In this document: positions 1 to 62,501 of the stretch, one piece after another | Numbering within the stretch: position 1 is the stretch's first letter | Layout: each line of letters starts with the position of its first letter | Virus record (IMG/VR): IMGVR_UViG_3300031772_000033 | Span: 1-62,501 of that record | Origin: a virus | Reading direction: 5' to 3' (one strand) | Length of the DNA stretch: 62,501 bases | The notes under the pieces: model-generated | Told to the model about the DNA's origin: nothing | The model's database searches: none | What the model saw: the letters and a program-made list of their open reading frames with translations, nothing else | Translations under genes and position numbers: made by a program

Positions 1-254
1 GGTTTCGGACACAACTTCACTTTATTAAGAGGCTATTAATGCTCAAAAAGATTCTCCTTTTCTCCTTCTTGTTTTGTGGTTTGGGTTGTTCTCAGGACGC
101 GGGGCCGAAAAGCCCCGCACCTGAGAGTGTTCCTTACGCACAATATCAGGAAACAAAAGACGCGCTCCACGATTACGTTTTAGAAAATCGCAGAGCCGCA
201 GAACTTAACAAAAAACTTATTAATGACATCAATGTTTTTGTCAATGAACTCAAA
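1..254. repeat. Left copy of the 254-bp end repeat
   Basis: The first 254 bases match 62248-62501 with a single substitution (G127 versus C62374). Such an overlap is what an assembler leaves when a circular or circularly permuted phage genome is written linearly, so the unit length is 62,247 bp. The mismatch changes one codon of the lipoprotein gene from Ser to Thr and could be a strain variant or an assembly error. Confidence 0.95.
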
Positions 255-359
255 GCAATAAAAACAGAAGATCCGGAACTCGACAAGGCATTGGCAAAAT
301 ATAACATTCAAAGAAATCCAGTCAAGTCAATCATTCCGCCTAAGCCAAAGGAAAAATAA
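39..359 (+). CDS. Small lipoprotein in the head-tail module
   Basis: 106 residues. The N-terminus is a basic-hydrophobic signal sequence (MLKKILLFSFLF) ending in CGLGC, a relaxed lipobox with Cys at about residue 17, so the mature form is probably a lipid-anchored periplasmic or outer-membrane protein. The rest is charged and helical and ends in a Pro/Lys-rich tail. The start is supported by AAGAGG seven bases upstream. It begins 10 bases after the stop of the signal-peptide fibre-like gene (61142-62275 across the circle) and overlaps the next gene by TAATG. A lipoprotein inside a head-to-tail gene row is unusual. The function is not recognised; superinfection exclusion or a virion accessory role are both guesses. 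Confidence 0.75.
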   Translation: MLKKILLFSFLFCGLGCSQDAGPKSPAPESVPYAQYQETKDALHDYVLENRRAAELNKKLINDINVFVNELKAIKTEDPELDKALAKYNIQRNPVKSIIPPKPKEK

Positions 360-1072
360 TGGCAAGGTTTCCGTTCTGTGTAATAGAAGACGTTCAGCAA
401 CATAACCAGAGCAGGGCGACTTTTTCGGGAACTACTAAACCTACGTCTACGCAAGTTACGGCGTTCATGGACAATATCGCGGATGAAATAAAATCCATCG
501 CATCAACGTCTGGTTATAATATAAATAGTCTGCATGAAGTATCCGCGACCGTGGCTCTTGCTGTGACTACTGGAGCAAATAAGGCCGTAGTAGTTTCGAG
601 CACGGATGGATTTGTATTAGTTGACGATATACTAATGACCGGACTTACCGGAACTACGCGAGTTTGGCAAGTTACATATGTAACGGCTATAGTTCCTTCG
701 ACTAATACTATCACGCTTGCCAATGTTGCTACAGCCACGGATGCGGGAACTACTACTTTATATGTTTATAATTCAGCACTCAGGATTTTAAGGAATCTAA
801 ACGCGATTGGCGCGGCGGCGCAGGCGGAACAGGCGGCTTATCTCGGAACGTCTCAGGATAAATCCGAACATGCTGAAGCTCTTTGGATGCAATATTACGG
901 GAGTGAAGAAACACAGGGCGGACTTTGGGCGATCAAAAACATACCGAATTATCTGCTTGGTGCTACGGTTACTTCAAGTGCGGCGCATAGGGATACGATC
1001 ACAAGTTACGGTTCTGAACATTCAACCGATGACGATGTTGAGGCGGTTTTCACAAGAGAAACCGAATTTTAG
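359..1072 (+). CDS. Putative head-tail connector/neck protein
   Basis: 237 residues, starting at the ATG that overlaps the preceding stop. It has the size and position of the adaptor that follows the capsid gene in siphoviruses, just before the gp10-like and tail terminator genes. The N-terminal 50 residues look helical (TAFMDNIADEIKSIAS). A Thr/Val-rich beta segment follows, then an Ala-rich helix at about residues 145-180. No catalytic motif is visible. The role is assigned from synteny only. Confidence 0.5.
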   Translation: MARFPFCVIEDVQQHNQSRATFSGTTKPTSTQVTAFMDNIADEIKSIASTSGYNINSLHEVSATVALAVTTGANKAVVVSSTDGFVLVDDILMTGLTGTTRVWQVTYVTAIVPSTNTITLANVATATDAGTTTLYVYNSALRILRNLNAIGAAAQAEQAAYLGTSQDKSEHAEALWMQYYGSEETQGGLWAIKNIPNYLLGATVTSSAAHRDTITSYGSEHSTDDDVEAVFTRETEF

Positions 1073-1081
1073 AGGTGACTA

Positions 1082-1303
1082 ATGAAATTCAAAGGATTGA
1101 AAAATAGTGGCGTTTGTATGCCAGACGGGAAATCAATTTCTTTCGACGAAAATGGGATATTCGAAACTGAAAACAAAGACGAAATAAACTTCTTGAAAGC
1201 GTTGCAATACAAGGAATTTGTACCAGAACTTAAAATTGAAGTCAAGGAAATCAAAGAGAAACCCGATCCTAAAAAACCAGACATGAAGATTGCGGATAAA
1301 TAA
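1082..1303 (+). CDS. Small head-tail module protein
   Basis: 73 residues, with GAGGTG before the ATG. The N-terminal part reads as a small beta domain (MKFKGLKNSGVCMPDGKSI) and the C-terminal 25 residues are Lys/Glu/Pro-rich and probably disordered. Its build resembles the 69-residue protein at 60936 (beta start, charged tail), so the two may be distant relatives. It overlaps the next gene by TAATG. No function is recognised. Confidence 0.6.
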   Translation: MKFKGLKNSGVCMPDGKSISFDENGIFETENKDEINFLKALQYKEFVPELKIEVKEIKEKPDPKKPDMKIADK

Positions 1304-1644
1304 TGGATACGCAATGGCACGATGCGGAAATTTTAAAGCGTGTCAAACAAGTAGTCAATGTCAGGTTAAGACGGTCGGGTGAAGTATTACAAAAAGCTAT
1401 TCAAAAGAATATAACAACACAGGAACTTGTTGAATCGGGAAAGATGAGGGATTCGGTTTATCTGGATGAATTTCCTGAAGAATTAAGGGTCAGGGTTGGA
1501 GTTGGAAAGGAATTGGCATATCCGCATATACACGAATTCGGCGGAATAATCAAACAGACGGTGACGGATAAGCAAAGGAGATTCTTTATTGCCAAAGGCA
1601 TCGAAGCCCAAAAAGGCAACCGTAAAAAGAATAAAAAAGCATAG
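1303..1644 (+). CDS. HK97 gp10-like neck protein, N-terminal part
   Basis: 113 residues in this frame. The pattern of a basic helix, then VRVGVGKELAYPHIHEFGG at about residues 64-82, is typical of the HK97 gp10/tail-completion family, where an alkaline helix leads to a Y-x-x-x-x-EFGG turn. The family's usual C-terminal I-x-A-R-P-F-x-R-P-A-L motif is absent here but present in the next frame (1589-1819). The gene is therefore split by a +1 frame change within about 1589-1644, where there are A-runs at 1610-1614 and 1632-1637. Either a homopolymer sequencing error or real frameshifting would explain it. Confidence 0.65.
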   Translation: MDTQWHDAEILKRVKQVVNVRLRRSGEVLQKAIQKNITTQELVESGKMRDSVYLDEFPEELRVRVGVGKELAYPHIHEFGGIIKQTVTDKQRRFFIAKGIEAQKGNRKKNKKA

Positions 1645-1819
1645 GCGCGGGCGTGCGGCTAACCCGGATGCGGCTCAATGGTTTGCAATGTCAAGAGCGA
1701 ATACTTTGACCATACCGATCAAAGCAAGACCGTTTGTAAGACCCGCGTTATATACTACCAAGACGAAGATTTTGAGTATCATGGGCGATTTGCAATACGG
1801 AACAACTTTAGGTGACTGA
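1589..1819 (+). CDS. HK97 gp10-like neck protein, C-terminal part in +1 frame
   Basis: 76 residues if a TTG at 1589 is used. The segment IPIKARPFVRPALYTT carries the conserved C-terminal motif of gp10-like proteins, so this is the missing end of the ORF starting at 1303 and not an independent gene. No good ribosome binding site precedes the TTG. It overlaps the tail terminator-like gene by TGATG. The join is most likely a one-base indel in an A-run or a translational +1 shift. Confidence 0.55.
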   Translation: MPKASKPKKATVKRIKKHRRGRAANPDAAQWFAMSRANTLTIPIKARPFVRPALYTTKTKILSIMGDLQYGTTLGD

Positions 1820-2223
1820 TGACTTCTGAACTTCGAAGCGCAATAGAGACTTTAGGCTTGACCGTTACTGGACTTTCGGCAAATAATTTCTTTTTTGATA
1901 AAGCACCGGAGGGTACGGTTTATCCCTGGGTAATTTATTCAGAGGTTGCGAACGTTCATTCATGGGATTCCGCATATTACTTCGAAGATAATTATTTTCA
2001 ATTCGACATAAGAAATGCCGGGAAAGAAACAGAATTAGATGCAAGCGAAACGCTCGAAGCGGCGATTATAGCAAAATTTGATTTTACAACAAGCTTATCT
2101 GTTACCGGATATGGAGTTGAAAAATGCTTCAGACAGGGAACACCTAAAAAAACAAGATTCGAAAATTCAGATATTTGGCAAACAGTCATTGAATATTGGG
2201 TTAGACTATCAAAAGCACGCTAA
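1819..2223 (+). CDS. Tail terminator/completion-like protein
   Basis: 134 residues. The fold pattern matches minor tail completion proteins of the DUF3168 type: an N-terminal helix, then YPWVIY around residue 34, FEDNYFQFDIRN around residue 57, and a C-terminal strand with WQTVIEYWVRL. These proteins cap the tail tube and set its length at the neck. Its place between the gp10-like gene and the tail tube genes agrees. The assignment rests on pattern and order, not on a search. Confidence 0.6.
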   Translation: MTSELRSAIETLGLTVTGLSANNFFFDKAPEGTVYPWVIYSEVANVHSWDSAYYFEDNYFQFDIRNAGKETELDASETLEAAIIAKFDFTTSLSVTGYGVEKCFRQGTPKKTRFENSDIWQTVIEYWVRLSKAR

Positions 2224-2241
2224 ACAAAGAAAGGTAATAAT

Positions 2242-2628
2242 ATGGCAAGTACAATTACAATTTCCGGCGCATCTGGCACTCTTACTGCCCAAGGTGGGGC
2301 CGTGCCAATTACAGCGTGGACAATTACTCAGAAGGGCGATACGCGCGAGGTAACGGATTCCAATTCAGGCGCGGTTTCAGAATTCATCCCAGAAGGGCAT
2401 ACTCAATGGGAAGGAACCGCAGAGGCTTGGGTTCAGGATGGGACGGCTACGCTCACGGTGGGCGCGGCGGCGGCGGCTGGAACATTTCTTGCAGTCACCG
2501 GAACTCAATGGGCTGGAAATATGATTCTTACCAACAAAAATATCGGCCTCCAAATCAAAGGTACGGACGCTGTTAAGGTTTCCTATACATTTCAGGGGAC
2601 AGGTGCGCTCACGGAAACCAACTCCTAA
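2242..2628 (+). CDS. Tail tube protein, copy 1
   Basis: 128 residues with ribosome binding site AAAGAAAGG. The segments ITQKGDTREVTDSNSG, EFIPEGHTQWEGTAEAWV and IKGTDAVKVSYTFQGTG form the beta-sandwich of a small siphovirus tail tube subunit, which polymerises into hexameric rings around the tape measure. The next gene is a paralog that shares all three blocks but carries an insert. Which of the two is the main tube subunit cannot be told from sequence; this one is the minimal form. Confidence 0.65.
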   Translation: MASTITISGASGTLTAQGGAVPITAWTITQKGDTREVTDSNSGAVSEFIPEGHTQWEGTAEAWVQDGTATLTVGAAAAAGTFLAVTGTQWAGNMILTNKNIGLQIKGTDAVKVSYTFQGTGALTETNS

Positions 2629-2639
2629 AGGGGGAATAA

Positions 2640-3236
2640 ATGGCATCAACAGTTACATATAGTGGCGCTTCCGGGTTCCTCCTTTACGGAGCATCAACAA
2701 ATATCACAGGTGCAACCGGAACGACTACGATCACCGTCACCGCATCCGGTCACGGTCTTGCGGTCAAGGATATGGTCAAGATTGTTTCGGTGGGAGGAAT
2801 GACTGATTTAAATGGTACTCATATTGTCACGGCCTCAGCCACGACCTTTGCAGTTGCGCTTGGAACAGCCACATCTCAGACATACACAAGTGGCGGATCG
2901 GTTTCGAGATGTGTGACGATTACGGGTTGGTCGCTCACGCAAAAAGCCGATACACGGGAAGTTACGGACTCCGGTTCTGGTGCGACATCCGAATTTATTG
3001 CAGAAGGCCATACTCAATTCGACGGTTCTTTTGAAGGCATTCTTCCGGATGGTGCGCTTCGTCCGTCCGTGGGTTCGTCTTATGCAATGACTCTTGACAT
3101 GGATGCCAGCGATTCATTTTCCGGTACGGTCAAAATCACGGGTATGACTCCGGTTCTGCAAATCAAAGGTACGGATGCGGTGAAAGTATCTTATACATTC
3201 CAAGGTACGGGTACGCTTACGGAGACAAATAGCTGA
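2640..3236 (+). CDS. Tail tube protein paralog with inserted domain
   Basis: 198 residues. Residues about 95-198 repeat the core of the preceding protein almost exactly (LTQKADTREVTDSGSGA, EFIAEGHTQFDGSFEG, IKGTDAVKVSYTFQGTGTL, same C-terminus ETNS). Between the first strand and that core lies an extra region of about 65 residues with GLAVKDMVKIVSV and YTSGGSVSR. It resembles the small beta FCCH-like modules seen as decorations on phage tail proteins. This looks like a tandem duplication followed by domain insertion, perhaps giving a tube with two subunit types or an adhesive face. Confidence 0.65.
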   Translation: MASTVTYSGASGFLLYGASTNITGATGTTTITVTASGHGLAVKDMVKIVSVGGMTDLNGTHIVTASATTFAVALGTATSQTYTSGGSVSRCVTITGWSLTQKADTREVTDSGSGATSEFIAEGHTQFDGSFEGILPDGALRPSVGSSYAMTLDMDASDSFSGTVKITGMTPVLQIKGTDAVKVSYTFQGTGTLTETNS

Positions 3237-3559
3237 TGAAATCCATTGAGGTTGAGCTATTTAGGAAAAAGATTAAATTATATGAGCGGTCGGCATTGGA
3301 TGTTTTTCAGTTTTTTGAATTTGCTAAAGAACATCCCATAGAGAAAGAGAATAGCATTTGGATTTTGGAATGTGCAATGATGATTAGAGACGCACTTAAA
3401 CCAAATCTTAAATGGTACAATAAAATTCTTTTAAGTAGAAAAGTAAACATAAATTATTTATTGAAAAATCTTTCTCCCGCTCAACTCCTGAAACTTTCAG
3501 AAAAAATCAATGAATTGGAAGGGAATAAAAAAAAAGTAATATCGGAGGAAAACCCATAG
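3236..3559 (+). CDS. Tail assembly chaperone, short (G-like) form
   Basis: 107 residues, directly after the tail tube and before the tape measure, the fixed position of the lambda G/T pair. It is largely helical and Lys-rich. It ends soon after a run of nine A residues (3527-3535), where a -1 slip would lead into the open frame that runs to 3792. The short form is made without slippage; both forms would coat the tape measure during tail assembly. Confidence 0.65.
   Translation: MKSIEVELFRKKIKLYERSALDVFQFFEFAKEHPIEKENSIWILECAMMIRDALKPNLKWYNKILLSRKVNINYLLKNLSPAQLLKLSEKINELEGNKKKVISEENP
3527..3535 (+). promoter_or_regulatory. Slippery A9 run for -1 frameshift in the tail chaperone
   Basis: In the zero frame the run is read as three AAA codons, so A-AAA-AAA is a canonical slippery heptamer. 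After a -1 slip the next codon is AGT at 3535, and the new frame is open to 3792 with no stop. The upstream stop of that frame is at 3526-3528, immediately before the run, so entry by slippage at this point is the only good route. This is the conserved G/GT arrangement of siphovirus tails. Confidence 0.75.
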
Positions 3560-3792
3560 GTCGAGACGCATCGGCTGGGTTGATCTCATATTTTTTCGGA
3601 TATGTTTTTGATAAGGTAGAAGAACTACCAATAACATTTTATAGACGATTGCTTGAACAAGCTATGAACATTGGAAATCTTCTCAGGCAGGGCGAATTCA
3701 AAATGCAAACGGATGAGGAAATACAAGACACGGCTCTTGCGGAATATAATCAATTGATAAACTCAGGACGCATAAACTGGAAAAAGAAATAA
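3535..3792 (+). CDS. Tail assembly chaperone frameshift extension (T-like)
   Basis: The frame reached by -1 slippage adds about 85 residues (beginning SNIGGKPIGRDASAG) to the first 100 of the chaperone gene, giving a product of about 185 residues. The region from 3580 also opens with a TTG, but it has no convincing ribosome binding site. The extension is helical and ends in INWKKK one base before the tape measure ATG. In lambda the GT extension binds the tail tube protein; the same role is inferred here. Confidence 0.65.
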   Translation, partial: SNIGGKPIGRDASAGLISYFFGYVFDKVEELPITFYRRLLEQAMNIGNLLRQGEFKMQTDEEIQDTALAEYNQLINSGRINWKKK

Positions 3793-5754
3793 ATGGCCGG
3801 TTCTGAAAAATTAGGTGAAGTCTACGTTGAGATTCGGGCGAAGATAGACAAACTTGAAGCCGAACTAAAAAAGGCACAAGGTACGGCACAAACTTCGGCT
3901 AAGAAAGTTGAGAATGAATTCAATAAGATTTCGCCCAAGGCTACGGGTATAAATAAATATATGGGAGATGCAACCGCTCAAACGGGAAAATTAGGCCATG
4001 CTCTTGACGGGTTGCAATCTAAATTTACCGGCGTTAGTGTCGCCTCGCTTTCAATGGCCGTTGGTGTTGGCCTTCTTGCCGGGGCACTGAAACGTGCCAT
4101 AACATCCGCCTTTGAATATCAAGATTCAATCGTTGATCTGTCTGAGCAAATGGGATTTCAAATTAGCACTACTCAGGCATTAGATTATATGATGAAGAAA
4201 GAAGGTAAGTCCGTGGAAAGCGTATCGGCTGGATTTACTATTTTAATGAGACAGATGCAAGAAGCAAAAACCAAGGGCGGCGAAGCTAAGGCAATGTTTG
4301 AAAAGTTAGGAGTTGCATTATACGATGACAATTTACAGGCCAGGTCAACTGAAGCAGTTTTTATGGATGTTAATGAAGCAATACATAATACCGTAAATCC
4401 ATCGGAAAGAGCAGGAAAGGCACTCGAAGTTTACGGAAGAGCATGGAAAAATATGGCTCCTCTTTTCCTCGAAGGTAAAGCAGGTGTTGCGGCGGCAAGC
4501 GCGGAACTTAAGGCGTTAAACGTGAATATTGACGTCGAAAGAACCAAGCGATATGAAGAAGCAGTTGCAAGAATGAAGATGACCTTTACCGGTTTAACCA
4601 CTCAGGTTTTCAGGGCGACTTTTGCGATTGGTGATTATTTAGGCAAGACGGCATTTTTCAACTGGCTCTTAATCAAGAATTTAGGAAATTATGGGAAAGC
4701 GGTTAAGGAATATAATGCAGCAAATGCCGAAGTAGATGCAGCGGAAAAGAAAAGATTCGATGATCGTATGGCAATGATAAATGCGGCAGGCGCGCAAAAA
4801 GAAGGACTAACGGAAGATGAGGTAAAAACAGAACAGAAGGTCGCAGAGGAAAAGGCAACCGCAATTAAAGCGTATTATGATACTATTAAATTTCTATCTG
4901 CCGATTATATGAATTACCGGATAGCTCAGATAAATATAGAGGCAATGGCATTAAAAGCAAAAGCCGGAAAAGAAATTGACATTGAAACTTGGAAATATAA
5001 TGAATTAAAGAAATTAGACAAGGAATATAAGGATTTAATTGGAGGCGTTGGCGCAAGACGTGGCGGGAAACCGGAACGCGGACTTCCTTCCGGAATTCCT
5101 GTCCCTTACATGCCAGGTGGTTCTAATTTGGGACCGGGTGGTGAAAATATAGATATAATAAAAGCCGAAGATGCGCAAAAACGATTCGAAGATACTTATA
5201 ATTTTGCAGAAGACAAAACATCCGCGTTTTTTAATGGAATGCTTCAAATCTCCATACAAACCGACAATAGGGTTGCGCAGGGTTTTGTCAATATGGCAAA
5301 CGCATTCACGGCTGAAGTTGAACGCATGATGGCAAAATGGGCGGCATTTCAGGCCTTGCGAGCAATTTCAAGTATACCGGGTTTGGGTTTTCTTTCGGCT
5401 TTAATTCCGGGTGGAGCGTCCGGAGGTGAATTCGTCGGCACTTCTTCGGGCGTTCGTAAGGTCGCGTCGTTCGCGGGCGGTGGTTCGTTTACTGTCCCGG
5501 CGGGCTTCAATAATGATTCCTTTCCGATGATGGTACAAACAGGCGAGCGCGTGAGCGTTACGCCTTCAGGAGGGACTGGAAAAGATATTCAAATGTTAAG
5601 TGAAATTAATAAATCAATTAAAATAATGAATCTTAATAATATGGCTATGCAGAAACAAATTAATGTCAATGCACAAGTGAGCGGAAATCTTCAGGGACGT
5701 GATCTTCAACTGGCAGTTGAAAAAAGTCAACGTTTCGATGACCGGACAAGATAA
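3793..5754 (+). CDS. Tail tape measure protein
   Basis: 653 residues. The N-terminal 40 residues form a helix (GEVYVEIRAKIDKLEAELKK) seen at the start of many tape measures. Hydrophobic stretches lie near residues 82-100 and 518-540. A Gly/Ser-rich end with GGEFVGTSSGVRKVASFAGG and FPMMVQTGERVSV is typical of tape measure C-termini. As the longest helical tail protein after the chaperones, it should set tail length; at roughly 1.5 A per residue this suggests about 100 nm. It starts on the base after the chaperone stop and ends overlapping the next ATG. Confidence 0.85.
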   Translation: MAGSEKLGEVYVEIRAKIDKLEAELKKAQGTAQTSAKKVENEFNKISPKATGINKYMGDATAQTGKLGHALDGLQSKFTGVSVASLSMAVGVGLLAGALKRAITSAFEYQDSIVDLSEQMGFQISTTQALDYMMKKEGKSVESVSAGFTILMRQMQEAKTKGGEAKAMFEKLGVALYDDNLQARSTEAVFMDVNEAIHNTVNPSERAGKALEVYGRAWKNMAPLFLEGKAGVAAASAELKALNVNIDVERTKRYEEAVARMKMTFTGLTTQVFRATFAIGDYLGKTAFFNWLLIKNLGNYGKAVKEYNAANAEVDAAEKKRFDDRMAMINAAGAQKEGLTEDEVKTEQKVAEEKATAIKAYYDTIKFLSADYMNYRIAQINIEAMALKAKAGKEIDIETWKYNELKKLDKEYKDLIGGVGARRGGKPERGLPSGIPVPYMPGGSNLGPGGENIDIIKAEDAQKRFEDTYNFAEDKTSAFFNGMLQISIQTDNRVAQGFVNMANAFTAEVERMMAKWAAFQALRAISSIPGLGFLSALIPGGASGGEFVGTSSGVRKVASFAGGGSFTVPAGFNNDSFPMMVQTGERVSVTPSGGTGKDIQMLSEINKSIKIMNLNNMAMQKQINVNAQVSGNLQGRDLQLAVEKSQRFDDRTR

Positions 5755-7022
5755 TGGCAACGAATCCTTATTATACTACAATTAACTTTCCAGTTGAAAC
5801 TCTTGGAACGGGTGAAACTTGGCAACTTATTTTAAAAATAACAACAGCTGTTTCGGGTGATACGGTTTCGGAAGATTCTTTCGATCATGGACTCACAATA
5901 ACGGATCATGGAACTTTGTCGTGGGAATATGATGTTGATAATCTGCTTTTAGTGCCGGGAGAAACACAATTAAAACTTGCCGATACGGAAAATTATTTAC
6001 ACGATTTTCTTTTTGCAATATCAACGATTTCGGATGCAACAGACAAAAAATTTGAAGTGACAATAAAAGTTGATACCGTCGAAGAATTTACAGGATATGT
6101 ACTTGAAGATGATTTATCATATGATGGAGTTACAAAAATAATTTCATTCTCAGCAGCATCCCAAATAACATTACTTAATAATACACCACTTTATGAAACG
6201 GGAGAAGCCATAAAAGATCCGATAGGTTATGGGGCAAATTTGACATCATATTACACAATAACTCAACTTATTTCTGATATTTACAGTTTTATGGGAGTTT
6301 CGAGTGGTTCTTTTTGGCAGGATTGGACATTTGGAGATGAAGATGGGACTGAAAGTATAACATTTGGTTCGTTGGAAATGCAACCAGGCGAAATTTATAA
6401 CAATTTATATATACAATTAGAAAATTTGGGTGATGTATTAAAATGTTTCGCAAATACCTTTTGTTGCAGAACAGGAATTAGAGACAATACACGTTTTTTC
6501 TTTGTAAAAAATAAATATTATAGTACGGTTTCTTCGCAGACGATTGTCCCATTTGAATATGATAAGGAATTCAAATATCCTAAAACACAATATTGTAAAT
6601 ATAGTTTTTATGAAGATGAAACAGCAACAGCGAAAAGTCATAATACCGGAGATTTTACGAATTTAGATTCTTCTAAAATAGAACGGACGGTTATTCCGTA
6701 TGGATATTACATCGATCCAATATATTATGCGAATATGTATTATGATAGCGGGGGATTTAAAAAACATATTTATCGCGCTAAAGACCCTATTTTTTGGGAT
6801 ACATATGCGTCTATTCCTCAAATATCTACTTCGGTTCAATGGATTACACGTCAGGACATGAGATATTTAATGGTACATAAATTTAAAGTTAAGGGTTTTA
6901 CTTATGATTTAACTACTACGGTTTTATATGATTCAAAATATTTTCAAATTACTTCCATGAGGAAAAACTGGAAGGCCGGATATACTGAAATGGAATGCTT
7001 TTACTGTGCGGCGGTGGCATAA
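5754..7022 (+). CDS. Tail tip/baseplate protein
   Basis: 422 residues, overlapping the tape measure stop by TAATG. It occupies the distal-tail position and is beta-rich and aromatic throughout (for example TETWQLILKITT-like strands near the start and YTEMECFYCAAVA at the end). No enzymatic motif is visible. A distal tail or baseplate hub role follows from order; the sequence family is not one I can name. Confidence 0.5.
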   Translation: MATNPYYTTINFPVETLGTGETWQLILKITTAVSGDTVSEDSFDHGLTITDHGTLSWEYDVDNLLLVPGETQLKLADTENYLHDFLFAISTISDATDKKFEVTIKVDTVEEFTGYVLEDDLSYDGVTKIISFSAASQITLLNNTPLYETGEAIKDPIGYGANLTSYYTITQLISDIYSFMGVSSGSFWQDWTFGDEDGTESITFGSLEMQPGEIYNNLYIQLENLGDVLKCFANTFCCRTGIRDNTRFFFVKNKYYSTVSSQTIVPFEYDKEFKYPKTQYCKYSFYEDETATAKSHNTGDFTNLDSSKIERTVIPYGYYIDPIYYANMYYDSGGFKKHIYRAKDPIFWDTYASIPQISTSVQWITRQDMRYLMVHKFKVKGFTYDLTTTVLYDSKYFQITSMRKNWKAGYTEMECFYCAAVA

Positions 7023-7441
7023 TGGCTATCTTCGGCACAGGCGCACCCAAGATCGTGAGTGGCGCGATAACGGTTGAACTGGATTACGCGGTTGTCCTCA
7101 AAAGTGAACCAGATGAAAGGTCGTTCGTTCAGGAAAACAAGTTGACAGGTGCGGACGGGCATGTTGATCGTGGTTATCATTGGGATTTTGAAATGCGTGA
7201 ACATATTTATAAATACGCAGATCCAATGGCGAAGTATTTAGCTCTGGTTGCATTGCTCGGAACCGAAGTAAATGTATTTCCGCATAGAGATGAACCGGCT
7301 TTGTCAAATGCATCAGGCGTGGTTCCGTTTCTATTTACTGAAATTGTCCCTGAATATCTGGAAACGGTTTCATATCGGGATGCGTTGGTTTTAAAGTTCA
7401 CAAGTTTGGCGTTTGTTGATTTATCATTATCATTAAGTTAA
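7022..7441 (+). CDS. Tail tip accessory protein, paralog 1
   Basis: 139 residues from the ATG at 7022, which overlaps the preceding stop (TAATG). An upstream in-frame start at 6995 lies inside the previous gene and is less likely. It begins MAIFGTGAPKIVSG and shares this opening and its general layout with the next protein (7451). The shared blocks include a VLKSEPD segment, a strand with YRWDFEMR-type aromatic residues, and a final VETVSYRDALVLKF-like strand. It is probably a small beta-sandwich structural protein of the tail end. Confidence 0.55.
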   Translation: MAIFGTGAPKIVSGAITVELDYAVVLKSEPDERSFVQENKLTGADGHVDRGYHWDFEMREHIYKYADPMAKYLALVALLGTEVNVFPHRDEPALSNASGVVPFLFTEIVPEYLETVSYRDALVLKFTSLAFVDLSLSLS

Positions 7442-7450
7442 GAACATGAA

Positions 7451-7948
7451 ATGGCAATATTTGGAACAGGCAGTCCGAAAATCATTACAAGCGCAAGCGT
7501 GGAAATCACGCTTACTTGTGCGAAAGTATTAAAAGATGAACCTGTATTTGACAACATCATTCATGAAAATCCGGTTTCAGGGGAACGGGTGTTTCTTGCC
7601 AAGGGTTACAGGTGGGAAGTACAACTCATGGCCTATATTTATAAGGACGCAGATCCCAAAGCATTGTATACATCCATCAACACGGCACTTTATGATGAAG
7701 TGACATATTATAGGCATTTAGACGCGGAACCAGTTTGCGATTCAGGTGGTTCCCCGGTTACATTCTGGTTAAAGAAAATAACTCCTGTTTACGTGGAAAC
7801 GGTTACATATAAGGATGCTTTAATATTGGATTTGGTTTCATTGAAGTATGTTGATTTAAGCAAAGCGGTATTCGGATATATTTCGGACGACACAACTGGC
7901 GGTCATCTCGTTGACGATGAGACAGGCGGAGCAATAACCACAGGATAA
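7451..7948 (+). CDS. Tail tip accessory protein, paralog 2
   Basis: 165 residues. It opens MAIFGTGSPKIITS and follows its neighbour block by block, including VETVTYKDALILDLVSLKYVDLS near the end, so the two arose by tandem duplication. It has an additional C-terminal tail of about 25 residues rich in Asp, Thr and Gly (DDTTGG and DDETGG repeats). No ribosome binding site is obvious, so translation may depend on coupling to the upstream gene 9 bases away. Confidence 0.55.
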   Translation: MAIFGTGSPKIITSASVEITLTCAKVLKDEPVFDNIIHENPVSGERVFLAKGYRWEVQLMAYIYKDADPKALYTSINTALYDEVTYYRHLDAEPVCDSGGSPVTFWLKKITPVYVETVTYKDALILDLVSLKYVDLSKAVFGYISDDTTGGHLVDDETGGAITTG

Positions 7949-7951
7949 AAT

Positions 7952-10309
7952 ATGAAAAAACTACTTTTAATATTTTTGTTGTGTGTTTTCTCTGGGGTAT
8001 CTTTGGGTGCGGCGGACATTGCGGTTTCCAATCTCACGCATTTGCATACGCTTGGGGATTCGCTTCTGTTCGTTTCGTCTTATCGGACAAGTGCGGTTAA
8101 TTATACGAGACTGTTTTCTTATTGGGCCTTAAAACGTGCGCTCGCGGATACTGGGTTGACATATACAAAGAATAATAGTACGGGTTTACGTCTTGGACTT
8201 AATGTTATTAAGCGATGGCATTTAAATTCAAATGTTGTGGACGGAACTACTATGAGTTTAAATACCACTTCCAATGCAATTCAAATCAAGACGGACGGAA
8301 TAGACAGTACAAGAATGAAAGTTAATTCCATTCCTTCGGATAGGATTGTTGACAATTATCCGGGTGTTTATATTACGCCAACTTTTTATTGGAATTCAAC
8401 AAATGATACGGTAAAATGGGATGCGGGATATGTAATTCGAGGAACATTAACCACGGAAAGCAATAATTGGACAGCATATATAGCAGGTTCTCAGGCCGTG
8501 GGAGAGGCTGAATTGTTGGCAATGAATATAACAGACGGAACGATAGCTAAGAGAGCTTGGAATAGTGCAACCAATAAATATACACGAGGGAATAAATATA
8601 GAGTTCTTGCTTATCATTACGGCGGACTTCATACTATTGCGCAAGAATTAGATTCAAAGACATATCAAAGACATGCTGATTTATTCAATGCGGCATATCA
8701 TAAATATGAAAGTACCTATATTACACCAGTCTTTTATTGGAATTATAACTACACAAAAGTCTGCTGGCAGGCCGGAACCGTGATAAGAACAGGTGCGGAT
8801 TGGACGGCTTTCGGTGCGGATTCCGTAGCAATTGCAACATCTCAAATATTAGTGATGAATGACAGTAGTGCAACATTAGCGGTCTATGATTGGAACGGCG
8901 GATCAACGCCTTTTTTGAATTCAACCAGAAACAAACAAAAAGTGGTTGCATATGTTCTCGGTGGTAACCGATATATTGATCCGTCTTTGAATCATGATAT
9001 AGGAGATCAATATAATACTCATTATAATAGATATGAAAGCGTTTTTATTTCTCCGTCTTTTTATAGAACAGGACATACGGGAAATACAATTAAATGGGAT
9101 GATATATGGATTGTTGGTAAAGATCCTACGATTCACGCATGGACCAAAATTGATGCAGATGGAACCGGGATAACACTTTCGGCAGATTATACGCTTTTGG
9201 CGATTGATTTGTATGCTGGAACGGTAATTGTAAAACAATGGAACGCAGATACAACTCCCTATATTAGAGACCCAAGATATAGAGTTATCGCATTTCATAT
9301 TACATCAACAAATACGGTTATTGTGCCAGCCTATGAAAATCTTGATTGGCGGGAAAGCGTTGACGATGCTATCGAGGGATTAACGGCACTTACGGGTGGA
9401 CAATGGGACGGTGACTCATTAGTTTGGCTTGGTACGTCAATACCCGCCGGGGCGGATTATCCTTCAATAGTTTGTTCTAATGTAGGCGCGATACTTGTTA
9501 ATTTATCCCAAGGATCGTCTCACGTTAAAACACAATTGGATACATCCATAAAAAATTATTCCGGCGATTGGACGGCTTCACTTTCCCAATTATCCGAAAC
9601 CATTGCAGAGAAACAATTTGCCATAGATAGTTTTGCCGTTATCAGGCCATTATTACAAAATAATCCTCCTACCGTTTCGGCAATGGCGGCGGATTCGGGT
9701 GGTATTCAAACAACAATCAAGAATTGGAGTTATGAATATCTGATAAAATCTTACGTTGACACGGCAGATGCGGCTTTTATTTCAAAGGCTGACTTGATAG
9801 TATTCGATCATGGTTATAATGATGCGCCGGATTCAAGTGTTTATACCTTAGCGGAATTGATTAATTCAAGAGATTCGTGGAGAACGGGATACGCGGACTC
9901 AGTTGCGGCGAGTAGGAATCGAAAGAATTATATTTCGGCAATGAATTATATACTTGATAAAATTTACGAAAAAGACCCATATCAAAGGATATTACTAATA
10001 GGTCATTATTATAATTATGCAAATCAATGGTTAATTCCAACACAGGAAGAACTTGCGGAATATTGGCAAATACCGATCTGTTTAGTTCATAAAAAGATGA
10101 ATTTTACAGATCAAAAAGTTACCGGGAGTCAGGCCTTTTGGGCTATATCACCCTGGAGTCTTTATACTGCTGGACAGAATACCGGCGAAGACATGACACA
10201 GGAAAATGTTTATATACCGGATCGGGTTCATTTACATACAGATCCAAATTGCCGTGCGGATAGTTTGGTTGCGAAAGTAATAACATCATTTGTAAAAGAA
10301 GTTTTTTAA
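7952..10309 (+). CDS. Secreted repeat protein with SGNH hydrolase domain
   Basis: 785 residues. The first 20 are a clear signal peptide (MKKLLLIFLLCVFSGVSLGA). Three related repeats start near residues 139, 255 and 363, each with Y/F-I-T/S-P-x-F-Y followed by K-x-x-W-x-A/D-G-x-V/I-I. The C-terminal third has the SGNH/GDSL blocks: GTSIPAG near 492 (nucleophile Ser), GYND near 620, and DRVHLH near 757 (Asp and His of the triad). This suggests an esterase or deacetylase acting on an acylated glycan, with the repeats binding the substrate. It lies among tail tip and fibre genes, so a tail spike is possible, but the signal peptide implies export. Both the enzyme class and the secretion look strong; the substrate is unknown. 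Confidence 0.7.
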   Translation: MKKLLLIFLLCVFSGVSLGAADIAVSNLTHLHTLGDSLLFVSSYRTSAVNYTRLFSYWALKRALADTGLTYTKNNSTGLRLGLNVIKRWHLNSNVVDGTTMSLNTTSNAIQIKTDGIDSTRMKVNSIPSDRIVDNYPGVYITPTFYWNSTNDTVKWDAGYVIRGTLTTESNNWTAYIAGSQAVGEAELLAMNITDGTIAKRAWNSATNKYTRGNKYRVLAYHYGGLHTIAQELDSKTYQRHADLFNAAYHKYESTYITPVFYWNYNYTKVCWQAGTVIRTGADWTAFGADSVAIATSQILVMNDSSATLAVYDWNGGSTPFLNSTRNKQKVVAYVLGGNRYIDPSLNHDIGDQYNTHYNRYESVFISPSFYRTGHTGNTIKWDDIWIVGKDPTIHAWTKIDADGTGITLSADYTLLAIDLYAGTVIVKQWNADTTPYIRDPRYRVIAFHITSTNTVIVPAYENLDWRESVDDAIEGLTALTGGQWDGDSLVWLGTSIPAGADYPSIVCSNVGAILVNLSQGSSHVKTQLDTSIKNYSGDWTASLSQLSETIAEKQFAIDSFAVIRPLLQNNPPTVSAMAADSGGIQTTIKNWSYEYLIKSYVDTADAAFISKADLIVFDHGYNDAPDSSVYTLAELINSRDSWRTGYADSVAASRNRKNYISAMNYILDKIYEKDPYQRILLIGHYYNYANQWLIPTQEELAEYWQIPICLVHKKMNFTDQKVTGSQAFWAISPWSLYTAGQNTGEDMTQENVYIPDRVHLHTDPNCRADSLVAKVITSFVKEVF

Positions 10310-10326
10310 TTTAATCGGAGGATAAA

Positions 10327-10791
10327 ATGAAATTCAAAAGTTTAATATTAATCCTGTTCTGCGTGGGGCTTTACGCGCAAGGCGTGCATCAAGACATCAA
10401 TGTTCTAACGCCCGAAGGCAGTTCAACATTCAGAATCAAGTATAATGCATCTGACACTTCGGCGGTTTACCATACCTATGAAATAATGAGCGCGCGGTTC
10501 TGGGTGGGCGATTCAATCGGCGGAGCGACTGATTCGGCATACGTTACTTTCATACTGCAAATTGGCCCTGGCGATAATGCTTCTGGAGTCATGGCCGGTT
10601 ATACGACCGTTGAATCGTGGGTAGTCTCAACCGATTCCACGTTTTCAACTCAAATGATTACAGACAATGCAATCCCGAATGGTTCGCATTTCAGGTATAT
10701 TTTAACTGGAAGTACAACCAACAGACAGGAATATTCGGGGTCATTGGCAAAGATTCTTCATATGAATTATGAAAGTGATCCGAGAAATTAG
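10327..10791 (+). CDS. Secreted protein of the fibre cluster
   Basis: 154 residues with a signal peptide (MKFKSLILILFCVGLYAQG) whose likely cleavage is after Ala, before Gln. The mature part is Ser/Thr-rich and beta-like (TFRIKYNASDTSAVYHTYE). ATCGGAGGATAAA gives a good ribosome binding site. It is one of a set of exported proteins placed after the SGNH protein. No family is recognised; a fibre or fibre-assembly accessory is the best guess. Confidence 0.6.
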   Translation: MKFKSLILILFCVGLYAQGVHQDINVLTPEGSSTFRIKYNASDTSAVYHTYEIMSARFWVGDSIGGATDSAYVTFILQIGPGDNASGVMAGYTTVESWVVSTDSTFSTQMITDNAIPNGSHFRYILTGSTTNRQEYSGSLAKILHMNYESDPRN

Positions 10792-10850
10792 AAAAATCAT
10801 TTTCTTTTAAAGAAAATGAAATTAAAATAAACAAAATCAATTTATAACAT

Positions 10851-10905
10851 AGAGGCGTTTAATGCCCGACCGTCCGCAAGGATGAATCGGGTTTATTTTT
10901 GGAGG
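10851..10905 (+). promoter_or_regulatory. GNRA-hairpin leader element, copy A
   Basis: The segment reads AGAGGCG, then GCCCGA (10864-10869), an inner TCC-GCAA-GGA hairpin (10874-10882 approx.), TCGGGT (10887-10892), a T-rich run, then GGAGG and the ATG of the fibre gene at 10910. The same plan recurs at 57242-57299 before the protease-scaffold gene. A 6-bp outer stem enclosing a GNRA tetraloop and followed by T residues could be a terminator/attenuator or a translation control element. The upstream 60 bases (10792-10850) are AT-rich and hold no gene. Confidence 0.55.
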
Positions 10906-10909
10906 AAAT

Positions 10910-12727
10910 ATGAAAAAATTAATTATCTTTTTGACATTTCTGCCCTTGTTTATTTTCGCACAAGGGCCATTCGGACATGGTATCAATAAGGATTCGACTT
11001 GGGCAGTAGTCGGAGTGGATACGTTGGAACCATTAAATAATTCTACAATTTACATGCAACATTTCACGGTAGACACGGCGGTTGTGCAAAAGTACATTCA
11101 AGAAAAACGTATTACTCGGGTGGATTCGCTGACCAGATGGGTGCGGGATGGAGATACGTTGACGATTGACGCAAGTAAAGATTTACGTTTGCTTTCGTTA
11201 CGTGTTGGCGGAGTAATGAAATTCCAGGTGGATTCAGCGGGGAATTCCATGACTGCCGGAAAGGTTACAACCAATGACTCTCTTGCTAATGTCAAAGGAA
11301 TCCGTACCGAAGGTATTAGTTTACTTAAAGGTAAGGTAACTACGAATGATTCGCTTGCAAATATTAAAGGAATCAGGACAGAAGGGATCTCCTTACTGAA
11401 AGGCAAGGTCACGGCCTCGGATTCAATCGTGGTTACGAAAGGTATCCGTAATGAAGGTCCAAATCTTTTCAAAGGCAAAACAATTCAACGTGATACATTG
11501 CAAGTCAATTCTTTTGAAAATGTAGGTAATGCGAATGCAGGTGCACTTGTTTCTCCCATGACAGTTACTACTAATGCAATTGGTACAATGTCCACTACGG
11601 CGGCCACGGCAAATGCTTATGGATTGTCTTTACGTAATATGACGCCTGCAATTAATGGTACGCAACAGGACAGTCCTCCTATTAGATTCAGAGGATATGG
11701 TTATGGCACTACTGCAAGTACAAGTCAAAGTGGGGATTGGCGTATATATAATCAGATGACACAGAGTACAGTTCCAGCGAGTAAGTTGATGTTTGACTAT
11801 TCAGCAAATAGTGCAGCTTATGTAAATGTATTTAATGTAAGAAAAGATGGACTTATATATTCAGCTTCAGATATTACTACAATTGGAGCATTAACGAGTT
11901 ATCCTGTTGTATCTTCATCTTCAACTGATGGCATTGTGGGCTATTCAAGTGCAGCGGCTTCTGCGGGCGGCACTATTAGAATGTCTCCGCGTGTTCGTCT
12001 AACCGCTAACGTCTGGGATTCTACCGCAACCGCCGCAAGCAAGACGCAGAACTTTACCCAAGAAGTCATCCCTGTCTCCGGTGGCGGTGGCGGTGGAGTC
12101 CCCGCTCCTTCTGCTTCAACCGCAAGACTGCGTTGGAGTTTTGACCATAATGGGGGTGGGTATAGTGAGATTCTTGCGTTGACTGGCGATGGGCGACTGA
12201 TAAAGACGAATGGTGCAACCCTCAACAATACAGGGTATAAACTCACAACCGTAAACTCAATAAGCGGGTGCAATAAAACAACCGTGACCTTTACAGCTTA
12301 TAGTTTGGCAATCACAGACGCTGGAGCGAACGGGGCTCATGGTTCAGTTAAACTTATTGATTTCCCCGAAGGCCATATCAAACTGATCGGAGCGCACCAA
12401 GTCCTTACGCTTACAAGAGTAGGTACGGCAATTGACGCTGACGCTGTTTTCGACGCAGGCATAGGATCGATAACTGCTGGCGTGGATAATGAGGAACTGG
12501 CTGGCACGGAAACCGAGATAACCGGAGTTGAGGACGAGGCTGTTCTTGCTGCCGGAACTCTTACTTTTGATACGCTGAACGGCGTTGACCAACTACTTGA
12601 TGGATCAGGAACTTCATCGGATGCGTGGCTTAATGTTGCTGTGGCTGCCGCTGACTGTTCTGGTAACGATGCGTTTTTAGTTACCGGAACCGTGACGATT
12701 ACGTGGGTATTACTTGGAGACGATTAA
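10910..12727 (+). CDS. Secreted tail fibre-like protein with 24-residue repeats
   Basis: 605 residues. A signal peptide ([19 protein letters not shown]) precedes a region with three 24-residue repeats at about residues 117-189, each of the form GKVT[20 protein letters not shown]. A middle beta-rich region follows, with a Gly stretch near residue 394. The C-terminal domain contains [14 protein letters not shown] and ends [12 protein letters not shown]. Repeats of this kind build trimeric phage fibre shafts. The ribosome binding site GGAGG is 6 bases upstream. As a fibre it should stay in the cytoplasm for assembly, so the signal peptide is the odd part. Confidence 0.65.
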
Positions 12728-12728
12728 T

Positions 12729-13673
12729 ATGAAACGGTTCATATTTATAATCCTATTTCTGCCTGTTTTATTGCTTGGGCAGATGACCTCCGAATTCATC
12801 CCGATAAAAGGTTTATCTCATTGGGATGAACAAAGCGGGAAATGGTATATCGAATTTGATCGTTTTAAGTTGGCATATAAAATTCCAAGTATAAAAGTAT
12901 ATAACTTATCTAATATAGATACTACCGGAATTATTGAAAATAAAGAATATGGTTATAATAATATCCTCGATGATTGGAAACCGAAAGAAGTTTTTTCTGC
13001 GGGTGGAACAGGTCCTCCCGGTCCCCAGGGCGATCCGGGTGAACCGGGACCACAGGGCGAGCAAGGCATACAAGGTATCCCCGGAAACGACGGCGCACCG
13101 GGATCAAAAGGTGACACAGGGGAACAGGGAATTCAAGGCATTCAGGGCATACAGGGTCCACCGGGAGCGGACGGTAGTGTGGTTTTGGTCCTTTCCCTTA
13201 CGTCAAACGCTCCCACAAACAGTACCGCGACAGGCGTTGAGATTCTTGGGCTGAATAAAACCTTAACAGCCGGAACCTACGTCTTTAAATATTACATAAT
13301 TTACCAAGCAGGCGCCGCGACAACAGGAGTTCAGTTCGGAGTAAATTATACAGGCACAGCCAAGGCCTTCGTCGTCAATATGTCTTTTGCCGGAACGGGA
13401 ACTACTGCCTCTACGGGTGCGGCGTCTCAGGTTGCTTCGGGAGCCACAGGGAATGTCGGGGAAACCTTCGCCGCAAGAGCGGAAAGCACAACCGCGCCGA
13501 ATCTTGGGGCGACCGTGAGCGTGGACGCACTTGGCAGTAATATGTTAGCCATAATCGAAGGGGTCATGGTTGTGAGCGATGGCGGTGATTTGGAATTATG
13601 GCACGCCTCGGAAGTTGCGGCGGCCTCGACCGTGATGGCCGGAACATCTCTGATTCTTACAAAAACAAATTGA
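12729..13673 (+). CDS. Secreted collagen-like fibre protein
   Basis: 314 residues from the ATG at 12729, preferred over 12714 because GGAGA is well placed and a signal peptide ([18 protein letters not shown]) then begins the protein. Residues about 95-147 are Gly-X-Y collagen-like triplets ([19 protein letters not shown] and onward). They are followed by a beta-rich C-terminal domain that probably forms the trimer head. Collagen-like segments are common in phage fibres. The start overlaps the previous gene's end region closely (stop 12727). Confidence 0.7.
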
Positions 13674-13680
13674 GGACATT

Positions 13681-14064
13681 ATGAAAAGACTATTATTTTT
13701 ACTTTTTCCGTTTGCGCTTTTCGGACAAGGTCAAATAGAGGAACCGATTGAAGATCCTATACCGATAGTAAAGACACAACTCATTATTGATCACCAGAAT
13801 GTAATAATTGATGCGGTTCAGTATGTGGATGCAAAGTTGGTCTACGAATGCAATCCGATCATGATAAAGAATTGCGATAAGAAAAAATTCGTAACCAGAG
13901 TTGATGCGATCAAGACAACCGCTCAAAAGTTGACCGTGGAATACAGGGATCCAAGACTCGGAAAGATGTCTCAGGTGTTTCTCGGAGCCATGCCGGTGGT
14001 GACAGAAATAAAAGAAGACAATATTATTATGGATTCGGGCGAAAATATAATTATTTTAAAATAA
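13681..14064 (+). CDS. Small secreted protein of the fibre cluster
   Basis: 127 residues with signal peptide MKRLLFLLFPFALFGQ, a short acidic Pro-rich segment (EEPIEDPIP), then a mixed alpha/beta domain. One pair of Cys residues lies near residues 58 and 64 (ECNPIMIKNCDKK), which could form a disulphide after export. GAGGACATT precedes the ATG. Function is not recognised. Confidence 0.6.
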   Translation: MKRLLFLLFPFALFGQGQIEEPIEDPIPIVKTQLIIDHQNVIIDAVQYVDAKLVYECNPIMIKNCDKKKFVTRVDAIKTTAQKLTVEYRDPRLGKMSQVFLGAMPVVTEIKEDNIIMDSGENIIILK

Positions 14065-14094
14065 TTTGAATATGGAAATTAACGGAGCCATACT

Positions 14095-14463
14095 ATGATG
14101 ATTGAAAAAAAAGAAGACGGAAACGGCGGAACCCATCTTTCCGCTCATCTTAAAAGAATCAAACCGGAATATATAGGACCTTTTGTTTCTTTGCTTGTGG
14201 CATTCTTTTCAATAGCTGGTTTTTTTATTGCGATTGGGATTAATAAGGCCACAAGAGATTCGGAAATTGAAACCCTGAAACAAAACTGCATTATCATTAA
14301 TCAAAGTATCGGGAAATTAGAAGAAGGACGTAGAGATAACCGGACGAAAATCGACACCCTGATTATACGTACAAGCGTTCTTTCTGTTCAAATGGGACAA
14401 TTAATAGATAATCAGTCTAAACAGTATAATCTTTTAATGGCACATATCATACCCAAGAATTAA
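14095..14463 (+). CDS. Membrane-anchored coiled-coil protein
   Basis: 122 residues. A single transmembrane segment (FVSLLVAFFSIAGFFIAIGI, about residues 30-49) is followed by a long helical region with heptad-like spacing. One anchor and a coiled coil at the end of the late tail operon would fit a spanin-like, holin-accessory or superinfection protein, but no diagnostic motif is present. A terminator follows 24 bases downstream. Confidence 0.6.
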   Translation: MMIEKKEDGNGGTHLSAHLKRIKPEYIGPFVSLLVAFFSIAGFFIAIGINKATRDSEIETLKQNCIIINQSIGKLEEGRRDNRTKIDTLIIRTSVLSVQMGQLIDNQSKQYNLLMAHIIPKN

Positions 14464-14486
14464 ATTCCATCTCCTCTCCTCCTCTC

Positions 14487-14518
14487 AACGGTCTGCAAAA
14501 TATCGCAGGCCGTTTTTT
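14487..14518 (+). terminator. Rho-independent terminator after the tail/fibre operon
   Basis: AACGGTCTGC (14487-14496) pairs with GCAGGCCGTT (14505-14514), 10 bp with one G-U, loop of 8, followed by TTTTTT. It closes the late tail transcript. The remaining bases to 14638 are AT-rich with no gene and only weak promoter-like hexamers. Confidence 0.85.
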
Positions 14519-14638
14519 ATGAACCGAAGTTGTCAAAGTTCTAAATATTAATCTTACAAATTAAGCCTTGATTTTCATTTATTAATTTATTAACTTCTTT
14601 TGCGCGGAATTCAAAGAAAAGCTCAAAAGAAATTAACG

Positions 14639-14688
14639 CAGGCATTCAAGGAATCAGGGCTTTTCCGATTCGCGCACTTGGATGCCTG
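14639..14688 (+). promoter_or_regulatory. Long leader hairpin before the ParB-methylase gene
   Basis: CAGGCATTCAAG (14639-14650) pairs with CTTGGATGCCTG (14677-14688). Inside it GAATC (14651-14655) pairs with GATTC (14667-14671), forming an extended hairpin. It is followed by a T-rich stretch and then TAGGAGG and the ATG at 14715. The arrangement hairpin, T-run, ribosome binding site matches the other leader elements of this genome, although the loop is not GNRA. Confidence 0.6.
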
Positions 14689-14714
14689 TTTCATTTTATA
14701 GGAGGAAATTACTA

Positions 14715-15890
14715 ATGATAATTGACAAAGAATTTAAATCATTAATTTTCAGTTTATCAAAAGACGAACTTGCTATTTTGGAAGAAAATATTATAAAGGA
14801 TGGATGCAGAGATGCCCTTGTTGTTTGGAAAGAAGAAGATATTTTACTGGATGGACACAATAGATATGAAATATGTACAAAACATAAAATCGATTATAAA
14901 ATAAAAGCAATAAATTTGCCGAACCGAATGGCTGCCGCTGATTGGATAGATTCCAATCAACTCGGAAGGCGTAATTTATCGCCGGATATGATGAGATTAA
15001 TCCGGGGCCGATTGTATAATCGAATAAAAAAAGAACAAGGAGGAGATCATAAATCAAAGGATCAAATTGATACTTTGATAAATTCTGCCGATAAAATATC
15101 CAAACAGTATGGAATATCTTCGGCAACAATTAAACGCGATGCGAAATTTGCAAAAGAGGTGGAATCGGATTTAAATTTATTGAAAGCAATTCAGAAACGT
15201 ACCCCTATTAATAAAATTAAAAAGGAAATTAAAAAAGAACAGGACAAAAAAGAACTTAAACAGGCACAAGATAAAATCACAGATGAAATTCGAAAGGATA
15301 TTAAAAAAATATGTGATATACGACATTGTTCCATGAAGGATTTACTCGCAAGCGAAATAAAACCGGATTGTATTATTACCGATCCCCCTTATCCTAAAAA
15401 GTTTCTGGAACTCTACGGAGAACTTGCGGAATATTCCCGAAAAATTCCATTTGTTGCGGTTATGGTAGGACAGTCATATTTACCTGAAATACTTTCCGCA
15501 ATGTGCAAGCATTTAAAATACCGATGGACTCTTGCTTATTTAACCCCCGGGGGTCAAGCCGTTCAACAATGGGAAACAAAAATAAATGCCTTTTGGAAAC
15601 CCGTTTTATTATTCGGAGAATCAATTGACTGGATTGGTGATGTTTGCCGTTCAGACGTAAATGATAACGATAAAAGATTTCATGGATGGGGACAATCCGA
15701 AAGTGGTATGGCCGATTTAATTGAAAGATTAAGCAAGCCGGATCAATTAATATGCGATCCGTTTGTCGGCGGAGGAACTACGGCTTTAATTTCATTGCGT
15801 CTTGGACGAAGATTCGTCGGATGTGATATCGATGAAAATTCTTGTAAAAAAGCGATTCAGAGATGCGAGGTGGATTTTGCCGGAAGTTAA
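14715..15890 (+). CDS. ParB-like/DNA methyltransferase fusion
   Basis: 391 residues from the ATG at 14715, chosen for the TAGGAGG site. Residues about 29-100 resemble ParB/Srx N-terminal domains (ILLDGHNRYEI, then NQLGRRNLSPDMMRLI), and a helix-turn-helix lies near 131-150 (YGISSATIKRDAKFA). The C-terminal half has methylase motif IV DPPY at 223-226 and then motif I-like CDPFVGGGTTAL at 347-358. This order is typical of beta-class N4-cytosine/N6-adenine enzymes. It probably marks phage or host DNA at sites scanned by the ParB-like part. It is translationally linked with the nuclease-like gene that overlaps its end. Confidence 0.75.
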   Translation: MIIDKEFKSLIFSLSKDELAILEENIIKDGCRDALVVWKEEDILLDGHNRYEICTKHKIDYKIKAINLPNRMAAADWIDSNQLGRRNLSPDMMRLIRGRLYNRIKKEQGGDHKSKDQIDTLINSADKISKQYGISSATIKRDAKFAKEVESDLNLLKAIQKRTPINKIKKEIKKEQDKKELKQAQDKITDEIRKDIKKICDIRHCSMKDLLASEIKPDCIITDPPYPKKFLELYGELAEYSRKIPFVAVMVGQSYLPEILSAMCKHLKYRWTLAYLTPGGQAVQQWETKINAFWKPVLLFGESIDWIGDVCRSDVNDNDKRFHGWGQSESGMADLIERLSKPDQLICDPFVGGGTTALISLRLGRRFVGCDIDENSCKKAIQRCEVDFAGS

Positions 15891-16302
15891 AAAGGAAATA
15901 ACCAGATGGAGGGATTTAGATTTTAATGATAGGCATAGATTATATGGGTTTGATTGCCCGGCACTTGATTTGGATTTTTTAGAATATGATAATAAAAAGG
16001 CAGTTGCCCTTATAGAATACAAAAACGAGAATGCACCAGAAATCAATCCGGTTGAATTGTCGGCCAATCTTTTAGCATTAATTGATTTAGGGAATAAAGC
16101 AAATATTCCAGTATTTTTTTGTAGATATTGGAAGGATTATTCTAAATTTAGAATTGTTCCATTAAATAATATTGCTAAGACAATATTATCGGCAAAACAA
16201 GAATTAACGGAATATGGATTTGTAAAATTTCTATATGAAATGAGAAATAGAGAAATTCCAGACGGATTATTCGATGACATGGGAAAACTTATTGTGAAAT
16301 AA
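15832..16302 (+). CDS. PD-(D/E)XK nuclease-like protein
   Basis: 156 residues from the ATG at 15832, which lies 59 bases inside the methylase gene in another frame. The segment with Asp near residues 46-48 (LDLDFLEYD) followed by ALIEYK (Glu62, Lys64) fits the core of a PD-(D/E)XK nuclease: D, then ExK on the next strand. The overlapping methylase suggests a modification plus cleavage pair, but no target recognition domain is seen here. The nuclease call rests on this motif only. Confidence 0.5.
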   Translation: MKILVKKRFRDARWILPEVKKEITRWRDLDFNDRHRLYGFDCPALDLDFLEYDNKKAVALIEYKNENAPEINPVELSANLLALIDLGNKANIPVFFCRYWKDYSKFRIVPLNNIAKTILSAKQELTEYGFVKFLYEMRNREIPDGLFDDMGKLIVK

Positions 16303-16344
16303 AGTGCAATAACTTATTGTGAAAAAAGGTTTATTAAATAAGTC

Positions 16345-16373
16345 TTGACAATGATAAAATAAATCGCTTAATT
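16345..16373 (+). promoter_or_regulatory. Sigma70-like promoter for the early region
   Basis: TTGACA at 16345-16350, 17-base spacer, TTAATT at 16368-16373. It lies in the gap (16303-16405) before a long uninterrupted run of + strand genes and has a perfect -35 with a weaker -10. It is the best candidate for an early promoter. Confidence 0.6.
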
Positions 16374-16405
16374 GTTCTTGTATTCCGTGACACACAGGAG
16401 AACGA

Positions 16406-16648
16406 ATGAACTCCACAAAAGACATTTTCAAATTAAAAGCAGACGCGGCTGGCCCTGCCGGTTCTCCCAGTGTCACGATTGGTTTGTTCCTGCTTGTCAG
16501 CCCGTCTGTATTCTTTCTCCCAAACCCCGGCCTCGGAAGGTCGGGCGTCAATTCCTCTTCACCCTCTTATACATCTCCCCCCGCTTGGGCTTGCTCCATG
16601 ATCCACACCGATGCGGGGGATGCGAATCATGCCGTGAGGCGATTATGA
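16406..16648 (+). CDS. Small protein at the head of the early operon
   Basis: 80 residues with CAGGAGAACGA before the ATG, the first gene after the promoter at 16345. It is rich in Ser, Pro and Gly and has one moderately hydrophobic stretch (VTIGLFLLVSPSVFFL). It ends in an ATGA overlap with the next gene, which supports it being translated. No family is recognised. Confidence 0.5.
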   Translation: MNSTKDIFKLKADAAGPAGSPSVTIGLFLLVSPSVFFLPNPGLGRSGVNSSSPSYTSPPAWACSMIHTDAGDANHAVRRL

Positions 16649-16908
16649 AATACAAACAAAAAATGGGTTGTGTCTGGTTTACGGTCGGTGCGCAAGGGGG
16701 AGAATATCAACCTCCTTATGCGATATTTTATAAAAATCGTTGGTATCATACAAATCCCTCTAATTTATTGACAGATCAAGAAAGAACGATAATAAATACA
16801 CTTCCCAGGTTGGATTATGGGGTGATTCGTTGTATGGATTATCTTTCCAGGAACAATAAGCATTTTAATGATTTACCACCTTTTGATTTCAAACGGTTTA
16901 TAACATGA
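16645..16908 (+). CDS. Small early protein
   Basis: 87 residues from the ATG at 16645 that overlaps the previous stop (ATGA); a longer ORF back to 16372 is a shadow of the upstream gene. It begins MKYKQKMGCVWFTVGAQGGE, is rich in aromatic residues and ends before another ATGA overlap. No known motif. Confidence 0.5.
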   Translation: MKYKQKMGCVWFTVGAQGGEYQPPYAIFYKNRWYHTNPSNLLTDQERTIINTLPRLDYGVIRCMDYLSRNNKHFNDLPPFDFKRFIT

Positions 16909-17084
16909 ATTTACCTTCAGATATTGCCGGGCAGACGTTACCAATGAACACAAGGGACGTTCCCTCTTTGGAGGTATGGAAACACGCAGAGGCCATGACT
17001 GCCCGGTTAAATTTAAGCACCCCATCCGCGCCGGGACTTGGCGGTCAGACGCGGACGGGGCTGAGTACCCCTTCAAATATTTAG
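16905..17084 (+). CDS. Very small early protein
   Basis: 59 residues, coupled by ATGA to the previous gene. The C-terminal half is Ser/Thr/Pro/Gly-rich (STPSAPGLGGQTRTG) and probably unstructured. It may not be a real gene; the overlap is the main support. Confidence 0.35.
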   Translation: MNLPSDIAGQTLPMNTRDVPSLEVWKHAEAMTARLNLSTPSAPGLGGQTRTGLSTPSNI

Positions 17085-17169
17085 ATGAAGAACTCAGCAA
17101 GAAACTGGCCGAAATACTTTGCATGAAATAATCTTTATTATAACCAATTATAAACCAGAGGAGAAAGCC

Positions 17170-17382
17170 ATGGACGATACAATGAAGTACAGAGCCTTAG
17201 CAAGCAAGGTGTTGGCGGTTGCGGTAGTGAGCGTCGATGGTTTACGGGTTTATGTCGATGCAGTTCCCGGCTATGACCACAAAGAGGAATGGGAGGCAGT
17301 AGCCCGGCACGGGGATAAGCAGTCAAAGGAAATTGCCAAGGCCATATTCCCGGAATATTCCGAACTACCTTATGTGCATTAA
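17170..17382 (+). CDS. Small early protein
   Basis: 70 residues from the ATG at 17170, with GAGGAGAAAGCC as ribosome binding site. It has a beta segment (VLAVAVVSVDGLRVYVDAV) and a helical C-terminus. It looks like a compact phage accessory protein. No function is recognised. Confidence 0.6.
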   Translation: MDDTMKYRALASKVLAVAVVSVDGLRVYVDAVPGYDHKEEWEAVARHGDKQSKEIAKAIFPEYSELPYVH

Positions 17383-17392
17383 AGAGGACTCC

Positions 17393-17527
17393 ATGACTGA
17401 CGAACAAGAGAAATGGATTGAGATCTTCGCCCGTCCCGATCCGCAGACCGCCGAGGACATCCGGGAATACGTCAAGCGGTTTAACGCATGGTATTTTATC
17501 ATTCACATGGAGGTGTTCAATGCCTGA
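17393..17527 (+). CDS. Very small early protein
   Basis: 44 residues with AAGAGGA before ATG at 17393. It is acidic and helical (DEQEKWIEIFARPDPQTAED) with an aromatic end. It overlaps the next gene by 8 bases. Function unknown. Confidence 0.5.
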   Translation: MTDEQEKWIEIFARPDPQTAEDIREYVKRFNAWYFIIHMEVFNA

Positions 17528-17678
17528 ATATTTCAATAGAGAAAAAGACGAAGAACCGGAACGCTTTGTTCTGCGCGTTCGCGCCTATCTGGGAAAATGT
17601 CATCATTGCGGAATCTCTTGGTATTGGGGCGGCAATACATATCCGATTTCGGCCATTATCGACAAAGTAAAACTTTAA
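17520..17678 (+). CDS. Small CxxC protein
   Basis: 52 residues from the ATG at 17520, preceded by GGAGG. It carries one KCHHCG motif near residue 27 that could bind half of a zinc site. It is one of many small Cys-containing proteins in this early region. Confidence 0.5.
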   Translation: MPEYFNREKDEEPERFVLRVRAYLGKCHHCGISWYWGGNTYPISAIIDKVKL

Positions 17679-17693
17679 TCCGCGAGGTGAGCT

Positions 17694-17897
17694 ATGCCTG
17701 ACATCCAAACCATTTTCTGGAATTGCGATTGTTCCCTCAACGCAACGGAACATGACATCGAATTGGGCGACAATGTAATCATCTGCCTCGACTGCCTATC
17801 TCATAAACGGATTACGGAGGAAATCAAGGAGGAAATCAATCACCCGACAAATCCGATGGCCGAAGTCAACGAACAAATCTGCTTTTGTACGGAATAA
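17694..17897 (+). CDS. Small Cys-rich protein
   Basis: 67 residues with CGAGGTGAGCT upstream. It has CDC near residue 11, CLDC near residue 31 and CFC near the end, a layout compatible with a zinc ribbon. The middle is acidic. No specific family. Confidence 0.55.
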   Translation: MPDIQTIFWNCDCSLNATEHDIELGDNVIICLDCLSHKRITEEIKEEINHPTNPMAEVNEQICFCTE

Positions 17898-17920
17898 CAT
17901 CAAATCGAGGAGGAAGGACT

Positions 17921-18676
17921 ATGTGTCAACACAAATCAGCAATCTGGACGCGCAAGGGATTGTTATATTCCTTACGATGGGATTCACACGAAAAAATCAT
18001 CGAAGAAAATAAATTGAAAGACAATTCGATGAATCCTGATTTTGTGCGCATTGAATTCTTGCCGAAAAACGGGATTTGGGAAGATTACTTGAAACCGGAA
18101 AATTATCGAATCCAAATTGACCAAGATTTTAGGCCGGATTGGTTTTCGGTGGATGATCCCAAACTCAAAAAACAATGCGTCGAAATGATCAAAAAGGTAT
18201 GGGACGAAACCTTCATCATAGACAAGGAAGGATTAGAATTAAAAGACAAATTATTTTATATCAAAAACAGCAAAAGAATCGTGGCGTGGGGAAACAGTTC
18301 CGTCGTGGCGCGGGGAAACAGTTCCGTCGTGGCGTGGGGAAACAGTTCCGTCGTGGCGCGGGGAAACAGTTCCGTCGAGGCGTGGGAAAACAGTTCCGTC
18401 GTGGCGTGGGAAAACAGTTCCGTCGTGGCGCGGGGAAACAGTTCCGTCGAGGCGTGGGAAAACAGTTCCGTCGTGGCGTGGGAAAACAGTTCCGTCGTGG
18501 CGCGGGGAAACAGTTCCGTCGTGGCGTGGGAAAACAGTTCCGTCGAGGCGTGGGAAAACAGTTCCGTCATATTATATGATAACTCGAAAATCAAACAATT
18601 GAATGACAATGCAACATACTTGAAAGATAATATCAGATATGTTGTAAATATTAAAAATGTCAAAACACACAAATAA
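17921..18676 (+). CDS. Octapeptide-repeat protein
   Basis: 251 residues from the ATG at 17921, which has GAGGAGGAAGG in place. The N-terminal 120 residues (MCQHKSAIWTRKG onward) form a globular domain found ahead of such repeats in other phage proteins. Residues about 121-216 are twelve exact-length octapeptides of the type V/E-A-W/R-G/E-N-S-S-V, encoded by twelve 24-bp DNA repeats. Regular Asn-Ser-Ser-Val ladders like this should fold into a right-handed beta-helix. It sits just ahead of the recombination genes. Function unknown; a DNA-mimic role like other beta-helical phage proteins is speculation. Confidence 0.7.
   Translation: MCQHKSAIWTRKGLLYSLRWDSHEKIIEENKLKDNSMNPDFVRIEFLPKNGIWEDYLKPENYRIQIDQDFRPDWFSVDDPKLKKQCVEMIKKVWDETFIIDKEGLELKDKLFYIKNSKRIVAWGNSSVVARGNSSVVAWGNSSVVARGNSSVEAWENSSVVAWENSSVVARGNSSVEAWENSSVVAWENSSVVARGNSSVVAWENSSVEAWENSSVILYDNSKIKQLNDNATYLKDNIRYVVNIKNVKTHK
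18281..18568 (+). repeat. Twelve tandem 24-bp repeats
   Basis: The unit is GTGGCGTGGGAAAACAGTTC plus CGTC, with alternating G/A and T/C variants, repeated 12 times without any partial copy (288 bp). All copies stay in frame inside the octapeptide-repeat protein. Copy number is expected to vary by slippage between related phages. Confidence 0.95.
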
Positions 18677-18719
18677 TCTAATTTGCGCGGCATAATACAC
18701 CAATCAAAGGAGGAAGACC

Positions 18720-18929
18720 ATGAACAATCTATACGAAAAACTGCAAGCGATTCGCGAGGCGAACGACCAGAGGAAACGAGGAACCGTCCGCGAGATGATA
18801 ATGAAACTTCAGCGGGAGATCACAATCGGGGAGGTGACACCGGAACAGAAACTTCAATCCGGCGTCCTTGGCGCACTTTCCTTGTTCAGGGCCACCCACG
18901 ACCGCAATCACGAAGTTACAGGCGAGTAG
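18720..18929 (+). CDS. Small helical protein upstream of RecT
   Basis: 69 residues with AAAGGAGGAAGACC before the ATG. It is strongly helical and charged (NNLYEKLQAIREANDQRKRG). It ends 8 bases before the RecT start. Probably an accessory of the recombination operon; no family recognised. Confidence 0.6.
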   Translation: MNNLYEKLQAIREANDQRKRGTVREMIMKLQREITIGEVTPEQKLQSGVLGALSLFRATHDRNHEVTGE

Positions 18930-18937
18930 GAGGAATT

Positions 18938-19747
18938 ATGAGAACCGCAGAAACAAAAACACCCATCACAAAAGAGATTGCCGTTGTTCAGGTGACAGCC
19001 GAGAAAATTTCAGTTCTTACGGGATTTCCGGTTGAGGCAATCGCAGTAATTAAAAATACAGTTGCCAAAAATACAACAGATACAGAACTGGCATATTTCC
19101 TTTCTGTTGCCAAGTCCGTGAATCTGAACCCGCTTAATAAGGAAATTTGGTGCTACAAGGACAACAAGGGAAATCTCCTTGTATTTGCGGGACGTGATGG
19201 ATTTTTAAAACGCGCACAGGAAAGTCCGAATTGGAATGGTATGACTTCCTTTGAAGTCTGTTTCAATGATTTTTTTGAAATAGAATTGACTGTCGGAAAA
19301 GCCAGCATTGTGCATCGTCCAAATTTCAAGGATCGCGGAAAAATCATTGGAGCGTATGCAATAGTCCATCCGAAGGGTTGCAATTTACCAACAATTGAAT
19401 GGGCAGAATTTTCGGCTTACGACAAGGGATGGAATGTTTGGAAAGACAATCCTGCCGCAATGATCAAGAAAGTTGCAGAGGCTCATGTTCTCAAGAAAGC
19501 ATTCGGGATTACGATCCTTCAGGCCGAATACGATTATGAAGTCAAGGATGAAATCGTTTCCGCCGTTGATCATGCTCCAAAAACGGATCTTGAAATTGCA
19601 TCAAAAAAGATCGTTGATGCTTTGGATGATTACAAAGGAGAGGACAAGGAAACCCTCAAAACCATGTGCGCGGAAAAACAACAAGCCGGAGAGTTGACGG
19701 TTGAAATTTTGCAAAATGTTGGCAAACAGATTGGGTTAGCGTTATGA
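18938..19747 (+). CDS. recT: RecT/Bet-type single-strand annealing protein
   Basis: 269 residues from the ATG at 18938, with TAGGAGGAATT in place; a longer ORF back to 18683 is not supported. The block ELAYFLSVAKSVNLNPLNKE, then the beta segment with VFAGRDGFLKRAQ, and WKDNPAAMIKKVAEAHVLKK are hallmarks of phage Bet/RecT proteins, which anneal single strands during recombination and replication. It overlaps the exonuclease gene by 4 bases, the usual pairing. Confidence 0.9.
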   Translation: MRTAETKTPITKEIAVVQVTAEKISVLTGFPVEAIAVIKNTVAKNTTDTELAYFLSVAKSVNLNPLNKEIWCYKDNKGNLLVFAGRDGFLKRAQESPNWNGMTSFEVCFNDFFEIELTVGKASIVHRPNFKDRGKIIGAYAIVHPKGCNLPTIEWAEFSAYDKGWNVWKDNPAAMIKKVAEAHVLKKAFGITILQAEYDYEVKDEIVSAVDHAPKTDLEIASKKIVDALDDYKGEDKETLKTMCAEKQQAGELTVEILQNVGKQIGLAL

Positions 19748-20334
19748 TCATCCACGACATGCAACAAGGAACGGTTGAATGGCATGAGGTCCGTAGAGGT
19801 AAGTTTACCGCATCTGAATTCGGCGATCTGTTCATGGGAAAGTCAACCAAGGGCTATAACAATCTAATTAATCGAGTAGTTTTCGAACGTATGACCGGAG
19901 AGATTGCAGAATCGTTTTCGAACGGATGGACGGAGCGTGGGAAGGCATTGGAACCTGAAGCGCGTGAAGCCTACGAAATGCAGACGTTCAACAAGGTCCA
20001 TCAAATCGGGTTCATGGAACTTGACGAATGGATAGGTTGTTCCACGGATGGCCTGATTGGAGAGAATGGCATCGTATCTATTAAATGCCCCAAGTATTCC
20101 ACGTTGATTGATTATCACCTTTCTGGAAAAATCCCACCTGAATATGCATGGCAGATGCAGGGTGAACTTTGGATTTCCGAACGTGCTTGGTGCGATTTCT
20201 ATGTTTGGCATCCGAAGATGAAGCCCCTATTAAAGCGCATGGAATGGGATGAAAAAAGCATTATAGCCTTGACCTTGGAATTGGGACAGGCTATTTCAGC
20301 GGCAAAAGAACGAATGCTTAAAGTGGGGAGTTAA
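19744..20334 (+). CDS. YqaJ/lambda-exonuclease-like recombinase
   Basis: 196 residues, coupled to RecT by an overlap. WHEVRRGKFTASEFGDLF at the start and the later STDGLIG (Asp102) and VSIKCPKYSTLIDYHLSG are the YqaJ exonuclease layout; PPEYAWQMQGEL and the C-terminal helix also fit. It should degrade one strand to load RecT. The usual ExK of the active site reads SIK here (Ser112, Lys114), so the catalytic Glu appears replaced. That needs checking before assuming normal activity. Confidence 0.85.
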   Translation: MIIHDMQQGTVEWHEVRRGKFTASEFGDLFMGKSTKGYNNLINRVVFERMTGEIAESFSNGWTERGKALEPEAREAYEMQTFNKVHQIGFMELDEWIGCSTDGLIGENGIVSIKCPKYSTLIDYHLSGKIPPEYAWQMQGELWISERAWCDFYVWHPKMKPLLKRMEWDEKSIIALTLELGQAISAAKERMLKVGS

Positions 20335-20336
20335 TA

Positions 20337-21047
20337 ATGGACGATCCTAAAATTCAAGAGGTCGAGCAGGGCGTCCGGGTTTTCATCGGCGAGCACCAGC
20401 AGATCGTTATTGCCGACAATGAACAATTCGCCCAGGTTGAGGAATTGCGGAAGGAAGTCAAGCGCCGACTGAAGGTGATCAATGACGTTCTGGATCCGTT
20501 CCGAGCGACAGCATATGAGGCGTACCAAAAAGCCAAAAAGAGAGTTGATGACAATAAAGGACCTCTCGAAAAACTCGAAAAAATGATTGTCACTGAGCAG
20601 AAACGGTATTTGGACGAACAGGAAACGATCCGCCTTGAAGCAAAACGCAAGGCCGATGCCGAACAGGCCGAAATCGACCGTAAGCGGAAGATCGAGGCGG
20701 ACCGGATTGAGAACGACCGCCTGGCCGCCGCTGCGGAACTGGAAAGGAAGGGCGACAATAAGGGCGCGGAGGCCGTATTGGAATCCGCATTAAAAGCCGA
20801 GGAAGACGTTCCTCCGCCTCCGCCGTTTGTCGCTACGGTCGTTCCAAGAGCGCCGGAAGTGGACCGACGGACTTTCCGGAAGTTCTGGTTGGTGGAGGTT
20901 TCGGATCTTCGGGTACTCTGTGCCGCGATTGGCGCGGGGACCGTCCCGGTGGATGCGGTGACCCCGAACTACACCCGGTTGAATCAGATGGCCAGGGATT
21001 TCAAGGACAAGATGAATATCCCGGGCGTGAAGGCAATCGAGAGATAA
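20337..21047 (+). CDS. Coiled-coil protein of the recombination operon
   Basis: 236 residues, starting 2 bases after the exonuclease stop. It contains a long charged coiled coil at about residues 65-150 (many Glu, Arg, Lys), a short PPPPPP stretch, and a C-terminal domain with FRKFWLVEVSDLRVLC. Such proteins are frequent next to phage RecT/exonuclease pairs. GC content is visibly higher than in the neighbouring genes, suggesting a different origin. Confidence 0.65.
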   Translation: MDDPKIQEVEQGVRVFIGEHQQIVIADNEQFAQVEELRKEVKRRLKVINDVLDPFRATAYEAYQKAKKRVDDNKGPLEKLEKMIVTEQKRYLDEQETIRLEAKRKADAEQAEIDRKRKIEADRIENDRLAAAAELERKGDNKGAEAVLESALKAEEDVPPPPPFVATVVPRAPEVDRRTFRKFWLVEVSDLRVLCAAIGAGTVPVDAVTPNYTRLNQMARDFKDKMNIPGVKAIER

Positions 21048-21050
21048 GAA

Positions 21051-21118
21051 TTCCGGCGCGGCGGGACAAGGCATCCACGGCGGCCTTCCTCCCTTTGGAT
21101 GCTCTCCCGCTGGCCGGG
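21051..21118 (+). other. Interrupted hairpin in the gap after the coiled-coil gene
   Basis: In the 86-base gap 21048-21133, CCGGC pairs with GCCGG, GCGGGA with TCCCGC, and GCATCC with GGATGC, in nested order, giving a long interrupted stem. It precedes AAAAGGAG and the ATG at 21134. It is not followed by a T-run, so it is more likely an RNA structure than a terminator. Confidence 0.4.
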
Positions 21119-21133
21119 TAAAAGGAGAATGAA

Positions 21134-21361
21134 ATGAGAATCACGAGGGTAGGAGTTACTTACGGAGAACTCAGAAGTTCCGGATATCCGAATTTTAGCA
21201 ATAAAAAATATGAGATAGTCCTCATTGCGGCTTTAGAAGAAGGCGAAACGGCGCGAGAGGTAAAGGAAAAATTGACGGCACAACTCCAAAAAGAAGTCAA
21301 GAAGTTTTTCGGCGACGATATCAAAGACGACGAACTAAACGAACCATACCAAAAACCATGA
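21134..21361 (+). CDS. Small protein of the recombination operon
   Basis: 75 residues with AAAAGGAGAATGAA upstream. It begins with a beta segment (MRITRVGVTYGELRSSGYPN) and ends acidic. It overlaps the next gene by ATGA. No known family. Confidence 0.6.
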   Translation: MRITRVGVTYGELRSSGYPNFSNKKYEIVLIAALEEGETAREVKEKLTAQLQKEVKKFFGDDIKDDELNEPYQKP

Positions 21362-21825
21362 TCTGGAAAGACCCCACAACTCCCGACGAATGGACTGAAC
21401 TTTTTAAGCAAGTCCAGATCGATTTCGAGAAAATCGAAATCCCCGACGTGATGAGCATTCAGCCGGGGGAAGTATTGGAACCCTCCGAGATCAACGTCGA
21501 GATTGTCAAGACGGCCAAGGCATTCAGAGAAACCGGATCAATCAAGGATCGGGCGCGACGGTTGGAAGCGATTGCCAAGCGGTGGTACGAACAGGCCAAA
21601 GCAAAGGCGGTCCTCGAACTCCGGTCCGCCGCAAACCGGGAAATCTATTCATCCGATGAACTCCGGAAGGCATATGCCGAAGATCAGGCCGCAGCGGTCC
21701 GCGGACTGTGGGACGCCTCCCGCGTCTTGGCCGCTTCGATAAAGGATGAACGCCAGCGCATTTATCAATATCGGAAGGATCTTGAAAATATTGGTAATAA
21801 CGCCCGATGGACACCGAGGGCATGA
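21358..21825 (+). CDS. Helical protein of the recombination/replication operon
   Basis: 155 residues, ATGA-coupled to the previous gene. Almost wholly helical with Ala, Arg and Glu (RARRLEAIAKRWYEQAKAKA), GC-rich like 20337-21047. No motif of known function. Confidence 0.55.
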   Translation: MIWKDPTTPDEWTELFKQVQIDFEKIEIPDVMSIQPGEVLEPSEINVEIVKTAKAFRETGSIKDRARRLEAIAKRWYEQAKAKAVLELRSAANREIYSSDELRKAYAEDQAAAVRGLWDASRVLAASIKDERQRIYQYRKDLENIGNNARWTPRA

Positions 21826-21844
21826 ACCACAAAGGAGGAAAGTC

Positions 21845-22336
21845 ATGATTATCACATTAGATTGGTTGAAAAAACACAGTGCCTGCGTCGAAGGCATCAG
21901 ATGGTTCGGCTTAGAAAATCGTGATGCGAAAGAGGTCATTGAAAGCCTTATCGCTGATCATCCTAAAAATTCGGACGCCTTGCAATGGGCGAACTGGGCA
22001 ATCACGAGAATACTGGATCGTCCCGACAAAATCCGGTATGCCGTTTTCGCCGCAGAACAGGTCATTGATATTTTCGAAAAAAAATATCCAGATGACAAAC
22101 GACCAAGAAATGCGATAGAAGCGGCGAAAAAGGTGATTGAGGCAGATACGCAGGAAAACAGGAACGCCGCCTACGCCGCCGCCGACGCCGCCGCCTACGC
22201 CGCCGCCGACGCCGCCGACGCCGCCTACACCGCCGCCGCCGCCTACACCGCCGCCGCCGCCTACACCGCCGCCGCCGCCTACACCTACGAAATGAGGATA
22301 AAAATTTTACGCTATGGGATAACGTTGCTGAAGTGA
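21845..22336 (+). CDS. Ala-rich helical repeat protein (Imm5-like)
   Basis: 163 residues from the ATG at 21845 with AAAGGAGGAAAG. Helical N-terminal region (CVEGIRWFGLENRDAKEVIE), then KRPRNAIEAAKKVIEADTQE and an extended Ala/Tyr/Asp run built on AAYAAADAA and AAAYTAA units. Related proteins are common in phages and resemble Imm5-type putative immunity proteins. The coding DNA of the run is a GCC-rich near-triplet repeat. Confidence 0.6.
   Translation: MIITLDWLKKHSACVEGIRWFGLENRDAKEVIESLIADHPKNSDALQWANWAITRILDRPDKIRYAVFAAEQVIDIFEKKYPDDKRPRNAIEAAKKVIEADTQENRNAAYAAADAAAYAAADAADAAYTAAAAYTAAAAYTAAAAYTYEMRIKILRYGITLLK
22169..22284 (+). repeat. GCC-rich low-complexity repeat
   Basis: Repeats of GCCGCCGCCTACACC and GCCGCCGACGCCGCC lie in frame with the Ala-rich protein. 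Local GC content is far above the rest of the genome. Length changes by slippage would keep the frame when in steps of three. Confidence 0.85.
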
Positions 22337-22473
22337 ATACGATCATCGAAAAAATCTGCCGCCATTGCGGCGCTGAAATCCGTCGTTGGATAGGTGGGTT
22401 TACGGATGGACGGAAACTATACGGCTGTTGCCCAAAGAAGTCATGCCAGAAAAAGGAGAAATCATGGCCCTAA
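22333..22473 (+). CDS. Small zinc-ribbon protein
   Basis: 46 residues from a GTG that overlaps the previous stop. It has CRHC at residues 9-12 and CC with C further on (YGCCPKKSCQ), enough for a small zinc ribbon. It ends overlapping the tiny ORF at 22464. Confidence 0.5.
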   Translation: MNTIIEKICRHCGAEIRRWIGGFTDGRKLYGCCPKKSCQKKEKSWP

Positions 22474-22529
22474 CCGTGCAAATCAACAGACGCGAAAAGG
22501 CGAATGAAAATCCAAACTTTCAAGGCTAA
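22464..22529 (+). CDS. Possible 21-residue peptide
   Basis: ATG with AAAGGAGAAATC upstream encodes MALTVQINRREKANENPNFQ plus G. The ribosome binding site is good but the product is tiny; it may only serve to couple translation to the gene at 22533. Confidence 0.3.
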   Translation: MALTVQINRREKANENPNFQG

Positions 22530-22532
22530 AAC

Positions 22533-23024
22533 ATGACGAACAAGGGAAACATCGTCCGGACTCCAAACTCTGCGCGGCGCGGACTTTCCGGCGATTCCAA
22601 GGCCTATTGCGAGGAATGCTCGGATGTGATCTCAGATTTTCGGCAAAAGTACAAAGCAAAGACTTGCGGAAACGCATGTAAACGCGAAAGAGATAAAAGA
22701 CTTAAACGTGAAAAAGCAAAGCAGATCAATGAATTACTTGGAATTCGCCCGATTAAAAAGGTTACTTCTTTCCCTGATCGCAGGCGAATAAAGGCCATAA
22801 ACCTAATTCAATTACATCCCGAAATAATTATCTTCATTGCCAAAAGGATTGAGATTGACGTTAAGCATAGCATTGACATTCGATTCGATTTTTACATTGA
22901 ACTGGCAAAACGAAAATTTAAGTTGAATTTTGGAAATAATCACAAACGATATTTCAAGGAAAATATTCTCCGTACATATCCGGATCTGAGACAGTACATC
23001 AAAATGAAGGAGAGGAAGCCATGA
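22533..23024 (+). CDS. Zinc-finger, DNA-binding-like protein
   Basis: 163 residues. The N-terminal region is basic with YCEECSDVISDF and TCGNACKRERDKR, four Cys spaced as a zinc site. A helical basic C-terminal half follows. It overlaps the next gene by ATGA. Possibly a regulator or endonuclease-like protein; no HNH histidines are clear. Confidence 0.5.
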   Translation: MTNKGNIVRTPNSARRGLSGDSKAYCEECSDVISDFRQKYKAKTCGNACKRERDKRLKREKAKQINELLGIRPIKKVTSFPDRRRIKAINLIQLHPEIIIFIAKRIEIDVKHSIDIRFDFYIELAKRKFKLNFGNNHKRYFKENILRTYPDLRQYIKMKERKP

Positions 23025-23374
23025 AGAAATTCACCTTTGAAAATTGTCAGACTATCCATAAACAGCTTTGGAATTGGCTTGCCGAGACAGGAAAACCACA
23101 TAAGCCTGATTGGTTGGAATGGAAGAAGATCACGGAGGAGTATGGAACTACGCCTATTTTCTTTTGTCCGGCGTGTGAATATGCAGAGTCCATCGCCGGG
23201 TCTGGGAGTAAATGCCGTAAATGCCCGATTAAACGGAAGGGTGGTGGTAATTGCGAATTGTCCGGTGCTGAGTTTGATGAATGGAGAAGTTCTAAGGGGA
23301 GCGGCGCTGAACTCAAACGCAGAAAGGAACTCGCTCGTATCATTGCCAACAAGAAATGGACGGATAAGAAATAA
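23021..23374 (+). CDS. Cys-rich small phage protein
   Basis: 117 residues, ATGA-coupled. CPACEYAE near residue 44, then CRKCPIK and a further Cys in GGNCEL make a probable zinc-binding module often seen in phage hypothetical proteins near replication genes. It ends overlapping the replisome organiser ATG by TAATG. Confidence 0.6.
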   Translation: MKKFTFENCQTIHKQLWNWLAETGKPHKPDWLEWKKITEEYGTTPIFFCPACEYAESIAGSGSKCRKCPIKRKGGGNCELSGAEFDEWRSSKGSGAELKRRKELARIIANKKWTDKK

Positions 23375-24057
23375 TGACGAAAGACTTTGCATTTATGTTT
23401 TTACCCGGTGATTATCTTAGGGATACTCAATGTCTTTCCGAAAAAACACAAGTTGCTTACGACCGTATCATGTGTGAACATATGAGAAACATATGCGTTT
23501 CACAGCAACAACTAAAATTCTTCACAAAACGGTTGAGTGATGAGGAAATGGCTGAATTGAAATTGGTTCTTACTAAGGTTGATGGTGGTTTTCAGATATC
23601 TTGGGTGGCAGAAAGTATAATGAAAAGAATGGCTTACAGCGAATCAAGAAGTAGAAACAGAACAAAATCATATGATATACATATGGAAGATGAAGATAAA
23701 AATAAAGATAAAGATGAAAAAGTAAATGAAAAAGAAATTGAAATAGATAATGTCATTCAGGAATTTAATAAAATCGTCGGATCAAATTATCAAACAAAAT
23801 CGAAAGCAATCCGAGAATACATCCGAGCACGATTAACTGAAGGATATTCGAAAGACGATTGTATAAAGGTCATCCAAATCAAATCAAGAGATTGGAAGGG
23901 TACGGACATGGAAAAGTATCTTCGCCCTTCGACGCTTTTTAGGCCAACTAAATTTCCGGAATATCTGAATCAGAAAGAACAAACCAAATCAACGCCACAA
24001 AGTCGGCATGAAGAATTTATAAAGAGGCAAAATGAATCTCACGTTAATAAACCTTAG
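23374..24057 (+). CDS. DnaD-like phage replisome organiser
   Basis: 227 residues. The N-terminal block FLPGDYLRDTQCLSEKTQVA resembles DUF1376-type phage replication proteins. The C-terminal block, with IREYIRARLTEGYSKDDCIK and MEKYLRPSTLF, matches the conserved C-terminal domain of phage replisome organisers, where W-K-x-T-x-M-x-x-Y-L-R-P is diagnostic. It should bind the origin and recruit the helicase loader. The acidic linker (about residues 105-125) is low complexity. Confidence 0.75.
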   Translation: MTKDFAFMFLPGDYLRDTQCLSEKTQVAYDRIMCEHMRNICVSQQQLKFFTKRLSDEEMAELKLVLTKVDGGFQISWVAESIMKRMAYSESRSRNRTKSYDIHMEDEDKNKDKDEKVNEKEIEIDNVIQEFNKIVGSNYQTKSKAIREYIRARLTEGYSKDDCIKVIQIKSRDWKGTDMEKYLRPSTLFRPTKFPEYLNQKEQTKSTPQSRHEEFIKRQNESHVNKP

Positions 24058-24583
24058 CGTATTACTTGAAACCTTTTATGAGGTTTCGGTTAAAACATCA
24101 AAGTCCGAACCGCCTTCCGATGCGATGAAACAACTTTATTTTGAAATTTTAAAAGACTTAGATTTTGAAACCGTAAATAAAAACGGCTTTGACCATTTTA
24201 AAAAGAACAGATATTTCCCTGCTGCCTGTGATTTACGTGGAGAGATAGACAAGATAAATGAAGCGAAGGCTGACCACGCATACCGAATTATTGAATTTGT
24301 TATGAAAAAATATTTTATCCCGGAATTTCCACAAACAAGCATGAATATAATCAAACATAAATTAAATTTATGGAATGAATCGGCTTTACTGCCATTGGCA
24401 GACAGATGGGGGATGGAAATATTCGAAGGTTCAAATCCTTCTGCAACTCGCGCTCAATTTCTGAAAAGTTACCTGATTGAAAACGGGGAATATTATCAAC
24501 TCGCAGAACACAAGCAAAAAGAAATATCAGATAGGGCATTAGAACTTATTTCTCCACTTATCAAAGAAAAAATCGACGGCTGA
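24032..24583 (+). CDS. Putative helicase loader (G39P-like)
   Basis: 183 residues, overlapping the organiser by 26 bases, with AAAGAGGC as ribosome binding site. The N-terminal 75 residues, with helices ending in DHFKKNRYFPAACDLRGEI, resemble the helicase-loader fold of SPP1 G39P, where the Phe-Pro-x-x-x-x-E-I turn is typical. The position right after the organiser supports it. No helicase gene is visible, so the phage may load the host DnaB. The short GSNPSATR segment resembles a translated tRNA T-arm, see rejected notes. Confidence 0.45.
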   Translation: MNLTLINLSVLLETFYEVSVKTSKSEPPSDAMKQLYFEILKDLDFETVNKNGFDHFKKNRYFPAACDLRGEIDKINEAKADHAYRIIEFVMKKYFIPEFPQTSMNIIKHKLNLWNESALLPLADRWGMEIFEGSNPSATRAQFLKSYLIENGEYYQLAEHKQKEISDRALELISPLIKEKIDG

Positions 24584-24586
24584 ATC

Positions 24587-24841
24587 ATGAAAACAAAACC
24601 AATCCAATGGGTACAAAGTAAAGCGCAATATTCCAATTCCTTAAATGCGATGATTGAACATATTCGGATTGGTTATGTATGTTATGATTCGGCGACATCA
24701 CGAGAGCAAACGAAATTTTACAAGGCATGGTTTTTATTGGGTGGATATAAACAACCCAAAGATAATTTTGAAACCGAAGATCAAGGGAAGGCATGGGTTG
24801 AAAAGAGTTTCAAATTATGGATAGAAAAAATATCAGAGTAA
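24587..24841 (+). CDS. Small accessory protein
   Basis: 84 residues starting 3 bases after the loader stop. Mixed helical, aromatic, with FYKAWFLLGGYKQPKDNFE. No motif recognised. It begins the long accessory run of small genes. Confidence 0.5.
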   Translation: MKTKPIQWVQSKAQYSNSLNAMIEHIRIGYVCYDSATSREQTKFYKAWFLLGGYKQPKDNFETEDQGKAWVEKSFKLWIEKISE

Positions 24842-24872
24842 TCGACGGTTGAATCAGAAAGGGGAAGGGAAT

Positions 24873-25037
24873 ATGGATTACATAAAAGCGATTGAAAAAG
24901 AAATTGAATGGTGCAAATCTCATCCAGGGGAATCCGCAAAAGGGGTGGAATTTGAAAAGGCATTTATTTTGGGATTAACGCAAGCAATATATATAATTAA
25001 CAAAGTGATCAGAATACGTGATCAGAAAGAGGAATGA
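24873..25037 (+). CDS. Small helical accessory protein
   Basis: 54 residues from the ATG at 24873, which has GGGGAAGGGA upstream; an earlier TTG at 24849 is less likely. Helical, with KAFILGLTQAIYIINKVIRI as a possible amphipathic helix. Function unknown. Confidence 0.5.
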   Translation: MDYIKAIEKEIEWCKSHPGESAKGVEFEKAFILGLTQAIYIINKVIRIRDQKEE

Positions 25038-25038
25038 C

Positions 25039-25203
25039 ATGCCAAATAATTTTGAAGAAATAGATGAAATCGAAATAGATGAGGACGATATTTTTGAACG
25101 AGAACAAGAACGAAGAGCGGAATGTGTCTGTGGAGCTTATCAATATTCAGTAAAACGCGGAGAATTTATTCATGTCGCGGATTGTTGTTGCGGAAGAACC
25201 TGA
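25039..25203 (+). CDS. Acidic small Cys-rich protein
   Basis: 54 residues from the ATG at 25039 with AAAGAGGAATGAC. The first half is very acidic (EEIDEIEIDEDD); the second has CVCG and CCCG, a likely zinc ribbon. Function unknown. Confidence 0.5.
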   Translation: MPNNFEEIDEIEIDEDDIFEREQERRAECVCGAYQYSVKRGEFIHVADCCCGRT

Positions 25204-25218
25204 AGAAAGGGGAATGAG

Positions 25219-25440
25219 ATGGATGAATATGATTGTGCACAGATAGACAAAGCAATGTCAAAAAAAATTGACGCAATTTACAGAAATCCGGCAAAGCATA
25301 AATTTTATTCGCAGTTTGAGGCATTTAAAGAAGATTATCGCCATGGTCCGCGAGGTGGACGTATTGTTGGGAAAAAACGTATTTGCTATCATTGTGGATC
25401 CAAAAAGAAATATCATGCAGACATAACGGAATTATTATAA
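25219..25440 (+). CDS. Small CxxC protein
   Basis: 73 residues with AAAGGGGAATGAG upstream. A helical start and RICYHCGSKKKYHA near the end, which could give a Cys2His-type zinc site. Function unknown. Confidence 0.5.
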   Translation: MDEYDCAQIDKAMSKKIDAIYRNPAKHKFYSQFEAFKEDYRHGPRGGRIVGKKRICYHCGSKKKYHADITELL

Positions 25441-25453
25441 ATGAGGCGGGAAA

Positions 25454-25663
25454 ATGAATGAACTTGAAATGCTCCAAGCAATGGGCGGTATTGATGAACC
25501 ATTCTTGACGGGTAGGTTTTTAGGAATCGGTCCATGCGCAGACGATCAGACGAAATACTTGATGCTCAGGCGCGACTTGGAAGATTTCTGTAAATCTCTA
25601 AAAGGAAGCGATCAAGCAAGACTATCTATGATGCTTGATGTTTATGACGAGGAAATAAAATGA
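25454..25663 (+). CDS. Small acidic protein
   Basis: 69 residues, helical and acidic (DLEDFCKSLKGSDQARLSMM), overlapping the next gene by ATGA. Function unknown. Confidence 0.5.
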   Translation: MNELEMLQAMGGIDEPFLTGRFLGIGPCADDQTKYLMLRRDLEDFCKSLKGSDQARLSMMLDVYDEEIK

Positions 25664-25875
25664 TCAATTCTCCCAAGACACTCGATGAGGCGATTAAACA
25701 TTACAAAGAGTCGAACTATTCTCAGGGCTATTATGTCAAAGGGTATTGTGCGCATCCGGTCATGGCGAGAAATAGGATATGGCGTCAATGTTCCCGTTGT
25801 AACGGTCACGGCCCGAATAAACTATACTGCAAACAACATAGTCGTAAAGTATTGGCAAGTCAAGGAGAAACTTAA
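25660..25875 (+). CDS. Small zinc-binding-like protein
   Basis: 71 residues, ATGA-coupled. CAHPVMARNRIWRQCSRCNG followed by LYCKQHSR makes a probable Cys/His zinc knuckle. It directly precedes the HNH endonuclease gene. Confidence 0.5.
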   Translation: MINSPKTLDEAIKHYKESNYSQGYYVKGYCAHPVMARNRIWRQCSRCNGHGPNKLYCKQHSRKVLASQGET

Positions 25876-25876
25876 A

Positions 25877-26368
25877 ATGGGATGCAAAAACAAAAATATA
25901 ACACAAGGAGAATTAAGGAGAATAGTCGATTATGATCCCGAAACTGGAAAATTTTACTGGAAGGCGAGAGGACAAGGCAGAAAAATTGGATTTCCGTGCG
26001 GTAATTTAAATAATGGTTACATCAGAATTTATATAAATGGAATGTCTTATATGGCTCATCGTCTCGCTTGGTTATGGAAAACCGGTTATTTCCCTGAAAA
26101 AAGCATGGATTACAAGAATGGAATAAGACATGATAATAAAATATCTAATCTTAGACTTGCTACTCATTCGCAAAATCAGGCGAATAAAAAAGGTATGAGT
26201 AAATATGGAGTTAAGGGAGTTTGCAGGGATCGTCACAAATGGGTTGCCAGAATAATGCATGATAAAGTAAGGTATTATTTAGGAACTTTTAATACATTAA
26301 AAGAAGCTAATAGAGCATATTTTAAGGCAGCATTGAAATATCACGGCGAATTTGCGAGAAGAAAATAA
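25877..26368 (+). CDS. HNH homing endonuclease with AP2 domain
   Basis: 163 residues from the ATG at 25877 (CAAGGAG upstream); the longer ORF to 25685 shadows the previous gene. Residues about 55-110 carry AHRLAWLWKTGYFPE, then MDYKNGIRHDNKISNLRLAT and SQNQANK, the phage HNH pattern. Residues 115-160 have YGVKGVCRDRHKWVARI and YLGTFNTLKEANRAY, an AP2 DNA-binding domain. This is a free-standing selfish endonuclease of the type common between phage genes. Confidence 0.85.
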   Translation: MGCKNKNITQGELRRIVDYDPETGKFYWKARGQGRKIGFPCGNLNNGYIRIYINGMSYMAHRLAWLWKTGYFPEKSMDYKNGIRHDNKISNLRLATHSQNQANKKGMSKYGVKGVCRDRHKWVARIMHDKVRYYLGTFNTLKEANRAYFKAALKYHGEFARRK

Positions 26369-26396
26369 CAACACGCAAAGAAAGTGGAGGCATGAA

Positions 26397-27014
26397 ATGA
26401 TTACCTTAAAAGAATTAAACACGAATAAAAAATATCGTAGCCTGTCCATCGAGAAACTTGCCAGACTCATTGACGGTTATAGGTTTACGTTTGTGGATTA
26501 TTCAAAATTACCAGGTGAAGGACCAATAGGCAAAGCCGAAAACTTAAAAAAGAAATGGAGGCATGAAATGATCCGAAGAAAGAACATCCTGCCGGCGGTG
26601 ATCTGTTTCATCATTGCCATTTTTGGTACTTGGTGGATGGCTGAGAATGTCTATCCACAGACACCAACAGTCACCCTCGAATTTACCTGGACCAATACCA
26701 ACACGACAACTGTTGGCTTTGACATAATGGAGGTGTACGCTCCACCAGACACTAACCGAATGTGTTTCTATGTAAACAGCACAGCTGGATTACTACCAAA
26801 CTGTGCCGGTGATTGTAGCTTTGAGACAATAGCACAAGCTGATAACAAGGTGCATTACTACCGCATGAGCGCCTACGATGCAAGGGCAGGTAAGGAATCA
26901 CCCTGGTCAAATGTTGCAAGCTGCCTTCTGCCAATATCAGGAACTACAGCACCTCCAGTGCAGAGCGGTTTGACTGCGCCGATTAATTTTAAGGTTGTGG
27001 TAAAGAAACAATAA
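26397..27014 (+). CDS. Membrane-anchored secreted protein with in-frame N-terminal extension
   Basis: 205 residues from the ATG at 26397 (GTGGAGGCATGAA upstream). A second ATG at 26568 is preceded by almost the same sequence (ATGGAGGCATGAA) and would give a 148-residue form starting with MIRRKNILPAVICFIIAIFG, a signal anchor followed by YPQ. The mature part is beta-rich, with Cys pairs near CFYV and NCAGDCS and WSNVASC, resembling a fibronectin-like fold. Two starts with repeated ribosome binding sites suggest the extension arose by fusion of a small upstream gene that lost its stop. Confidence 0.6.
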   Translation: MITLKELNTNKKYRSLSIEKLARLIDGYRFTFVDYSKLPGEGPIGKAENLKKKWRHEMIRRKNILPAVICFIIAIFGTWWMAENVYPQTPTVTLEFTWTNTNTTTVGFDIMEVYAPPDTNRMCFYVNSTAGLLPNCAGDCSFETIAQADNKVHYYRMSAYDARAGKESPWSNVASCLLPISGTTAPPVQSGLTAPINFKVVVKKQ

Positions 27015-27045
27015 GGCTCGGGGCGAAGGCTCCGCCGTCTGCACC
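27013..27045 (+). repeat. 33-bp intergenic repeat, copy 1
   Basis: AAGG-C-TCGGGGCGAAGGCTCCG-CCG-TC-TGCACC. The second copy at 27525-27557 is identical at 30 of 33 positions. Each lies right after a stop codon and before a ribosome binding site. Confidence 0.8.
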
Positions 27046-27087
27046 TGTACTTAATATCAAAGTAAATCAATAAAAGGGAGAGGTAAA

Positions 27088-27507
27088 ATGAAAGTCGCAA
27101 TCAATAAATGTTGGGGCGGATTTGGTTTGAGCCATGAGGCAATTATGCTTTATGCCAAATTTGCCGGCTTTAAATTGTATCCCTTTATCGATAAACGTGG
27201 TACAGATGGGAGTTTACTTTTTAATAAGTTTCTTCCTTATGTCGGACAAAAAGATGTTTTTTTAATTCATTATTCAAAAAAGCCATTGACTAAATCCGGA
27301 ACTTACGTGAATGATTCTTATTTTTCAGATCGTGATATTGAACGTACCGATCCATTACTTATCAAAGTTATCGAAAAATTACATACCAAAGCAAATGGAC
27401 AACATGCCAAAATTCGTATCGTTGAAATACCGGATGGGACGAAATGGGAATTAGATGAATATGATGGTCAAGAATCTATCCATGAGGTTCATAGATCGTG
27501 GGGTTGA
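27088..27507 (+). CDS. Conserved phage hypothetical protein
   Basis: 139 residues with GGGAGAGGTAAA upstream. The opening MKVAINKCWGGFGLSHEAI, the middle DIERTDPLLIKVIEKL and the ending EYDGQESIHEVHRSW form a pattern I know from many phage proteins of unknown function. Cytoplasmic, no catalytic residues evident. Confidence 0.7.
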   Translation: MKVAINKCWGGFGLSHEAIMLYAKFAGFKLYPFIDKRGTDGSLLFNKFLPYVGQKDVFLIHYSKKPLTKSGTYVNDSYFSDRDIERTDPLLIKVIEKLHTKANGQHAKIRIVEIPDGTKWELDEYDGQESIHEVHRSWG

Positions 27508-27524
27508 GTAGGTTCCAACTGTCC

Positions 27525-27557
27525 AAGGATCGGGGCGAAGGCTCCGCCGAATGCACC
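27525..27557 (+). repeat. 33-bp intergenic repeat, copy 2
   Basis: Matches 27013-27045 at 30 of 33 positions. Lies between the conserved phage gene and the small membrane protein gene. It contains GGCG...CGCC, able to form a short hairpin. Confidence 0.8.
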
Positions 27558-27579
27558 AATATTGGGAGTGAGGTAAGTT

Positions 27580-27741
27580 ATGGCTAAATATTTTGGAGGT
27601 TTATTGCAAGGCATTGTACTGACAGTTACTATTGGAGGTGCCATTGTTTTCAAGTTTCCCGTGTTAGTTGTTGCAGCAATACTTGCGGGCCTTTTTACTG
27701 TGTGCGCTTGGATTGTTTGCATATTTGAAAATTGGGATTAA
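27580..27741 (+). CDS. Small two-helix membrane protein
   Basis: 53 residues, GGGAGTGAGGTAAGTT upstream. Two transmembrane segments (LLQGIVLTVTIGGAIVF and PVLVVAAILAGLFTVCAWIV). Function unknown; possibly a membrane-targeted host takeover peptide. Confidence 0.6.
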   Translation: MAKYFGGLLQGIVLTVTIGGAIVFKFPVLVVAAILAGLFTVCAWIVCIFENWD

Positions 27742-27757
27742 ACGTGAGGATAACGCC

Positions 27758-28081
27758 ATGAACGTAGAAGTGACTGATGATCCAAGACCTATGTCTCGAA
27801 TTCTACAGGAAACCGCTGCCGAACTGGAACTGGCGAAAGGTGAAATTAAGTCACTCAGGCTTTCACTTGAAAGTGAAACGGAACGTATCGGCAGAGATGC
27901 CATGCGGTACATGACCGAGAGGGACAGGCTGAAGGCGGTCAATGCGGAGTTGATTGAGGCATGTGAATTGGCGTTGATGGTAGGTACATCATATCCAAAA
28001 GGCACAGGAGCAAGAATGGATTCAAAAACAGAAGAAGTTTTACGAAATGCTGTTACCAAAGCCAAGGAGATCCAGCCATGA
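27758..28081 (+). CDS. Coiled-coil accessory protein
   Basis: 107 residues from the ATG at 27758 with GTGAGGATAAC. A coiled coil from about residue 15 to 70 (ETAAELELAKGEIKSLRLS). It overlaps the next gene by ATGA. Similar Ead/Ea22-like coiled-coil proteins occur in phage accessory regions, but the identity is unproven. Confidence 0.5.
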   Translation: MNVEVTDDPRPMSRILQETAAELELAKGEIKSLRLSLESETERIGRDAMRYMTERDRLKAVNAELIEACELALMVGTSYPKGTGARMDSKTEEVLRNAVTKAKEIQP

Positions 28082-28236
28082 CAAGCAGGCAAGCCGATTT
28101 GATTCTGCAAGAACTTGACATTTATTCAATGCTCGAAAATACGGAAGAAGTTGATTGTTTGGCTGAAAATAATCCAGAATTACTCGATGCTTATAAAGCA
28201 ATGATTAAATTTGCAAAGCGTAAAGATAAGGGATAA
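28078..28236 (+). CDS. Small helical protein
   Basis: 52 residues, ATGA-coupled to 27758-28081. Acidic and helical (LILQELDIYSMLENTEEV), basic end. Function unknown. Confidence 0.5.
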   Translation: MTSRQADLILQELDIYSMLENTEEVDCLAENNPELLDAYKAMIKFAKRKDKG

Positions 28237-28246
28237 GGAGTGAGAG

Positions 28247-28405
28247 ATGATCAAACTGAAAATAACATGGAAAAAGTTTTCCGAAATATGCCCGCACTCT
28301 TACGATTACAACGGGAGACGATGCTTGATACCTCGACACAATTTAGCTTGTAGTGAAAAATGTACACAAAAAAATTGTCCGTTATTGGTAAGGGATAAGG
28401 AGTGA
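28247..28405 (+). CDS. Small Cys-rich protein
   Basis: 52 residues with AAGGAGTGAGAG upstream. Cys at about residues 15, 26, 35, 39 and 44 suggest a zinc-binding fold (CSEKCTQKNC). Function unknown. Confidence 0.5.
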   Translation: MIKLKITWKKFSEICPHSYDYNGRRCLIPRHNLACSEKCTQKNCPLLVRDKE

Positions 28406-28409
28406 GACG

Positions 28410-28484
28410 ATGACTTGGGCTAAACCCGATCTATACTACGGATTATACTGGTCAGGATTAAGCACAACCATTAAGAGGTTTTAA
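28410..28484 (+). CDS. Possible 24-residue peptide
   Basis: ATG after AAGGAGTGAGACG encodes a 24-residue aromatic peptide (MTWAKPDLYYGLYWSG onward). It ends immediately before the structured RNA region, so it could be a leader peptide or a gene remnant. Confidence 0.35.
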   Translation: MTWAKPDLYYGLYWSGLSTTIKRF

Positions 28485-28498
28485 GGAAATGACCAATG

Positions 28499-28599
28499 AC
28501 GTGCGGCAGGCAAGCATAATGCTGTCCCTGAAGAGCCTCTGACGGATGCCAAGCATCTTGTTAAGCGCAACCCCTTGCCGAGAATTCCGGCTCGCACGT
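28499..28599 (+). ncRNA. Candidate structured RNA between small genes
   Basis: In the non-coding stretch 28485-28618, ACGTGCG (28499-28505) pairs with CGCACGT (28593-28599), GGCAAG (28509-28514) pairs with CTTGCC (28574-28579), and GATGC-CAA-GCATC forms a hairpin inside. AGAGG at 28474 could also pair with CCTCT at 28536, a possible pseudoknot. The strand cannot be fixed from structure alone, but all genes are +. I do not recognise the family. Confidence 0.45.
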
Positions 28600-28630
28600 T
28601 TTCATTAACAGATTAAAGATGGAGGTTGAG

Positions 28631-28939
28631 ATGACCGTTTTGGAATTTATTTTATACCCCGGACTGTTTACTGAATTACATGGCGGGAAGAAAGATGATA
28701 GAACTTCTGAATTGTTAAATAAGTTTGGCCGCGCACAACTTGGAATAGACGGAAATTGCGGGTTTGCGCTTTTGGGTGGAGATCTTCAAGAAGGAGAATC
28801 TGAATTTGTGGAAATAAAAGGCGATAAAATTGACGATCAATTAAGGGCTTGCAGTTTTGCATTAAACAAATTGCGAGAGCGCATTGATGCACCTGGTATG
28901 AGTTACTATTTTGGCCCAAGTCATCCGTACGGTAACTAA
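28631..28939 (+). CDS. Small accessory protein
   Basis: 102 residues from the ATG at 28631; GGAGG at 28621 decides this start over 28619. Mixed alpha/beta with ACSFALNKLRERIDAPGMSY. Function unknown. Confidence 0.55.
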   Translation: MTVLEFILYPGLFTELHGGKKDDRTSELLNKFGRAQLGIDGNCGFALLGGDLQEGESEFVEIKGDKIDDQLRACSFALNKLRERIDAPGMSYYFGPSHPYGN

Positions 28940-28970
28940 CCCTACTCCGTAAGCGCGGGAGGGAGGAAAA

Positions 28971-29186
28971 GTGAGAAAAAATAAATGGTATGTATTACAA
29001 GATTCATATCATCTTGCCCTAATGGAAAGTCGTGAGTGCGGAGGTTGGACTGTGTGGCGGAGAATTTATATGCTAATAGCAAATACAATATATTATTATC
29101 AAGAACATTTTGAATGGCTAACAGAAAAACACGTGCGTTTTACTGGTGGAGGAAGAAATGAGTACAATAAATGTCCTCGCCGCTAA
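28971..29186 (+). CDS. Small aromatic accessory protein
   Basis: 71 residues from a GTG with GGAGGGAGGAAAA upstream. Rich in Trp and Tyr with a central ANTIYYYQEHFEW. It overlaps the next gene. Function unknown. Confidence 0.45.
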   Translation: MRKNKWYVLQDSYHLALMESRECGGWTVWRRIYMLIANTIYYYQEHFEWLTEKHVRFTGGGRNEYNKCPRR

Positions 29187-29460
29187 AATTATGTTACTTA
29201 CTATGATGATTTTTGTTGCATACCAAGAGGTGGCAAATAAAAAAATAAGCCACGATACATTAATAATCTGTTTAATAGTCATAATGTGTTTTTTGTCGCT
29301 TTTACAAGCCGTTACTCCATTGAAAAGCGCAACGAAGAAAAAAGTTTGCAGCATGTGCAAAGGCAAAAAAAAAGTTGATCTTGTCGGGCATGGCATAGGT
29401 CTCATGGGTGAGACGTGCCCGAAGTGTCACGGGACCGGGAAACGAAAGGGGAAAGCGTGA
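29158..29460 (+). CDS. Membrane protein with DnaJ-type zinc motif
   Basis: 100 residues from the ATG at 29158 (GGAGGAAGAA upstream). Two transmembrane segments (about residues 5-25 and 33-53) precede VCSMCKGKKK and CPKCHGTGKRKGK, the paired CxxCxG motifs of the DnaJ zinc domain. Probably a small membrane-bound adaptor; substrate unknown. Confidence 0.55.
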   Translation: MSTINVLAAKIMLLTMMIFVAYQEVANKKISHDTLIICLIVIMCFLSLLQAVTPLKSATKKKVCSMCKGKKKVDLVGHGIGLMGETCPKCHGTGKRKGKA

Positions 29461-29702
29461 AAGCTTGTATGGGTTGTAAGTACGCCGTATGGGATCTAAC
29501 AAAAGTCGGTAGGCTTCATCCGTCTGGTGATGGACATTGTGAATATGCGTATAAATTACCGGAACTGCCAAATTCAAGGTATTGGATTATAAGCGATCCG
29601 AGACCAGCGGGCGGATATATATCAAGAAAAAAGGAGTATCCAAACCATTGCCCATATTATATGCGTCAACCCGCCCAATCAGAGAGCAAGGAGAAACCAT
29701 GA
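29457..29702 (+). CDS. Cys-containing small protein
   Basis: 81 residues from a GTG that overlaps the previous stop, with AAAGGGGAAA upstream. CMGCKYAVWD near the start, then GHCEYAY and HCPYYM form a four-Cys site. Similar proteins with the same opening are frequent in phages. Overlaps the next gene by ATGA. Confidence 0.55.
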   Translation: MKACMGCKYAVWDLTKVGRLHPSGDGHCEYAYKLPELPNSRYWIISDPRPAGGYISRKKEYPNHCPYYMRQPAQSESKEKP

Positions 29703-29944
29703 AACGCGTATTAATTTTCGCTGGAATGCAATTAAAAAAATTGGTAATTGTTACTACCGTAATAAGTCTCTTTATTGGATGGGTATATCTATTTGCACTT
29801 TCCCTGAAGCATGATTTATATATTCTCTCGGCCGCTTGGGTGCTACTTTCTTTTATTGCAATTTTTGGGAAGGAAATTACTGAGCGGATTCAATCTGAGT
29901 GGCACAAGGCTGGGGAGATCGAAAAGAAATGGAGCAAGAAATGA
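29699..29944 (+). CDS. Two-helix membrane protein
   Basis: 81 residues from the ATG at 29699 (AAGGAGAAACC). Transmembrane segments at about residues 12-34 and 40-58 followed by a charged helix (ERIQSEWHKAGEIEKKW). It overlaps the next gene by ATGA. Function unknown. Confidence 0.55.
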   Translation: MKRVLIFAGMQLKKLVIVTTVISLFIGWVYLFALSLKHDLYILSAAWVLLSFIAIFGKEITERIQSEWHKAGEIEKKWSKK

Positions 29945-30360
29945 AAATTGAGATTGTATTATTTATTATAAGTATGACGGCTTTTTTGGTTTGGGGCTAT
30001 TGTTCTTATCTTTTATTGATAAGTGATCGTAAAAATTGGAGGAAGCAAGAAATGAAACGTATATTGACCATTACTCTGCTTGCCACTATGCTGGCGGGAT
30101 GTAAGAAAGTACGGATAGAACAGGAAGTTAAAACTCAAAGTTTTATAAATTGTACTTATCGAGTTTCGACATGGCTTTGGATTTACGATTTTCCTTGGTG
30201 TTTAGGTAGTACAATCGAACACTCTTTTTATAATTATAATGTTACTAAAGATAGTGTTTGCGCCGTAAAGGTGAGACAACTTAAAGCAATGCTTCCGTAT
30301 TATATAAAAGCAAAACAGATACTCAAAGACGGTATTGATCCGTGTAAGGAGAGACCATGA
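29941..30360 (+). CDS. Membrane-anchored/lipoprotein gene with two in-frame starts
   Basis: 139 residues from the ATG at 29941, beginning with a transmembrane segment (IVLFIISMTAFLVWGYCSYL). A second in-frame ATG at 30052 has GGAGG at 30038 and starts a classic lipoprotein signal (MKRILTITLLATMLAGCKK, lipobox LAGC). The mature part has four further Cys. The long form would be membrane-anchored and the short form lipid-anchored. A u-spanin or paired spanin function is possible but only a guess. Confidence 0.6.
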   Translation: MKIEIVLFIISMTAFLVWGYCSYLLLISDRKNWRKQEMKRILTITLLATMLAGCKKVRIEQEVKTQSFINCTYRVSTWLWIYDFPWCLGSTIEHSFYNYNVTKDSVCAVKVRQLKAMLPYYIKAKQILKDGIDPCKERP

Positions 30361-30761
30361 AGAAGCTTATAATCTACATTTTTTTGTTGATGTTCTCAGG
30401 ATGTGCATGGGGACAGATTCTAAGCGATCCAGGCATTAATGACACGCGAGAGAATATTCAAACAGAGAATACTCAGATAAAGATATTTCGTGCCAATGAT
30501 CCTTATGATATGGGCCGCTCGTTCGAGCGTTGGCTTAGACTTTCCGACCTTGTGGATTATTGGGATGAGTACAAGGAATGGACGAAAGTGAACCCAATAA
30601 AATATGCAACTGGTACGTGGACCTGTGTTTTGGATTCTATGAGCAACGGTCGAATAATAGGGAGAAATTATCCAGATTCTTGCACGATGCAAAGACCGAT
30701 TAGTGCGGAAGATTTTATTGAGAACTTTCTACGCGGCAAACTGCGAGAGGCAAAGCCATGA
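30357..30761 (+). CDS. Exported protein, possibly a lipoprotein
   Basis: 134 residues, ATGA-coupled. Signal sequence MKKLIIYIFLLMFSGCAWGQ offers either a lipobox at FSGC or signal peptidase cleavage before Gln. The mature part is acidic and aromatic with one Cys pair (TCVLD, SCTMQ). It follows the other exported gene, so the two may act together in the periplasm. Confidence 0.6.
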   Translation: MKKLIIYIFLLMFSGCAWGQILSDPGINDTRENIQTENTQIKIFRANDPYDMGRSFERWLRLSDLVDYWDEYKEWTKVNPIKYATGTWTCVLDSMSNGRIIGRNYPDSCTMQRPISAEDFIENFLRGKLREAKP

Positions 30762-30895
30762 CTAAGTTAAAGAAGTGCAATTTATGCAACAAACCATTAG
30801 GAAACGACAAAATGATTTACAATTACAAGAATGAGAAAGCTCATTGGCATTGTATCATGAATCAATCAAGAAAGAATGAGGAGGCAAAGCGATGA
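30758..30895 (+). CDS. Small zinc-ribbon protein
   Basis: 45 residues, ATGA-coupled. CNLCNKPLG near the start and HWHC further on give a Cys2HisCys-type site. Function unknown. Confidence 0.5.
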   Translation: MTKLKKCNLCNKPLGNDKMIYNYKNEKAHWHCIMNQSRKNEEAKR

Positions 30896-31053
30896 GTTGG
30901 GCACATCGGCTTCACGCCAGTCATATAACCGGCAAGCAGTACATTCCTCCCGTCGGCAACGTCTGGCTATTCGTGTTCAGTTCGGGCGGTAAATTACTTC
31001 GTGCTTATCGTTATCCAAAGGCAGGAAGTTCGGCTAAAATTCGAATCTGGTAA
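30892..31053 (+). CDS. Small beta-rich protein
   Basis: 53 residues, ATGA-coupled to the zinc-ribbon gene. Contains VGNVWLFVFSSGGKLLRAY. Function unknown. Confidence 0.45.
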   Translation: MSWAHRLHASHITGKQYIPPVGNVWLFVFSSGGKLLRAYRYPKAGSSAKIRIW

Positions 31054-31073
31054 ACTGAAAGGTTGCCATTCTG

Positions 31074-31619
31074 ATGAAAATTTTAATTGCATGCGAATTT
31101 TCTGGAATTGTCCGCGATGCTTTTAAGGAAAAAGGTCACGATGCTTGGAGTTGTGATTTATTGCCAACTGAAAAACCGGGTCAACATATTCAAGGTGATG
31201 TTTTAGAGATTTTAAATGATGGATGGGACTTAATGATTGCGCATCCTCCGTGTACTCATTTAGCGGTTAGTGGGGCGCGGTGGTTCAAATTTAAGGTCAT
31301 AGAACAGGCGGAAGCATTGGAATTTGTGCGGAGACTTTTAGATGCGTCCGTTTACAAAATCGCCCTTGAAAATCCCGTAAGTATTATTTCGTCTACAATA
31401 CGAAAGCCGGATCAAATTATTCAGCCTTGGATGTTTGGGCACGGAGAAACAAAAGCAACCTGTTTGTGGCTGAAAAATTTACCACTATTAAATCCGACAA
31501 ATATTGTAGAGGGAAGAACGGCGCGGGTTCATTTTGAATCGCCGGGGCCGGAGCGATGGAAGAACAGAAGCCGTACCCTGCAAGGCATAGCCGATGCAAT
31601 GGCAACTCAATGGTCGTAA
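31074..31619 (+). CDS. C5 cytosine methyltransferase-like protein
   Basis: 181 residues. CEFSGIVRDAF at the start is a cofactor motif, and AHPPCTHLAVSGARWF holds the Pro-Pro-Cys catalytic motif of C5 methylases. ENPVSII and the C-terminal basic segment complete a shortened version of the family common in phages. It could mark phage DNA against restriction. The usual target recognition domain is very small or absent. Confidence 0.65.
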   Translation: MKILIACEFSGIVRDAFKEKGHDAWSCDLLPTEKPGQHIQGDVLEILNDGWDLMIAHPPCTHLAVSGARWFKFKVIEQAEALEFVRRLLDASVYKIALENPVSIISSTIRKPDQIIQPWMFGHGETKATCLWLKNLPLLNPTNIVEGRTARVHFESPGPERWKNRSRTLQGIADAMATQWS

Positions 31620-31630
31620 GGGATAATAAA

Positions 31631-32194
31631 ATGAGAAAATATCACATACAACCAGGAAACAAATTTAATAGATTAACAGCAATAAAATTAGATCATATTG
31701 GGAAACACAATAGATCGTATTTCTTATTTAAATGTGAATGCGGAAAAACTAAAATAATATTGGGTTCATTGGTTAGGTCGGGCAACACAAAAAGTTGCGG
31801 TTGTCTTTCAATGGAAAAGAAAAAATCAAAACTTTTACCAGAGAACATGGGAGTTATTAATCAAATAATTTTAGGTTATAAGCGCCATGCAAAACGTAGA
31901 GGGCTTTTATGGGAATTGACCTTTAATGATGTGTCTGTCATAATTAAAAAGCCGTGTCGTTATTGCGGATTAATTCCTTCTAATAATAAAATTACTAAAA
32001 ATTGTAACGGGTTTTTATATAGCGGAATAGACCGCGTTGATTCTTCCGTGGGATACGTAAAGGTAAATGTTGTTTCTTGTTGTAGTCAATGCAATAAATC
32101 AAAAATGGCATTATCGAAAAACGAATTTTTATCTTGGATTATTCGTGTTTACAAACACCAAGATGCAATGGCCGATCAATGGGGAATTAATTAA
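31631..32194 (+). CDS. HNH endonuclease with zinc ribbon
   Basis: 187 residues from the ATG at 31631; an earlier ATG at 31556 lies in the previous gene. The N-terminal part has FKCECGKTKIILGSLV and KSCGCLSM, the zinc module of phage homing endonucleases. The second half has CRYCGLIP, SGIDRVDSSVGYVKVNVVSC and CSQCNKSK, an HNH-like metal site. Likely an intergenic homing element, inserted next to the methylase. Confidence 0.75.
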   Translation: MRKYHIQPGNKFNRLTAIKLDHIGKHNRSYFLFKCECGKTKIILGSLVRSGNTKSCGCLSMEKKKSKLLPENMGVINQIILGYKRHAKRRGLLWELTFNDVSVIIKKPCRYCGLIPSNNKITKNCNGFLYSGIDRVDSSVGYVKVNVVSCCSQCNKSKMALSKNEFLSWIIRVYKHQDAMADQWGIN

Positions 32195-32367
32195 TGGCAA
32201 TTGATCTGAATAAAGAAATCCAGACACTTCGCGAGGCGGCGGCTATCGGTACGAAATATCAATGGTCGAAAGTGACATCCGAGAATATGCGCCTCGCGAA
32301 TCATCTTAAAAAACTCCTCGCCGAGCAGCAGGCGGAGGCGGCGGGGAAACAGGGGAGATTGCTGTGA
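32194..32367 (+). CDS. Small helical protein
   Basis: 57 residues, overlapping the HNH stop (TAATG). Helical and Ala/Glu-rich (NHLKKLLAEQQAEAAGK). Overlaps the next gene. Function unknown. Confidence 0.5.
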   Translation: MAIDLNKEIQTLREAAAIGTKYQWSKVTSENMRLANHLKKLLAEQQAEAAGKQGRLL

Positions 32368-32516
32368 AGGCGTTAAAGAAATGTAGAATTAAGGATTGCG
32401 GTGAGCCAGTTGATCGGTTGTATTTCGATCTCTGCCGTAAATGCGCTCAGGAAATAATTGCAATGCACGAGGCGGGGGAATGGTTGGATATACCTGTGAA
32501 AATAAAGGAGAATTGA
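32364..32516 (+). CDS. Small Cys-rich protein
   Basis: 50 residues from a GTG overlapping the previous stop. CRIKDCGEPVD and LCRKCAQE form a zinc ribbon-like four-Cys layout. Function unknown. Confidence 0.5.
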   Translation: MKALKKCRIKDCGEPVDRLYFDLCRKCAQEIIAMHEAGEWLDIPVKIKEN

Positions 32517-32517
32517 A

Positions 32518-33312
32518 ATGTTTGATCTTTACAAAATGAAACAATGTCTGAGATGTAAAAATGAATTTAAATCTAATTCGATGATTCACGGTGATGATGT
32601 TTGCTCTACCTGTGAAAGAATGAACAGTATAACATTTTGGTTGCCAAAACTTCAAAACGTACAATGCCCTATTCCTAAAACAATAATGATAAATGCGGAT
32701 ATTGATTTAGGCCCGATGGTTGACGGGGTAGAAGTCGAAGGAACGGATAGATTTTTTAATGAATTAAATAACGCCGCAAATATATTAGGTTTTCCTGTAT
32801 TTCTTAGAACTGAAATGTTAAGCAATAAGCATGACTGGATAAATTCTTGCTTTATTGAAAATGAAAAACAATTTCCGAGTCATATAGTAAATTTACTTGA
32901 AATGAGCGCAGTAGTAACAATTGACCGATTCAAGGATTGCAATTTTTTTGCTATCCGAAAAATGATTGAAACCGAAAAAGCATTCACATATTTCAATGGA
33001 ATGCCAATCACGAAAGAAATTAGAGTTTTTATACGAAACGGCAAAATAGAATGTCAACATCCTTATTGGCCTAAAGATGTTTTTGAAAAAATAGACGATA
33101 CGCTTATTAAAAAAGTACAAGAATTGAATGATGATGATAAAGATATAATTAATAAATACGGAAATTATTTAGCAAAAATATTTCATGGATGGTGGTCTGT
33201 TGATTTTCTTAAATCAAAGAAAGGCGATTGGTATTGTACGGATATGGCCATCGGGGAAAGTTCATGGCATGATGAAAAATGTATTAATAAAATCAAGGAA
33301 CATTTGATTTGA
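32518..33312 (+). CDS. ATP-grasp protein with N-terminal zinc ribbon
   Basis: 264 residues, AAGGAGAATTGAA upstream. CLRCKNEF and CSTCERM near the start make a zinc ribbon. The C-terminal half with KEIRVFIRNGKIECQHPYWP and FHGWWSVDFLKSKKGDWYC, then MAIGESSW, resembles the divergent ATP-grasp family (DUF4343/R2K-type) found in phages. These enzymes ligate amino or carboxyl groups and are thought to modify peptides or proteins. The target is unknown. Confidence 0.6.
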   Translation: MFDLYKMKQCLRCKNEFKSNSMIHGDDVCSTCERMNSITFWLPKLQNVQCPIPKTIMINADIDLGPMVDGVEVEGTDRFFNELNNAANILGFPVFLRTEMLSNKHDWINSCFIENEKQFPSHIVNLLEMSAVVTIDRFKDCNFFAIRKMIETEKAFTYFNGMPITKEIRVFIRNGKIECQHPYWPKDVFEKIDDTLIKKVQELNDDDKDIINKYGNYLAKIFHGWWSVDFLKSKKGDWYCTDMAIGESSWHDEKCINKIKEHLI

Positions 33313-33320
33313 GGTTATAA

Positions 33321-33494
33321 GTGGATGAGCAAAGACTCAATGCCATAATCATCGGCAAACTCGGAGTGGAAGGTCTATCCATACAATCGCCTTGGGAGGA
33401 AATCGAAACCTGTCTGTCTCGGACCGTCAGACCTGATTTGTGCATTTCGGTTGCCCGCAGATTGAAAGCGGAGGATGAGGGGAAACTATTGTGA
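33321..33494 (+). CDS. Small accessory protein
   Basis: 57 residues from a GTG with GAGGTTATAA upstream. Helical, with CLSRTVRPDLCISVARRLKA. It overlaps the next gene's GTG. Function unknown. Confidence 0.45.
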   Translation: MDEQRLNAIIIGKLGVEGLSIQSPWEEIETCLSRTVRPDLCISVARRLKAEDEGKLL

Positions 33495-33991
33495 TCAAAC
33501 CACGTGAAGGGGAAGTCAATCCATATTTACTGAAAAAGTTGGATGCAAGAATAGCCACCCAAAAACGAATTATGGAACGTACAAAACCTATTTGGAACAG
33601 ACAAGGGGCAATTCCCGGCCCACTTGCTACCGGCAGAAGTGGCTATTCAATGGGGAAAAAACTCGATGCTCAGAATGATAGAATGTCTCGTGCTTTTAGT
33701 GAATATCAAACAGCAGAAAAAGAATTTAATAATCTCACGAAAAGACGCAAAGATTTTATTACTGGAAAGGTTAATTACAACGGACAACCCAAAGCGCATA
33801 AAACAGGAGATTATGCACAATCTCAATTTGACAAAATAGAGATTGGCGATAAAATCGACATTGGCGGTAACGTTCCATTGAAAGTTATCAAGAAAAACAA
33901 ATCAACAGTCGTAACGGAAGGTGGGTCAAAGTGGAATGTGCGGGAGATTGAGGAATTAATTAAATCTGAATCCATTAGGGAGAATCTATGA
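33491..33991 (+). CDS. Basic protein of unknown function
   Basis: 166 residues from a GTG overlapping the previous stop. A long basic helix (ARIATQKRIMERTKPIWNRQ and onward) leads into a C-terminal beta module with FDKIEIGDKIDIGGNVPLKV. Coupled to the methylase by ATGA. No catalytic motif. Confidence 0.5.
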   Translation: MIKPREGEVNPYLLKKLDARIATQKRIMERTKPIWNRQGAIPGPLATGRSGYSMGKKLDAQNDRMSRAFSEYQTAEKEFNNLTKRRKDFITGKVNYNGQPKAHKTGDYAQSQFDKIEIGDKIDIGGNVPLKVIKKNKSTVVTEGGSKWNVREIEELIKSESIRENL

Positions 33992-34737
33992 AGATCGAAA
34001 CAAGCATTCTCGAAATCATCGAACGTGGCAGGACGGAAGGAAGTCTTTATTATCTGCCCGAAGGTCAACTTGACCGTGCAACATACGTGGCCGTCAACAA
34101 GGTCTTGGAATGCCTCGGAGGAAAATGGAACAGGAAAGAAAAAGCGCACGTCTTTGAATCGGATATTTCGGAACGCATTGACGATGTGCTTTTAACCGGC
34201 GAAGTCATTGACAAGAAAAAGGAATTTCAATTTTTTGAAACACCGCCTAAAATTGTTGCACAATTAATTCAACTCGCAGACATTCAGCCGGGGCAAATGT
34301 GCCTTGAACCTTCAGCCGGGAAAGGTGCGATTGCAGAGGCTTTGAGGAAAAAGGCCGGCGGTGGAGTTTTCTGTTGTGAATTGAATCCGGAAAACGTATC
34401 CGACTTGAGAGCAGACGGATTCTATGTTTTCGAAGGTGATTTTCTACAATTTTCAGAAACAGCGAAATATGACCGGATTGTGATGAATCCGCCGTTTCAA
34501 AAACAATTTGACCTCGATCACGTCCTGAAGGCGTTGGAGTTCCTGAAAGACGGTGGGATTTTGGTTTCCGTAATGTCCGTCGGGGTGACATTCAGGACGA
34601 ACAAAAAGACGTTGGATTTCTGGAAAGTGATTGATAAATATGACAAAGAAGTGATCGTCTTGGAACCGGGCGCATTCAAAGTATCGGGAACATCGGTCAA
34701 CGCGATTATTCTGAAAGTGAAGGCCGCGAATGTCTGA
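33988..34737 (+). CDS. Adenine-specific DNA methyltransferase
   Basis: 249 residues, ATGA-coupled and with TAGGGAGAATC. CLEPSAGKGAIAEAL near residue 103 is the AdoMet-binding motif I, and VMNPPFQKQFD is motif IV (NPPF), in the order typical of gamma-class N6-adenine enzymes. It has no separate target domain beyond the first 75 residues. Likely protects phage DNA. Confidence 0.8.
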   Translation: MKIETSILEIIERGRTEGSLYYLPEGQLDRATYVAVNKVLECLGGKWNRKEKAHVFESDISERIDDVLLTGEVIDKKKEFQFFETPPKIVAQLIQLADIQPGQMCLEPSAGKGAIAEALRKKAGGGVFCCELNPENVSDLRADGFYVFEGDFLQFSETAKYDRIVMNPPFQKQFDLDHVLKALEFLKDGGILVSVMSVGVTFRTNKKTLDFWKVIDKYDKEVIVLEPGAFKVSGTSVNAIILKVKAANV

Positions 34738-35023
34738 TTTTGTCGGATTTCATCATGCGATAATTGGCCTTGTCTTAATGCTTATCGGCTTCATCATTTT
34801 AATCTCAGGGCGAAAGACAAAGACGCGCAAACGAATTGCCTTGGTCATTATCGCCCTTGGTGCTTTGATTTTCGCGGATGATGTTTTTCAGCATTACATG
34901 CAGTACACCGATCCGAGTTACCGAAGTCCGCTTCATAAACTTTACGGCGCGACTTTTTGGAAATGGCATTGGATTCAGAAAATCAATGAATGGTTTGATA
35001 AAGTTTTCGGGAGGAAAGTATGA
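34730..35023 (+). CDS. Two-helix membrane protein
   Basis: 97 residues starting 8 bases inside the methylase gene. Transmembrane segments IIGLVLMLIGFIILIS and IALVIIALGALIFA are joined by a basic loop; the C-terminal part is aromatic. Overlaps the next gene by ATGA. Function unknown. Confidence 0.55.
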   Translation: MSDFVGFHHAIIGLVLMLIGFIILISGRKTKTRKRIALVIIALGALIFADDVFQHYMQYTDPSYRSPLHKLYGATFWKWHWIQKINEWFDKVFGRKV

Positions 35024-35793
35024 ACGAAGGAAAGTGGTGGACGGCGACTTGGAATCCAGTGACGGGATGTTCGCCCGTTTCATCTGGTTGCGATCATTGT
35101 TGGGCACGAAGTATGGCGAAACGGTTCAGAGGACCCGATGGGTTCAAGGTGAAATTTCATTCAAATCATATTCATGATCCATTTTATTTAAAAAAGCCAC
35201 ACCAATTTTTTGTCTGTAACATGGGTGATTTATTTTATGATGAAGTACCGGAAAATTTCATTAATACTGTGATGAGCATCATGTTCAATTCTAAGCAACA
35301 CACATTTTATTTATTGACAAAACGCCCTGAACGTATGGCCGAATACATGAAAAATGTTCGCGGGGAGGATCGTGTCATTGAAAATTTGTGGCTTGGCACA
35401 TCTGTCGAAGATCAAAAGACCGCAGACAAGCGTATTCCGATTCTTCTGTCAATCCCCGGATTCAAGAAATTTGTTTCCGTGGAGCCGATGTTGGGACCGG
35501 TGAATGTTAAAAGGTGGCTTAGAGATCCCGAATGCACTTGCTATGAAATTATAGGAGGACATCAACAGGGATGTTATTATTATAATCATAGTACTTTTCC
35601 CCCCTTACTTGACTGGATTATTTGTGGCGCAGAAACGGGCCCCGGGGCCAGACCGATGAATTTAGATTGGGCGCGGACGATCAGGGATCAATGTCGATTC
35701 GCCAGCGTCCCGTTCTTTTTCAAATCAGTCGGGCCGAAAATTGAAATACCAAGTGATCTTTTAATTCGCGAATATCCAGGGGACGTAAAATGA
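35020..35793 (+). CDS. Phage Gp37/Gp68 family (DUF5131) protein
   Basis: 257 residues, GGGAGGAAAGT upstream. WTATWNPVTGCSPVSSGCDH with its three Cys, then FVCNMGDLFYDEVP, YLLTKRPERM, LWLGTSVEDQKTAD and FVSVEPMLG are the full set of family blocks. The Cys cluster resembles a radical-SAM-like iron-sulphur site. The family is widespread in phages and its reaction is not established. Confidence 0.85.
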   Translation: MNEGKWWTATWNPVTGCSPVSSGCDHCWARSMAKRFRGPDGFKVKFHSNHIHDPFYLKKPHQFFVCNMGDLFYDEVPENFINTVMSIMFNSKQHTFYLLTKRPERMAEYMKNVRGEDRVIENLWLGTSVEDQKTADKRIPILLSIPGFKKFVSVEPMLGPVNVKRWLRDPECTCYEIIGGHQQGCYYYNHSTFPPLLDWIICGAETGPGARPMNLDWARTIRDQCRFASVPFFFKSVGPKIEIPSDLLIREYPGDVK

Positions 35794-36386
35794 GACCATG
35801 CCCTAAGCCAACTCCACGCGAAAAGAAGTCGAAGCCATTGCGTAAGCCATACGTGAGGCCGGAAACAATCAAGCATTACTTTGGACTTCCTATAATTATT
35901 AAACGGCTGAACGAAAGAACCGAGTCAATTTATCCATGTTCAAAGCAAAAACAACTTGCATGGAAAGATTCTGATTGTTTAGTAGCTCAATGCGATGATT
36001 TATGGCGTGAGATTATAAAGGCAAAGGCAGGCTATCGATCAGAACTTTCAGGCAAAATGGCTGACCCGGAAAATGGGATTTATCTTCAATCGCATCATAT
36101 TTTACAAAAGCCCAATCGAAGGTTAAGATATGAACTGGAAAACGGAATTTGCATTACCAAGGGTGAACATAATTGGGGAGCACACGGGGGAAGACAAGAG
36201 GAATTTCGAAGAAAGATTCAGGCGATACGGGGTGCGGATATTTTTGATAGACTCTATTTACTGAAAAACCAGAAACCTCCGGACATGATAATGCTAAAAA
36301 TTTATCTCACGAAGGAATTGGAAAAATTAAAAGTTGAAACCCACAAAGGACAAAAACAAGCAAAATCATCCTCATGGCAAGGATAA
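35790..36386 (+). CDS. NinG-like HNH protein
   Basis: 198 residues, ATGA-coupled. A basic start, then CDDLWREIIKAKAGYRSEL and LQSHHILQKPNRRLRYELEN and GEHNWGAHG, the order seen in NinG/Rap-type recombination proteins. Here the Cys pair of the zinc site appears replaced (RSELSGK). Expected to nick or resolve recombination intermediates. Confidence 0.6.
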   Translation: MRPCPKPTPREKKSKPLRKPYVRPETIKHYFGLPIIIKRLNERTESIYPCSKQKQLAWKDSDCLVAQCDDLWREIIKAKAGYRSELSGKMADPENGIYLQSHHILQKPNRRLRYELENGICITKGEHNWGAHGGRQEEFRRKIQAIRGADIFDRLYLLKNQKPPDMIMLKIYLTKELEKLKVETHKGQKQAKSSSWQG

Positions 36387-36394
36387 GATGATTC

Positions 36395-36628
36395 ATGCAA
36401 AATCAAGAAAGTGTTGTAAATGCAAAATACAACAGGCTGTTGCTTTTTGGCAGTGAAATGGATTTGCAAGATTTAAAATGCGAAGCAGAAACAGACGCGG
36501 GGAAACCATGTCGATATAAGCCGAAATTTATTTATAAGGTTGTGGCCGGGGATTGCCAGTTACTTTGCAGAAGACATGCGAAAAGATTTTTTAAATCGAA
36601 ATCAATCAGAAAAATAACGGAAAAATAA
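36395..36628 (+). CDS. Small Cys/His protein
   Basis: 77 residues. LKCEAETDAGKPCRYKPKF and QLLCRRHAKRFF suggest a zinc site. The start is uncertain: a short ORF beginning at 36388 in another frame (22 residues with CCKCK) could precede a shorter version from 36458. Confidence 0.45.
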   Translation: MQNQESVVNAKYNRLLLFGSEMDLQDLKCEAETDAGKPCRYKPKFIYKVVAGDCQLLCRRHAKRFFKSKSIRKITEK

Positions 36629-36629
36629 A

Positions 36630-36800
36630 ATGGATCTACCTCCAAGATTTGATGCTTTATTTAAACATTTTAAGCAACCAGATTCAAGTGCTTGGTGTCT
36701 TGATTGCAAATGGAAAGGCAAGTTAAGCGAGACGAAATATAAAGATAAGACTCAGGTTTGTCCGGTGTGCAATGGATTCGTAAAGTGGTCGGAAAAATGA
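36630..36800 (+). CDS. Small zinc-ribbon protein
   Basis: 56 residues with AACGGAAAAATAAA upstream. WCLDCKWKG and VCPVCNGFVKW give two CxxC pairs. It ends 2 bases before the tRNA-like RNA. Confidence 0.55.
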   Translation: MDLPPRFDALFKHFKQPDSSAWCLDCKWKGKLSETKYKDKTQVCPVCNGFVKWSEK

Positions 36801-36802
36801 AT

Positions 36803-36913
36803 GCCGCCCGTGGCGAAATTATTAAAAGCTACCTGACAGAGGGCAGACCCCGAATAACCATGCCGGTTAGGCGAATAAGGGGCACTTGCGGGTGCAAATC
36901 CCGTCGGGCGGCA
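36803..36913 (+). ncRNA. tRNA-like RNA of about 110 nt
   Basis: GCCGCCCG (36803-36810) pairs with CGGGCGGC (36905-36912), an 8-bp acceptor-like stem. GCGGG-TGCAAAT-CCCGT (36888-36904) is a T-arm with a 7-base loop close to TTCAAAT. GTGGC (36810-36814) can pair with GCTAC (36828-36832) as in a class II D-arm. CCCC/GGGG and AACC/GGTT in the middle could form a long variable arm. No normal anticodon loop is clear and the D-loop lacks GG, so it is tRNA-like or a degenerate long-arm tRNA. Confidence 0.5.
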
Positions 36914-36917
36914 ACAA

Positions 36918-36989
36918 GGGACGGAAGTGTAACGGTCGCACCTCTGGCTGTGGCCCAGAGAGCACTCGGTTCGACTCCGAGCCGCCCCT
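36918..36989 (+). tRNA. tRNA-His (GTG)
   Basis: All arms fold in order: acceptor GGGACGG/CCGCCCC with one A-C mismatch, D-arm GTGT/GCAC with GG in the loop, anticodon arm TCTGG-CTGTGGC-CCAGA with T33 and anticodon GTG, variable GAGCA, and T-arm CTCGG-TTCGACT-CCGAG. Oddities: position 8 is A not T, the acceptor mismatch, and discriminator T where bacterial tRNA-His has C opposite an extra G. It could be a divergent but working tRNA or a degenerating one. Direct neighbour of an RNA ligase gene. Confidence 0.75.
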
Positions 36990-37017
36990 CAACGAATTTA
37001 AAAAAAAGGAGAATAAA

Positions 37018-37926
37018 ATGACTTCATGGCATTCTTATCCAAGTGTTTTTGCAATGGGACACAAGGCCATTGAAAATCTTTTTAATGGGCCTGTTTTATG
37101 CGAAGAAAAAATTGATGGATCGCAATTCTCTTTCGGAAGATTTGATGGTATTTTAAAAGTCAAATCCAAGGGGAAGGAAATTATCCCGGAAGCACCAGAG
37201 AAACTATTTTGCGAAGCCATTGAAACCGTAAGTAAATTAGACCTTATTGAAGGACGTACTTATCGTGGAGAAGTTTTACAGAAACCTAAACATAATGCGA
37301 TTGCCTATGACCGCATTCCCAAGGGGAATGTTATTTTATTTGATATAAATATTAACGAAGAAGAATATCTATCTTACGATGAAAAAAAACAAGAAGCCGA
37401 CAGGATAGGACTTGAAGTTGTTCCGATTCTATATTACGGAGAAATTAAAGAACAGAAAATCATTCTTGATATGCTTGAAACAATTTCAATTCTTGGAGGC
37501 CAGAAAATTGAGGGCGTTGTAATTAAAAATTATGCACAATTCGGCAGAGACAAGAAAGTATTAATGGGGAAATATGTTTCCGAGGCATTTAAGGAAGTTC
37601 ATAAAAAGGAATGGGGTGAATCAAATCCCGGCCAGAATGATATTCTCACAAGATTAATTACAATGTTAAAAACTCCAGCACGATGGGACAAATCTGTTGT
37701 CCATTTACGTGAACGCGGGGAACTTGAAAGCAGCCCAAGAGACATTGGAAAACTAATCCCGGAAATCAAGCACGATGTTGAAACCGAATGCGAATCCGAG
37801 ATGAAAGAGGTTTTATATAAATGGGCTAAAGATCATGTTTTGCGCGGAGTAACGGGAGGCGTAGCCGAATGGTACAAAAAGAAACTTTTGGAAAGTCAAT
37901 TCGAGAATAATGACACGGTATTATAA
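37018..37926 (+). CDS. RNA ligase (Rnl2-like)
   Basis: 302 residues from the ATG at 37018 with AAAAAAAGGAGAAT; upstream in-frame codons lie in the tRNA. Motif I is EEKIDGSQ with the nucleotidyl-accepting Lys31 (KIDG). Motif IV is EGVVIKNY near 165 and motif V MGKYVS near 183. This is the nucleotidyltransferase core of the RNA ligase family; the C-terminal 110 residues are helical as in T4 Rnl2-type enzymes. Placement 28 bases after tRNA-His suggests tRNA repair. Confidence 0.85.
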   Translation: MTSWHSYPSVFAMGHKAIENLFNGPVLCEEKIDGSQFSFGRFDGILKVKSKGKEIIPEAPEKLFCEAIETVSKLDLIEGRTYRGEVLQKPKHNAIAYDRIPKGNVILFDININEEEYLSYDEKKQEADRIGLEVVPILYYGEIKEQKIILDMLETISILGGQKIEGVVIKNYAQFGRDKKVLMGKYVSEAFKEVHKKEWGESNPGQNDILTRLITMLKTPARWDKSVVHLRERGELESSPRDIGKLIPEIKHDVETECESEMKEVLYKWAKDHVLRGVTGGVAEWYKKKLLESQFENNDTVL

Positions 37927-37963
37927 GAGCACATTATAAGCTTGGAGGAAAAAGAAAAAAACA

Positions 37964-38230
37964 ATGCCAATAAAATTAACCGAAAACCACAGGGTAGGCC
38001 GGGGAATACGCGAGGTTCTTGCGAATTTCGTTTTGACTATCCCCGACGGAATGGCCTACACGATTCAGGAGGTGGGTGAGAAGTTAGGACATCGTCCAGA
38101 CATCATCCGACGTACAGCCAAAGAACTTGACGCATATATGATCGTCCATTCTCCGGCTCAAGGACAAATGTGCGTAGTAGCAAACCAGAAGACCATAAAG
38201 GAGAAATTGGATGCCAATAGAGCTAAATAA
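37964..38230 (+). CDS. Winged-helix-like small protein
   Basis: 88 residues. MAYTIQEVGEKLGHRPDIIRRTAKEL looks like a helix-turn-helix in a winged domain. It overlaps the phosphoesterase start. GGAGG lies rather far (15 bases) upstream. Possibly a regulator or a replication accessory. Confidence 0.5.
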   Translation: MPIKLTENHRVGRGIREVLANFVLTIPDGMAYTIQEVGEKLGHRPDIIRRTAKELDAYMIVHSPAQGQMCVVANQKTIKEKLDANRAK

Positions 38231-39317
38231 AACGGAAATGCTAACATCCAAGAATGATTTCACCAAAGATCAATACAGGGAATTACAATTCGAAAACAAG
38301 CGGTTATCTTCTCGACTTGTGAAAATCGCCGCAGTTCAGGAGAATATCATTGAGGCGATAACATCCACCTGTAAAGCACTTCCAAGTGAAAACCCTCCAA
38401 AGATAGACGTAGGGAAGGCTCCGAAACGTTATCCCGAAGAACGTGCCGTTTTGAATATTTCGGATTCACAGATAGGATCGTATGTCAGCAAATATTTAAC
38501 TGGCGGACTTTGCGAATATAATAAAACGGAATTTGTGAAACGCATAAAACGGCTAACTCATAATATGCTTGAGATTACGCGCATTCAGAGAACTGGCGGG
38601 GTTCCGGTGAAGAAATTAAACCTTCATTTTCTCGGCGATGTTGTGCAAGGAGAATCAATATATCCGGGTCAAGGGTTTTATCTTGATGCATTGTTGCTTG
38701 AACAAACTTTCGAATTGGCATCCCGTTTTGTATTTGATGTGATAATTCCTCTAAGCAGGGAATTCGAACAGGTAGAGATTTTCTGTATTCCTGGAAATCA
38801 CGGCAGGCAGGCAGGACCAAGGAATTCTTCGCGTGAAGCAAACTGGGATTATGTTGCATATATTTTTTGGAGGCAATTACTCAAAGAATATAAGCATATA
38901 AAATTATATATATCGCAAAGTCCATTCTTGATTTATGAATTATTCCCAGGACAACTTCATGCTCTCATTCACGGGAACCAGGCAAAGGGTTGGATGGGAT
39001 TTCCGTATTATGGAATTGATCGGGTATTCGGACGGCTTAAAACCTTGACTAATCTTCCGATTCAGTATTTATATCATGGACATCATCACCAACCAGCAAG
39101 CATGGATGCGCATATCGGACGAAAAATCGGTAACGGTTCAATCGAGGGCGGATCCGAGTATTCGGTATGCGATTTAGTTACCGCTAATGTTCCGCAACAG
39201 TTTTATTGCGGTGTAAATTCTAAAGGGATCACTTGGGAATATTGGATTAGATTGGCCGATGTTCCGAAAATGATCGCGGATGATCATGGGATTTTTACGC
39301 CGATTATGAAAGAATAA
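38211..39317 (+). CDS. Calcineurin-like metallophosphoesterase
   Basis: 368 residues, AAAGGAGAAATTGG upstream. The metal-binding blocks are in order: SDSQIG near residue 85, FLGDVVQG with Asp143, IPGNHGR with Asn196 and His197, HALIHGN near 254, and YHGHHH near 282. Phage members of this family are often found with replication and repair genes. The substrate could be nucleic acid or nucleotide ends, perhaps end-healing before RNA ligation, which is inference from the neighbouring ligase. Confidence 0.8.
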   Translation: MPIELNKTEMLTSKNDFTKDQYRELQFENKRLSSRLVKIAAVQENIIEAITSTCKALPSENPPKIDVGKAPKRYPEERAVLNISDSQIGSYVSKYLTGGLCEYNKTEFVKRIKRLTHNMLEITRIQRTGGVPVKKLNLHFLGDVVQGESIYPGQGFYLDALLLEQTFELASRFVFDVIIPLSREFEQVEIFCIPGNHGRQAGPRNSSREANWDYVAYIFWRQLLKEYKHIKLYISQSPFLIYELFPGQLHALIHGNQAKGWMGFPYYGIDRVFGRLKTLTNLPIQYLYHGHHHQPASMDAHIGRKIGNGSIEGGSEYSVCDLVTANVPQQFYCGVNSKGITWEYWIRLADVPKMIADDHGIFTPIMKE

Positions 39318-39346
39318 TTAATAATCAGGCGTGTTCACTAAAAAGC

Positions 39347-39369
39347 CTTGCTCAGTCAGACTGAGCAAG
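39347..39369. promoter_or_regulatory. Near-perfect 23-bp dyad
   Basis: CTTGCTCAGTC-A-GACTGAGCAAG is an 11-bp inverted repeat around one base. It lies in the 106-base gap after the phosphoesterase. It is not followed by a T-run on the + strand but has AAAAAG just before it, so it could terminate transcription coming from the other strand or be an operator. Confidence 0.6.
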
Positions 39370-39423
39370 TCAAAAGACTGAACAGTTTAAAAAAATGCAC
39401 ACAGGTAAACTAAAGGTAGACCA

Positions 39424-39642
39424 ATGAGTAAATACGAAGACTGGAAATCGGGTGAATGGGAGAGGGTTAAGAAGAAGGGTTTCAAGCTCATGTGTTGCTC
39501 TTGCAGTCTTGTCCACGTTTTAGATTTCAAAGTGGAAAAATGCGGTCGGGAATTGCACGTATATGTTAGGGTGCGTCGTGATGATCAGGCGACGGCGGCG
39601 GCGCGCAGAGGCAAGGTAAAGACAATCGTGGTAACGGATTAG
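39424..39642 (+). CDS. Small Cys-containing phage protein
   Basis: 72 residues. The pattern KLMCCSCSLVHVLDF and a later Cys, then an Arg-rich VYVRVRRDDQATAAARRGKV, matches a phage hypothetical type often seen near replication genes. Function unknown. Confidence 0.55.
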   Translation: MSKYEDWKSGEWERVKKKGFKLMCCSCSLVHVLDFKVEKCGRELHVYVRVRRDDQATAAARRGKVKTIVVTD

Positions 39643-39654
39643 GAGGGATTCACG

Positions 39655-39819
39655 ATGCAAAGCCCATGCAGGTATGACGTTCTCGATGCGGATAGTAGTC
39701 TTGTGCTTATATTTGATTCTAACGATGAATATATCTGTCAAACAAGTTCAGAGGAAAAGGCTAAAATGATTATTCAGAAATTAGACACTAACGGAGGATT
39801 AAAGGAACATGACGGATGA
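39655..39819 (+). CDS. Small accessory protein
   Basis: 54 residues, TTAGGAGGGATTCACG upstream. Beta then helix (YDVLDADSSLVLIFDSND). Overlaps the next gene. Function unknown. Confidence 0.5.
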   Translation: MQSPCRYDVLDADSSLVLIFDSNDEYICQTSSEEKAKMIIQKLDTNGGLKEHDG

Positions 39820-39994
39820 CCTTGACCGCTTAACGCTTCAAGCTGAGATTTCAAACTGGAAATCCTGCCTATTGGACCCTGTGACAACAAACGGCGAGCG
39901 TCGGGTATTGCAGAAATTAATTGCGGATGCGGAAAAAGCTTTGAAAACCGGAGAACCTGTAAAATATAAGAAATTAAAAATAATAGAACTATAA
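39809..39994 (+). CDS. Small helical protein
   Basis: 61 residues, ATG 11 bases inside the previous gene with GGAGGATTAAAGG upstream. Helical (LTLQAEISNWKSCLL). Function unknown. Confidence 0.5.
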   Translation: MTDDLDRLTLQAEISNWKSCLLDPVTTNGERRVLQKLIADAEKALKTGEPVKYKKLKIIEL

Positions 39995-40027
39995 GGTTAA
40001 CTCACAACTCACAAAAGGAGAAAGAAG

Positions 40028-40225
40028 ATGGACAGATTCGGAACGGTCGGTATCGTGGTGGTGATTATTCTCATCCTTCTTGCGGTATTTGGATATGTGT
40101 CCAATATCGTAAAACTTATCGGATGCGATTTCGCCTCACCGTATAAGGCGGAAATCTTCAGGATTGTCGGAATTATTATGCCGCCGGTAGGAGTTATCAT
40201 AGGTTACTGTAATTTAGGTAAGTAA
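40028..40225 (+). CDS. Two-helix membrane protein
   Basis: 65 residues, AAAAGGAGAAAGAAG upstream. Transmembrane segments VGIVVVIILILLAVFGYV and IFRIVGIIMPPVGVIIGY. Small proteins of this build may alter the host membrane or block superinfection; not proven. Confidence 0.6.
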   Translation: MDRFGTVGIVVVIILILLAVFGYVSNIVKLIGCDFASPYKAEIFRIVGIIMPPVGVIIGYCNLGK

Positions 40226-40232
40226 TTAATCG

Positions 40233-40303
40233 AGCGGATACGCGCGTTTCGTATGGAGCCATACTCACGGAAGCAAGGGTCATAACCTTGACCGCGCTCC
40301 GCT
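40233..40303 (+). ncRNA. tRNA-like RNA with a Met-type anticodon arm
   Basis: AGCGG (40233-40237) and GCGCG (40242-40246) pair with CCGCT (40299-40303) and CGCGC (40293-40297). Inside are GTATGG/CCATAC (40251-40264) and CAAGG-GTCATAA-CCTTG (40274-40290). The last hairpin has a 7-base loop with T33 and CAT in anticodon position. There is no T-arm, so this is not a standard tRNA. It lies in the gap before the GTG at 40329. Confidence 0.45.
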
Positions 40304-40328
40304 TGAATTAAATTTAAAGGAGGTAAAT

Positions 40329-40532
40329 GTGATACCTGAAGTCATGAAGGTTGATCGGTTCGGGTTAAACTCCACAACCAGATTCAAACCGAAACCGCGA
40401 TTCCAGGAGAAACAACTTGTATGCGAGATTCGTGCTTTGACTGAGGGCGTCTGCTACAGTCACGCTCATTGCCACCGAGGCGACGGGATAGGCGGAGAAC
40501 TCAAATGCCAAATCGTGAAACGCGAGGAATAA
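40329..40532 (+). CDS. Small Cys/His protein
   Basis: 67 residues from a GTG with AAAGGAGGTAAAT. CEIRALTEGVCYSHAHCHRG is a possible metal site. Function unknown. Confidence 0.5.
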   Translation: MIPEVMKVDRFGLNSTTRFKPKPRFQEKQLVCEIRALTEGVCYSHAHCHRGDGIGGELKCQIVKREE

Positions 40533-40535
40533 AGC

Positions 40536-40742
40536 ATGAGATGTCCTAATCCTGCATGTGGCAGTAATGATTTGGCAGTCGAAACAACGCGCGAAGATCC
40601 GGATAATCCTAAAATATTGGAACGCAAGCGATATTGTAAAAAATGCGGCCAACGATTATTTTGCGTGGATGAAATCAAATATTTACTTCCACCGAAACGG
40701 CCATACAAACGTCATGGGATACTGAGCATGGAAAGGTCATAG
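40536..40742 (+). CDS. NrdR-type zinc-ribbon protein
   Basis: 68 residues. MRCPNPACGSNDLAV and KRYCKKCGQRLF reproduce the zinc ribbon at the N-terminus of the NrdR regulator, without its ATP-cone domain. Such short versions are frequent in phages and may bind DNA. It is the last gene before the AT-rich control region. Confidence 0.6.
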   Translation: MRCPNPACGSNDLAVETTREDPDNPKILERKRYCKKCGQRLFCVDEIKYLLPPKRPYKRHGILSMERS

Positions 40743-41080
40743 TAATACATTGCCTGTTTTTACGGATCGCCCTACGAGCCTCTAATGCGTTCACTTAATT
40801 TTATATATTTCAATAACTTAACTATTGTTTATAAATTTATCAAATTTGCATGAGGATTTTTTGAAGACCTATAATTCGCACATAACCTATTATTTTCTTT
40901 AAATTCAATATTATCAAACAATTAAGACGGTGTATTATATGGCTTGTGGCGAGAGTTAATTTCTTAAAAGTACGCTTTCCCTTGCTATAATGATTATAGT
41001 TATAGCAATTTATTTTCAAATGCCTCAATAAAAACAATAACTTATAACCTTTTAATATCCCTTAAAAAATACGATTTCCC
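40743..41080. other. AT-rich gene-free control region
   Basis: No supportable gene on either strand. It holds an inverted repeat TTGCTATAA-9-TTATAGCAA (40982-41008) and a 14-base motif TACGCTTTCCCTTG (40971-40984) that recurs as TACGATTTCCCTTG at 41070-41083, the second copy running into the strong promoter. This could be a promoter-operator cluster or contain an origin. Confidence 0.55.
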
Positions 41081-41109
41081 TTGACATTGACAGTATAATG
41101 ATGTATATT
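41081..41109 (+). promoter_or_regulatory. Strong sigma70 promoter
   Basis: TTGACA (41081-41086), 17-base spacer, TATATT (41104-41109). Near-consensus. It drives the two-gene unit that ends at the terminator at 41709-41731. Confidence 0.8.
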
Positions 41110-41154
41110 ATATCAATAGATAAGACAGACAAAACCCAAACCAAGGAGAGAGCC

Positions 41155-41394
41155 ATGAAAACCATCGCAACCGCAAAGATTGCAAAGGCGCAGGGTTATG
41201 AGTATGTCGCCTCCGTCGTCAAGAGTGTATTCCGGACAACCTATTACCACGTTATCAAGTTGTCCGATCTCATCGAGGTGGGCAAATGGATACCGGCAAA
41301 TAAGGGACAATATAATAACTGGCATGGTCGCATCGGGACCAGTCATCTGCCGGAAAAAACAATATTGCGCTCTGATATGTTTAATCTAATATAA
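41155..41394 (+). CDS. Small protein of the promoter-driven unit
   Basis: 79 residues from the ATG at 41155 (CAAGGAGAGAGCC). It has a beta/helix mix (VKSVFRTTYYHVIKLSDLIE) and GRIGTSHLPEKTILR. First gene of a short transcript, so perhaps expressed early or constitutively. Family not recognised. Confidence 0.55.
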   Translation: MKTIATAKIAKAQGYEYVASVVKSVFRTTYYHVIKLSDLIEVGKWIPANKGQYNNWHGRIGTSHLPEKTILRSDMFNLI

Positions 41395-41405
41395 GGAGAT
41401 CAATC

Positions 41406-41720
41406 ATGATACTCTGTGACGCTTGCGGATCGCCCAAAACGGGCGTGTATATGGGCGGTGCTTTTATCTGCCGGGATTGTGATCTGCCGGTCCGCGAGGC
41501 GATGGACAAACTTCGGGCCGACGGCAAATCCGTCAATGTCCTGCACATTGCAAAAAAGTTATTTAGAGAGGTAAACAACGGAGGCGACTATCTACTTCGG
41601 GAGATTCCCGCCGATCTTAAGTTGATGCTGGAGCATCGGGCGGTGGACGACAACGCGAGCATCCGGGATGTGATACTGATTGCGCTCCACAAATACCTTT
41701 CAGTCAAGGCCCCCAAGTAG
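41406..41720 (+). CDS. Zinc-ribbon plus ribbon-helix-helix-like protein
   Basis: 104 residues with AAGGAGATCAATC upstream. CDACGSPKTGVYMGGAFICR and CRDC give a zinc ribbon. The C-terminal half (REIPADLKLMLEHRA, then SIRDVILIALHKYLS) has the strand-helix-helix build of a ribbon-helix-helix DNA-binding domain. A small regulator at the end of its own promoter-terminator unit is plausible. Confidence 0.55.
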   Translation: MILCDACGSPKTGVYMGGAFICRDCDLPVREAMDKLRADGKSVNVLHIAKKLFREVNNGGDYLLREIPADLKLMLEHRAVDDNASIRDVILIALHKYLSVKAPK

Positions 41721-41731
41721 GGGGCTTTTTT
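41709..41731 (+). terminator. Rho-independent terminator
   Basis: GCCCCC-AAGTA-GGGGGC followed by TTTTTT. The hairpin overlaps the stop codon region of the preceding gene (TAG at 41718-41720). It isolates the short unit from the lysis region. Confidence 0.9.
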
Positions 41732-41837
41732 ATTGATACAATCACGACAATATTTTTCCCTCAATTCTCCCTAAAAGACACAACAAATGACTATATAGCC
41801 ACTTTCAAATCAACAAATGTACATATACGGTGATTGG

Positions 41838-41866
41838 TTGTCAATTTTCTTTATTATATTTATACC
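41838..41866 (+). promoter_or_regulatory. Possible promoter before the DUF5675 gene
   Basis: TTGTCA at 41838-41843, 17-base spacer, TATACC at 41861-41866. If used, transcription would start at or after the ATG at 41867, giving a leaderless message, and no ribosome binding site is seen there. Weak. Confidence 0.35.
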
Positions 41867-42286
41867 ATGCCTGAACCCGGAATCCCATTGAGAAAGTTAA
41901 AGTTAAAACGTATTTCCGCGACAAGTGACGGCACATGGGGCGCGCTTCTCAAGGAATCAGGAAACCCGCTTTGCCTCACCGCAGAAATTCCAAATACTTT
42001 TGTTCCATGTGGAACGTATATTTGTAAATTACAAACTCACAATCAAGAGAACGGTCGCAGTTATCCCGCTTACGAGATTATGAATGTTGCGGGACATAAG
42101 GATATCGAAATCCATATCGGCAACTCGCCTGTTCTGGATTCCAAGGGTTGTGTACTTTTAGGCATGGAATTCGGAACAGTTTTAGGAAATAGACCGGCGG
42201 TATTATTCAGTACTTCAGCCTACGAGACATTTATGAATTATGTTGGACGAGTTCCGGAATTTGAACTGACAATAGAGGATCCATAA
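41867..42286 (+). CDS. DUF5675 family protein
   Basis: 139 residues from the ATG at 41867 (earlier start at 41834 lies in the promoter). The order KRISATSDGTWGALL, then IPNTFVPCGTYICKL, and HKDIEIHIGNSPVLDSKGCV matches DUF5675, a family common in phages next to lysis genes, with conserved His and Cys. A peptidoglycan-related role is suspected from context. It is followed at once by the holin-like gene. Confidence 0.75.
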   Translation: MPEPGIPLRKLKLKRISATSDGTWGALLKESGNPLCLTAEIPNTFVPCGTYICKLQTHNQENGRSYPAYEIMNVAGHKDIEIHIGNSPVLDSKGCVLLGMEFGTVLGNRPAVLFSTSAYETFMNYVGRVPEFELTIEDP

Positions 42287-42287
42287 A

Positions 42288-42929
42288 ATGTCCGATCCAA
42301 ACCTTCAACTCAACGGAAAGATATTCACGCCAGCATCCGCGCAACCGACAACTGAGATCCCGATGATTCCGGAACTTCCAACTCTTCCTTTAAAGCCTCA
42401 AAAAATAAAGTGGTACGATAGACTTATCCTTTGGCTAAAAAGCAAGAAAGTTGCATCAAAAGCCACGCAGTTGATCGAATGGATCATTACTATTTTCTTT
42501 CCAGAAGGGAAAGTAGCCCTTGTAATCGCAAGGCTTACCGAAAATTTTGCTAAGAAATTTGAAGAGATAAAACAACGTAACTCACAAATCCTAACAAATG
42601 GAGGAACTATGTTGAAGGGCAAAAAAACTTTCATCCTTGCCGGTCTCCTGCTTGTTGCCGTTCTGGTCCCGATTGTCCTGAAGGTCCCGGTCCCGGAAGC
42701 GGCCTACGCTGTACTCGCAGCTCTTGGCCTTGGAGCGGTCCGTTTGGCATTGGCAGACTTGAGCCAAAACCAAGGATGGAAAACCTATGCGGCAGTTGGC
42801 CTTGTCATTCTTGTGGCCGTACTCGAAACCATCGGCGTGAAAATTCCCTATGACTTGCTCTATGGGTTCGCCGGCGTGATTGGACTGGTCGGCATCCGGG
42901 ACGCGGTCGGGAAGTTGGAACAACCGTAA
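42288..42929 (+). CDS. Holin-like membrane protein with internal second start
   Basis: 213 residues. The first 100 are soluble with one hydrophobic stretch (IEWIITIFF). Residues 108-213 hold three transmembrane segments (FILAGLLLVAVLVPIVL, AAYAVLAALGLGAVRLAL, YAAVGLVILVAVLETIGV). An in-frame ATG at 42609 has GGAGG four bases upstream and would give the 106-residue membrane part alone. Two nested forms recall holin/antiholin pairs. Position after DUF5675 supports a lysis role. Confidence 0.6.
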   Translation: MSDPNLQLNGKIFTPASAQPTTEIPMIPELPTLPLKPQKIKWYDRLILWLKSKKVASKATQLIEWIITIFFPEGKVALVIARLTENFAKKFEEIKQRNSQILTNGGTMLKGKKTFILAGLLLVAVLVPIVLKVPVPEAAYAVLAALGLGAVRLALADLSQNQGWKTYAAVGLVILVAVLETIGVKIPYDLLYGFAGVIGLVGIRDAVGKLEQP

Positions 42930-42934
42930 CGGCA

Positions 42935-43102
42935 TTGCGGGAGGCTATATCGGAGAGGATTGAGGCATACTACAAGGGGACTCGATCAATCCGAACCTCC
43001 CGCGACAAAATGCGGACGGTCAAGGGTAAGTCGCCGGTCGCCACGGCGGAGGACCTGAGAACCATGTACGGTATAGGCCGTATCTGTCCGCGCCAAATTT
43101 AA
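42935..43102 (+). CDS. Possible small protein in the gap after the holin-like gene
   Basis: A 55-residue frame from a TTG (REAISERIEAYYKGTRSIRT and onward) is open with protein-like composition, but no ribosome binding site is seen. The same DNA can pair CGGGAGG with CCTCCCG. Low confidence either way. Confidence 0.25.
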   Translation: MREAISERIEAYYKGTRSIRTSRDKMRTVKGKSPVATAEDLRTMYGIGRICPRQI

Positions 43103-43123
43103 AACAGAGGAACGGAGGAGAAG

Positions 43124-43453
43124 ATGAGAAATGGAATCAAGTATTTCAATGAAGTTGATGACCAAGGTAATCCCACGGGCGGAACAGTAACGGGGGTTGG
43201 TATTGGGATTGCATGGCAGAACGGTCCTCTTGGTCGAGGAACAGAGCGGAAGGAACCGAACGGTGCATTTGTGGAGGATGTCATTGATGCATGCGCTAAA
43301 CGGATTCGGTTTTATCAAGAAACCAAGGGCGGTATTTTTGCTTGTCGTCAGAATGCTCTTGCCTTAACAAAACTCGAAGAGGCTCTGCATTGGCTTGATG
43401 ATCGGACCAAGGAACGGGAAGAACGTCTTGTCGAAGGAACACACATTCCGTAA
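43124..43453 (+). CDS. Acb2/Tad1-like anti-defence candidate
   Basis: 109 residues, GGAACGGAGGAGAAG upstream. The C-terminal 60 residues, with FVEDVIDACAKRIRFYQ, then CRQNALALTKLEEALHWLDD and LVEGTH, form the helical hairpin I associate with Acb2/Tad1-type phage proteins. These bind cyclic nucleotides and block CBASS or Thoeris signalling. The call rests on that pattern and needs a profile search. Confidence 0.55.
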   Translation: MRNGIKYFNEVDDQGNPTGGTVTGVGIGIAWQNGPLGRGTERKEPNGAFVEDVIDACAKRIRFYQETKGGIFACRQNALALTKLEEALHWLDDRTKEREERLVEGTHIP

Positions 43454-43488
43454 TTCTACTTTCAAAGCGGAGGAGGGAACGCGCGGAC

Positions 43489-43797
43489 ATGGCCGGAGGT
43501 GGTATAAATCTTGTTGGACTTATATTGAGATTCATTCCTCAAGGCATGAGTGACGCGGCCCTCCGCCGTGTAATTGTAACTACTTTTAATAGTAATAATT
43601 GCGTAAATCGGAAAGTTAAAGGCGGGGTCTCGACGTTCAGGTTCGGTGTTGCTTGTAAATTGAAGGAGATGGGCCCGTGGCAGGGAATGCCGGACGGGAA
43701 TTTACGAAAGCAAGTTAGCTACTGGATGGAGAAAAGGGAACACGAAACTAACCTTTTCTACCTCGCCGTAATGTATAATATACCAATAGCAGTTTAA
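43489..43797 (+). CDS. Basic small protein
   Basis: 102 residues with GGAGGAGGGAAC about 15 bases upstream. Contains LRRVIVTTFNSNNCVNRKV, basic and aromatic. Function unknown. Confidence 0.45.
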   Translation: MAGGGINLVGLILRFIPQGMSDAALRRVIVTTFNSNNCVNRKVKGGVSTFRFGVACKLKEMGPWQGMPDGNLRKQVSYWMEKREHETNLFYLAVMYNIPIAV

Positions 43798-43826
43798 AAC
43801 GAAAGTGACATTAGTATATATTGATT

Positions 43827-43849
43827 GACAACTTTGTAGTTGTACAACT
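43827..43849. promoter_or_regulatory. Palindromic operator-like site
   Basis: GACAACT (43827-43833) followed by the perfect palindrome AGTTGTACAACT (43838-43849) gives three ACAACT half-sites. It lies just before the gene row that leads into the radical SAM and glycosyltransferase cassette. TTGACA at 43825 could be a -35 but no good -10 follows. Confidence 0.5.
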
Positions 43850-43866
43850 CGCGAGGTGAGAAACAA

Positions 43867-44124
43867 ATGATAACTCGTGAAGTTTACGAAACCATTCTCG
43901 CAACTATGATTCTTTTAACAAATATTTTTATCGGAATAGGTATATGGGTGATTCTCTTCAAAGTCAATCAAGCATTCAGGAAAGATATTTTTGATTTGAG
44001 ACTTAGAATGGAAATAATTAAGGACATGAAGAAGTATAAATTAACCTTGCAGGAAGTTATGTATTGTTGGCAATGTGGTTTGACGGCACTTCTGGAAATT
44101 AGGCAGATAAAAAAACATGCTTAA
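43867..44124 (+). CDS. Single-span membrane protein
   Basis: 85 residues from the ATG at 43867, GCGAGGTGAG upstream. One transmembrane helix (ILATMILLTNIFIGIGIWVI) then a charged helix and CWQCG. Overlaps the radical SAM gene. Function unknown; may anchor the cassette. Confidence 0.55.
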   Translation: MITREVYETILATMILLTNIFIGIGIWVILFKVNQAFRKDIFDLRLRMEIIKDMKKYKLTLQEVMYCWQCGLTALLEIRQIKKHA

Positions 44125-44773
44125 TCACGGTTATGGCATTCTTAAAAGACTCAAAAAAGGTATACGGATTTATATCTTCGTAACGTTTCATTGTCAATTG
44201 AATTGTTCGTATTGCAGTAATAAGCCATTCGAAGGCGACGAATTAGAGCCCGATCCACAAATGAATTTTGTTCCCGAAATGGATTGGCGGAAATGGGTTG
44301 ACTTGATTGAGACTTTTCCGGTGCGCGTGCGCGAGATTGTGATCGAAGGCGGTGAAACTTTACTTTATCCGGGAATTGGAAATCTTATCAATGCCTTAAT
44401 TGCAAGTGGGCGATTCGTAACATTATATACAAATCTTGAATTACTCAATGATGATTTAGGGATTGAACCAAGCAATAAGTTGAGGATTCAAGCATCGGCA
44501 CATCTGCAAGGACGGAATGAAATTTCTAACGAATTTTGTAAGGCATACACCGAAAATGAAAATAAATACAGAATCGATGTTGATGTTTTGGGAAATGAAA
44601 CAAGAAAAACAAATGGATTAGTACGTTTTAATAAAATCCTATCTCCGAAAGAATTGCGTGAAAGTCCCGAATGGACGGCAAAACAATTCAGGATATTGCC
44701 AAATGGTGAAATACATATAAGCAAAGGTCGTTTATTATCCGCCGTTTACGAAAAAGAATATGAAACTTTATAA
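44117..44773 (+). CDS. Radical SAM protein 1
   Basis: 218 residues. CQLNCSYC (Cys26, 30, 33) is the radical SAM CxxxCxxC cluster-binding loop and EGGE at residues 77-80 is the AdoMet-binding motif. The barrel appears short compared with typical members (about 218 instead of 300 or more), and no SPASM Cys set follows. It may make a single radical modification. It sits at the start of a row with a methyltransferase, a second radical SAM enzyme and two glycosyltransferases. Confidence 0.8.
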   Translation: MLNHGYGILKRLKKGIRIYIFVTFHCQLNCSYCSNKPFEGDELEPDPQMNFVPEMDWRKWVDLIETFPVRVREIVIEGGETLLYPGIGNLINALIASGRFVTLYTNLELLNDDLGIEPSNKLRIQASAHLQGRNEISNEFCKAYTENENKYRIDVDVLGNETRKTNGLVRFNKILSPKELRESPEWTAKQFRILPNGEIHISKGRLLSAVYEKEYETL

Positions 44774-45575
44774 TAAATTCACGAAATTTAAAAGTATTTT
44801 CAAATTGTCCGTTATTTATCGGTTCAGTCCGGTTAAGATTTTCCGTGCAATTAAGGAAATTATACGGTTTATAAATGATTTCACATTATTCGATAATCAA
44901 CGTAAACAGTCAACATATAAATTTCCATACGGAAATTTGAATCCCTGTATGGGCGAACGGGACAGAGACGGGATTAATTCGAAGGAGTATTTTTATCAGG
45001 ATTTTCATGTTGCAAAAAGAATACTTGAAAACAAACCAGAGAAACATGTTGATATCGGATCGCGATTTGATGGATTCATTACTCATTTGTGCCTATTCCG
45101 TGAGGTTGAAGTTTTCGATATCCGGCCCTTGACCGTGACTTTGCCAAATTTGAAATTTATTCAGGCTGACATGATGGAATCTATAAGTAAATCATTTCTT
45201 GATTATGCCGATTCAATTTCATGCCTTCACGCCTTGGAACATTTCGGCCTTGGCAGGTATGGAGATCCGATTGATTATGATGGACACTTAAAGGGACTTG
45301 ATAATATTTACAGGATTTTAAGGAAAGGTGGAAAATTTTATTTATCCGTGCCAATAGGCGAAGATAGGATTGAGTTTAATGCTCATCGAGTATTTTCGCT
45401 TGGTTATCTCTATGCCTTATTCGAAGATAAATATAAAATTAATAATTTCTCATATATAGATAATACCGGCCCGTTAGGAAATTTTCATGAAAATATTTTT
45501 GTATTTGCGCATGATATAAATAATAATTTTGGTATTGTTCAGGGATGCGGAATATTTGAAATGACCAAATTATGA
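44760..45575 (+). CDS. DUF268-type SAM methyltransferase
   Basis: 271 residues, overlapping the previous gene. DIGSRFDGFITHL near residue 98 is the AdoMet motif I, VEVFDIRPL follows, and CLHALEHFGLGRYGDPIDYD near 157 is the DUF268 signature. These methylases are usually found in surface polysaccharide clusters. Overlaps the next gene by ATGA. Confidence 0.75.
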   Translation: MKLYNKFTKFKSIFKLSVIYRFSPVKIFRAIKEIIRFINDFTLFDNQRKQSTYKFPYGNLNPCMGERDRDGINSKEYFYQDFHVAKRILENKPEKHVDIGSRFDGFITHLCLFREVEVFDIRPLTVTLPNLKFIQADMMESISKSFLDYADSISCLHALEHFGLGRYGDPIDYDGHLKGLDNIYRILRKGGKFYLSVPIGEDRIEFNAHRVFSLGYLYALFEDKYKINNFSYIDNTGPLGNFHENIFVFAHDINNNFGIVQGCGIFEMTKL

Positions 45576-45955
45576 AATATTTTATATTATTTATTATGTT
45601 ATTAATAAGCATGGTGAATGCACAAGTTATGTGCAAAAAATCGTGGGATTCTTGTGATGGAGCATTTTTCAAATATGATAAATCCGAACATTTAATCGGT
45701 TCCGCAATTTTATATCAAGGTTTTCGAACATATAATTGGGAACCTAAAAAGCGATTATTGTATTCTGTTTTATCTGGTTTTCTTTGGGAGGTTAAAGATT
45801 CGTTAATTTCTTATAAGGATTTTGGTAGAATGGGTGGTGATGGATTTGATTATAAGGATTTTTTGGCCGATTGTGCGGGTATATTCTTATCATATGAATT
45901 AGAAAAGATTCATATTAATATAACATTTAGATTATACCTGGAAAAGGAAATTTAA
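45572..45955 (+). CDS. Secreted YfiM/DUF2279-like protein
   Basis: 127 residues, ATGA-coupled. Signal peptide MKYFILFIMLLISMVNAQ. The mature part has YDKSEHLIGSAILYQGF, GFLWEVKDS and DGFDYKDFLADCAG, the DK-x-x-H, E-x-x-D and D-x-x-AD layout of YfiM-like envelope proteins. Overlaps the next gene by TAATG. Function in the cassette unknown. Confidence 0.6.
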   Translation: MKYFILFIMLLISMVNAQVMCKKSWDSCDGAFFKYDKSEHLIGSAILYQGFRTYNWEPKKRLLYSVLSGFLWEVKDSLISYKDFGRMGGDGFDYKDFLADCAGIFLSYELEKIHINITFRLYLEKEI

Positions 45956-46911
45956 TGTTTCAGCATTTGCAAATTTGCCCGACATGGCGCTGTAATCTCA
46001 AATGTCCTACTTGTGATTCATGGCAAAGGGATCAAAAGATCGAACTTTCCAAGGGGCAGATTGATCAAATTGCAAAAGATGAATTATTTGGAAGAGTTAA
46101 ACATCTAATCATCGAAGGCGGGGAACCGTTTACATTTACTAATTTGGATTATTTCATTGACAAAATGTCACGGGTATACGATAAGATAGCCATTATCACA
46201 AGCGGTTATTTATACGCAAGAATCGGCATGTTTTTAGAGAAATATGCGGGGATCAAAAATCGTTTGCGATTTGTAGTTTCGCTCAATGGGATAGATAAAT
46301 ATCACGACGAAACAAGGGGAAAAGACGGGGTATATGCCCATGTTATAAATACAATCGCATTATTACAAAGTCATGGATATGCTTTTAATTTGCAATTTCT
46401 TCCGACTGAAACGAATCAAGGCCAGTATTGGGAGGTAAAAGAATTTGCGGATAAATTAGGTGTGAGCGTAAATGTCTGTCATCCCTCAAAGATCGGCAAA
46501 TATGCAATTGAATCTACCGAGGGGATGTTGAAAGAATATGATATCATCAAGGCTGAACAGGCAAAGTCTTTACCTTGGAGAAGTAGATGGGAATTTGAAT
46601 GTTTCAATGACATGAAGAAACGCAAAAAATTCATGCCATGTTGGGCTGGAAAGAAAATGATTTATATTGATCCAAGAGGAACAATTCGACCTTGCGCCAT
46701 TAACGAGGAAATGTCATTGGGAATTATTTATGATCATGAAATTTTTATGAAAAGCGGAGAAAGATATCAAGATGAACTTGATTTAATCCCTGAATATTGC
46801 CAATACCGAACTGGGCAGGTTTGTAATCAGACATATATTGGATATACGCTTCATCGCAAACCATTTTATCTATTAAAATGGAGGCTCGGAAAATGGCTAA
46901 GAAAAAAGTAG
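45955..46911 (+). CDS. Radical SAM/SPASM-like protein 2
   Basis: 318 residues. CNLKCPTC (Cys13, 17, 20) and EGGEPF (54-59) mark a radical SAM enzyme. Several Cys in the last third (PCWAGKK, RPCAINEE, EYCQYRTGQVC) resemble a SPASM/twitch auxiliary cluster region. Such enzymes modify peptides or sugars. Close relatives occur in polysaccharide clusters as well as peptide-maturation loci, so the substrate cannot be fixed. Confidence 0.8.
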   Translation: MFQHLQICPTWRCNLKCPTCDSWQRDQKIELSKGQIDQIAKDELFGRVKHLIIEGGEPFTFTNLDYFIDKMSRVYDKIAIITSGYLYARIGMFLEKYAGIKNRLRFVVSLNGIDKYHDETRGKDGVYAHVINTIALLQSHGYAFNLQFLPTETNQGQYWEVKEFADKLGVSVNVCHPSKIGKYAIESTEGMLKEYDIIKAEQAKSLPWRSRWEFECFNDMKKRKKFMPCWAGKKMIYIDPRGTIRPCAINEEMSLGIIYDHEIFMKSGERYQDELDLIPEYCQYRTGQVCNQTYIGYTLHRKPFYLLKWRLGKWLRKK

Positions 46912-46917
46912 AATTCA

Positions 46918-47664
46918 ATGATAATCATTAAGATAGTTGGCGGTCTCGGAAATCAGTTGTTTCAGTATGCTTACGGCCTTGCACTTGCGAAACGGAACAA
47001 TACCGATCTCTACCTTGATTTGTCATGGTACGAGACAGGCAAGGATTTGGAGTGGTTCGGGAAGCACAACGATAGGCCATTTCTTCTGAGCGGACTGTTT
47101 GGCGTTCATGTTGTATCACCGTTTAATATTTTAAAATATATTAGAAAAGTAAAAGAAACGCAATTTCAATTTGATCAAAGTCTTTATGATTTAGGCAACA
47201 ATCATTATATCAGGGGGTATTTTCAAAGCGAGCAATACTTCGATAATATCAAGGATGAGATGAAATCTATATCCAGATTTGGAGAATTTTACGATATAAG
47301 AAGACGGATTAAAGAGGGAGGTTTTGATACAGCTATTCATGTCCGTCGCAGTGATTATCTGACCAATCCAGTTAATTACGTACTTCCAGAAACATATTAT
47401 CGAGAAGCCAAGGAAATACTGGAAAGTAAAAAGGTTATAGTTTTTTCAGATGATCCAGATTATTCCGATTGGAACTCCATTGATCCCATTCATGACATGA
47501 TTGCGATGTCATGCTTCCCGAAGATCATTACGGCAAATAGTTCATATTCATGGTGGGCCGCATGGCTTTCGGATGCGCAAGTTGTATGTCCCAAGAAATA
47601 CTTCGCAACTGGACATGATAAGAATATGAGTGATTTCTGGCCAAAAACATGGATTCAAATATGA
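46918..47664 (+). CDS. GT11 fucosyltransferase-like protein
   Basis: 248 residues. GGLGNQLFQYAYGLALA at the start, HVRRSDYL near residue 141, and DMIAMSCFPKIITANSSYSW at about 190-210 are the GT11 (alpha-1,2-fucosyltransferase) motifs; the HxRRxDY block binds GDP-fucose. It would add fucose or a related 6-deoxy sugar to a glycan. Phage GT11 genes are uncommon. Confidence 0.85.
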   Translation: MIIIKIVGGLGNQLFQYAYGLALAKRNNTDLYLDLSWYETGKDLEWFGKHNDRPFLLSGLFGVHVVSPFNILKYIRKVKETQFQFDQSLYDLGNNHYIRGYFQSEQYFDNIKDEMKSISRFGEFYDIRRRIKEGGFDTAIHVRRSDYLTNPVNYVLPETYYREAKEILESKKVIVFSDDPDYSDWNSIDPIHDMIAMSCFPKIITANSSYSWWAAWLSDAQVVCPKKYFATGHDKNMSDFWPKTWIQI

Positions 47665-48374
47665 ACCCGAAAGTCTCAATCATAATAACCAATTTTCGAC
47701 ATGATGCTTATTTGCCATTTGCTGTGATGTCGGTATTGAACCAGACCTTTAAAGATTGGGAATTGATAATCGCAAACGATAATCCAGATTCTAAAACGCC
47801 TTATTATGATCGGATAGACAAAAGAATATTAGTCATGGATGCGAAAAAAAATATTGGACAGCCAGCACGTATTAACTTTTGCATTCCGTGGTTGCGCGGA
47901 GAATTCACGGCTTTTCTGGATGCAGATGATTATTGGCTACCGTGGAAGTTAAATTACCAACTCGGATTTGATTTTGATATGACATACGGGGATTGTCTCG
48001 TAAAGCAAGCAGACGGAAAGACGCGATTGGTACATACAAAGCCCTGGGACAGGGATATGGTTTTACATAAACAATGCTTGACAACTTTTTCAAGTATAAT
48101 TGTGAAAACCGAACTACTGAAACGATGTCCTTTTCCCGAAGACATTGGAAATGGAAATGATAGGGTATGGACTTTAGATCTTTCGTTATTGACGGACAAT
48201 ATTTTATATACACCCTTGCCGCTTTTCGTTTACAGGGACTATACATCACAGTTCAGAAAACAGTTCAATTTTAATCCAATTACGAAATTTAATACTTTAT
48301 TGAAACGAGTTGAGCGGAGAAAGAAAAACAAAGTGCTTCAGGATTACATTAACAGGCGATATGATGTTAAGTAA
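47661..48374 (+). CDS. GT2 family glycosyltransferase
   Basis: 237 residues from the ATG at 47661 (ATGA overlap), preferred to 47649. VSIIITNFRHDAYLPFAV at the start and DADDYW near residue 87 (DxD metal site) define an inverting GT-A GT2 enzyme. Cytosolic, no membrane segment. Works in the same cassette as the GT11 enzyme. Confidence 0.85.
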   Translation: MNPKVSIIITNFRHDAYLPFAVMSVLNQTFKDWELIIANDNPDSKTPYYDRIDKRILVMDAKKNIGQPARINFCIPWLRGEFTAFLDADDYWLPWKLNYQLGFDFDMTYGDCLVKQADGKTRLVHTKPWDRDMVLHKQCLTTFSSIIVKTELLKRCPFPEDIGNGNDRVWTLDLSLLTDNILYTPLPLFVYRDYTSQFRKQFNFNPITKFNTLLKRVERRKKNKVLQDYINRRYDVK

Positions 48375-48687
48375 ATTAACTGAATATTACATAATTTGCA
48401 CTAACCGTCTGGATTACGGTTTTAGGAATATAGGGAATTTCTCGCGGTTTCTTCAGATGGGCGCGACTGCCGCATTAGTTCTAAAAGTTTTCGGAGTAAC
48501 GACAAACAAATCAATTATAATACCATTAGTTGCCATGCTTATCATTGTGACGATTTCGTGGATGTTAGGTAAAACTAAACTTCAGGCTAAGCAATTGAAA
48601 TATGACTCAGAGAGAAATCGTGCGTGGGTGGAATTAGTTGAACAGGTTAAGAGACTTGAAAATAAAATCGATGAGTTAAGAAAATGA
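48361..48687 (+). CDS. Membrane protein with coiled coil
   Basis: 108 residues from the ATG at 48361 inside the GT2 gene end (a longer frame to 48310 is unlikely). Two transmembrane helices (QMGATAALVLKVFGV and IIIPLVAMLIIVTISWML) and a C-terminal coiled coil (ERNRAWVELVEQVKRLENKI). Overlaps the next gene. Function unknown. Confidence 0.55.
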   Translation: MMLSKLTEYYIICTNRLDYGFRNIGNFSRFLQMGATAALVLKVFGVTTNKSIIIPLVAMLIIVTISWMLGKTKLQAKQLKYDSERNRAWVELVEQVKRLENKIDELRK

Positions 48688-48947
48688 ACAACAATGCATT
48701 TGAAAGAGGATTGCTTTTAATCTTTTTGGTTTTATTTGAAATGATGATACTTGTTGTAATTGCCAATTACAATTCAATCCCTCCGCATACATGGATTGGT
48801 GGGTTTGTTTATCGTTGGATGGAAGCACTTTGTATGCCTGAGTATAAGGGTTTTGATCGGATATTTTTATTTATGAATTGGGGATTAATACTGTTCTTTA
48901 TCGCGCAATCGTATTTTTTGAATAGATTATTGAAAGGCAAGCATTGA
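48684..48947 (+). CDS. Two-helix membrane protein
   Basis: 87 residues, ATGA-coupled. Transmembrane segments LLLIFLVLFEMMILVVIA and IFLFMNWGLILFFIA. May form part of the envelope step of the glycan cassette or be independent. Confidence 0.55.
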   Translation: MNNNAFERGLLLIFLVLFEMMILVVIANYNSIPPHTWIGGFVYRWMEALCMPEYKGFDRIFLFMNWGLILFFIAQSYFLNRLLKGKH

Positions 48948-49034
48948 ATGAATAAATTGATATGGTTTTTACTTTTTATAGTTATATTGGGTATTCCTTT
49001 AATAGCTATTATTTTGGCTTTACTGGAATTGTAA
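48948..49034 (+). CDS. 28-residue membrane peptide
   Basis: Starts on the base after the previous stop and encodes one hydrophobic helix (MNKLIWFLLFIVILGIPLIA and onward). Too short to classify but clearly protein-like. Possible small holin-like or regulator peptide. Confidence 0.4.
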   Translation: MNKLIWFLLFIVILGIPLIAIILALLEL

Positions 49035-49066
49035 AAAAGAACGTTTTAAACCAAGAGGAGAGACAA

Positions 49067-49252
49067 ATGAAGACAGGTGACACGGTAAAACTGAAAGACG
49101 GGTTGAAGGTCGGACGGAAATACGGGGAAATAGAATTATTGGAAAGCATGATCTTCGAAGGTGAAAAGAAAATCGAAACAGATAAGGAAGGCGATATTTA
49201 TATTGATGGTTGGTACTATTCTATCGAAATGTTGGATATATTAACAGGGTAG
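49067..49252 (+). CDS. Small SH3/KOW-like protein
   Basis: 61 residues from the ATG at 49067 with GAGGAGAGAC. Beta pattern (GDTVKLKDGLKVGRKYGEIE) resembles a small SH3-like barrel. Lies just left of the TnpB gene; the similarly built 50495-50677 protein lies just right of it. Confidence 0.5.
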   Translation: MKTGDTVKLKDGLKVGRKYGEIELLESMIFEGEKKIETDKEGDIYIDGWYYSIEMLDILTG

Positions 49253-49312
49253 AGGTTAAACGTTCTTATTTATATGGGGAAGAGTGATAACTCACAAGGG
49301 AATAAAGACTCG

Positions 49313-50470
49313 ATGGTACAATACCAATTAAAACTTAAACTAAACAAAAAACAAGAAACCACACTTAATGAATGGTTGTGGAATCTTACTGGAGTTTGGA
49401 ATTGGGCTATTCGTAAAATAGAACTTGATGCTCAATATGGAATATATTACAGTAAATTCACTTTTCAAAATATACTTGCGAATCATAGCAAAAAAATTTG
49501 TATTCCAAGCCATGTTTTAGGTGGTATACTTTCACAGGCACATCTCGCATGGTCTCGATGCTTTAAAAGGAAAGCAAAAAAACCACACTTTAAGGGACAA
49601 CGAAACAAATTAAATAGTATCCCATTTCCCGATCCCATTAGATCACCCAAAGAAAACCACATTACTCTTTTGGGTATTGGAAAGATACGTTTTCATAAAC
49701 AGAAATTACCAGAAGGAAAAATTAAATGTGGCCGGATTATTAAAAGGGCAAGCGGGTGGTATTTATGTGTTTTTATTGATGCCGAACGAAAATCGATTGA
49801 ACGCAAAGCATTTGGACGAATAGGCATTGATCCGGGATTTAAAAATCTTTTAACATTATCAACCGGCGAAAAAATAGAACATCCAAGAGAATTAGAGGCA
49901 ACAGAAAAACGTTTAGGACAAGCACAAAGAGGACACAATAAAAAATTAGCATCACGTCTTTCGGAACGCAGAGCCAATAGAACGAAAGACAGGAATCATA
50001 AACTTTCACATAAACTTATCGGTGAAAATATTTTTATTGCATTTAGTGCGGACAAACATCAGAACATAGCAAGAAAATTCGGGAAGTCAGTTTCCAGTTC
50101 TTCCCATTATCAGTTAAGACAGATGCTTTCCTACAAGAGCCATTCAGGCGGTACGGAATACGTTGAGACTGATTCGAGAAATTCCACCAAGACCTGTTCG
50201 AACTGTGGGGCCTTAACCGGTCCTACGGGCTTGAGCGGCTTGTCGGTAAGGCAATGGGTGTGTGTTGCTTGTGGGGCAGAACATGACCGCGATATAAATG
50301 CGGCACGGAATACGCTCATTGTCGGGGCCGGAATGGCCCACGAGGTGCATAATGTAAAAGCATTATGCAGTCCGAAATCTTATGCAACTGGGTTCAAATC
50401 TTTCGCGCTTGCGGGTGCGGATTCGTTAGTATTGAGCCCATGCGCAAAGGAAGTTCAATTATTCGCCTGA
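49313..50470 (+). CDS. tnpB: TnpB (IS200/IS605 OrfB-like RNA-guided nuclease)
   Basis: 385 residues from the ATG at 49313 (a 398-residue version starts at 49274, without a clear ribosome binding site). The order fits TnpB: helix-turn-helix start (QYQLKLKLNKKQETTLNEWL), IDPGFKN with Asp173 (RuvC I), a Glu in the region LIGENIFI (RuvC II), paired Cys CSNCG (295, 298) and CVACG, and HDRDINAARN (RuvC III). No TnpA transposase is nearby. TnpB normally uses a guide RNA from the 3' end of its own gene. It separates two small SH3-like genes. Confidence 0.85.
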   Translation: MVQYQLKLKLNKKQETTLNEWLWNLTGVWNWAIRKIELDAQYGIYYSKFTFQNILANHSKKICIPSHVLGGILSQAHLAWSRCFKRKAKKPHFKGQRNKLNSIPFPDPIRSPKENHITLLGIGKIRFHKQKLPEGKIKCGRIIKRASGWYLCVFIDAERKSIERKAFGRIGIDPGFKNLLTLSTGEKIEHPRELEATEKRLGQAQRGHNKKLASRLSERRANRTKDRNHKLSHKLIGENIFIAFSADKHQNIARKFGKSVSSSSHYQLRQMLSYKSHSGGTEYVETDSRNSTKTCSNCGALTGPTGLSGLSVRQWVCVACGAEHDRDINAARNTLIVGAGMAHEVHNVKALCSPKSYATGFKSFALAGADSLVLSPCAKEVQLFA

Positions 50471-50494
50471 GATGCTGGATGTGCGGGAATAACC

Positions 50495-50677
50495 ATGAAA
50501 TATAATTTTGAATTTAATCTATCCGACAAAGTAAAAATTATTCCCCTTGAATGTGAAGGCAGGATTATTTCAGTCTGGATAACGGAATGCGGGATAAAAT
50601 ATGAAGTTAGATATTTTGATAAAGCTGAAGCCCAAACCGTTTATTTTTATGCGGATGAATTGAAGGCAATGATATGA
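50495..50677 (+). CDS. Small SH3-like protein
   Basis: 60 residues. Beta-rich (SDKVKIIPLECEGRIISVWI). The C-terminus DELKAMI overlaps the next gene. Possibly related in fold to 49067-49252. Confidence 0.5.
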   Translation: MKYNFEFNLSDKVKIIPLECEGRIISVWITECGIKYEVRYFDKAEAQTVYFYADELKAMI

Positions 50678-50832
50678 GGAAAATCCGAGCCTTGAAACTC
50701 AGACGGGCCGCAAACAAGGAAGCGCGGTTCTTCGAGAATACCTTAAAGCCAGGTACGCAAAGGGAATACGTCAAGGGTTGTCCGCGAGAACTGTATAAAA
50801 GTAAGAAAAGGGAATATCTGAAGGGTGAATGA
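50674..50832 (+). CDS. Small basic protein
   Basis: 52 residues, ATGA-coupled. Very basic (RKIRALKLRRAANKEAR). Overlaps the next gene. Function unknown. Confidence 0.45.
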   Translation: MRKIRALKLRRAANKEARFFENTLKPGTQREYVKGCPRELYKSKKREYLKGE

Positions 50833-51077
50833 TGAAAAGGGAATTTGACTATTCATCCTACATTCAAGTTAGACCGGAACCGGATACGGAACTGCCAACA
50901 GAAAGGGTATTTGATTATTCTAATATACCTTCCTTAGATGAGGCGACAAGTGGAAATGTAATTGGATATATGACCGAAGTAAAATATAAAAAAGACGGCC
51001 TATATGCTACAATAATTTTAATCGAACTCGACCCGCAGATGCCAAACATAGCACCAAGCATGGATAGGGTACTTTAA
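50829..51077 (+). CDS. Small accessory protein
   Basis: 82 residues, ATGA-coupled. Contains FDYSSYIQV and FDYSNIPSLDEATSG, a repeated FDYS element, then a beta C-terminus. Function unknown. Confidence 0.45.
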   Translation: MMKREFDYSSYIQVRPEPDTELPTERVFDYSNIPSLDEATSGNVIGYMTEVKYKKDGLYATIILIELDPQMPNIAPSMDRVL

Positions 51078-51221
51078 ATGGAATTATTAAAAAATAAACT
51101 TTATGTAAAACTTACGATAGAAGGCGTGGATAGAATTACGTTTAGATTAAAACTTTATAAATTAATATTTTCCTTGATGCAGATATTCTTTCCCTTGGAA
51201 TTGACCATAAAGGCCGAATAA
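51078..51221 (+). CDS. Small hydrophobic peptide
   Basis: 47 residues starting on the base after the previous stop. A basic beta start then LKLYKLIFSLMQIFFPLEL, weakly hydrophobic. Function unknown. Confidence 0.4.
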   Translation: MELLKNKLYVKLTIEGVDRITFRLKLYKLIFSLMQIFFPLELTIKAE

Positions 51222-51226
51222 AATAA

Positions 51227-51373
51227 ATGGGTAAGACCCACAGGAAAGAATACGATCCGGTTCTTAAATTTAAAAAGAAACAAAAAAGAATTAAGATAGT
51301 TAAACCGGAACAGGTTTCAGATGATTTCGCATTATTCGAGTTTAGTAAAAATAAACGAGGTATTGTAAAATGA
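51227..51373 (+). CDS. Small basic protein
   Basis: 48 residues, Lys-rich (PVLKFKKKQKRIKIVKPEQV). Overlaps the next gene by ATGA. Function unknown. Confidence 0.4.
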   Translation: MGKTHRKEYDPVLKFKKKQKRIKIVKPEQVSDDFALFEFSKNKRGIVK

Positions 51374-51603
51374 AACTTCCGAGGTGGATTCATAAGCTTT
51401 ACGCTAATGCTTTTGGATACTTTTGGCTTCCATGCCCTATTTGCGGAAGGAAGTTTGGAGGCCATGAGTGGGATATCGAAAGAAATAATAATTCTATCAA
51501 GGAGACTGAAAGTTCAGGTTCCGGTGTTTGTCCCAATTGTCATGCATTTGCATTTTTTTATAATTTAATGTGGGATAGGGAAAATGAAATCAACAAGGCG
51601 TAA
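51370..51603 (+). CDS. Small zinc-ribbon protein
   Basis: 77 residues. CPICGRKFGGHEW and VCPNCHAFAFF form a zinc ribbon. It overlaps the start of the Tat-signal gene. Function unknown. Confidence 0.55.
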   Translation: MKLPRWIHKLYANAFGYFWLPCPICGRKFGGHEWDIERNNNSIKETESSGSGVCPNCHAFAFFYNLMWDRENEINKA

Positions 51604-52006
51604 TTTTTTAAAAGGAATACTGGGTTCAAGCATGGCCGTTGCGGTTATGCCTAAGTTATTCGAGAAGAATATAGAATTAAATGAATTAGATAAAGAAAAA
51701 CTGTTATCTGAGCATGATTCATGGCAAATCAATGAAGATGATTCCGATATTATTAAATTAATGAAACTGGCAGAGTCGGATCATATACATGATAGGTTTA
51801 TAACAGTAAAGGCACTTGAAAATATAAAAACAGGTTATCTTGTTAATATTTCTAAACGTTTCACTGTTAAAAAAGCAAACAATAAAAGCAAGTTCATTGG
51901 TGGTGCAGTAGAAGATATACGTAAAGGACAAACCGGTAAAATAATGATTTGTGGAAGTTTTGAAGCTAAAATTAATACAAGAAAATATAAAGATATTATA
52001 ATTTAA
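51584..52006 (+). CDS. Protein with twin-arginine (Tat) signal
   Basis: 140 residues. The N-terminus MKSTRRNFLKGILGSSMAVA fits the Tat consensus (R-R-x-F-L-K) and a short hydrophobic core. The C-terminal 70 residues (ALENIKTGYLVNISKRFTVK and onward) look like a beta-barrel of the decoration-protein type. Tat export carries folded proteins. A phage protein with this signal directly before the terminase genes is unusual. Confidence 0.6.
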   Translation: MKSTRRNFLKGILGSSMAVAVMPKLFEKNIELNELDKEKLLSEHDSWQINEDDSDIIKLMKLAESDHIHDRFITVKALENIKTGYLVNISKRFTVKKANNKSKFIGGAVEDIRKGQTGKIMICGSFEAKINTRKYKDIII

Positions 52007-52057
52007 TATTTAGAATGCAACATTTTAATTAATAATAAAATAGATACTAACAAAATC

Positions 52058-52423
52058 ATGCAAAATAAAATAAAAAAAATATCAAACAAAGAAATAATTA
52101 AGGCGATAAAAAATTCAGCAGGGAATATGACTGAAATTGCCAAACGTTTAGGTATTCATAGAGTTACGGTAGTCAAATATATCGAAACCATTCCCGAAGT
52201 CAAGCAAGCATACCAGGATGAGGTTGACTCCTTAAAAGAGAAAGCCGTAACTAATATAGCCGATGCAATCAATAGAAAAGAAGGCGATTTCGATACTGCA
52301 CTTGATACGTCTAAGTGGTATGTTTTAAAGCGCAGGAAGGATGGAGAGTTTGCGGATAAGCAAGAGGTTGAGCATTCGGGTGATGTAGCATTCACCTACA
52401 AATGGGAAGTTGAAAAGGAATGA
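52058..52423 (+). CDS. terS: Terminase small subunit
   Basis: 121 residues. Helix-turn-helix MTEIAKRLGIHRVTVVKYI at about residues 25-45, then a helical oligomerisation region ending RRKDGEFADKQEVEHSG, as in phage TerS proteins that select the packaging site. It overlaps TerL by ATGA. The 51-base gap upstream (52007-52057) is AT-rich. Confidence 0.8.
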   Translation: MQNKIKKISNKEIIKAIKNSAGNMTEIAKRLGIHRVTVVKYIETIPEVKQAYQDEVDSLKEKAVTNIADAINRKEGDFDTALDTSKWYVLKRRKDGEFADKQEVEHSGDVAFTYKWEVEKE

Positions 52424-53781
52424 TTGAGATTAAGACAGTCTGGAATAAGTGGCAATGGAAATTTCTAATGTCCCAGGCAAAGCATCGGGCTTTGTTTGCG
52501 GAGTTCAGAAGTGGGAAGACAAAGGCCGCAGGTGCGGACTTATTCAAACATCTAAGCGAATATCCGGGTACAAGGGCTGCGGTGATTCGAAACATCCACC
52601 AAGAGCTAATTGATTCAACAATCCCACAGTTGAAAGAAGTCCATGACTGGGATGTGACGGGCGAGAAATTCAATAAGTCTACGAAGATATTAGAGTTGAA
52701 TAACGGTTCGATCATAGAATGTTTTGCCCTGGATAGACCGGATGATGTGAAGAAACTGAAGAATGTGGCTCTTGGGTATGTCATGTTAGACCAGGGTGAA
52801 GAGATCCATCCGGACATTTACGACATGGCTTTAGGTAGGATGTCTCAGAAGAATGCTCCCAACAGATCGGTAGTGATCGGTAACTTCGAAGGCAAGGGTT
52901 GGTATTGGGATAAGTTCTATGCTCAACCAGTAGAGGTCGAAACTGGGACCTTTAAAGGCAAACAGAGAGACTTCGGGATATATCGCGGACAGGATGAAAA
53001 CTTTATCGGTTTCTGGCCGCCGCCATTTCTCAATGTAAAGAACCTTCCGGACGGATATTATGATGAGCAGATTAAAAACCATTCCCAAGATTGGAATGAT
53101 AAGTATATGTGGGGCTTGCCTACGGGTAACGCAGGTCTTATCCACAAGGATTATAACGAGCAACGTCACTTAATTAGAGCTGAGAATTATTTTACCATTC
53201 CACCCAGACAAGAGCATGCATGGTCAATTTATGAGGGCATGGACTATGGAGTATCTAATCCCACCTGCTGGCTGTTCGTGGCGTATTCACGCGAAGATGA
53301 TACAATCTATTTTCTGGATGAGTATTATCAAAGCGGGGAGAACATCTACTTTCATGGGCCTAAGATCAAGAAATTCAGGGAGGAGTACGGACGGCCTATC
53401 TGGACAATCGGATGTCCTCGAGCTTTTCAAACCGAACGGGACAGCAAATGTCCATCCGATGAATATGCCAGCAAGTATAATATATCCTTGATTCAATATC
53501 CCGTAGGCATTGAGGCACGGATCGAAGTTGTCAATCGCAGATTCAAACTTAACAAAATCAAGATATTCGACCGCTGCCAGTTCCTTAAACGACAGATCGA
53601 GGGCACGACTTGGAAGAACATGGAGAACACAGAGAACCATGCGCTTGAGCCGTTTCACCGGATAGTTGCCAAGATAGATGCTGAATCCAATTCGAGCAAG
53701 ATGCGCGATATACTGAAGGCCGAGCCGTCAAAGAAGATAGAGCAGCCGGTGAGCGCGGGAATAATGTCAATGGATTTTTAG
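52420..53781 (+). CDS. terL: Terminase large subunit
   Basis: 453 residues, ATGA-coupled to TerS. The Walker A region is FRSGKT (residues 29-34) in the short form used by some terminases, Walker B is YVMLDQGEEI near 122-131, and the nuclease domain has GMDYG near 273. It packages DNA into the prohead. The genome's permuted look and end overlap do not decide between headful and cos packaging. Confidence 0.9.
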   Translation: MIEIKTVWNKWQWKFLMSQAKHRALFAEFRSGKTKAAGADLFKHLSEYPGTRAAVIRNIHQELIDSTIPQLKEVHDWDVTGEKFNKSTKILELNNGSIIECFALDRPDDVKKLKNVALGYVMLDQGEEIHPDIYDMALGRMSQKNAPNRSVVIGNFEGKGWYWDKFYAQPVEVETGTFKGKQRDFGIYRGQDENFIGFWPPPFLNVKNLPDGYYDEQIKNHSQDWNDKYMWGLPTGNAGLIHKDYNEQRHLIRAENYFTIPPRQEHAWSIYEGMDYGVSNPTCWLFVAYSREDDTIYFLDEYYQSGENIYFHGPKIKKFREEYGRPIWTIGCPRAFQTERDSKCPSDEYASKYNISLIQYPVGIEARIEVVNRRFKLNKIKIFDRCQFLKRQIEGTTWKNMENTENHALEPFHRIVAKIDAESNSSKMRDILKAEPSKKIEQPVSAGIMSMDF

Positions 53782-53795
53782 GAGGAGAAAAGGAA

Positions 53796-53984
53796 ATGGA
53801 TATCGAAGTAATTAGAGAAAAAAAGAAAGCAGTCGAATCAGAAATACAAAGATTGCTTAATGATTTTCAATTAAGTACACAATTACAAATTAGAAACATT
53901 AAAGTTGAAGCATGGAATGTTACGGATAGTGCATCCACGAGACACGAAAGCATTACCAAGGTGAGTTTGGATATAAGATTCTAA
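53796..53984 (+). CDS. Small helical protein
   Basis: 62 residues, TTAGGAGGAGAAAAGGA upstream. Helical start (EKKKAVESEIQRLLNDFQ) and beta end. A common small gene between terminase and portal. Function unknown. Confidence 0.5.
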   Translation: MDIEVIREKKKAVESEIQRLLNDFQLSTQLQIRNIKVEAWNVTDSASTRHESITKVSLDIRF

Positions 53985-54001
53985 TAGGGATGGATTTCTA
54001 A

Positions 54002-54253
54002 ATGAAACTTGTCTATATCCAATGGTATGACAGTCAAGCAAGCCAAGGCGGATGGAGGTCCACGGAAGATTCTATTTGCACTAAACCATTGATTATAGAA
54101 TCCATTGGATGGGTTTTGCATGAGGGGAAAGATTCGATCTGCATTGTTTCTCACAGGGGCGGCTATGTTGATAATGATGATTACAAGCAAGCAAATGGGG
54201 ATATGACAATTCCCAAATGTGCTATTCGTAAACTTAAAGTAATTAAACTATGA
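54002..54253 (+). CDS. Small beta-rich protein
   Basis: 83 residues. Contains YIQWYDSQASQGGWRSTED and ESIGWVLHEGKDSICIVSH, a pattern known from phage and bacterial small hypothetical proteins. Overlaps the next gene by ATGA. Confidence 0.55.
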   Translation: MKLVYIQWYDSQASQGGWRSTEDSICTKPLIIESIGWVLHEGKDSICIVSHRGGYVDNDDYKQANGDMTIPKCAIRKLKVIKL

Positions 54254-54543
54254 TTCTTCCCGGCATTACAACATGGCAAATAATGAATTCCGATCTTATT
54301 GTGGACACGGAAACAAGAACAGAAATATATTCAGATGAGAAAATTTTCAATGTAAAATTAATAGAAAAAGAATATGATGATAAAAGCATAACGTTGCATT
54401 TCAAAATTTTGCAAACATTTCAAGATAAGCACAGATATGCCACGCATAAGAATACAAACAAAGAAATAATTTTTCGTATTATTGGACTGTTTTTATTTTT
54501 TGCAATATTTTGTTGTTTGGTAATTTTAATGGAAACTAAATAG
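54250..54543 (+). CDS. Single-span membrane protein
   Basis: 97 residues, ATGA-coupled. C-terminal transmembrane segment (IIGLFLFFAIFCCLVILM). The soluble part faces inward if the positive-inside rule holds. Function unknown. Confidence 0.5.
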   Translation: MILPGITTWQIMNSDLIVDTETRTEIYSDEKIFNVKLIEKEYDDKSITLHFKILQTFQDKHRYATHKNTNKEIIFRIIGLFLFFAIFCCLVILMETK

Positions 54544-54572
54544 GCTTAATATTTAACTGTAAAGGAATAAAT

Positions 54573-56912
54573 ATGAGCGGAACTAAAGGTCACTCAGGGC
54601 GCAAGAAAACAATCAAATTGATTGATACTAAGCGAGTTGGCAAGACTTCTGAGGTCGGCACGGTAGGTACTCAGATATATGGTGGGTACATCACAGGCGA
54701 GGAGTTCAACGCAGAACTTCGTGAAAGTACCGCTGTTGATACTTTCGACAAGATGATTCGGACGGACGCGCAGGTAAAGGCTACAATTCAGTTGATGGCA
54801 TTGCCTTTGCGATCAGCTTCATGGGACGTGGAACCGGCAAGCGAGGACACGGCGGACGTTGAGATACGGGATGAGGTACACGATCAATTATTTCAGAACG
54901 ATAATTTCACCTGGGATTCCATAATAAGAAATATTCTTTATTACTTGGTTTACGGATTCTATGTCTTCGAGAAAGTCTGGACAAATAAAGACGGCAAATA
55001 CAGGCTATCCAATTTAGCCCCGCGCAAACCTAAGACGATCACTAAGTGGATTCAGGATGTCAATGGAAAACTTTCAGACGTTGAGCAATCAAGCCAGTTT
55101 CCGGATGGCAAGTACAGGACCGTACAGATTCCAAATGACAAACTGTTAATTTTCACTAACGAGCAAGAGGGCAATAATTGGCGAGGCATATCCGTACTCA
55201 GGACAATATACAAGAACTGGAAAGCCAAGGATATGTTGGTGCGTCTCGATGTGATGAAGCATGAACGATTCGGCATGGGTGTACCAATGGTTACACTTCC
55301 AGAGGGCGAACAAAAAGAGGGAGACCTTCAGGCTGCCATAGATGTTTGCGAGACGTTCAGGGCGCATGAAAAGGGATACGTTATCAAACCGTCTAATTTT
55401 GAGTTTGAAGTGCTTGACATGAAGGCACAGACTACCACCAATGTCATAGAATCAATCAAATATCACGATACGGAAATCACTTCCAATATCTTGGCTCAAT
55501 TTCTCAGCCTTGGTAAGACAGAGACGGGTTCGCGGGCTTTGGGCGGATCGTTGCAGGATACGTTTTACAATGCCTTGCAATCAGTAGCACGTTATATAAC
55601 GGACGTTATGAACGGAGGCATGGAAGGACGAAGGTTGGTCAAGGATATAGTTGATTATAATTTTGCTAATGTAGAGGCATATCCGAAGATCGTCTGCTCC
55701 AAGATAGCCAATATCGACTATAGTGCATTATCGGCCACGCTGAAAACTCTTACGGATGGCAAGATCATCCGGCCTTCATTCAATTTAGAAAAGTGGATCA
55801 GCAAAGAAATGAATCTGCCCGAACCAGAGGAGCCAGAGGAGGGCGAGCCGTTCATTCCTGAGCCCAAGCCGCCTGTCATTCCCGGCCAAGAGCCAGAGGA
55901 CGAACCACCGAAACCGGGTAAGGGTAAGTCTGCGCAGAAGGCAGACGAAAAGCCGCCCGTTGATATACCCAAGGAAAAGAAGAAACCACCCGAAGAACTT
56001 AGGGAACATCCTCACATCCATCTTCAGGAGCGCAAGCCCGGCGAATACTGGAGGCCGTTAACCGCACTTGAAAAAAGCGTCGGCTTAAAAGAAATGGATT
56101 CAAAGATTAACGAGTATTATGATTTAGCCATAGGGATCGGCGACAAATACAGACAGGACATGATAAATGCCTTAACCGAGAAAGGCGTTGCATTACTCAC
56201 AAAGAAAATAGGTATAGACGAATTCAGCCAGGCATTGATTGAAACCAAAGTTCCCGGCAAGGGCAAAATGGCAAGCGAACTGTCCGGCGCATTGCGTGAG
56301 GTTTATTACTATTCACGGATGAAATTGAGAAATGAGTTATTCAAGGAGCCGGTTGAGTTCATGGATGTTGAACTTCAAAATGATGTTTGGTATCCAGAAG
56401 ATGAAACACCTCCACCCGAAAAGAAAAAGCGCAAAGGCTTGCTGATTCCTATATTCTTCGATGATAAAGAAGTACGCAAATTGTCCTCCGCATTGGCTGA
56501 TGTGGCCGTGTCCGTCCTAACCGTGAAACTCTGGAATGAGTGGCGCAAAGAGATGATCGTTCAGAAGTCCACCGGAATTGTGAATACGGAAACCATAAAG
56601 CAAAGCCTGCTTGATTTGAGTAAGAATGATTTTAAGGCAGAGATTCAGGTTGATGTAAACAAAGTATTCGGACTCAGCCGTGCAGCCGAAGCACAGAAGG
56701 AAAAGGACAAGATTGCCTTGATTACTCATTCCGAAATTCTTGACGATGCCACGTGTCAGGCTTGCGAGGAAGTTGACGGCTGGCAGTTTGACGGTGTTGA
56801 TGATCCGGACTTTCAACCGTTCGCGACCGGACAGTACGATAAATGCGAAGGGAATGTCGGCGGAATTAATCGTTGCCGTGGCATAAACTTTTATCAATTA
56901 CAGCAGGAGTAA
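54573..56912 (+). CDS. DUF935-type portal fused to MuF-like minor head protein
   Basis: 779 residues. Residues 1-410 follow Mu gp29-type portals (TDAQVKATIQLMALPLRSAS, LVYGFYVFEKVW, SNILAQFLSLGKTETGSRAL). A Pro/Glu/Lys-rich linker spans about 412-490. The C-terminal 270 residues end in SEILDDATCQACEEVDGW and GNVGGINRCRGINFY, the metal-binding MuF-like end. Portal and minor head protein are separate genes in Mu; here they are one. The linker may be cut by the head protease. Confidence 0.8.
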   Translation: MSGTKGHSGRKKTIKLIDTKRVGKTSEVGTVGTQIYGGYITGEEFNAELRESTAVDTFDKMIRTDAQVKATIQLMALPLRSASWDVEPASEDTADVEIRDEVHDQLFQNDNFTWDSIIRNILYYLVYGFYVFEKVWTNKDGKYRLSNLAPRKPKTITKWIQDVNGKLSDVEQSSQFPDGKYRTVQIPNDKLLIFTNEQEGNNWRGISVLRTIYKNWKAKDMLVRLDVMKHERFGMGVPMVTLPEGEQKEGDLQAAIDVCETFRAHEKGYVIKPSNFEFEVLDMKAQTTTNVIESIKYHDTEITSNILAQFLSLGKTETGSRALGGSLQDTFYNALQSVARYITDVMNGGMEGRRLVKDIVDYNFANVEAYPKIVCSKIANIDYSALSATLKTLTDGKIIRPSFNLEKWISKEMNLPEPEEPEEGEPFIPEPKPPVIPGQEPEDEPPKPGKGKSAQKADEKPPVDIPKEKKKPPEELREHPHIHLQERKPGEYWRPLTALEKSVGLKEMDSKINEYYDLAIGIGDKYRQDMINALTEKGVALLTKKIGIDEFSQALIETKVPGKGKMASELSGALREVYYYSRMKLRNELFKEPVEFMDVELQNDVWYPEDETPPPEKKKRKGLLIPIFFDDKEVRKLSSALADVAVSVLTVKLWNEWRKEMIVQKSTGIVNTETIKQSLLDLSKNDFKAEIQVDVNKVFGLSRAAEAQKEKDKIALITHSEILDDATCQACEEVDGWQFDGVDDPDFQPFATGQYDKCEGNVGGINRCRGINFYQLQQE

Positions 56913-56913
56913 T

Positions 56914-57117
56914 ATGAATCCAGTCCGTTGTAAATGCGGTCATATGTTGGCAGATAAAGGCGAGAAAGTATACGAGATCAAAATCAAATCAGGCAAAAAC
57001 ATAGACGTTTCTTTCCCTGAAGGCGTGGTAAAATGTCCCGGATGCGGCACGGTTTACTTTCTTCCAAGGTGCGAGACAAACACAATAGGCGAGGCGGTTG
57101 AGATAAAGTATAATTAA
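56914..57117 (+). CDS. Com-like zinc protein
   Basis: 67 residues starting 1 base after the portal stop. VRCKCGHMLADKG and VKCPGCGTVYF give the two Cys pairs of Mu Com-type proteins, which in Mu control translation of the mom gene by RNA binding. The adjacent region has RNA hairpins, so RNA binding is plausible but unproven. Confidence 0.55.
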   Translation: MNPVRCKCGHMLADKGEKVYEIKIKSGKNIDVSFPEGVVKCPGCGTVYFLPRCETNTIGEAVEIKYN

Positions 57118-57241
57118 AATATTATTACGGGATATAAGAATTAACTTGATTTTAATATTAAGAATCGTTAAATTTCCATGCCAAAAGTTTAGGAAAAAGA
57201 ATATAAAACAAATTAATAAGTCAATAATATAATTTAATATC
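57118..57241. other. AT-rich gap before the protease-scaffold gene
   Basis: No gene on either strand. Very AT-rich, with many possible -10-like hexamers but no clear -35. It ends at the GNRA leader element. Confidence 0.5.
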
Positions 57242-57299
57242 AGAGGCGCGTGAAGCCCGATCACTCCGAAAGGATGGTCGGGCTTTTTTGTTTTATGGA
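57242..57299 (+). promoter_or_regulatory. GNRA-hairpin leader element, copy B
   Basis: AGAGGCG, then GCCCGA (57255-57260) pairing with TCGGGC (57278-57283), an inner TCC-GAAA-GGA hairpin (57266-57274 approx.), TTTTTT, and then GGAGG before the ATG at 57307. Same order as 10851-10905. Two copies with compensating differences and a GNRA loop indicate a selected RNA structure. Confidence 0.6.
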
Positions 57300-57306
57300 G
57301 GTCAAT

Positions 57307-58716
57307 ATGCCTTTTACGATTGCGGATGTTGAGAAACACAAGAAAGGATTAAGTCCGAAAGAGGCGGAGGCGTGGGTGGGCGTGGCTAACGGGGTTTATG
57401 ATACTTGCATGAAAGACGGCGATGACAAGAAATGCGCTCCAATGGCTATTATGACGGCCAATTCTAAGGCAGGCAAGAAGGCAATGGAACCACATCTCTT
57501 GATTGCTTTAACCGAAGGCGACCTGACTGAAGTCAAGTTACTCTATCCCGGTTATTTCGAGCATGATCTTTACGGCAAGTTCGAGATTACGGAAAAGGAT
57601 ATTGATAAGGCGATTAAAAACTGGATTGAAAAGGTTGCGGTTCGCTTTGATGAAAACGGGTCTCCGCAGTTGCCTTTTTCTTATCAGCACGCCGGCCACG
57701 AGGCGGATCCCGAAAAAGCCAAGGCTTCGGGATGGATCAAGGAACTATTCAAAAAGGGCGAGGAGCTTTGGGGCAAAGTCGAATGGACGCCCAAGGCGCA
57801 GGAATACATTGCAAATAAAGAATTTCAATATCAGTCACCTGAATTTACGGATAACTGGGACGATGAAAGCGGCGAGGCTCACGGGTTCACGCTTACGGGC
57901 GCGACACTTACCAATTACCCCCACCTAAAAAAGAATCAATTGGCAATTGCATTAACTGATAAAGATACGATTATATTTGACGCGGCTAATATTAACGATC
58001 TGCCGGACGGTTCCGAGGCCAACGGGAAGGATGGAACTAAACCGAGATCGTTGAACGAACTTCCCGGTAACGGAACTAAAAAGGCGAATGCAAAGGAAGC
58101 CGAAAATAGTAAACAATCAAATAAAAACATAAGGAACAAAATCATGGACGAGAAACAATTGCGTGAAATCCTGAATCTTCAGGAGGGTGACATCCTTGAC
58201 GCGGTGAAGAAACTGATGCAAGAGAAAGTTGATTCTGATGCGAAGATCAAGGAACTCACTGAACAGGTCAATGCAAAAGAAAACGAAAAGAAGGAACTCA
58301 TGGAATCAAATAAAGACAATGTGATTCTATCCAAAGAGAATTATAAGGAACTCATGGACGGAGCAAAGGCCGGATTGGATGTTTCCAAAAAGATGGAACG
58401 CATGGAAGCCGAAAAGCTCGTGGATGAATACGTGGCGAAGGGTGTGGTGCTTCCTGCTCAGAAGGAAAAAACAATCAATCTGTATTTGATGGACAAGGAA
58501 AACATGGGCGACTGGTTGAAGAATGCGAAACCCGTGATTGAATTCAAGGAACACGGATCGAGCAACGATACTGAAACCAAGTCCGCTAACGAACAAATTC
58601 TCGAAGGCGCGCAGAAACTTGCCAAGGAAAAGGGCATCTCCTTTGAAATCGCGCTGAAAGAATTTTCCAAAAATAACAAAGAACTCATTGAACAGCGTAA
58701 AACGGAACAGGAGTAA
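57307..58716 (+). CDS. Mu I/Z-like prohead protease and scaffold
   Basis: 469 residues from the ATG at 57307 (TATGGAGGTC). Residues 1-55 are a small helical domain with Cys pair often found ahead of head proteins. Residues 60-220 match Mu I-type proteases (PFSYQHAGHE, ASGWIKELF, LWGKVEWTPKAQEYI, FQYQSPEFT). The C-terminal 190 residues are a coiled-coil scaffold. An in-frame ATG at 58144 with AAGGAACAAAATC upstream likely yields the scaffold alone, as in Mu gpZ. Confidence 0.8.
   Translation: MPFTIADVEKHKKGLSPKEAEAWVGVANGVYDTCMKDGDDKKCAPMAIMTANSKAGKKAMEPHLLIALTEGDLTEVKLLYPGYFEHDLYGKFEITEKDIDKAIKNWIEKVAVRFDENGSPQLPFSYQHAGHEADPEKAKASGWIKELFKKGEELWGKVEWTPKAQEYIANKEFQYQSPEFTDNWDDESGEAHGFTLTGATLTNYPHLKKNQLAIALTDKDTIIFDAANINDLPDGSEANGKDGTKPRSLNELPGNGTKKANAKEAENSKQSNKNIRNKIMDEKQLREILNLQEGDILDAVKKLMQEKVDSDAKIKELTEQVNAKENEKKELMESNKDNVILSKENYKELMDGAKAGLDVSKKMERMEAEKLVDEYVAKGVVLPAQKEKTINLYLMDKENMGDWLKNAKPVIEFKEHGSSNDTETKSANEQILEGAQKLAKEKGISFEIALKEFSKNNKELIEQRKTEQE
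58144..58716 (+). CDS. Scaffold protein from internal start (Z-like)
   Basis: 190 residues, in frame with the protease. Begins MDEKQLREILNLQEGDILDA and is Lys/Glu-rich with heptads (SDAKIKELTEQVNAKENEKK). Expected to guide capsid assembly and be removed by the protease. Supported by the AAGGA site and by analogy with Mu. Confidence 0.5.
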   Translation: MDEKQLREILNLQEGDILDAVKKLMQEKVDSDAKIKELTEQVNAKENEKKELMESNKDNVILSKENYKELMDGAKAGLDVSKKMERMEAEKLVDEYVAKGVVLPAQKEKTINLYLMDKENMGDWLKNAKPVIEFKEHGSSNDTETKSANEQILEGAQKLAKEKGISFEIALKEFSKNNKELIEQRKTEQE

Positions 58717-58720
58717 ATAA

Positions 58721-59119
58721 ATGGCAGAAGGTGGATATTTTCTCGATACAACCTTCAAAGCCACCGCGACTCTTGCCGCTTACCAGTATCATGCTATGGT
58801 TTTGAGTGCCGCGAATACCGTCAATGTTGCCGGTGCGAATGCGATTGTAATTGGCATCTTACAGAACAAACCCGACGCCGCAGGTGAAGCGGCCATTGTA
58901 AGGGTTTGCGGTGAATCAAAATTGGTTATTGGTGAACGGATGGATCTCGGAACTATGATAACCTCTAAATCGGACGGTCACGGGGAAAGAGCGGATGCAA
59001 ATGCAGAACATTGCTTCGCTATTGCCCTGGAGTCTGGTACTACGGATGGCGATATTGTTTCGGTCCTACTGAATCATTGCGATGCGTATGCTACAGACGA
59101 CACCGCTCCGACCGCATAA
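58721..59119 (+). CDS. Decoration-like capsid protein, paralog 1
   Basis: 132 residues, AGGAGTAAATA upstream. Shares with the two next genes the opening MAEG, TFKAT, SYQYH-type motif (AYQYHAMVLSAANTV), GILQNKPDAAGEAAIV and SKLVIGE. The beta-tulip pattern resembles DUF2190-like decoration proteins that stabilise capsids. Three copies may make a mixed surface. Confidence 0.65.
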   Translation: MAEGGYFLDTTFKATATLAAYQYHAMVLSAANTVNVAGANAIVIGILQNKPDAAGEAAIVRVCGESKLVIGERMDLGTMITSKSDGHGERADANAEHCFAIALESGTTDGDIVSVLLNHCDAYATDDTAPTA

Positions 59120-59130
59120 AGGAGGAAATC

Positions 59131-59532
59131 ATGGCAGAAGGTCATTATGGTTTTGATAAAGCTTTCAAGGCATATGGAGACTTGTCGAGTTATCAATATC
59201 ACTTTGTGAGTCTATCATCTTCGGGAACCGTGAATCTGTCCAGTAATAACGGACGGGCTATCGGTATCCTGCAAAACGTACCCAATGCGGCTGGCGAGGA
59301 TGCGATTGTTCGCCTTCTCGGAGTTTCCAAGCTTGCCGCAGGGGAAGCGATTGACGAAGGTACAATGCTTACGTCCAAATCGGACGGACACGGCGAGGAA
59401 GCGGATGCCGCGAGTGAATGGTATTCCGCCATTGCGATTCAGTCCGCTGCCGGCACTTCCGGCGAACTTATTTCAGTGTTGCTCAGACATGGCGATTCTT
59501 ACGCGGCTGACACCACAGAACCTACGGCTTAG
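59131..59532 (+). CDS. Decoration-like capsid protein, paralog 2
   Basis: 133 residues from the ATG at 59131 (AAAGGAGGAAATC). Same blocks (SSYQYHFVSLSSSGTV, GILQNVPNAAGEDAIV, SKLAAGEAIDEGTMLTSKSD, GHGEEADA). The closest of the three to copy 1 in the central part. Confidence 0.65.
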   Translation: MAEGHYGFDKAFKAYGDLSSYQYHFVSLSSSGTVNLSSNNGRAIGILQNVPNAAGEDAIVRLLGVSKLAAGEAIDEGTMLTSKSDGHGEEADAASEWYSAIAIQSAAGTSGELISVLLRHGDSYAADTTEPTA

Positions 59533-59540
59533 GAGGAAAC

Positions 59541-59927
59541 ATGGCTGAAGGATCAACTGGTTTAAACATTACTTTCAAGGCCGCGCGCGATTTGTCTTCA
59601 TATCAGTATCATTTCGTTTCCGTTTCCGCCGCGAATACGGTTGACTATTCCGGCGATAAGGGACGATGTATTGGTATTTTGCAGAACGCCCCAAATGCAG
59701 CGGGTGAGGCAGCGGTTGTCATGGTGGAAGGTATTTCCAAGCTCCGCGCTTACGGCGCGGTTAACCGTTTGGAAAAACTTATGTCTTCCGCACAATCGGG
59801 ATATGCGGCGCATGGTGAAGTTGCCGCTACCGCAAGTACCTGGGTTGGCGCGATTGCCTTGGAAACCGGAACAGCATCGGACGATCTTCTGACCGTGCTG
59901 ATTACCGGATTTGAATTACAAGCTTAA
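59541..59927 (+). CDS. Decoration-like capsid protein, paralog 3
   Basis: 128 residues (TTAGGAGGAAAC upstream). Same plan, with YQYHFVSVSAANTVDYSG and GILQNAPNAAGEAAVV. It lacks the acidic C-terminal tail of the other two and ends LITGFELQA, so it may play a different position. Confidence 0.65.
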   Translation: MAEGSTGLNITFKAARDLSSYQYHFVSVSAANTVDYSGDKGRCIGILQNAPNAAGEAAVVMVEGISKLRAYGAVNRLEKLMSSAQSGYAAHGEVAATASTWVGAIALETGTASDDLLTVLITGFELQA

Positions 59928-59945
59928 ACATAAAGGATTACTAAT

Positions 59946-60896
59946 ATGCCTTACAGAGAACAAGTTCATTCCGACGCGATTCTTTCCAATGTCGCCTTGC
60001 AGTATTCGCAGGACTGGTTCATTGCGAATCAGGCACTTCCGCAAGTCAACGTTGCAAAAGAATCAGACAAATATTTTCAGTTTTATCTGAAAGACGCGCT
60101 CAATTTTCCAGCCCGAACACTCAGGGGCGATGGAGCCGAATCCGCAGAGACGACCTGGGACGTGACATCCAGTACGTATCAGTGCGAAGAGTACGCGCTG
60201 AAGGACATCGTTACGGACAGAGCGCGGAAGAATGCGGATAGTCCTATTGACATGGACGTTGACACAACCAAATTTCTCACGGGCCAGCTTCTGCTCGACT
60301 ATGAGAAACGGGTTGCCGATCTTCTGTTCAGCACGACCACGTTTACATCGTATTATTCCGCTTTGACGGGTGATGATATGTGGGATGTGTATACGGCGGC
60401 AGGTGCGGATTCCGATCCTATTGCGGACATTGAGACGGCTAAGGATTCAGTCATGAAAAACTCGCTTCGTCCCGCGAACACGATCATTATGGGTTACGAA
60501 GTATTCAAGAAGGTCGTTCATCATCCTTCAATTCTTGCCCGTATTCAGTACGGTGGAACTCCCGCTGATCCCGCGACTGTCACCCCGAAGGCTCTGGCGC
60601 AGGTGTTCAACGTGTCCCAGGTGCTCGTCGGTAAAGCCGTGTATAATTCGGCGGTTGAAGGCGCGACGGTTGTCCCGGCTTACGTGTGGGGCAAGTACGT
60701 ACTCACCGCCTACGTCGAAAATCCCGTTCCGCGCAAGGGCGTGACGCTGGGAGCGACTTTCCAGGCTCAGCCGTTTCAGGTTGTGACTTGGAGGGAACCC
60801 AAGCGCAAGGGCGACATGATCGAGGTTTCGATGGTTGAGGATGAAGTCTGTATAGCGGCTGGCGCCGGCTATCTATTTTCAACGGTTGTTACCTAA
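59946..60896 (+). CDS. Major capsid protein
   Basis: 316 residues, AAAGGATTACTA upstream. HK97-fold pattern of the E-like type: N-terminal arm, then FPARTLRGDGAESAETTWDV, the helix TGQLLLDYEKRVADLLF, PANTIIMGYEVFKKVVHHPS, and the C-terminal VEVSMVEDEVCIAAGAGYLF-type strand. Position after protease/scaffold and decoration genes confirms it. Confidence 0.85.
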   Translation: MPYREQVHSDAILSNVALQYSQDWFIANQALPQVNVAKESDKYFQFYLKDALNFPARTLRGDGAESAETTWDVTSSTYQCEEYALKDIVTDRARKNADSPIDMDVDTTKFLTGQLLLDYEKRVADLLFSTTTFTSYYSALTGDDMWDVYTAAGADSDPIADIETAKDSVMKNSLRPANTIIMGYEVFKKVVHHPSILARIQYGGTPADPATVTPKALAQVFNVSQVLVGKAVYNSAVEGATVVPAYVWGKYVLTAYVENPVPRKGVTLGATFQAQPFQVVTWREPKRKGDMIEVSMVEDEVCIAAGAGYLFSTVVT

Positions 60897-60904
60897 TCTA
60901 ATAC

Positions 60905-60922
60905 GGGGGAGGCAACTCCCCC
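60905..60922 (+). promoter_or_regulatory. GNRA hairpin after the capsid gene
   Basis: GGGGGAG-GCAA-CTCCCCC, a 7-bp stem with a GNRA tetraloop, lies between the capsid stop and the next GGAGG/ATG. No T-run follows, so it is more likely an mRNA stabiliser or processing signal that protects the abundant capsid message. Confidence 0.65.
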
Positions 60923-60935
60923 ACATTGGAGGAAT

Positions 60936-61145
60936 ATGAAGTATAAAGTTTTAAGACCCGTAATAGCAAAAAAGAAACTCTATGCGATAGGGAGCACGGT
61001 GGATATGAAAGAATCTCCGGTCCACGTTGCATTGGGGTATCTTGAAGTTATCGGGGAAAGCGAACCAGCCGCAGAACCTAATTTTGAGGCTGAACCGGAA
61101 CCTAAAATTCCAAAGGCAACGGTTAAACGTGGAGGCAAAGAATGA
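60936..61145 (+). CDS. Small head protein
   Basis: 69 residues, TTGGAGGAAT upstream. Beta start (MKYKVLRPVIAKKKLYAIGS), then an acidic Pro-rich tail (EPAAEPNFEAEPEPKIPK). Similar in build to 1082-1303. Overlaps the next gene by ATGA. Confidence 0.55.
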   Translation: MKYKVLRPVIAKKKLYAIGSTVDMKESPVHVALGYLEVIGESEPAAEPNFEAEPEPKIPKATVKRGGKE

Positions 61146-62275
61146 AAAAATATTTGATTCTATTCATGGTTTTCGTTGTGGGTTATGCAATCGCTCAACC
61201 CACGGTCGTCCAGAATGCGCAAGTTTTTTCAAGCAAGGTGTATCTACGCGGCGGGATAACGGCATACAGAGGCATGACACTTTCCGCAAACAACTCCTAT
61301 AATAATCTGTTTGTGGTTTCCGATGCGGATTCGTTCAAGGTGCGGATGTTTCAGTATCTTTATCCCCTTGAAATCGAAATTGGGAACTCTCAGATTTTTG
61401 CCGTGGACTCGACTGGCATCGCTCTTCCCAAGGCCCTTAACGTAACGGGCAACAGTGGACTTGCGAACATTTTTGTTGTATCCGATGGCGATTCCACTAA
61501 AATAAGAATGTACAAGTATCTATATCCGTTGGAAATCGAAATCGGAAACACACAGAAGGCCGCGATTGATTCCGCCGGTAATGCTGTTTTTGCCGGGACC
61601 GTTTCGGCGGCTGCATTCAGTCCCACGGCCACGTCCGATATTCAATCGAGATATATTTTGATTCTTTCGGACGGAGATTCTACTACTATCGATCCGAGAT
61701 CGGCTCAATATATGTTCAGGATCGGTCTTGGCGGGGCGAAGAAATTTGCGGTTGATAGTGCGGGTAATGCTTATGCTGTTTCGTTGCAAACTCCGACGCT
61801 TAACGGTGTGTCTAACGCAATGGCCGTCACTACTAAAATGACTATTGCAAACAACTATCCACTTATTACGACCAGTTCGATTACGGCTGATTCAGTCAAT
61901 ATCACCACTCTGGCCGGTTCAGCGGGTGCAATGGCGATCAATACCAAGATGACGATTGCCAATAATTACCCGTTCGTAACCAACAGCACCATTACGGCGG
62001 ATTCCATTATCGTTCCGGTAATCGCCGGAGTTGCAAACGCTATGGCAGTTAATGCCAAACTGAATATCGCGGCGAATTATCCGCTTGTATCGAGTTCTTC
62101 AATCGCAGCGGATACTCTCAAGGCAACATCGGGAAATGTTCAAATTATTGACATTGACACCGTGGCAACTGCCGGTCTGGTTAAGCGATGGTTAAAACTT
62201 ACCGTTACCAAAGCGACGGGAGCGGGAAAACCTGAAACTTATTATATGGTTTCGGACACAACTTCACTTTATTAA
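61142..62275 (+). CDS. Secreted fibre-like repeat protein in the head module
   Basis: 377 residues, ATGA-coupled. Signal peptide MKKYLILFMVFVVGYAIAQ. Repeats include LFVVSDADSFKVRMFQYLYP / IFVVSDGDSTKIRMYKYLYP and three copies of NAMAVxxKMTIANNYPxxT near residues 225-320. This is the same VDSAGNA-type fibre language as the 10910 gene. A secreted fibre between capsid and neck genes is unusual; a head fibre or secreted decoy are possible roles. Its last codons recur at bases 1-28. Confidence 0.65.
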   Translation: MKKYLILFMVFVVGYAIAQPTVVQNAQVFSSKVYLRGGITAYRGMTLSANNSYNNLFVVSDADSFKVRMFQYLYPLEIEIGNSQIFAVDSTGIALPKALNVTGNSGLANIFVVSDGDSTKIRMYKYLYPLEIEIGNTQKAAIDSAGNAVFAGTVSAAAFSPTATSDIQSRYILILSDGDSTTIDPRSAQYMFRIGLGGAKKFAVDSAGNAYAVSLQTPTLNGVSNAMAVTTKMTIANNYPLITTSSITADSVNITTLAGSAGAMAINTKMTIANNYPFVTNSTITADSIIVPVIAGVANAMAVNAKLNIAANYPLVSSSSIAADTLKATSGNVQIIDIDTVATAGLVKRWLKLTVTKATGAGKPETYYMVSDTTSLY

Positions 62276-62501
62276 GAGGCTATTAATGCTCAAAAAGATT
62301 CTCCTTTTCTCCTTCTTGTTTTGTGGTTTGGGTTGTTCTCAGGACGCGGGGCCGAAAAGCCCCGCACCTGAGACTGTTCCTTACGCACAATATCAGGAAA
62401 CAAAAGACGCGCTCCACGATTACGTTTTAGAAAATCGCAGAGCCGCAGAACTTAACAAAAAACTTATTAATGACATCAATGTTTTTGTCAATGAACTCAA
62501 A
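62248..62501. repeat. Right copy of the 254-bp end repeat
   Basis: Repeats bases 1-254 with one substitution at 62374. It contains the last 28 bases of the fibre-like gene and the first 216 bases of the lipoprotein gene. Confidence 0.95.
62286..62501 (+). CDS. Lipoprotein gene, second copy (cut by window end)
   Basis: First 72 codons of the gene at 39-359, identical except Thr for Ser in the segment PAPETVPYAQ. It is the same gene seen twice because the genome is circular, not a duplication. Confidence 0.85.
   Translation, partial: MLKKILLFSFLFCGLGCSQDAGPKSPAPETVPYAQYQETKDALHDYVLENRRAAELNKKLINDINVFVNELK

Follow-up and report, generated by a model that had tools for sequence, protein, structure and literature searches.

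Five genes in a row at the end of a tail module (7952-14064), together with a sixth gene at 61142, probably encode adhesion and accessory fibres of the virion that are exported through the Sec pathway, processed, and joined to the phage particles in the periplasm or at lysis. This reading draws on an analogy with Cellulophaga phages. Functional-looking export signals, together with the presence of comparable proteins in Cellulophaga particles, make export, processing and later joining the simplest account. The DNA analysed, referred to here as the window, is the whole stretch of 62,501 nucleotides from IMG/VR virus record IMGVR_UViG_3300031772_000033, and its genes are named by their first position.

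Genome and gene order

The ends of the window (1-254 and 62248-62501) overlap by 254 bp with one mismatch, so that the record, despite its linear classification, probably holds the complete genome, with a length of about 62,247 bp. The overlap makes genes 61142 and 39 neighbours, located between the major capsid gene at 59946 and the neck gene at 359, and it also repeats part of gene 39 at 62286-62501. The tape-measure-like gene at 3793 (PHROG match) is followed by 5754-7948 and then by the signal-peptide row, which thus begins directly downstream of the tail module, in the position of tail fibres. No direct relatives of 7952 or of the tail gene 5754 were found in viral_contigs. The predicted exported proteins, and the gene that closes the module, are as follows (^ marks the predicted cleavage site; G001 is the relative described below):

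7952-10309, + strand: 785-aa fibre-like protein with signal peptide MKKLLLIFLLCVFSGVSLGA and cleavage at LGA^A or GAA^D
10327-10791, + strand: 154-aa exported protein; LYA^Q; homologue in the equivalent row of G001
10910-12727, + strand: 605-aa exported fibre; IFA^Q, repeated stalk, C-terminal domain
12729-13673, + strand: 314-aa exported collagen-like fibre; LLG^Q, C-terminal globular part
13681-14064, + strand: 127-aa protein, small and lacking fibre features; LFG^Q or GQG^Q
14095-14463, + strand: small membrane protein, the last of the module; weakly similar to the module-closing protein of G001 (E 0.002)
61142-62275, + strand: 377-aa exported fibre-like protein between the capsid and neck genes; AIA^Q
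39-359, + strand: 106-aa lipoprotein or Sec-exported protein; lipobox-like GLGC, or GCS^Q
30357-30761, + strand: 134-aa protein encoded away from the module; SGC lipobox or WG^Q
45572-45955, + strand: 127-aa protein encoded away from the module; VNA^Q

Other features of the genome were observed. Three tandem paralogues at 58721-59927, 5' of the capsid gene, are 51-60% identical to a single gene of G001 and are possibly decoration proteins. The protein encoded at 17885-18676 has about a dozen tandem copies of a VVARGNSSVEAWENSS-like segment, and that at 49274-50470 resembles a TnpB-type (IS605 OrfB) protein, judged by sequence alone. A relative of the capsid gene is found on a contig binned as Candidatus Methanoperedens (L080), which may be an archaeal provirus or else a phage that was binned wrongly.

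Signal peptides and the Q-rule

A rule-based signal-peptide scan was applied to the 122 called genes of the window. The preliminary description had stated that 7952, 10327, 10910, 12729, 13681, 61142 and 39 all start with signal peptides, and this was borne out, as all seven are open reading frames with good starts and all seven are called by the scan. Its list of exported proteins was incomplete, since 30357 and 45572 are called as well. A further call, 29158, resembles a membrane segment. The five proteins of the row and 61142 have tripartite signal peptides at their N-termini. Glutamine is found at +1 of the predicted cleavage site in all but one (7952) of the six signal peptidase I candidates in the structural module, and also in 45572. 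With the same scan, 0.7% of internal protein segments were called and 0.06% had Q at +1; the corresponding values for shuffled N-termini were 1.75% and 0.07%.

In Bacteroidetes, signal peptidase I substrates follow a "Q-rule", with an average Q-value of 71%, and the glutamine is cyclised to pyroglutamate (PMC5837995, PMC10653852). High Q-values also occur in some related bacteria, such as Ignavibacterium (PMC5837995). The Q at +1 therefore makes the signal peptides of the window look functional and points to a host in Bacteroidota or a similar group. The earlier claim that these proteins are exported, which the signal peptides support, is strengthened by the Q-rule. Gene 39 had been described as a lipoprotein, a reading made ambiguous by the alternative signal peptidase I site given above. 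No match to the C-terminal sorting domain of Type IX secretion was found in Pfam at E 0.1.

Fibre features of the exported proteins

Several of the proteins had been credited with fibre features. Pfam, PHROG, homologue and stalk matches lend support to this for 12729, 10910 and 7952, and none was found for 10327, 13681 and 39. Protein 12729 matches Pfam Collagen (3.2e-9) and the tail fiber family phrog_5073 (3.2e-15), so that its domains are shared with fibres of known phages. An alternative TTG start for this gene at 12714 is unnecessary because GGAG precedes its ATG. For 10910 and 7952 the sharing is partial. The C-terminal domain of 10910 matches phrog_11997 and is common to proteins of Pseudomonas phage Rollin and a spring-water podovirus, neither of which has a signal peptide; a segment of its stalk is similar to one in 61142, a protein that had no match among annotated phages. 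Protein 7952 has recurring ITP-FYW segments followed by a C-terminal SGNH-hydrolase-like domain. Its C-terminus matches phrog_11541 (1.5e-13) and has homologues in Microcystis and Vibrio phages, both without a signal peptide, the Vibrio protein being annotated as SGNH. GTSI, GYND and DRVH blocks are visible in the translation; no SGNH match was obtained in Pfam, and the predicted structure of the C-terminus has a pLDDT of 32, too low for use. Proteins 10327 (predicted structure, pLDDT 36, likewise too low) and 13681 (no family match in Pfam or PHROGs) share no recognised fibre domain with known phages. Outside the module, 45572 has a match to the lipoprotein family phrog_26616 (1e-3).

A similar row in the closest relative

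The closest relative found is G001 (IMGVR_UViG_3300018080_000309; 40,420 bp), whose major capsid protein is 59% identical to that of the window. The capsid, portal, decoration-like and neck genes are homologous in the two genomes. The tail, however, is largely non-homologous, and only part of the tape-measure protein matches, with 27% identity. Despite this difference G001 also has four Q-rule signal-peptide proteins after the tail, and another signal-peptide protein in the slot of 61142:

L013:4732-7128: row protein, VFA^Q
L013:3925-4371, - strand: row protein, VHS^Q; homologous to 10327, with 30% identity (E 3e-13) across the mature part
L013:3216-3923: row protein, AFA^Q
L013:2749-3150: row protein, VHA^Q
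L002:11123-11863: signal-peptide protein in the 61142 slot, immediately ahead of the neck gene

The 798-aa and 235-aa row proteins have tail-fibre PHROG matches. The 798-aa protein combines a tail-fibre stalk with a LamG lectin domain, and the G001 fibres differ from those of the window in this LamG-type lectin and in a repeated GIGT-type stalk. Scans with alignments of 10327 and of the neck protein returned G001 alone. A capsid-based survey of viral loci gave 17 signal-peptide calls among 1,071 genes, the one of G001 included; most of them resemble membrane segments, and there was one call with Q, a lipoprotein. Since such proteins are essentially absent from the other loci of the capsid family, the trait is not a property of that family. 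No Bacteroidota prophage was found in genome_contigs.

Signal-peptide rows in Cellulophaga phages

Fourteen Bacteroidota phages were scanned, twelve isolates picked by accession plus Colly and Harreka. The row was absent from 13 of them, Colly and Harreka among these, and present in one, Cellulophaga phage phi10:1. The signal-peptide row is thus a trait of certain phage groups and not of every Bacteroidota phage. Flavobacterium phage FCL-2 has a single fibre-like signal-peptide protein, the 147-aa gp71 (L153:11364-11807), in which a fibre-type stalk directly follows the Q-rule signal peptide (STYS^QVGIATTTPTETLDVNG). In phi10:1, gp091-gp095 are five consecutive genes that all have Q-rule signal peptides. 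Homology searches added rows in phi19:1, phi18:3, phi46:3, Ingeline and Nekkels. The rows of phi10:1, phi19:1 (Assiduviridae), phi18:3, phi46:3 (Pachyviridae) and Ingeline (Duneviridae) resemble that of the window in being consecutive Q-rule genes of the fibre module that encode fibre-type proteins. They differ in including annotated pectate lyase proteins, where the window has an SGNH protein instead.

The GenBank records of gp091-gp094 of phi10:1 carry the note 'experimental MS/MS proteomics', and the same holds for all proteins of the signal-peptide rows of phi19:1 (gp101-gp104) and phi18:3 (gp085-gp087). A total of 11 signal-peptide proteins of these three phages have the MS/MS virion note, and 10 of the 11 have Q at +1; the predicted processed N-terminal peptide of phi10:1 gp094 is pyroglutamyl-TVEGTVGSDGSLIPYNVSGGLDETAVDTK. 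Purified virion preparations may carry soluble fibres along, and MS/MS would then detect these too. The preliminary description had started from the assumption that signal peptides are normally missing from virion fibres, which these 11 proteins contradict for some Bacteroidota phages. Detection in particles, one half of the finding (particles with intact N-termini) that it had set against its own reading, is what the MS/MS records report in the Cellulophaga phages. Phage phi4:1, from the same host species, has an MS-detected virion protein that is related to phi10:1 gp092 and has no signal peptide, so the gp092-type domain itself needs no export.

The N-terminal region of these fibres is strongly conserved. 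Assiduviridae and Pachyviridae members of the phi19:1 gp102 family have one and the same signal peptide (100% identity) and agree at 95-100% of the positions in residues 20-60, whereas over the remaining ~640 residues phi19:1 is only 26-27% identical to phi18:3 and phi46:3 and 31% identical to Nekkels. The codons of the signal peptide show synonymous differences only, at 1-6 of 20 codons per pair. At the sequence level this is the usual fibre plan, with a conserved attachment end, which here includes the signal peptide, and a variable receptor-binding end. A comparable arrangement was seen in gp093-gp094 of L152 and their counterparts in L154-L158, which have the same signal peptide and mature N-terminus and different C-termini across Cellulophaga phage families.

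Alternative explanations

It is unlikely, but deserves the most attention among the alternatives, that the proteins are exported and never become part of the virion, and that soluble or surface fibres, the SGNH esterase and the collagen-like protein modify the cell surface, block superinfection or help release. The signal peptides and the SGNH-like enzyme domain would suit such a role, 30357 and 45572 are predicted to be exported and yet lie outside the structural module, and for Q-rule proteins of Porphyromonas phages a role in modifying the outer membrane has been put forward (Matrishin et al. 2023, PMC10367356). However, the row directly follows the tail genes, its proteins have fibre stalks, the same architecture comes with virion MS/MS records in three Cellulophaga phages, and no second, leaderless fibre row was recognised within the window. 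Three roles had been proposed for the window's proteins: acting on or coating the infected cell, forming an extracellular fibre, or attaching to particles at release. Because MS/MS records place 11 proteins with this architecture in Cellulophaga virions, the favoured role is that of attaching to particles at the time of export or later; merely coating or acting on the infected cell is less favoured.

It could also be argued that the hydrophobic N-terminus plays no part in export and is retained as a tail anchor in ordinary cytoplasmic assembly. The absence of amino-acid changes in the gp102-family signal peptide, and its conservation together with the mature N-terminus, goes beyond what a generic signal peptide would be expected to show and agrees with an anchor. 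This explanation is nevertheless improbable, as Q at +1 after an AXA-like site, which would be pointless in an anchor, occurs repeatedly among unrelated fibres from several phage groups, and homologous-domain fibres of other phages attach without a hydrophobic N-terminus; in non-Bacteroidota phages the homologous fibre domains lack signal peptides. Slightly harder still to credit is an inefficient signal peptide that leaves part of the protein in the cytoplasm for virion assembly and sends the rest out as free fibre or depolymerase. Dual targeting of this kind would reconcile functional signal peptides with virion MS/MS, and other phages are known to produce free soluble depolymerases, but the signal peptides look strong and there is no consistent candidate for an internal start that would give a leaderless form. 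The signal-peptide calls rest on a rule-based scan only, and they might be chance hydrophobic N-termini; the chance rates are far too low for this and the pattern recurs in G001 and in the Cellulophaga phages, which makes a prediction artefact very improbable indeed.

Proposed assembly route and its significance

In the preferred reading, fibre and accessory fibre proteins would be made as Sec precursors, signal peptidase I would remove the leader, and glutaminyl cyclase would cap the exposed glutamine as pyroglutamate. Folding of the mature fibres would follow in the periplasm, and they would be added to the rest of the particle either there or when the cell lyses. Cleavage, the pyroglutamate, residence in the periplasm and the place of joining are steps that we infer. 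The virion evidence would carry over to the proteins of the window through the shared architecture, no sequence similarity having been detected between the window fibres and the Cellulophaga fibres. A two-compartment build, in which capsid and tail are made in the cytoplasm and the fibres are Sec-exported, trimmed, capped with pyroglutamate and joined outside the cytoplasm, is somewhat favoured for some Bacteroidota tailed phages.

Virion proteins with signal peptides are familiar from the inoviruses, whose coat proteins have them and which, as filamentous phages, are assembled at the membrane. The window is different in that it belongs to a tailed dsDNA phage whose structural genes are conventional in other respects. 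Phages of Porphyromonas gingivalis encode Q-rule secreted proteins without known function that have been proposed as outer-membrane modifiers (Matrishin et al. 2023, PMC10367356), and the Q-rule in these proteins is also described in PMC10653852. They share the Q-rule signal peptides with the window but have not been identified as virion fibres. No paper linking tailed-phage virion fibres with signal peptides was found, those of Cellulophaga included, in a literature coverage that is incomplete. The components are known, and their combination appears to have gone unremarked though it is present in public records.

In the textbook view, the virions of tailed phages are assembled in the cytoplasm. 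If the proposed route is true, the last assembly step of some phages would fall in the periplasm or at lysis, and the signal peptidase and glutaminyl cyclase of the host would be phage assembly factors. Q-rule signal peptides in a fibre module would also be a sequence mark for the host phylum and for the adhesion genes of unannotated phages.

Follow-up and report, generated by a model that had tools for sequence, protein, structure and literature searches.

The gene run and its genome

The present analysis confirmed six intact genes, all on the plus strand, between positions 44117 and 48374 of the window (the whole stretch of 62,501 nucleotides that was analyzed), in the order rSAM1, DUF268, YfiM-like, rSAM2, GT11 and GT2. 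An earlier note on this DNA had given these coordinates and the reading frames correctly but had counted five genes while listing six. The features of the locus and of the genome ends are:

43867..44124, + strand: 85-aa membrane protein with a hydrophobic segment (8-nt overlap with rSAM1)
44117..44773, + strand: rSAM1, 218-aa radical SAM protein without SPASM domain (Pfam Radical_SAM, 2.3e-10)
44760..45575, + strand: DUF268 class I SAM-dependent methyltransferase (Pfam DUF268, 2.5e-16)
45572..45955, + strand: small YfiM-like protein whose N-terminal part has a hydrophobic segment (phrog_26616 "lipoprotein", 1e-3)
45955..46911, + strand: rSAM2, radical SAM protein with a possible short SPASM/twitch-type C-terminus (Pfam Radical_SAM, 8.8e-13)
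46918..47664, + strand: GT11 (alpha-1,2-fucosyltransferase family) glycosyltransferase (Pfam, 2.2e-10; phrog_2644, 1.4e-36)
47649..48374, + strand: GT2 (GT-A) glycosyltransferase with DADD (Pfam, 6.6e-14; PDB 6p61, 5.8e-11)
48361..48687, + strand: membrane protein with a coiled-coil tail (14-nt overlap with GT2)
48684..48947, + strand: small membrane protein with two hydrophobic segments (sequence features, spacing)
1-254 and 62248-62501, no strand: terminal direct repeat (one mismatch between the copies)

Neighboring genes of the cassette overlap by 1-16 nt, save for one 6-nt gap, and the successive spacings along 43867-48947 are -8, -14, -4, -1, +6, -16, -14 and -4 nt. By this geometry, the gene of the 85-aa membrane protein would belong to the same transcription unit as rSAM1. 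Five separate family matches in the cassette pass the curated Pfam cutoffs and the DUF268 protein is full length with its invariant columns kept, which argues that the predicted gene set lies well beyond chance expectation. The cassette has a GC content of 36% compared to 41% for the genome. However, this is not decisive as proof of a recent transfer: about 4% of stretches of the same size are equally low, and some other genes of the phage go lower still.

The record is a whole viral genome. Positions 1-254 recur at 62248-62501 (254 bp, 253/254 identical), which closes the genome at ~62,247 bp. Therefore, the cassette is not a stray host fragment. Both a chimera and a host fragment, the latter being the outcome by which the earlier note proposed to refute its own reading, are ruled out, and its description of the cassette as phage-borne holds. 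TerL, the portal, a protease and the major head protein are encoded at 52-61 kb, with the cassette ~4 kb upstream of TerL, and the tape measure and a collagen-like fibre are encoded at 4-14 kb. The best matches of the major head protein (28-32% identical) come from Roseobacter phages RDJL and from phages of Rhizobium, Vibrio and Arthrobacter, most of them 58-69 kb in size, suggesting a distant resemblance to the head proteins of RDJL and of other ~60-kb phages like it. Searches whose positive controls worked detected neither a tyrosine integrase nor a resolvase or a thymidylate synthase in the genome. Since integrase and resolvase genes were not found, virulent growth is likely, and the virus is probably a tailed phage growing in this way. 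No relative was detected at the DNA level among 50,697 phage records. A single-protein scan of viral contigs with TerL gave no match, a silence that is weak since the method requires exact 8-residue identity.

None of rSAM1, DUF268, rSAM2, GT11 and GT2 has a predicted membrane segment, and a flippase, a polymerase, a GtrA/GtrB-type protein and a polyprenyl-phosphate enzyme are absent from the gene run. A temperate serotype-conversion (gtr) cassette was considered and rejected because there is no GtrA-type protein among the scanned cassette genes, GT2 is devoid of membrane segments and neither integrase nor resolvase was found.

The encoded proteins

The methylase, already recognized as DUF268-type in the earlier note, scores 60.5 bits against the DUF268 profile (PF03269, cutoff 25) and belongs to this family. 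In a 64-row alignment, it is full length and retains the invariant residues, with identities of mostly 39-52% to the aligned bacterial homologues and of 25-34% to copies from three other phages. Its AlphaFold model (pLDDT 92.7) has a methyltransferase fold. The Foldseek matches are generic class I methyltransferases and were discarded as a guide to the substrate, since they point to none. In a tree with long branches and unsettled bootstrap values, the window's copy groups with that of an Ignavibacteriaceae MAG (96/82), apart from other phages; the copies of L004, L020 and L021, three IMG/VR phage contigs described below, branch separately from it. This placement is too uncertain to assign a host.

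The two glycosyltransferases also belong to the families that had been proposed for them. GT11 scores 40.7 bits (cutoff 23.9) and carries the motifs GNQLFQY, HVRRSDY (HxRRxDY) and NSSYSWW; judging by its family, its donor is most likely GDP-fucose. GT2 scores 52.6 bits (cutoff 23.3), with the DxD motif present as DADD. It is far below the cutoff of TuaG- and PglI-like models and matches a GtrB-like PHROG weakly (2.9e-4).

Both radical SAM proteins exceed the Pfam gathering cutoff and have the announced CxxxCxxC and EGGE motifs in place, as CQLNCSYC at residue 26 and EGGET (GGE at 78) in rSAM1 and as CNLKCPTC at 13 and EGGEP (GGE at 55) in rSAM2. Relatives of rSAM1 were found neither at 1e-9 in 593 genomes nor in phages, plasmids or PDB sequences, nor in viral contigs, where the requirement for exact 8-residue matches makes the silence weak. 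As judged by these searches, rSAM1 is an orphan; its structure model, built without alignment, has a pLDDT of 34.

Searches of 49, 395 and 395 genomes retrieved relatives of rSAM2 at 24-32% identity. The better matches are flanked by GT4 genes, and their extended loci also include Wzx-type, exosortase and polysaccharide-export genes, whereas a few weaker ones sit outside such polysaccharide clusters. In an alignment with relatives from these clusters (22-27% identity), Cys13/17/20, GGEP and C229/C247/C282 are invariant. The SPASM match of rSAM2 is sub-threshold (19.8 bits compared to a cutoff of 21.5, 1e-3) and one Cys of the relatives is unaligned in the window's protein. The nearest bacterial relatives that were found belong to exopolysaccharide clusters. 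A single-protein viral scan with rSAM2 gave no match, which again means little given the exact 8-residue identity required, and an alignment scan returned at least 20 viral contigs among the matches listed, many being phages with several rSAM-like genes.

No named equivalog (AlbA, HpnH, NirJ, MoaA, etc.) was reached by rSAM2: the best NCBIfam match is AlbA (6e-19), at 67.8 bits for a cutoff of 850, and the best PDB match is SkfB. These two matches would suit a RiPP-type peptide modification by both radical SAM proteins, the glycan genes being unrelated cargo. However, the matches lie far below the family cutoffs, no precursor peptide is evident, and the relatives of rSAM2 from the genome search sit in polysaccharide clusters, so that we regard a RiPP pathway as very unlikely. 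BtrN is a known carbohydrate-acting radical SAM enzyme, and cytosylglucuronate decarboxylase, which is another one, gave a weak sequence match. Radical chemistry on a sugar, which the families around the two proteins suggest, is plausible given such enzymes.

The YfiM label that the earlier note gave to the remaining protein finds no support: no Pfam model matches it up to E=1, the only support being phrog_26616, and no relative was found in plasmids or phages. One relative (1.2e-10) comes from a bacterial contig, where its neighbors, as we read their sequences, are a tail-sheath-like gene and other structural genes of phage type, with no glycan genes. There it is followed by the gene of a membrane/coiled-coil protein; in the window such a gene comes after GT2. 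From this one comparison, the YfiM-like gene is probably phage backbone, as the flanking membrane genes may be, with rSAM2, GT11 and GT2 inserted between them. The YfiM-like gene is thus probably unrelated to glycans and not a member of the cassette.

Related loci in bacteria and phages

When one genome per species was scanned, 178 relatives of DUF268 were retrieved, and the best 80 were kept for a neighborhood analysis. Among these 80 loci, which are those nearest to the window's protein and therefore not an unbiased sample, a GT11 homologue occurs in the fetched DNA of 21 and within 2.5 kb of DUF268 in 16, and in 20 of the 21 the nearest GT11 shares the strand of DUF268, these statistics ignoring shared ancestry. 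Within 2.5 kb, at 2.5-5 kb and at 5-10 kb of DUF268, the densities per Mb are 43.8, 3.3 and 15 for GT11, 43.8, 26.5 and 25.7 for GT2, and 16.4, 33.1 and 38.6 for GT4; the ratio of the first bin to the second is ~13 for GT11, 1.7 for GT2 and 0.5 for GT4. Genome-wide, GT11 amounts to ~16 genes in ~166 Mb (45 of the DUF268-bearing genomes), i.e., roughly 0.1/Mb, and of the 13 genomes that have a GT11 at all, 11 carry one in their own DUF268 locus. As in the window, these bacterial pairs associate the same two families, close by and on the same strand. Unlike it, they are chromosomal, in larger clusters and rarely accompanied by a radical SAM gene. The earlier note had stated that DUF268 and such radical SAM genes usually sit in surface-glycan clusters. 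This is true of the relatives of DUF268, rSAM2 and GT11, but not of the two as a usual pair, since a radical SAM-like ORF is within reach in just 4 of the 80 DUF268 loci.

In four further phage lineages, glycosyltransferase or sugar-enzyme genes likewise accompany DUF268, in two of them amid virion genes. The IMG/VR phage contigs that carry DUF268 and/or an rSAM2-like gene next to glycan genes, as the window does, are:

L004 (near-copies L002, L003 and L005): DUF268 with GT11 and a GDP-mannose dehydratase (Gmd)
L019: DUF268 adjoining the genes of a two-GT protein and of a (Gly-Thr-Thr)n fibre
L020, P22-like: between coat and tail genes, DUF268 accompanied by GT2 and by a GT10-GT2 fusion
L021: DUF268 and a B12-type radical SAM gene, both in an O-antigen-like cluster
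L128: rSAM2-like gene, with a UDP-GlcNAc 2-epimerase and a capsule-type protein encoded nearby

None of these five contigs carries the full gene set of the window. The search for the cassette families in other genomes, which the earlier note had suggested, thus brought out the bacterial DUF268-GT11 link and DUF268 in four phage lineages, but the whole combination in none.

Among phage records, 103 have relatives of GT11, most of them from cyanophages. In the annotated phage GT11 loci that were examined, other glycosyltransferases lie alongside, and most also have sugar-nucleotide or methyltransferase genes. As in the window, a phrog_2644-type GT11 stands beside other glycosyltransferases and methyltransferases in the LPS-type clusters of cyanophages (S-SM2, S-SSM7, ACG-2014f and S-T4; S-SCSM1, PMC9602691). 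However, these clusters are mostly longer and include nucleotide-sugar enzymes, their GT11 is 30-34% identical to that of the window, and no radical SAM or DUF268 gene is annotated in the regions examined. Pelagimyophages have cassettes of glycosyltransferases and radical SAM genes in a host-recognition cluster, a variable region of the phage genome, which resembles the window; they differ by being large T4-like phages whose region includes tail fibres, and the excerpted text of their description does not mention a DUF268/GT11 set (PMC7029224). Therefore, the statement that no such phage system had been described stands for the exact set but was overstated for the kind: phage-borne glycan cargo is known, and the window's combination, found nowhere else, looks new.

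Proposed function and target

Neighborhood evidence for three families (DUF268, rSAM2 and GT11), together with the family of GT2, supports the glycan assignment, and the cassette is probably a compact phage-borne glycan-tailoring set. The low identity of rSAM2 to its polysaccharide-cluster relatives and the orphan state of rSAM1 count against this reading. We infer the substrates, the order of the reactions, the acceptor and the benefit of the pathway as follows. The soluble GT2 and GT11 would transfer host-supplied activated sugars onto an acceptor, DUF268 would O-methylate one sugar of the glycan, and rSAM2, perhaps with rSAM1, would oxidise, epimerise or deoxygenate a sugar or sugar nucleotide. 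As the earlier note supposed, the product may be fucosylated and altered by radical chemistry, possibly as a glycopeptide. Its place would be on the virion, which we favour slightly, or on the host envelope, and in either case it may change how receptors, competing phages or enzymes recognise the decorated surface.

Phage glycosyltransferases and radical SAM enzymes are known in base hypermodification, and the enzymes of the window might likewise decorate the bases of phage DNA. The work of Pyle et al. 2024, as cited in an excerpt of PMC12619734, is in line with such a role. However, the lack of a thymidylate-synthase homologue makes DNA glycosylation unlikely, GT11 and GT2 are glycan-type families and, among the proteins scanned, there are ordinary DNA methylase-like ones only and no base-modification enzyme besides. 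DNA hypermodification therefore appears highly improbable.

Host envelope and virion are choices of target within the preferred reading, a glycan-tailoring cassette, and the confidence given to the host envelope overlaps with that of this reading. The choice is near even, with the virion slightly favoured. If the host envelope is the target, the enzymes would alter a host-made lipid-linked O-antigen, capsule or exopolysaccharide, which may exclude competing phages or stop debris from trapping progeny. The bacterial relatives of DUF268 and rSAM2 in clusters for cell-surface polymers and the precedent of GT11 in cyanophage LPS-type clusters lean in this direction, as does the interpretation that the authors of the excerpted pelagimyophage study give of their own cassettes (PMC7029224). 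Nevertheless, the run has no membrane component for glycan transfer, and lysogenic conversion is unlikely, neither integrase nor resolvase having been found. Modification of the envelope is thus a real possibility, held with somewhat less than even confidence.

Alternatively, a capsid, tail or fibre protein may receive O-linked glycans in the cytoplasm while the particle assembles, as has been demonstrated experimentally for some mycobacteriophages, in whose virion glycosylation we know of no radical SAM, DUF268 or GT11. The lean towards the virion comes from enzymes without membrane segments, the lack of a membrane glycan component, the failure to find a lysogeny gene, the position of the cassette near TerL, and the DUF268/GT modules of L020 and L019 in virion regions. 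The collagen-like fibre of the window is, however, Thr-poor and 30 kb from the cassette. Mycobacteriophages with virion glycans (Freeman et al. 2023, as cited in excerpts of PMC12619734 and PMC11256854) resemble the window in having phage-encoded glycosyltransferases, and there the glycans are on virion proteins. We favour this target slightly over the envelope, still with somewhat less than even confidence.

According to a 2023 glycomics paper on C. elegans, DUF268 occurs in glycosylation gene clusters there, and the methyltransferase that modifies fucose is unidentified (PMC7614267). It is conceivable, albeit unlikely in its full extent, that DUF268 serves specifically to O-methylate GT11-type fucosylated glycans in bacteria and phages alike, and possibly in these nematode clusters, and that the virion of this phage bears a glycan of its own making that is O-methylated, fucosylated and radical-modified.

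Overall, the cassette offers a small self-contained gene set for testing the targets of phage-borne glycan enzymes. Among the findings, the DUF268-GT11 link most deserves follow-up: DUF268 adjoins GT11 in bacteria of several phyla and glycosyltransferases in unrelated phages, which would give a testable role to an uncharacterised methyltransferase family.

Genes surrounding the cassette

The record carries a near-perfect repeat at both termini (window 1-254 and 62248-62501, one mismatch between the two copies), and we therefore consider it to be a closed genome. Two genes near the cassette of six tightly packed genes (44117-48374) stand out, one on either side:
43124-43453, 109-aa protein with an Acb2/Tad1 hairpin domain match, below cutoff (3.3e-5)
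49274-50470, TnpB / IS605 OrfB-type gene with a Cas12f1-like TNB match (8.4e-21)
The first, located ~660 bp upstream of the cassette, is a candidate anti-CBASS/anti-Thoeris sponge, judging from this domain match; the second lies a short distance downstream of the cassette.

Elsewhere in the window, two overlapping genes were found:
36886-37926, RNA ligase-like gene (phrog_548)
36918-36990, tRNA-His gene
It is the start of the longest ORF of the former that overlaps the latter. Furthermore, no plus-strand ORF of at least 80 aa is present in window 39317-41098 (~1.8 kb), unlike the rest of this gene-dense genome. An Imm5-like immunity-protein domain (1.3e-8) was also detected within a phage gene (21746-22336).

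Related genes in other viral contigs

Six viral contigs (L126, L133, L137, L138, L140 and L142) each carry, by motif and among the matches listed, at least four radical SAM-like genes, many of which, among these same matches, have a Cys-rich N-terminus. DUF268 methyltransferase genes accompany glycan genes in two other phage contigs:
L020, 5647-13167, P22-like phage in which DUF268 occurs together with GT2 and with a fusion of a GT10 fucosyltransferase to GT2
L019, 9731-18832, phage contig where DUF268 and a glycosyltransferase of two domains both adjoin a collagen-like fibre
The L020 set is flanked by coat and tail genes. The L019 fibre is composed of collagen-like (Gly-Thr-Thr)n repeats and is a candidate O-glycosylated virion fibre.
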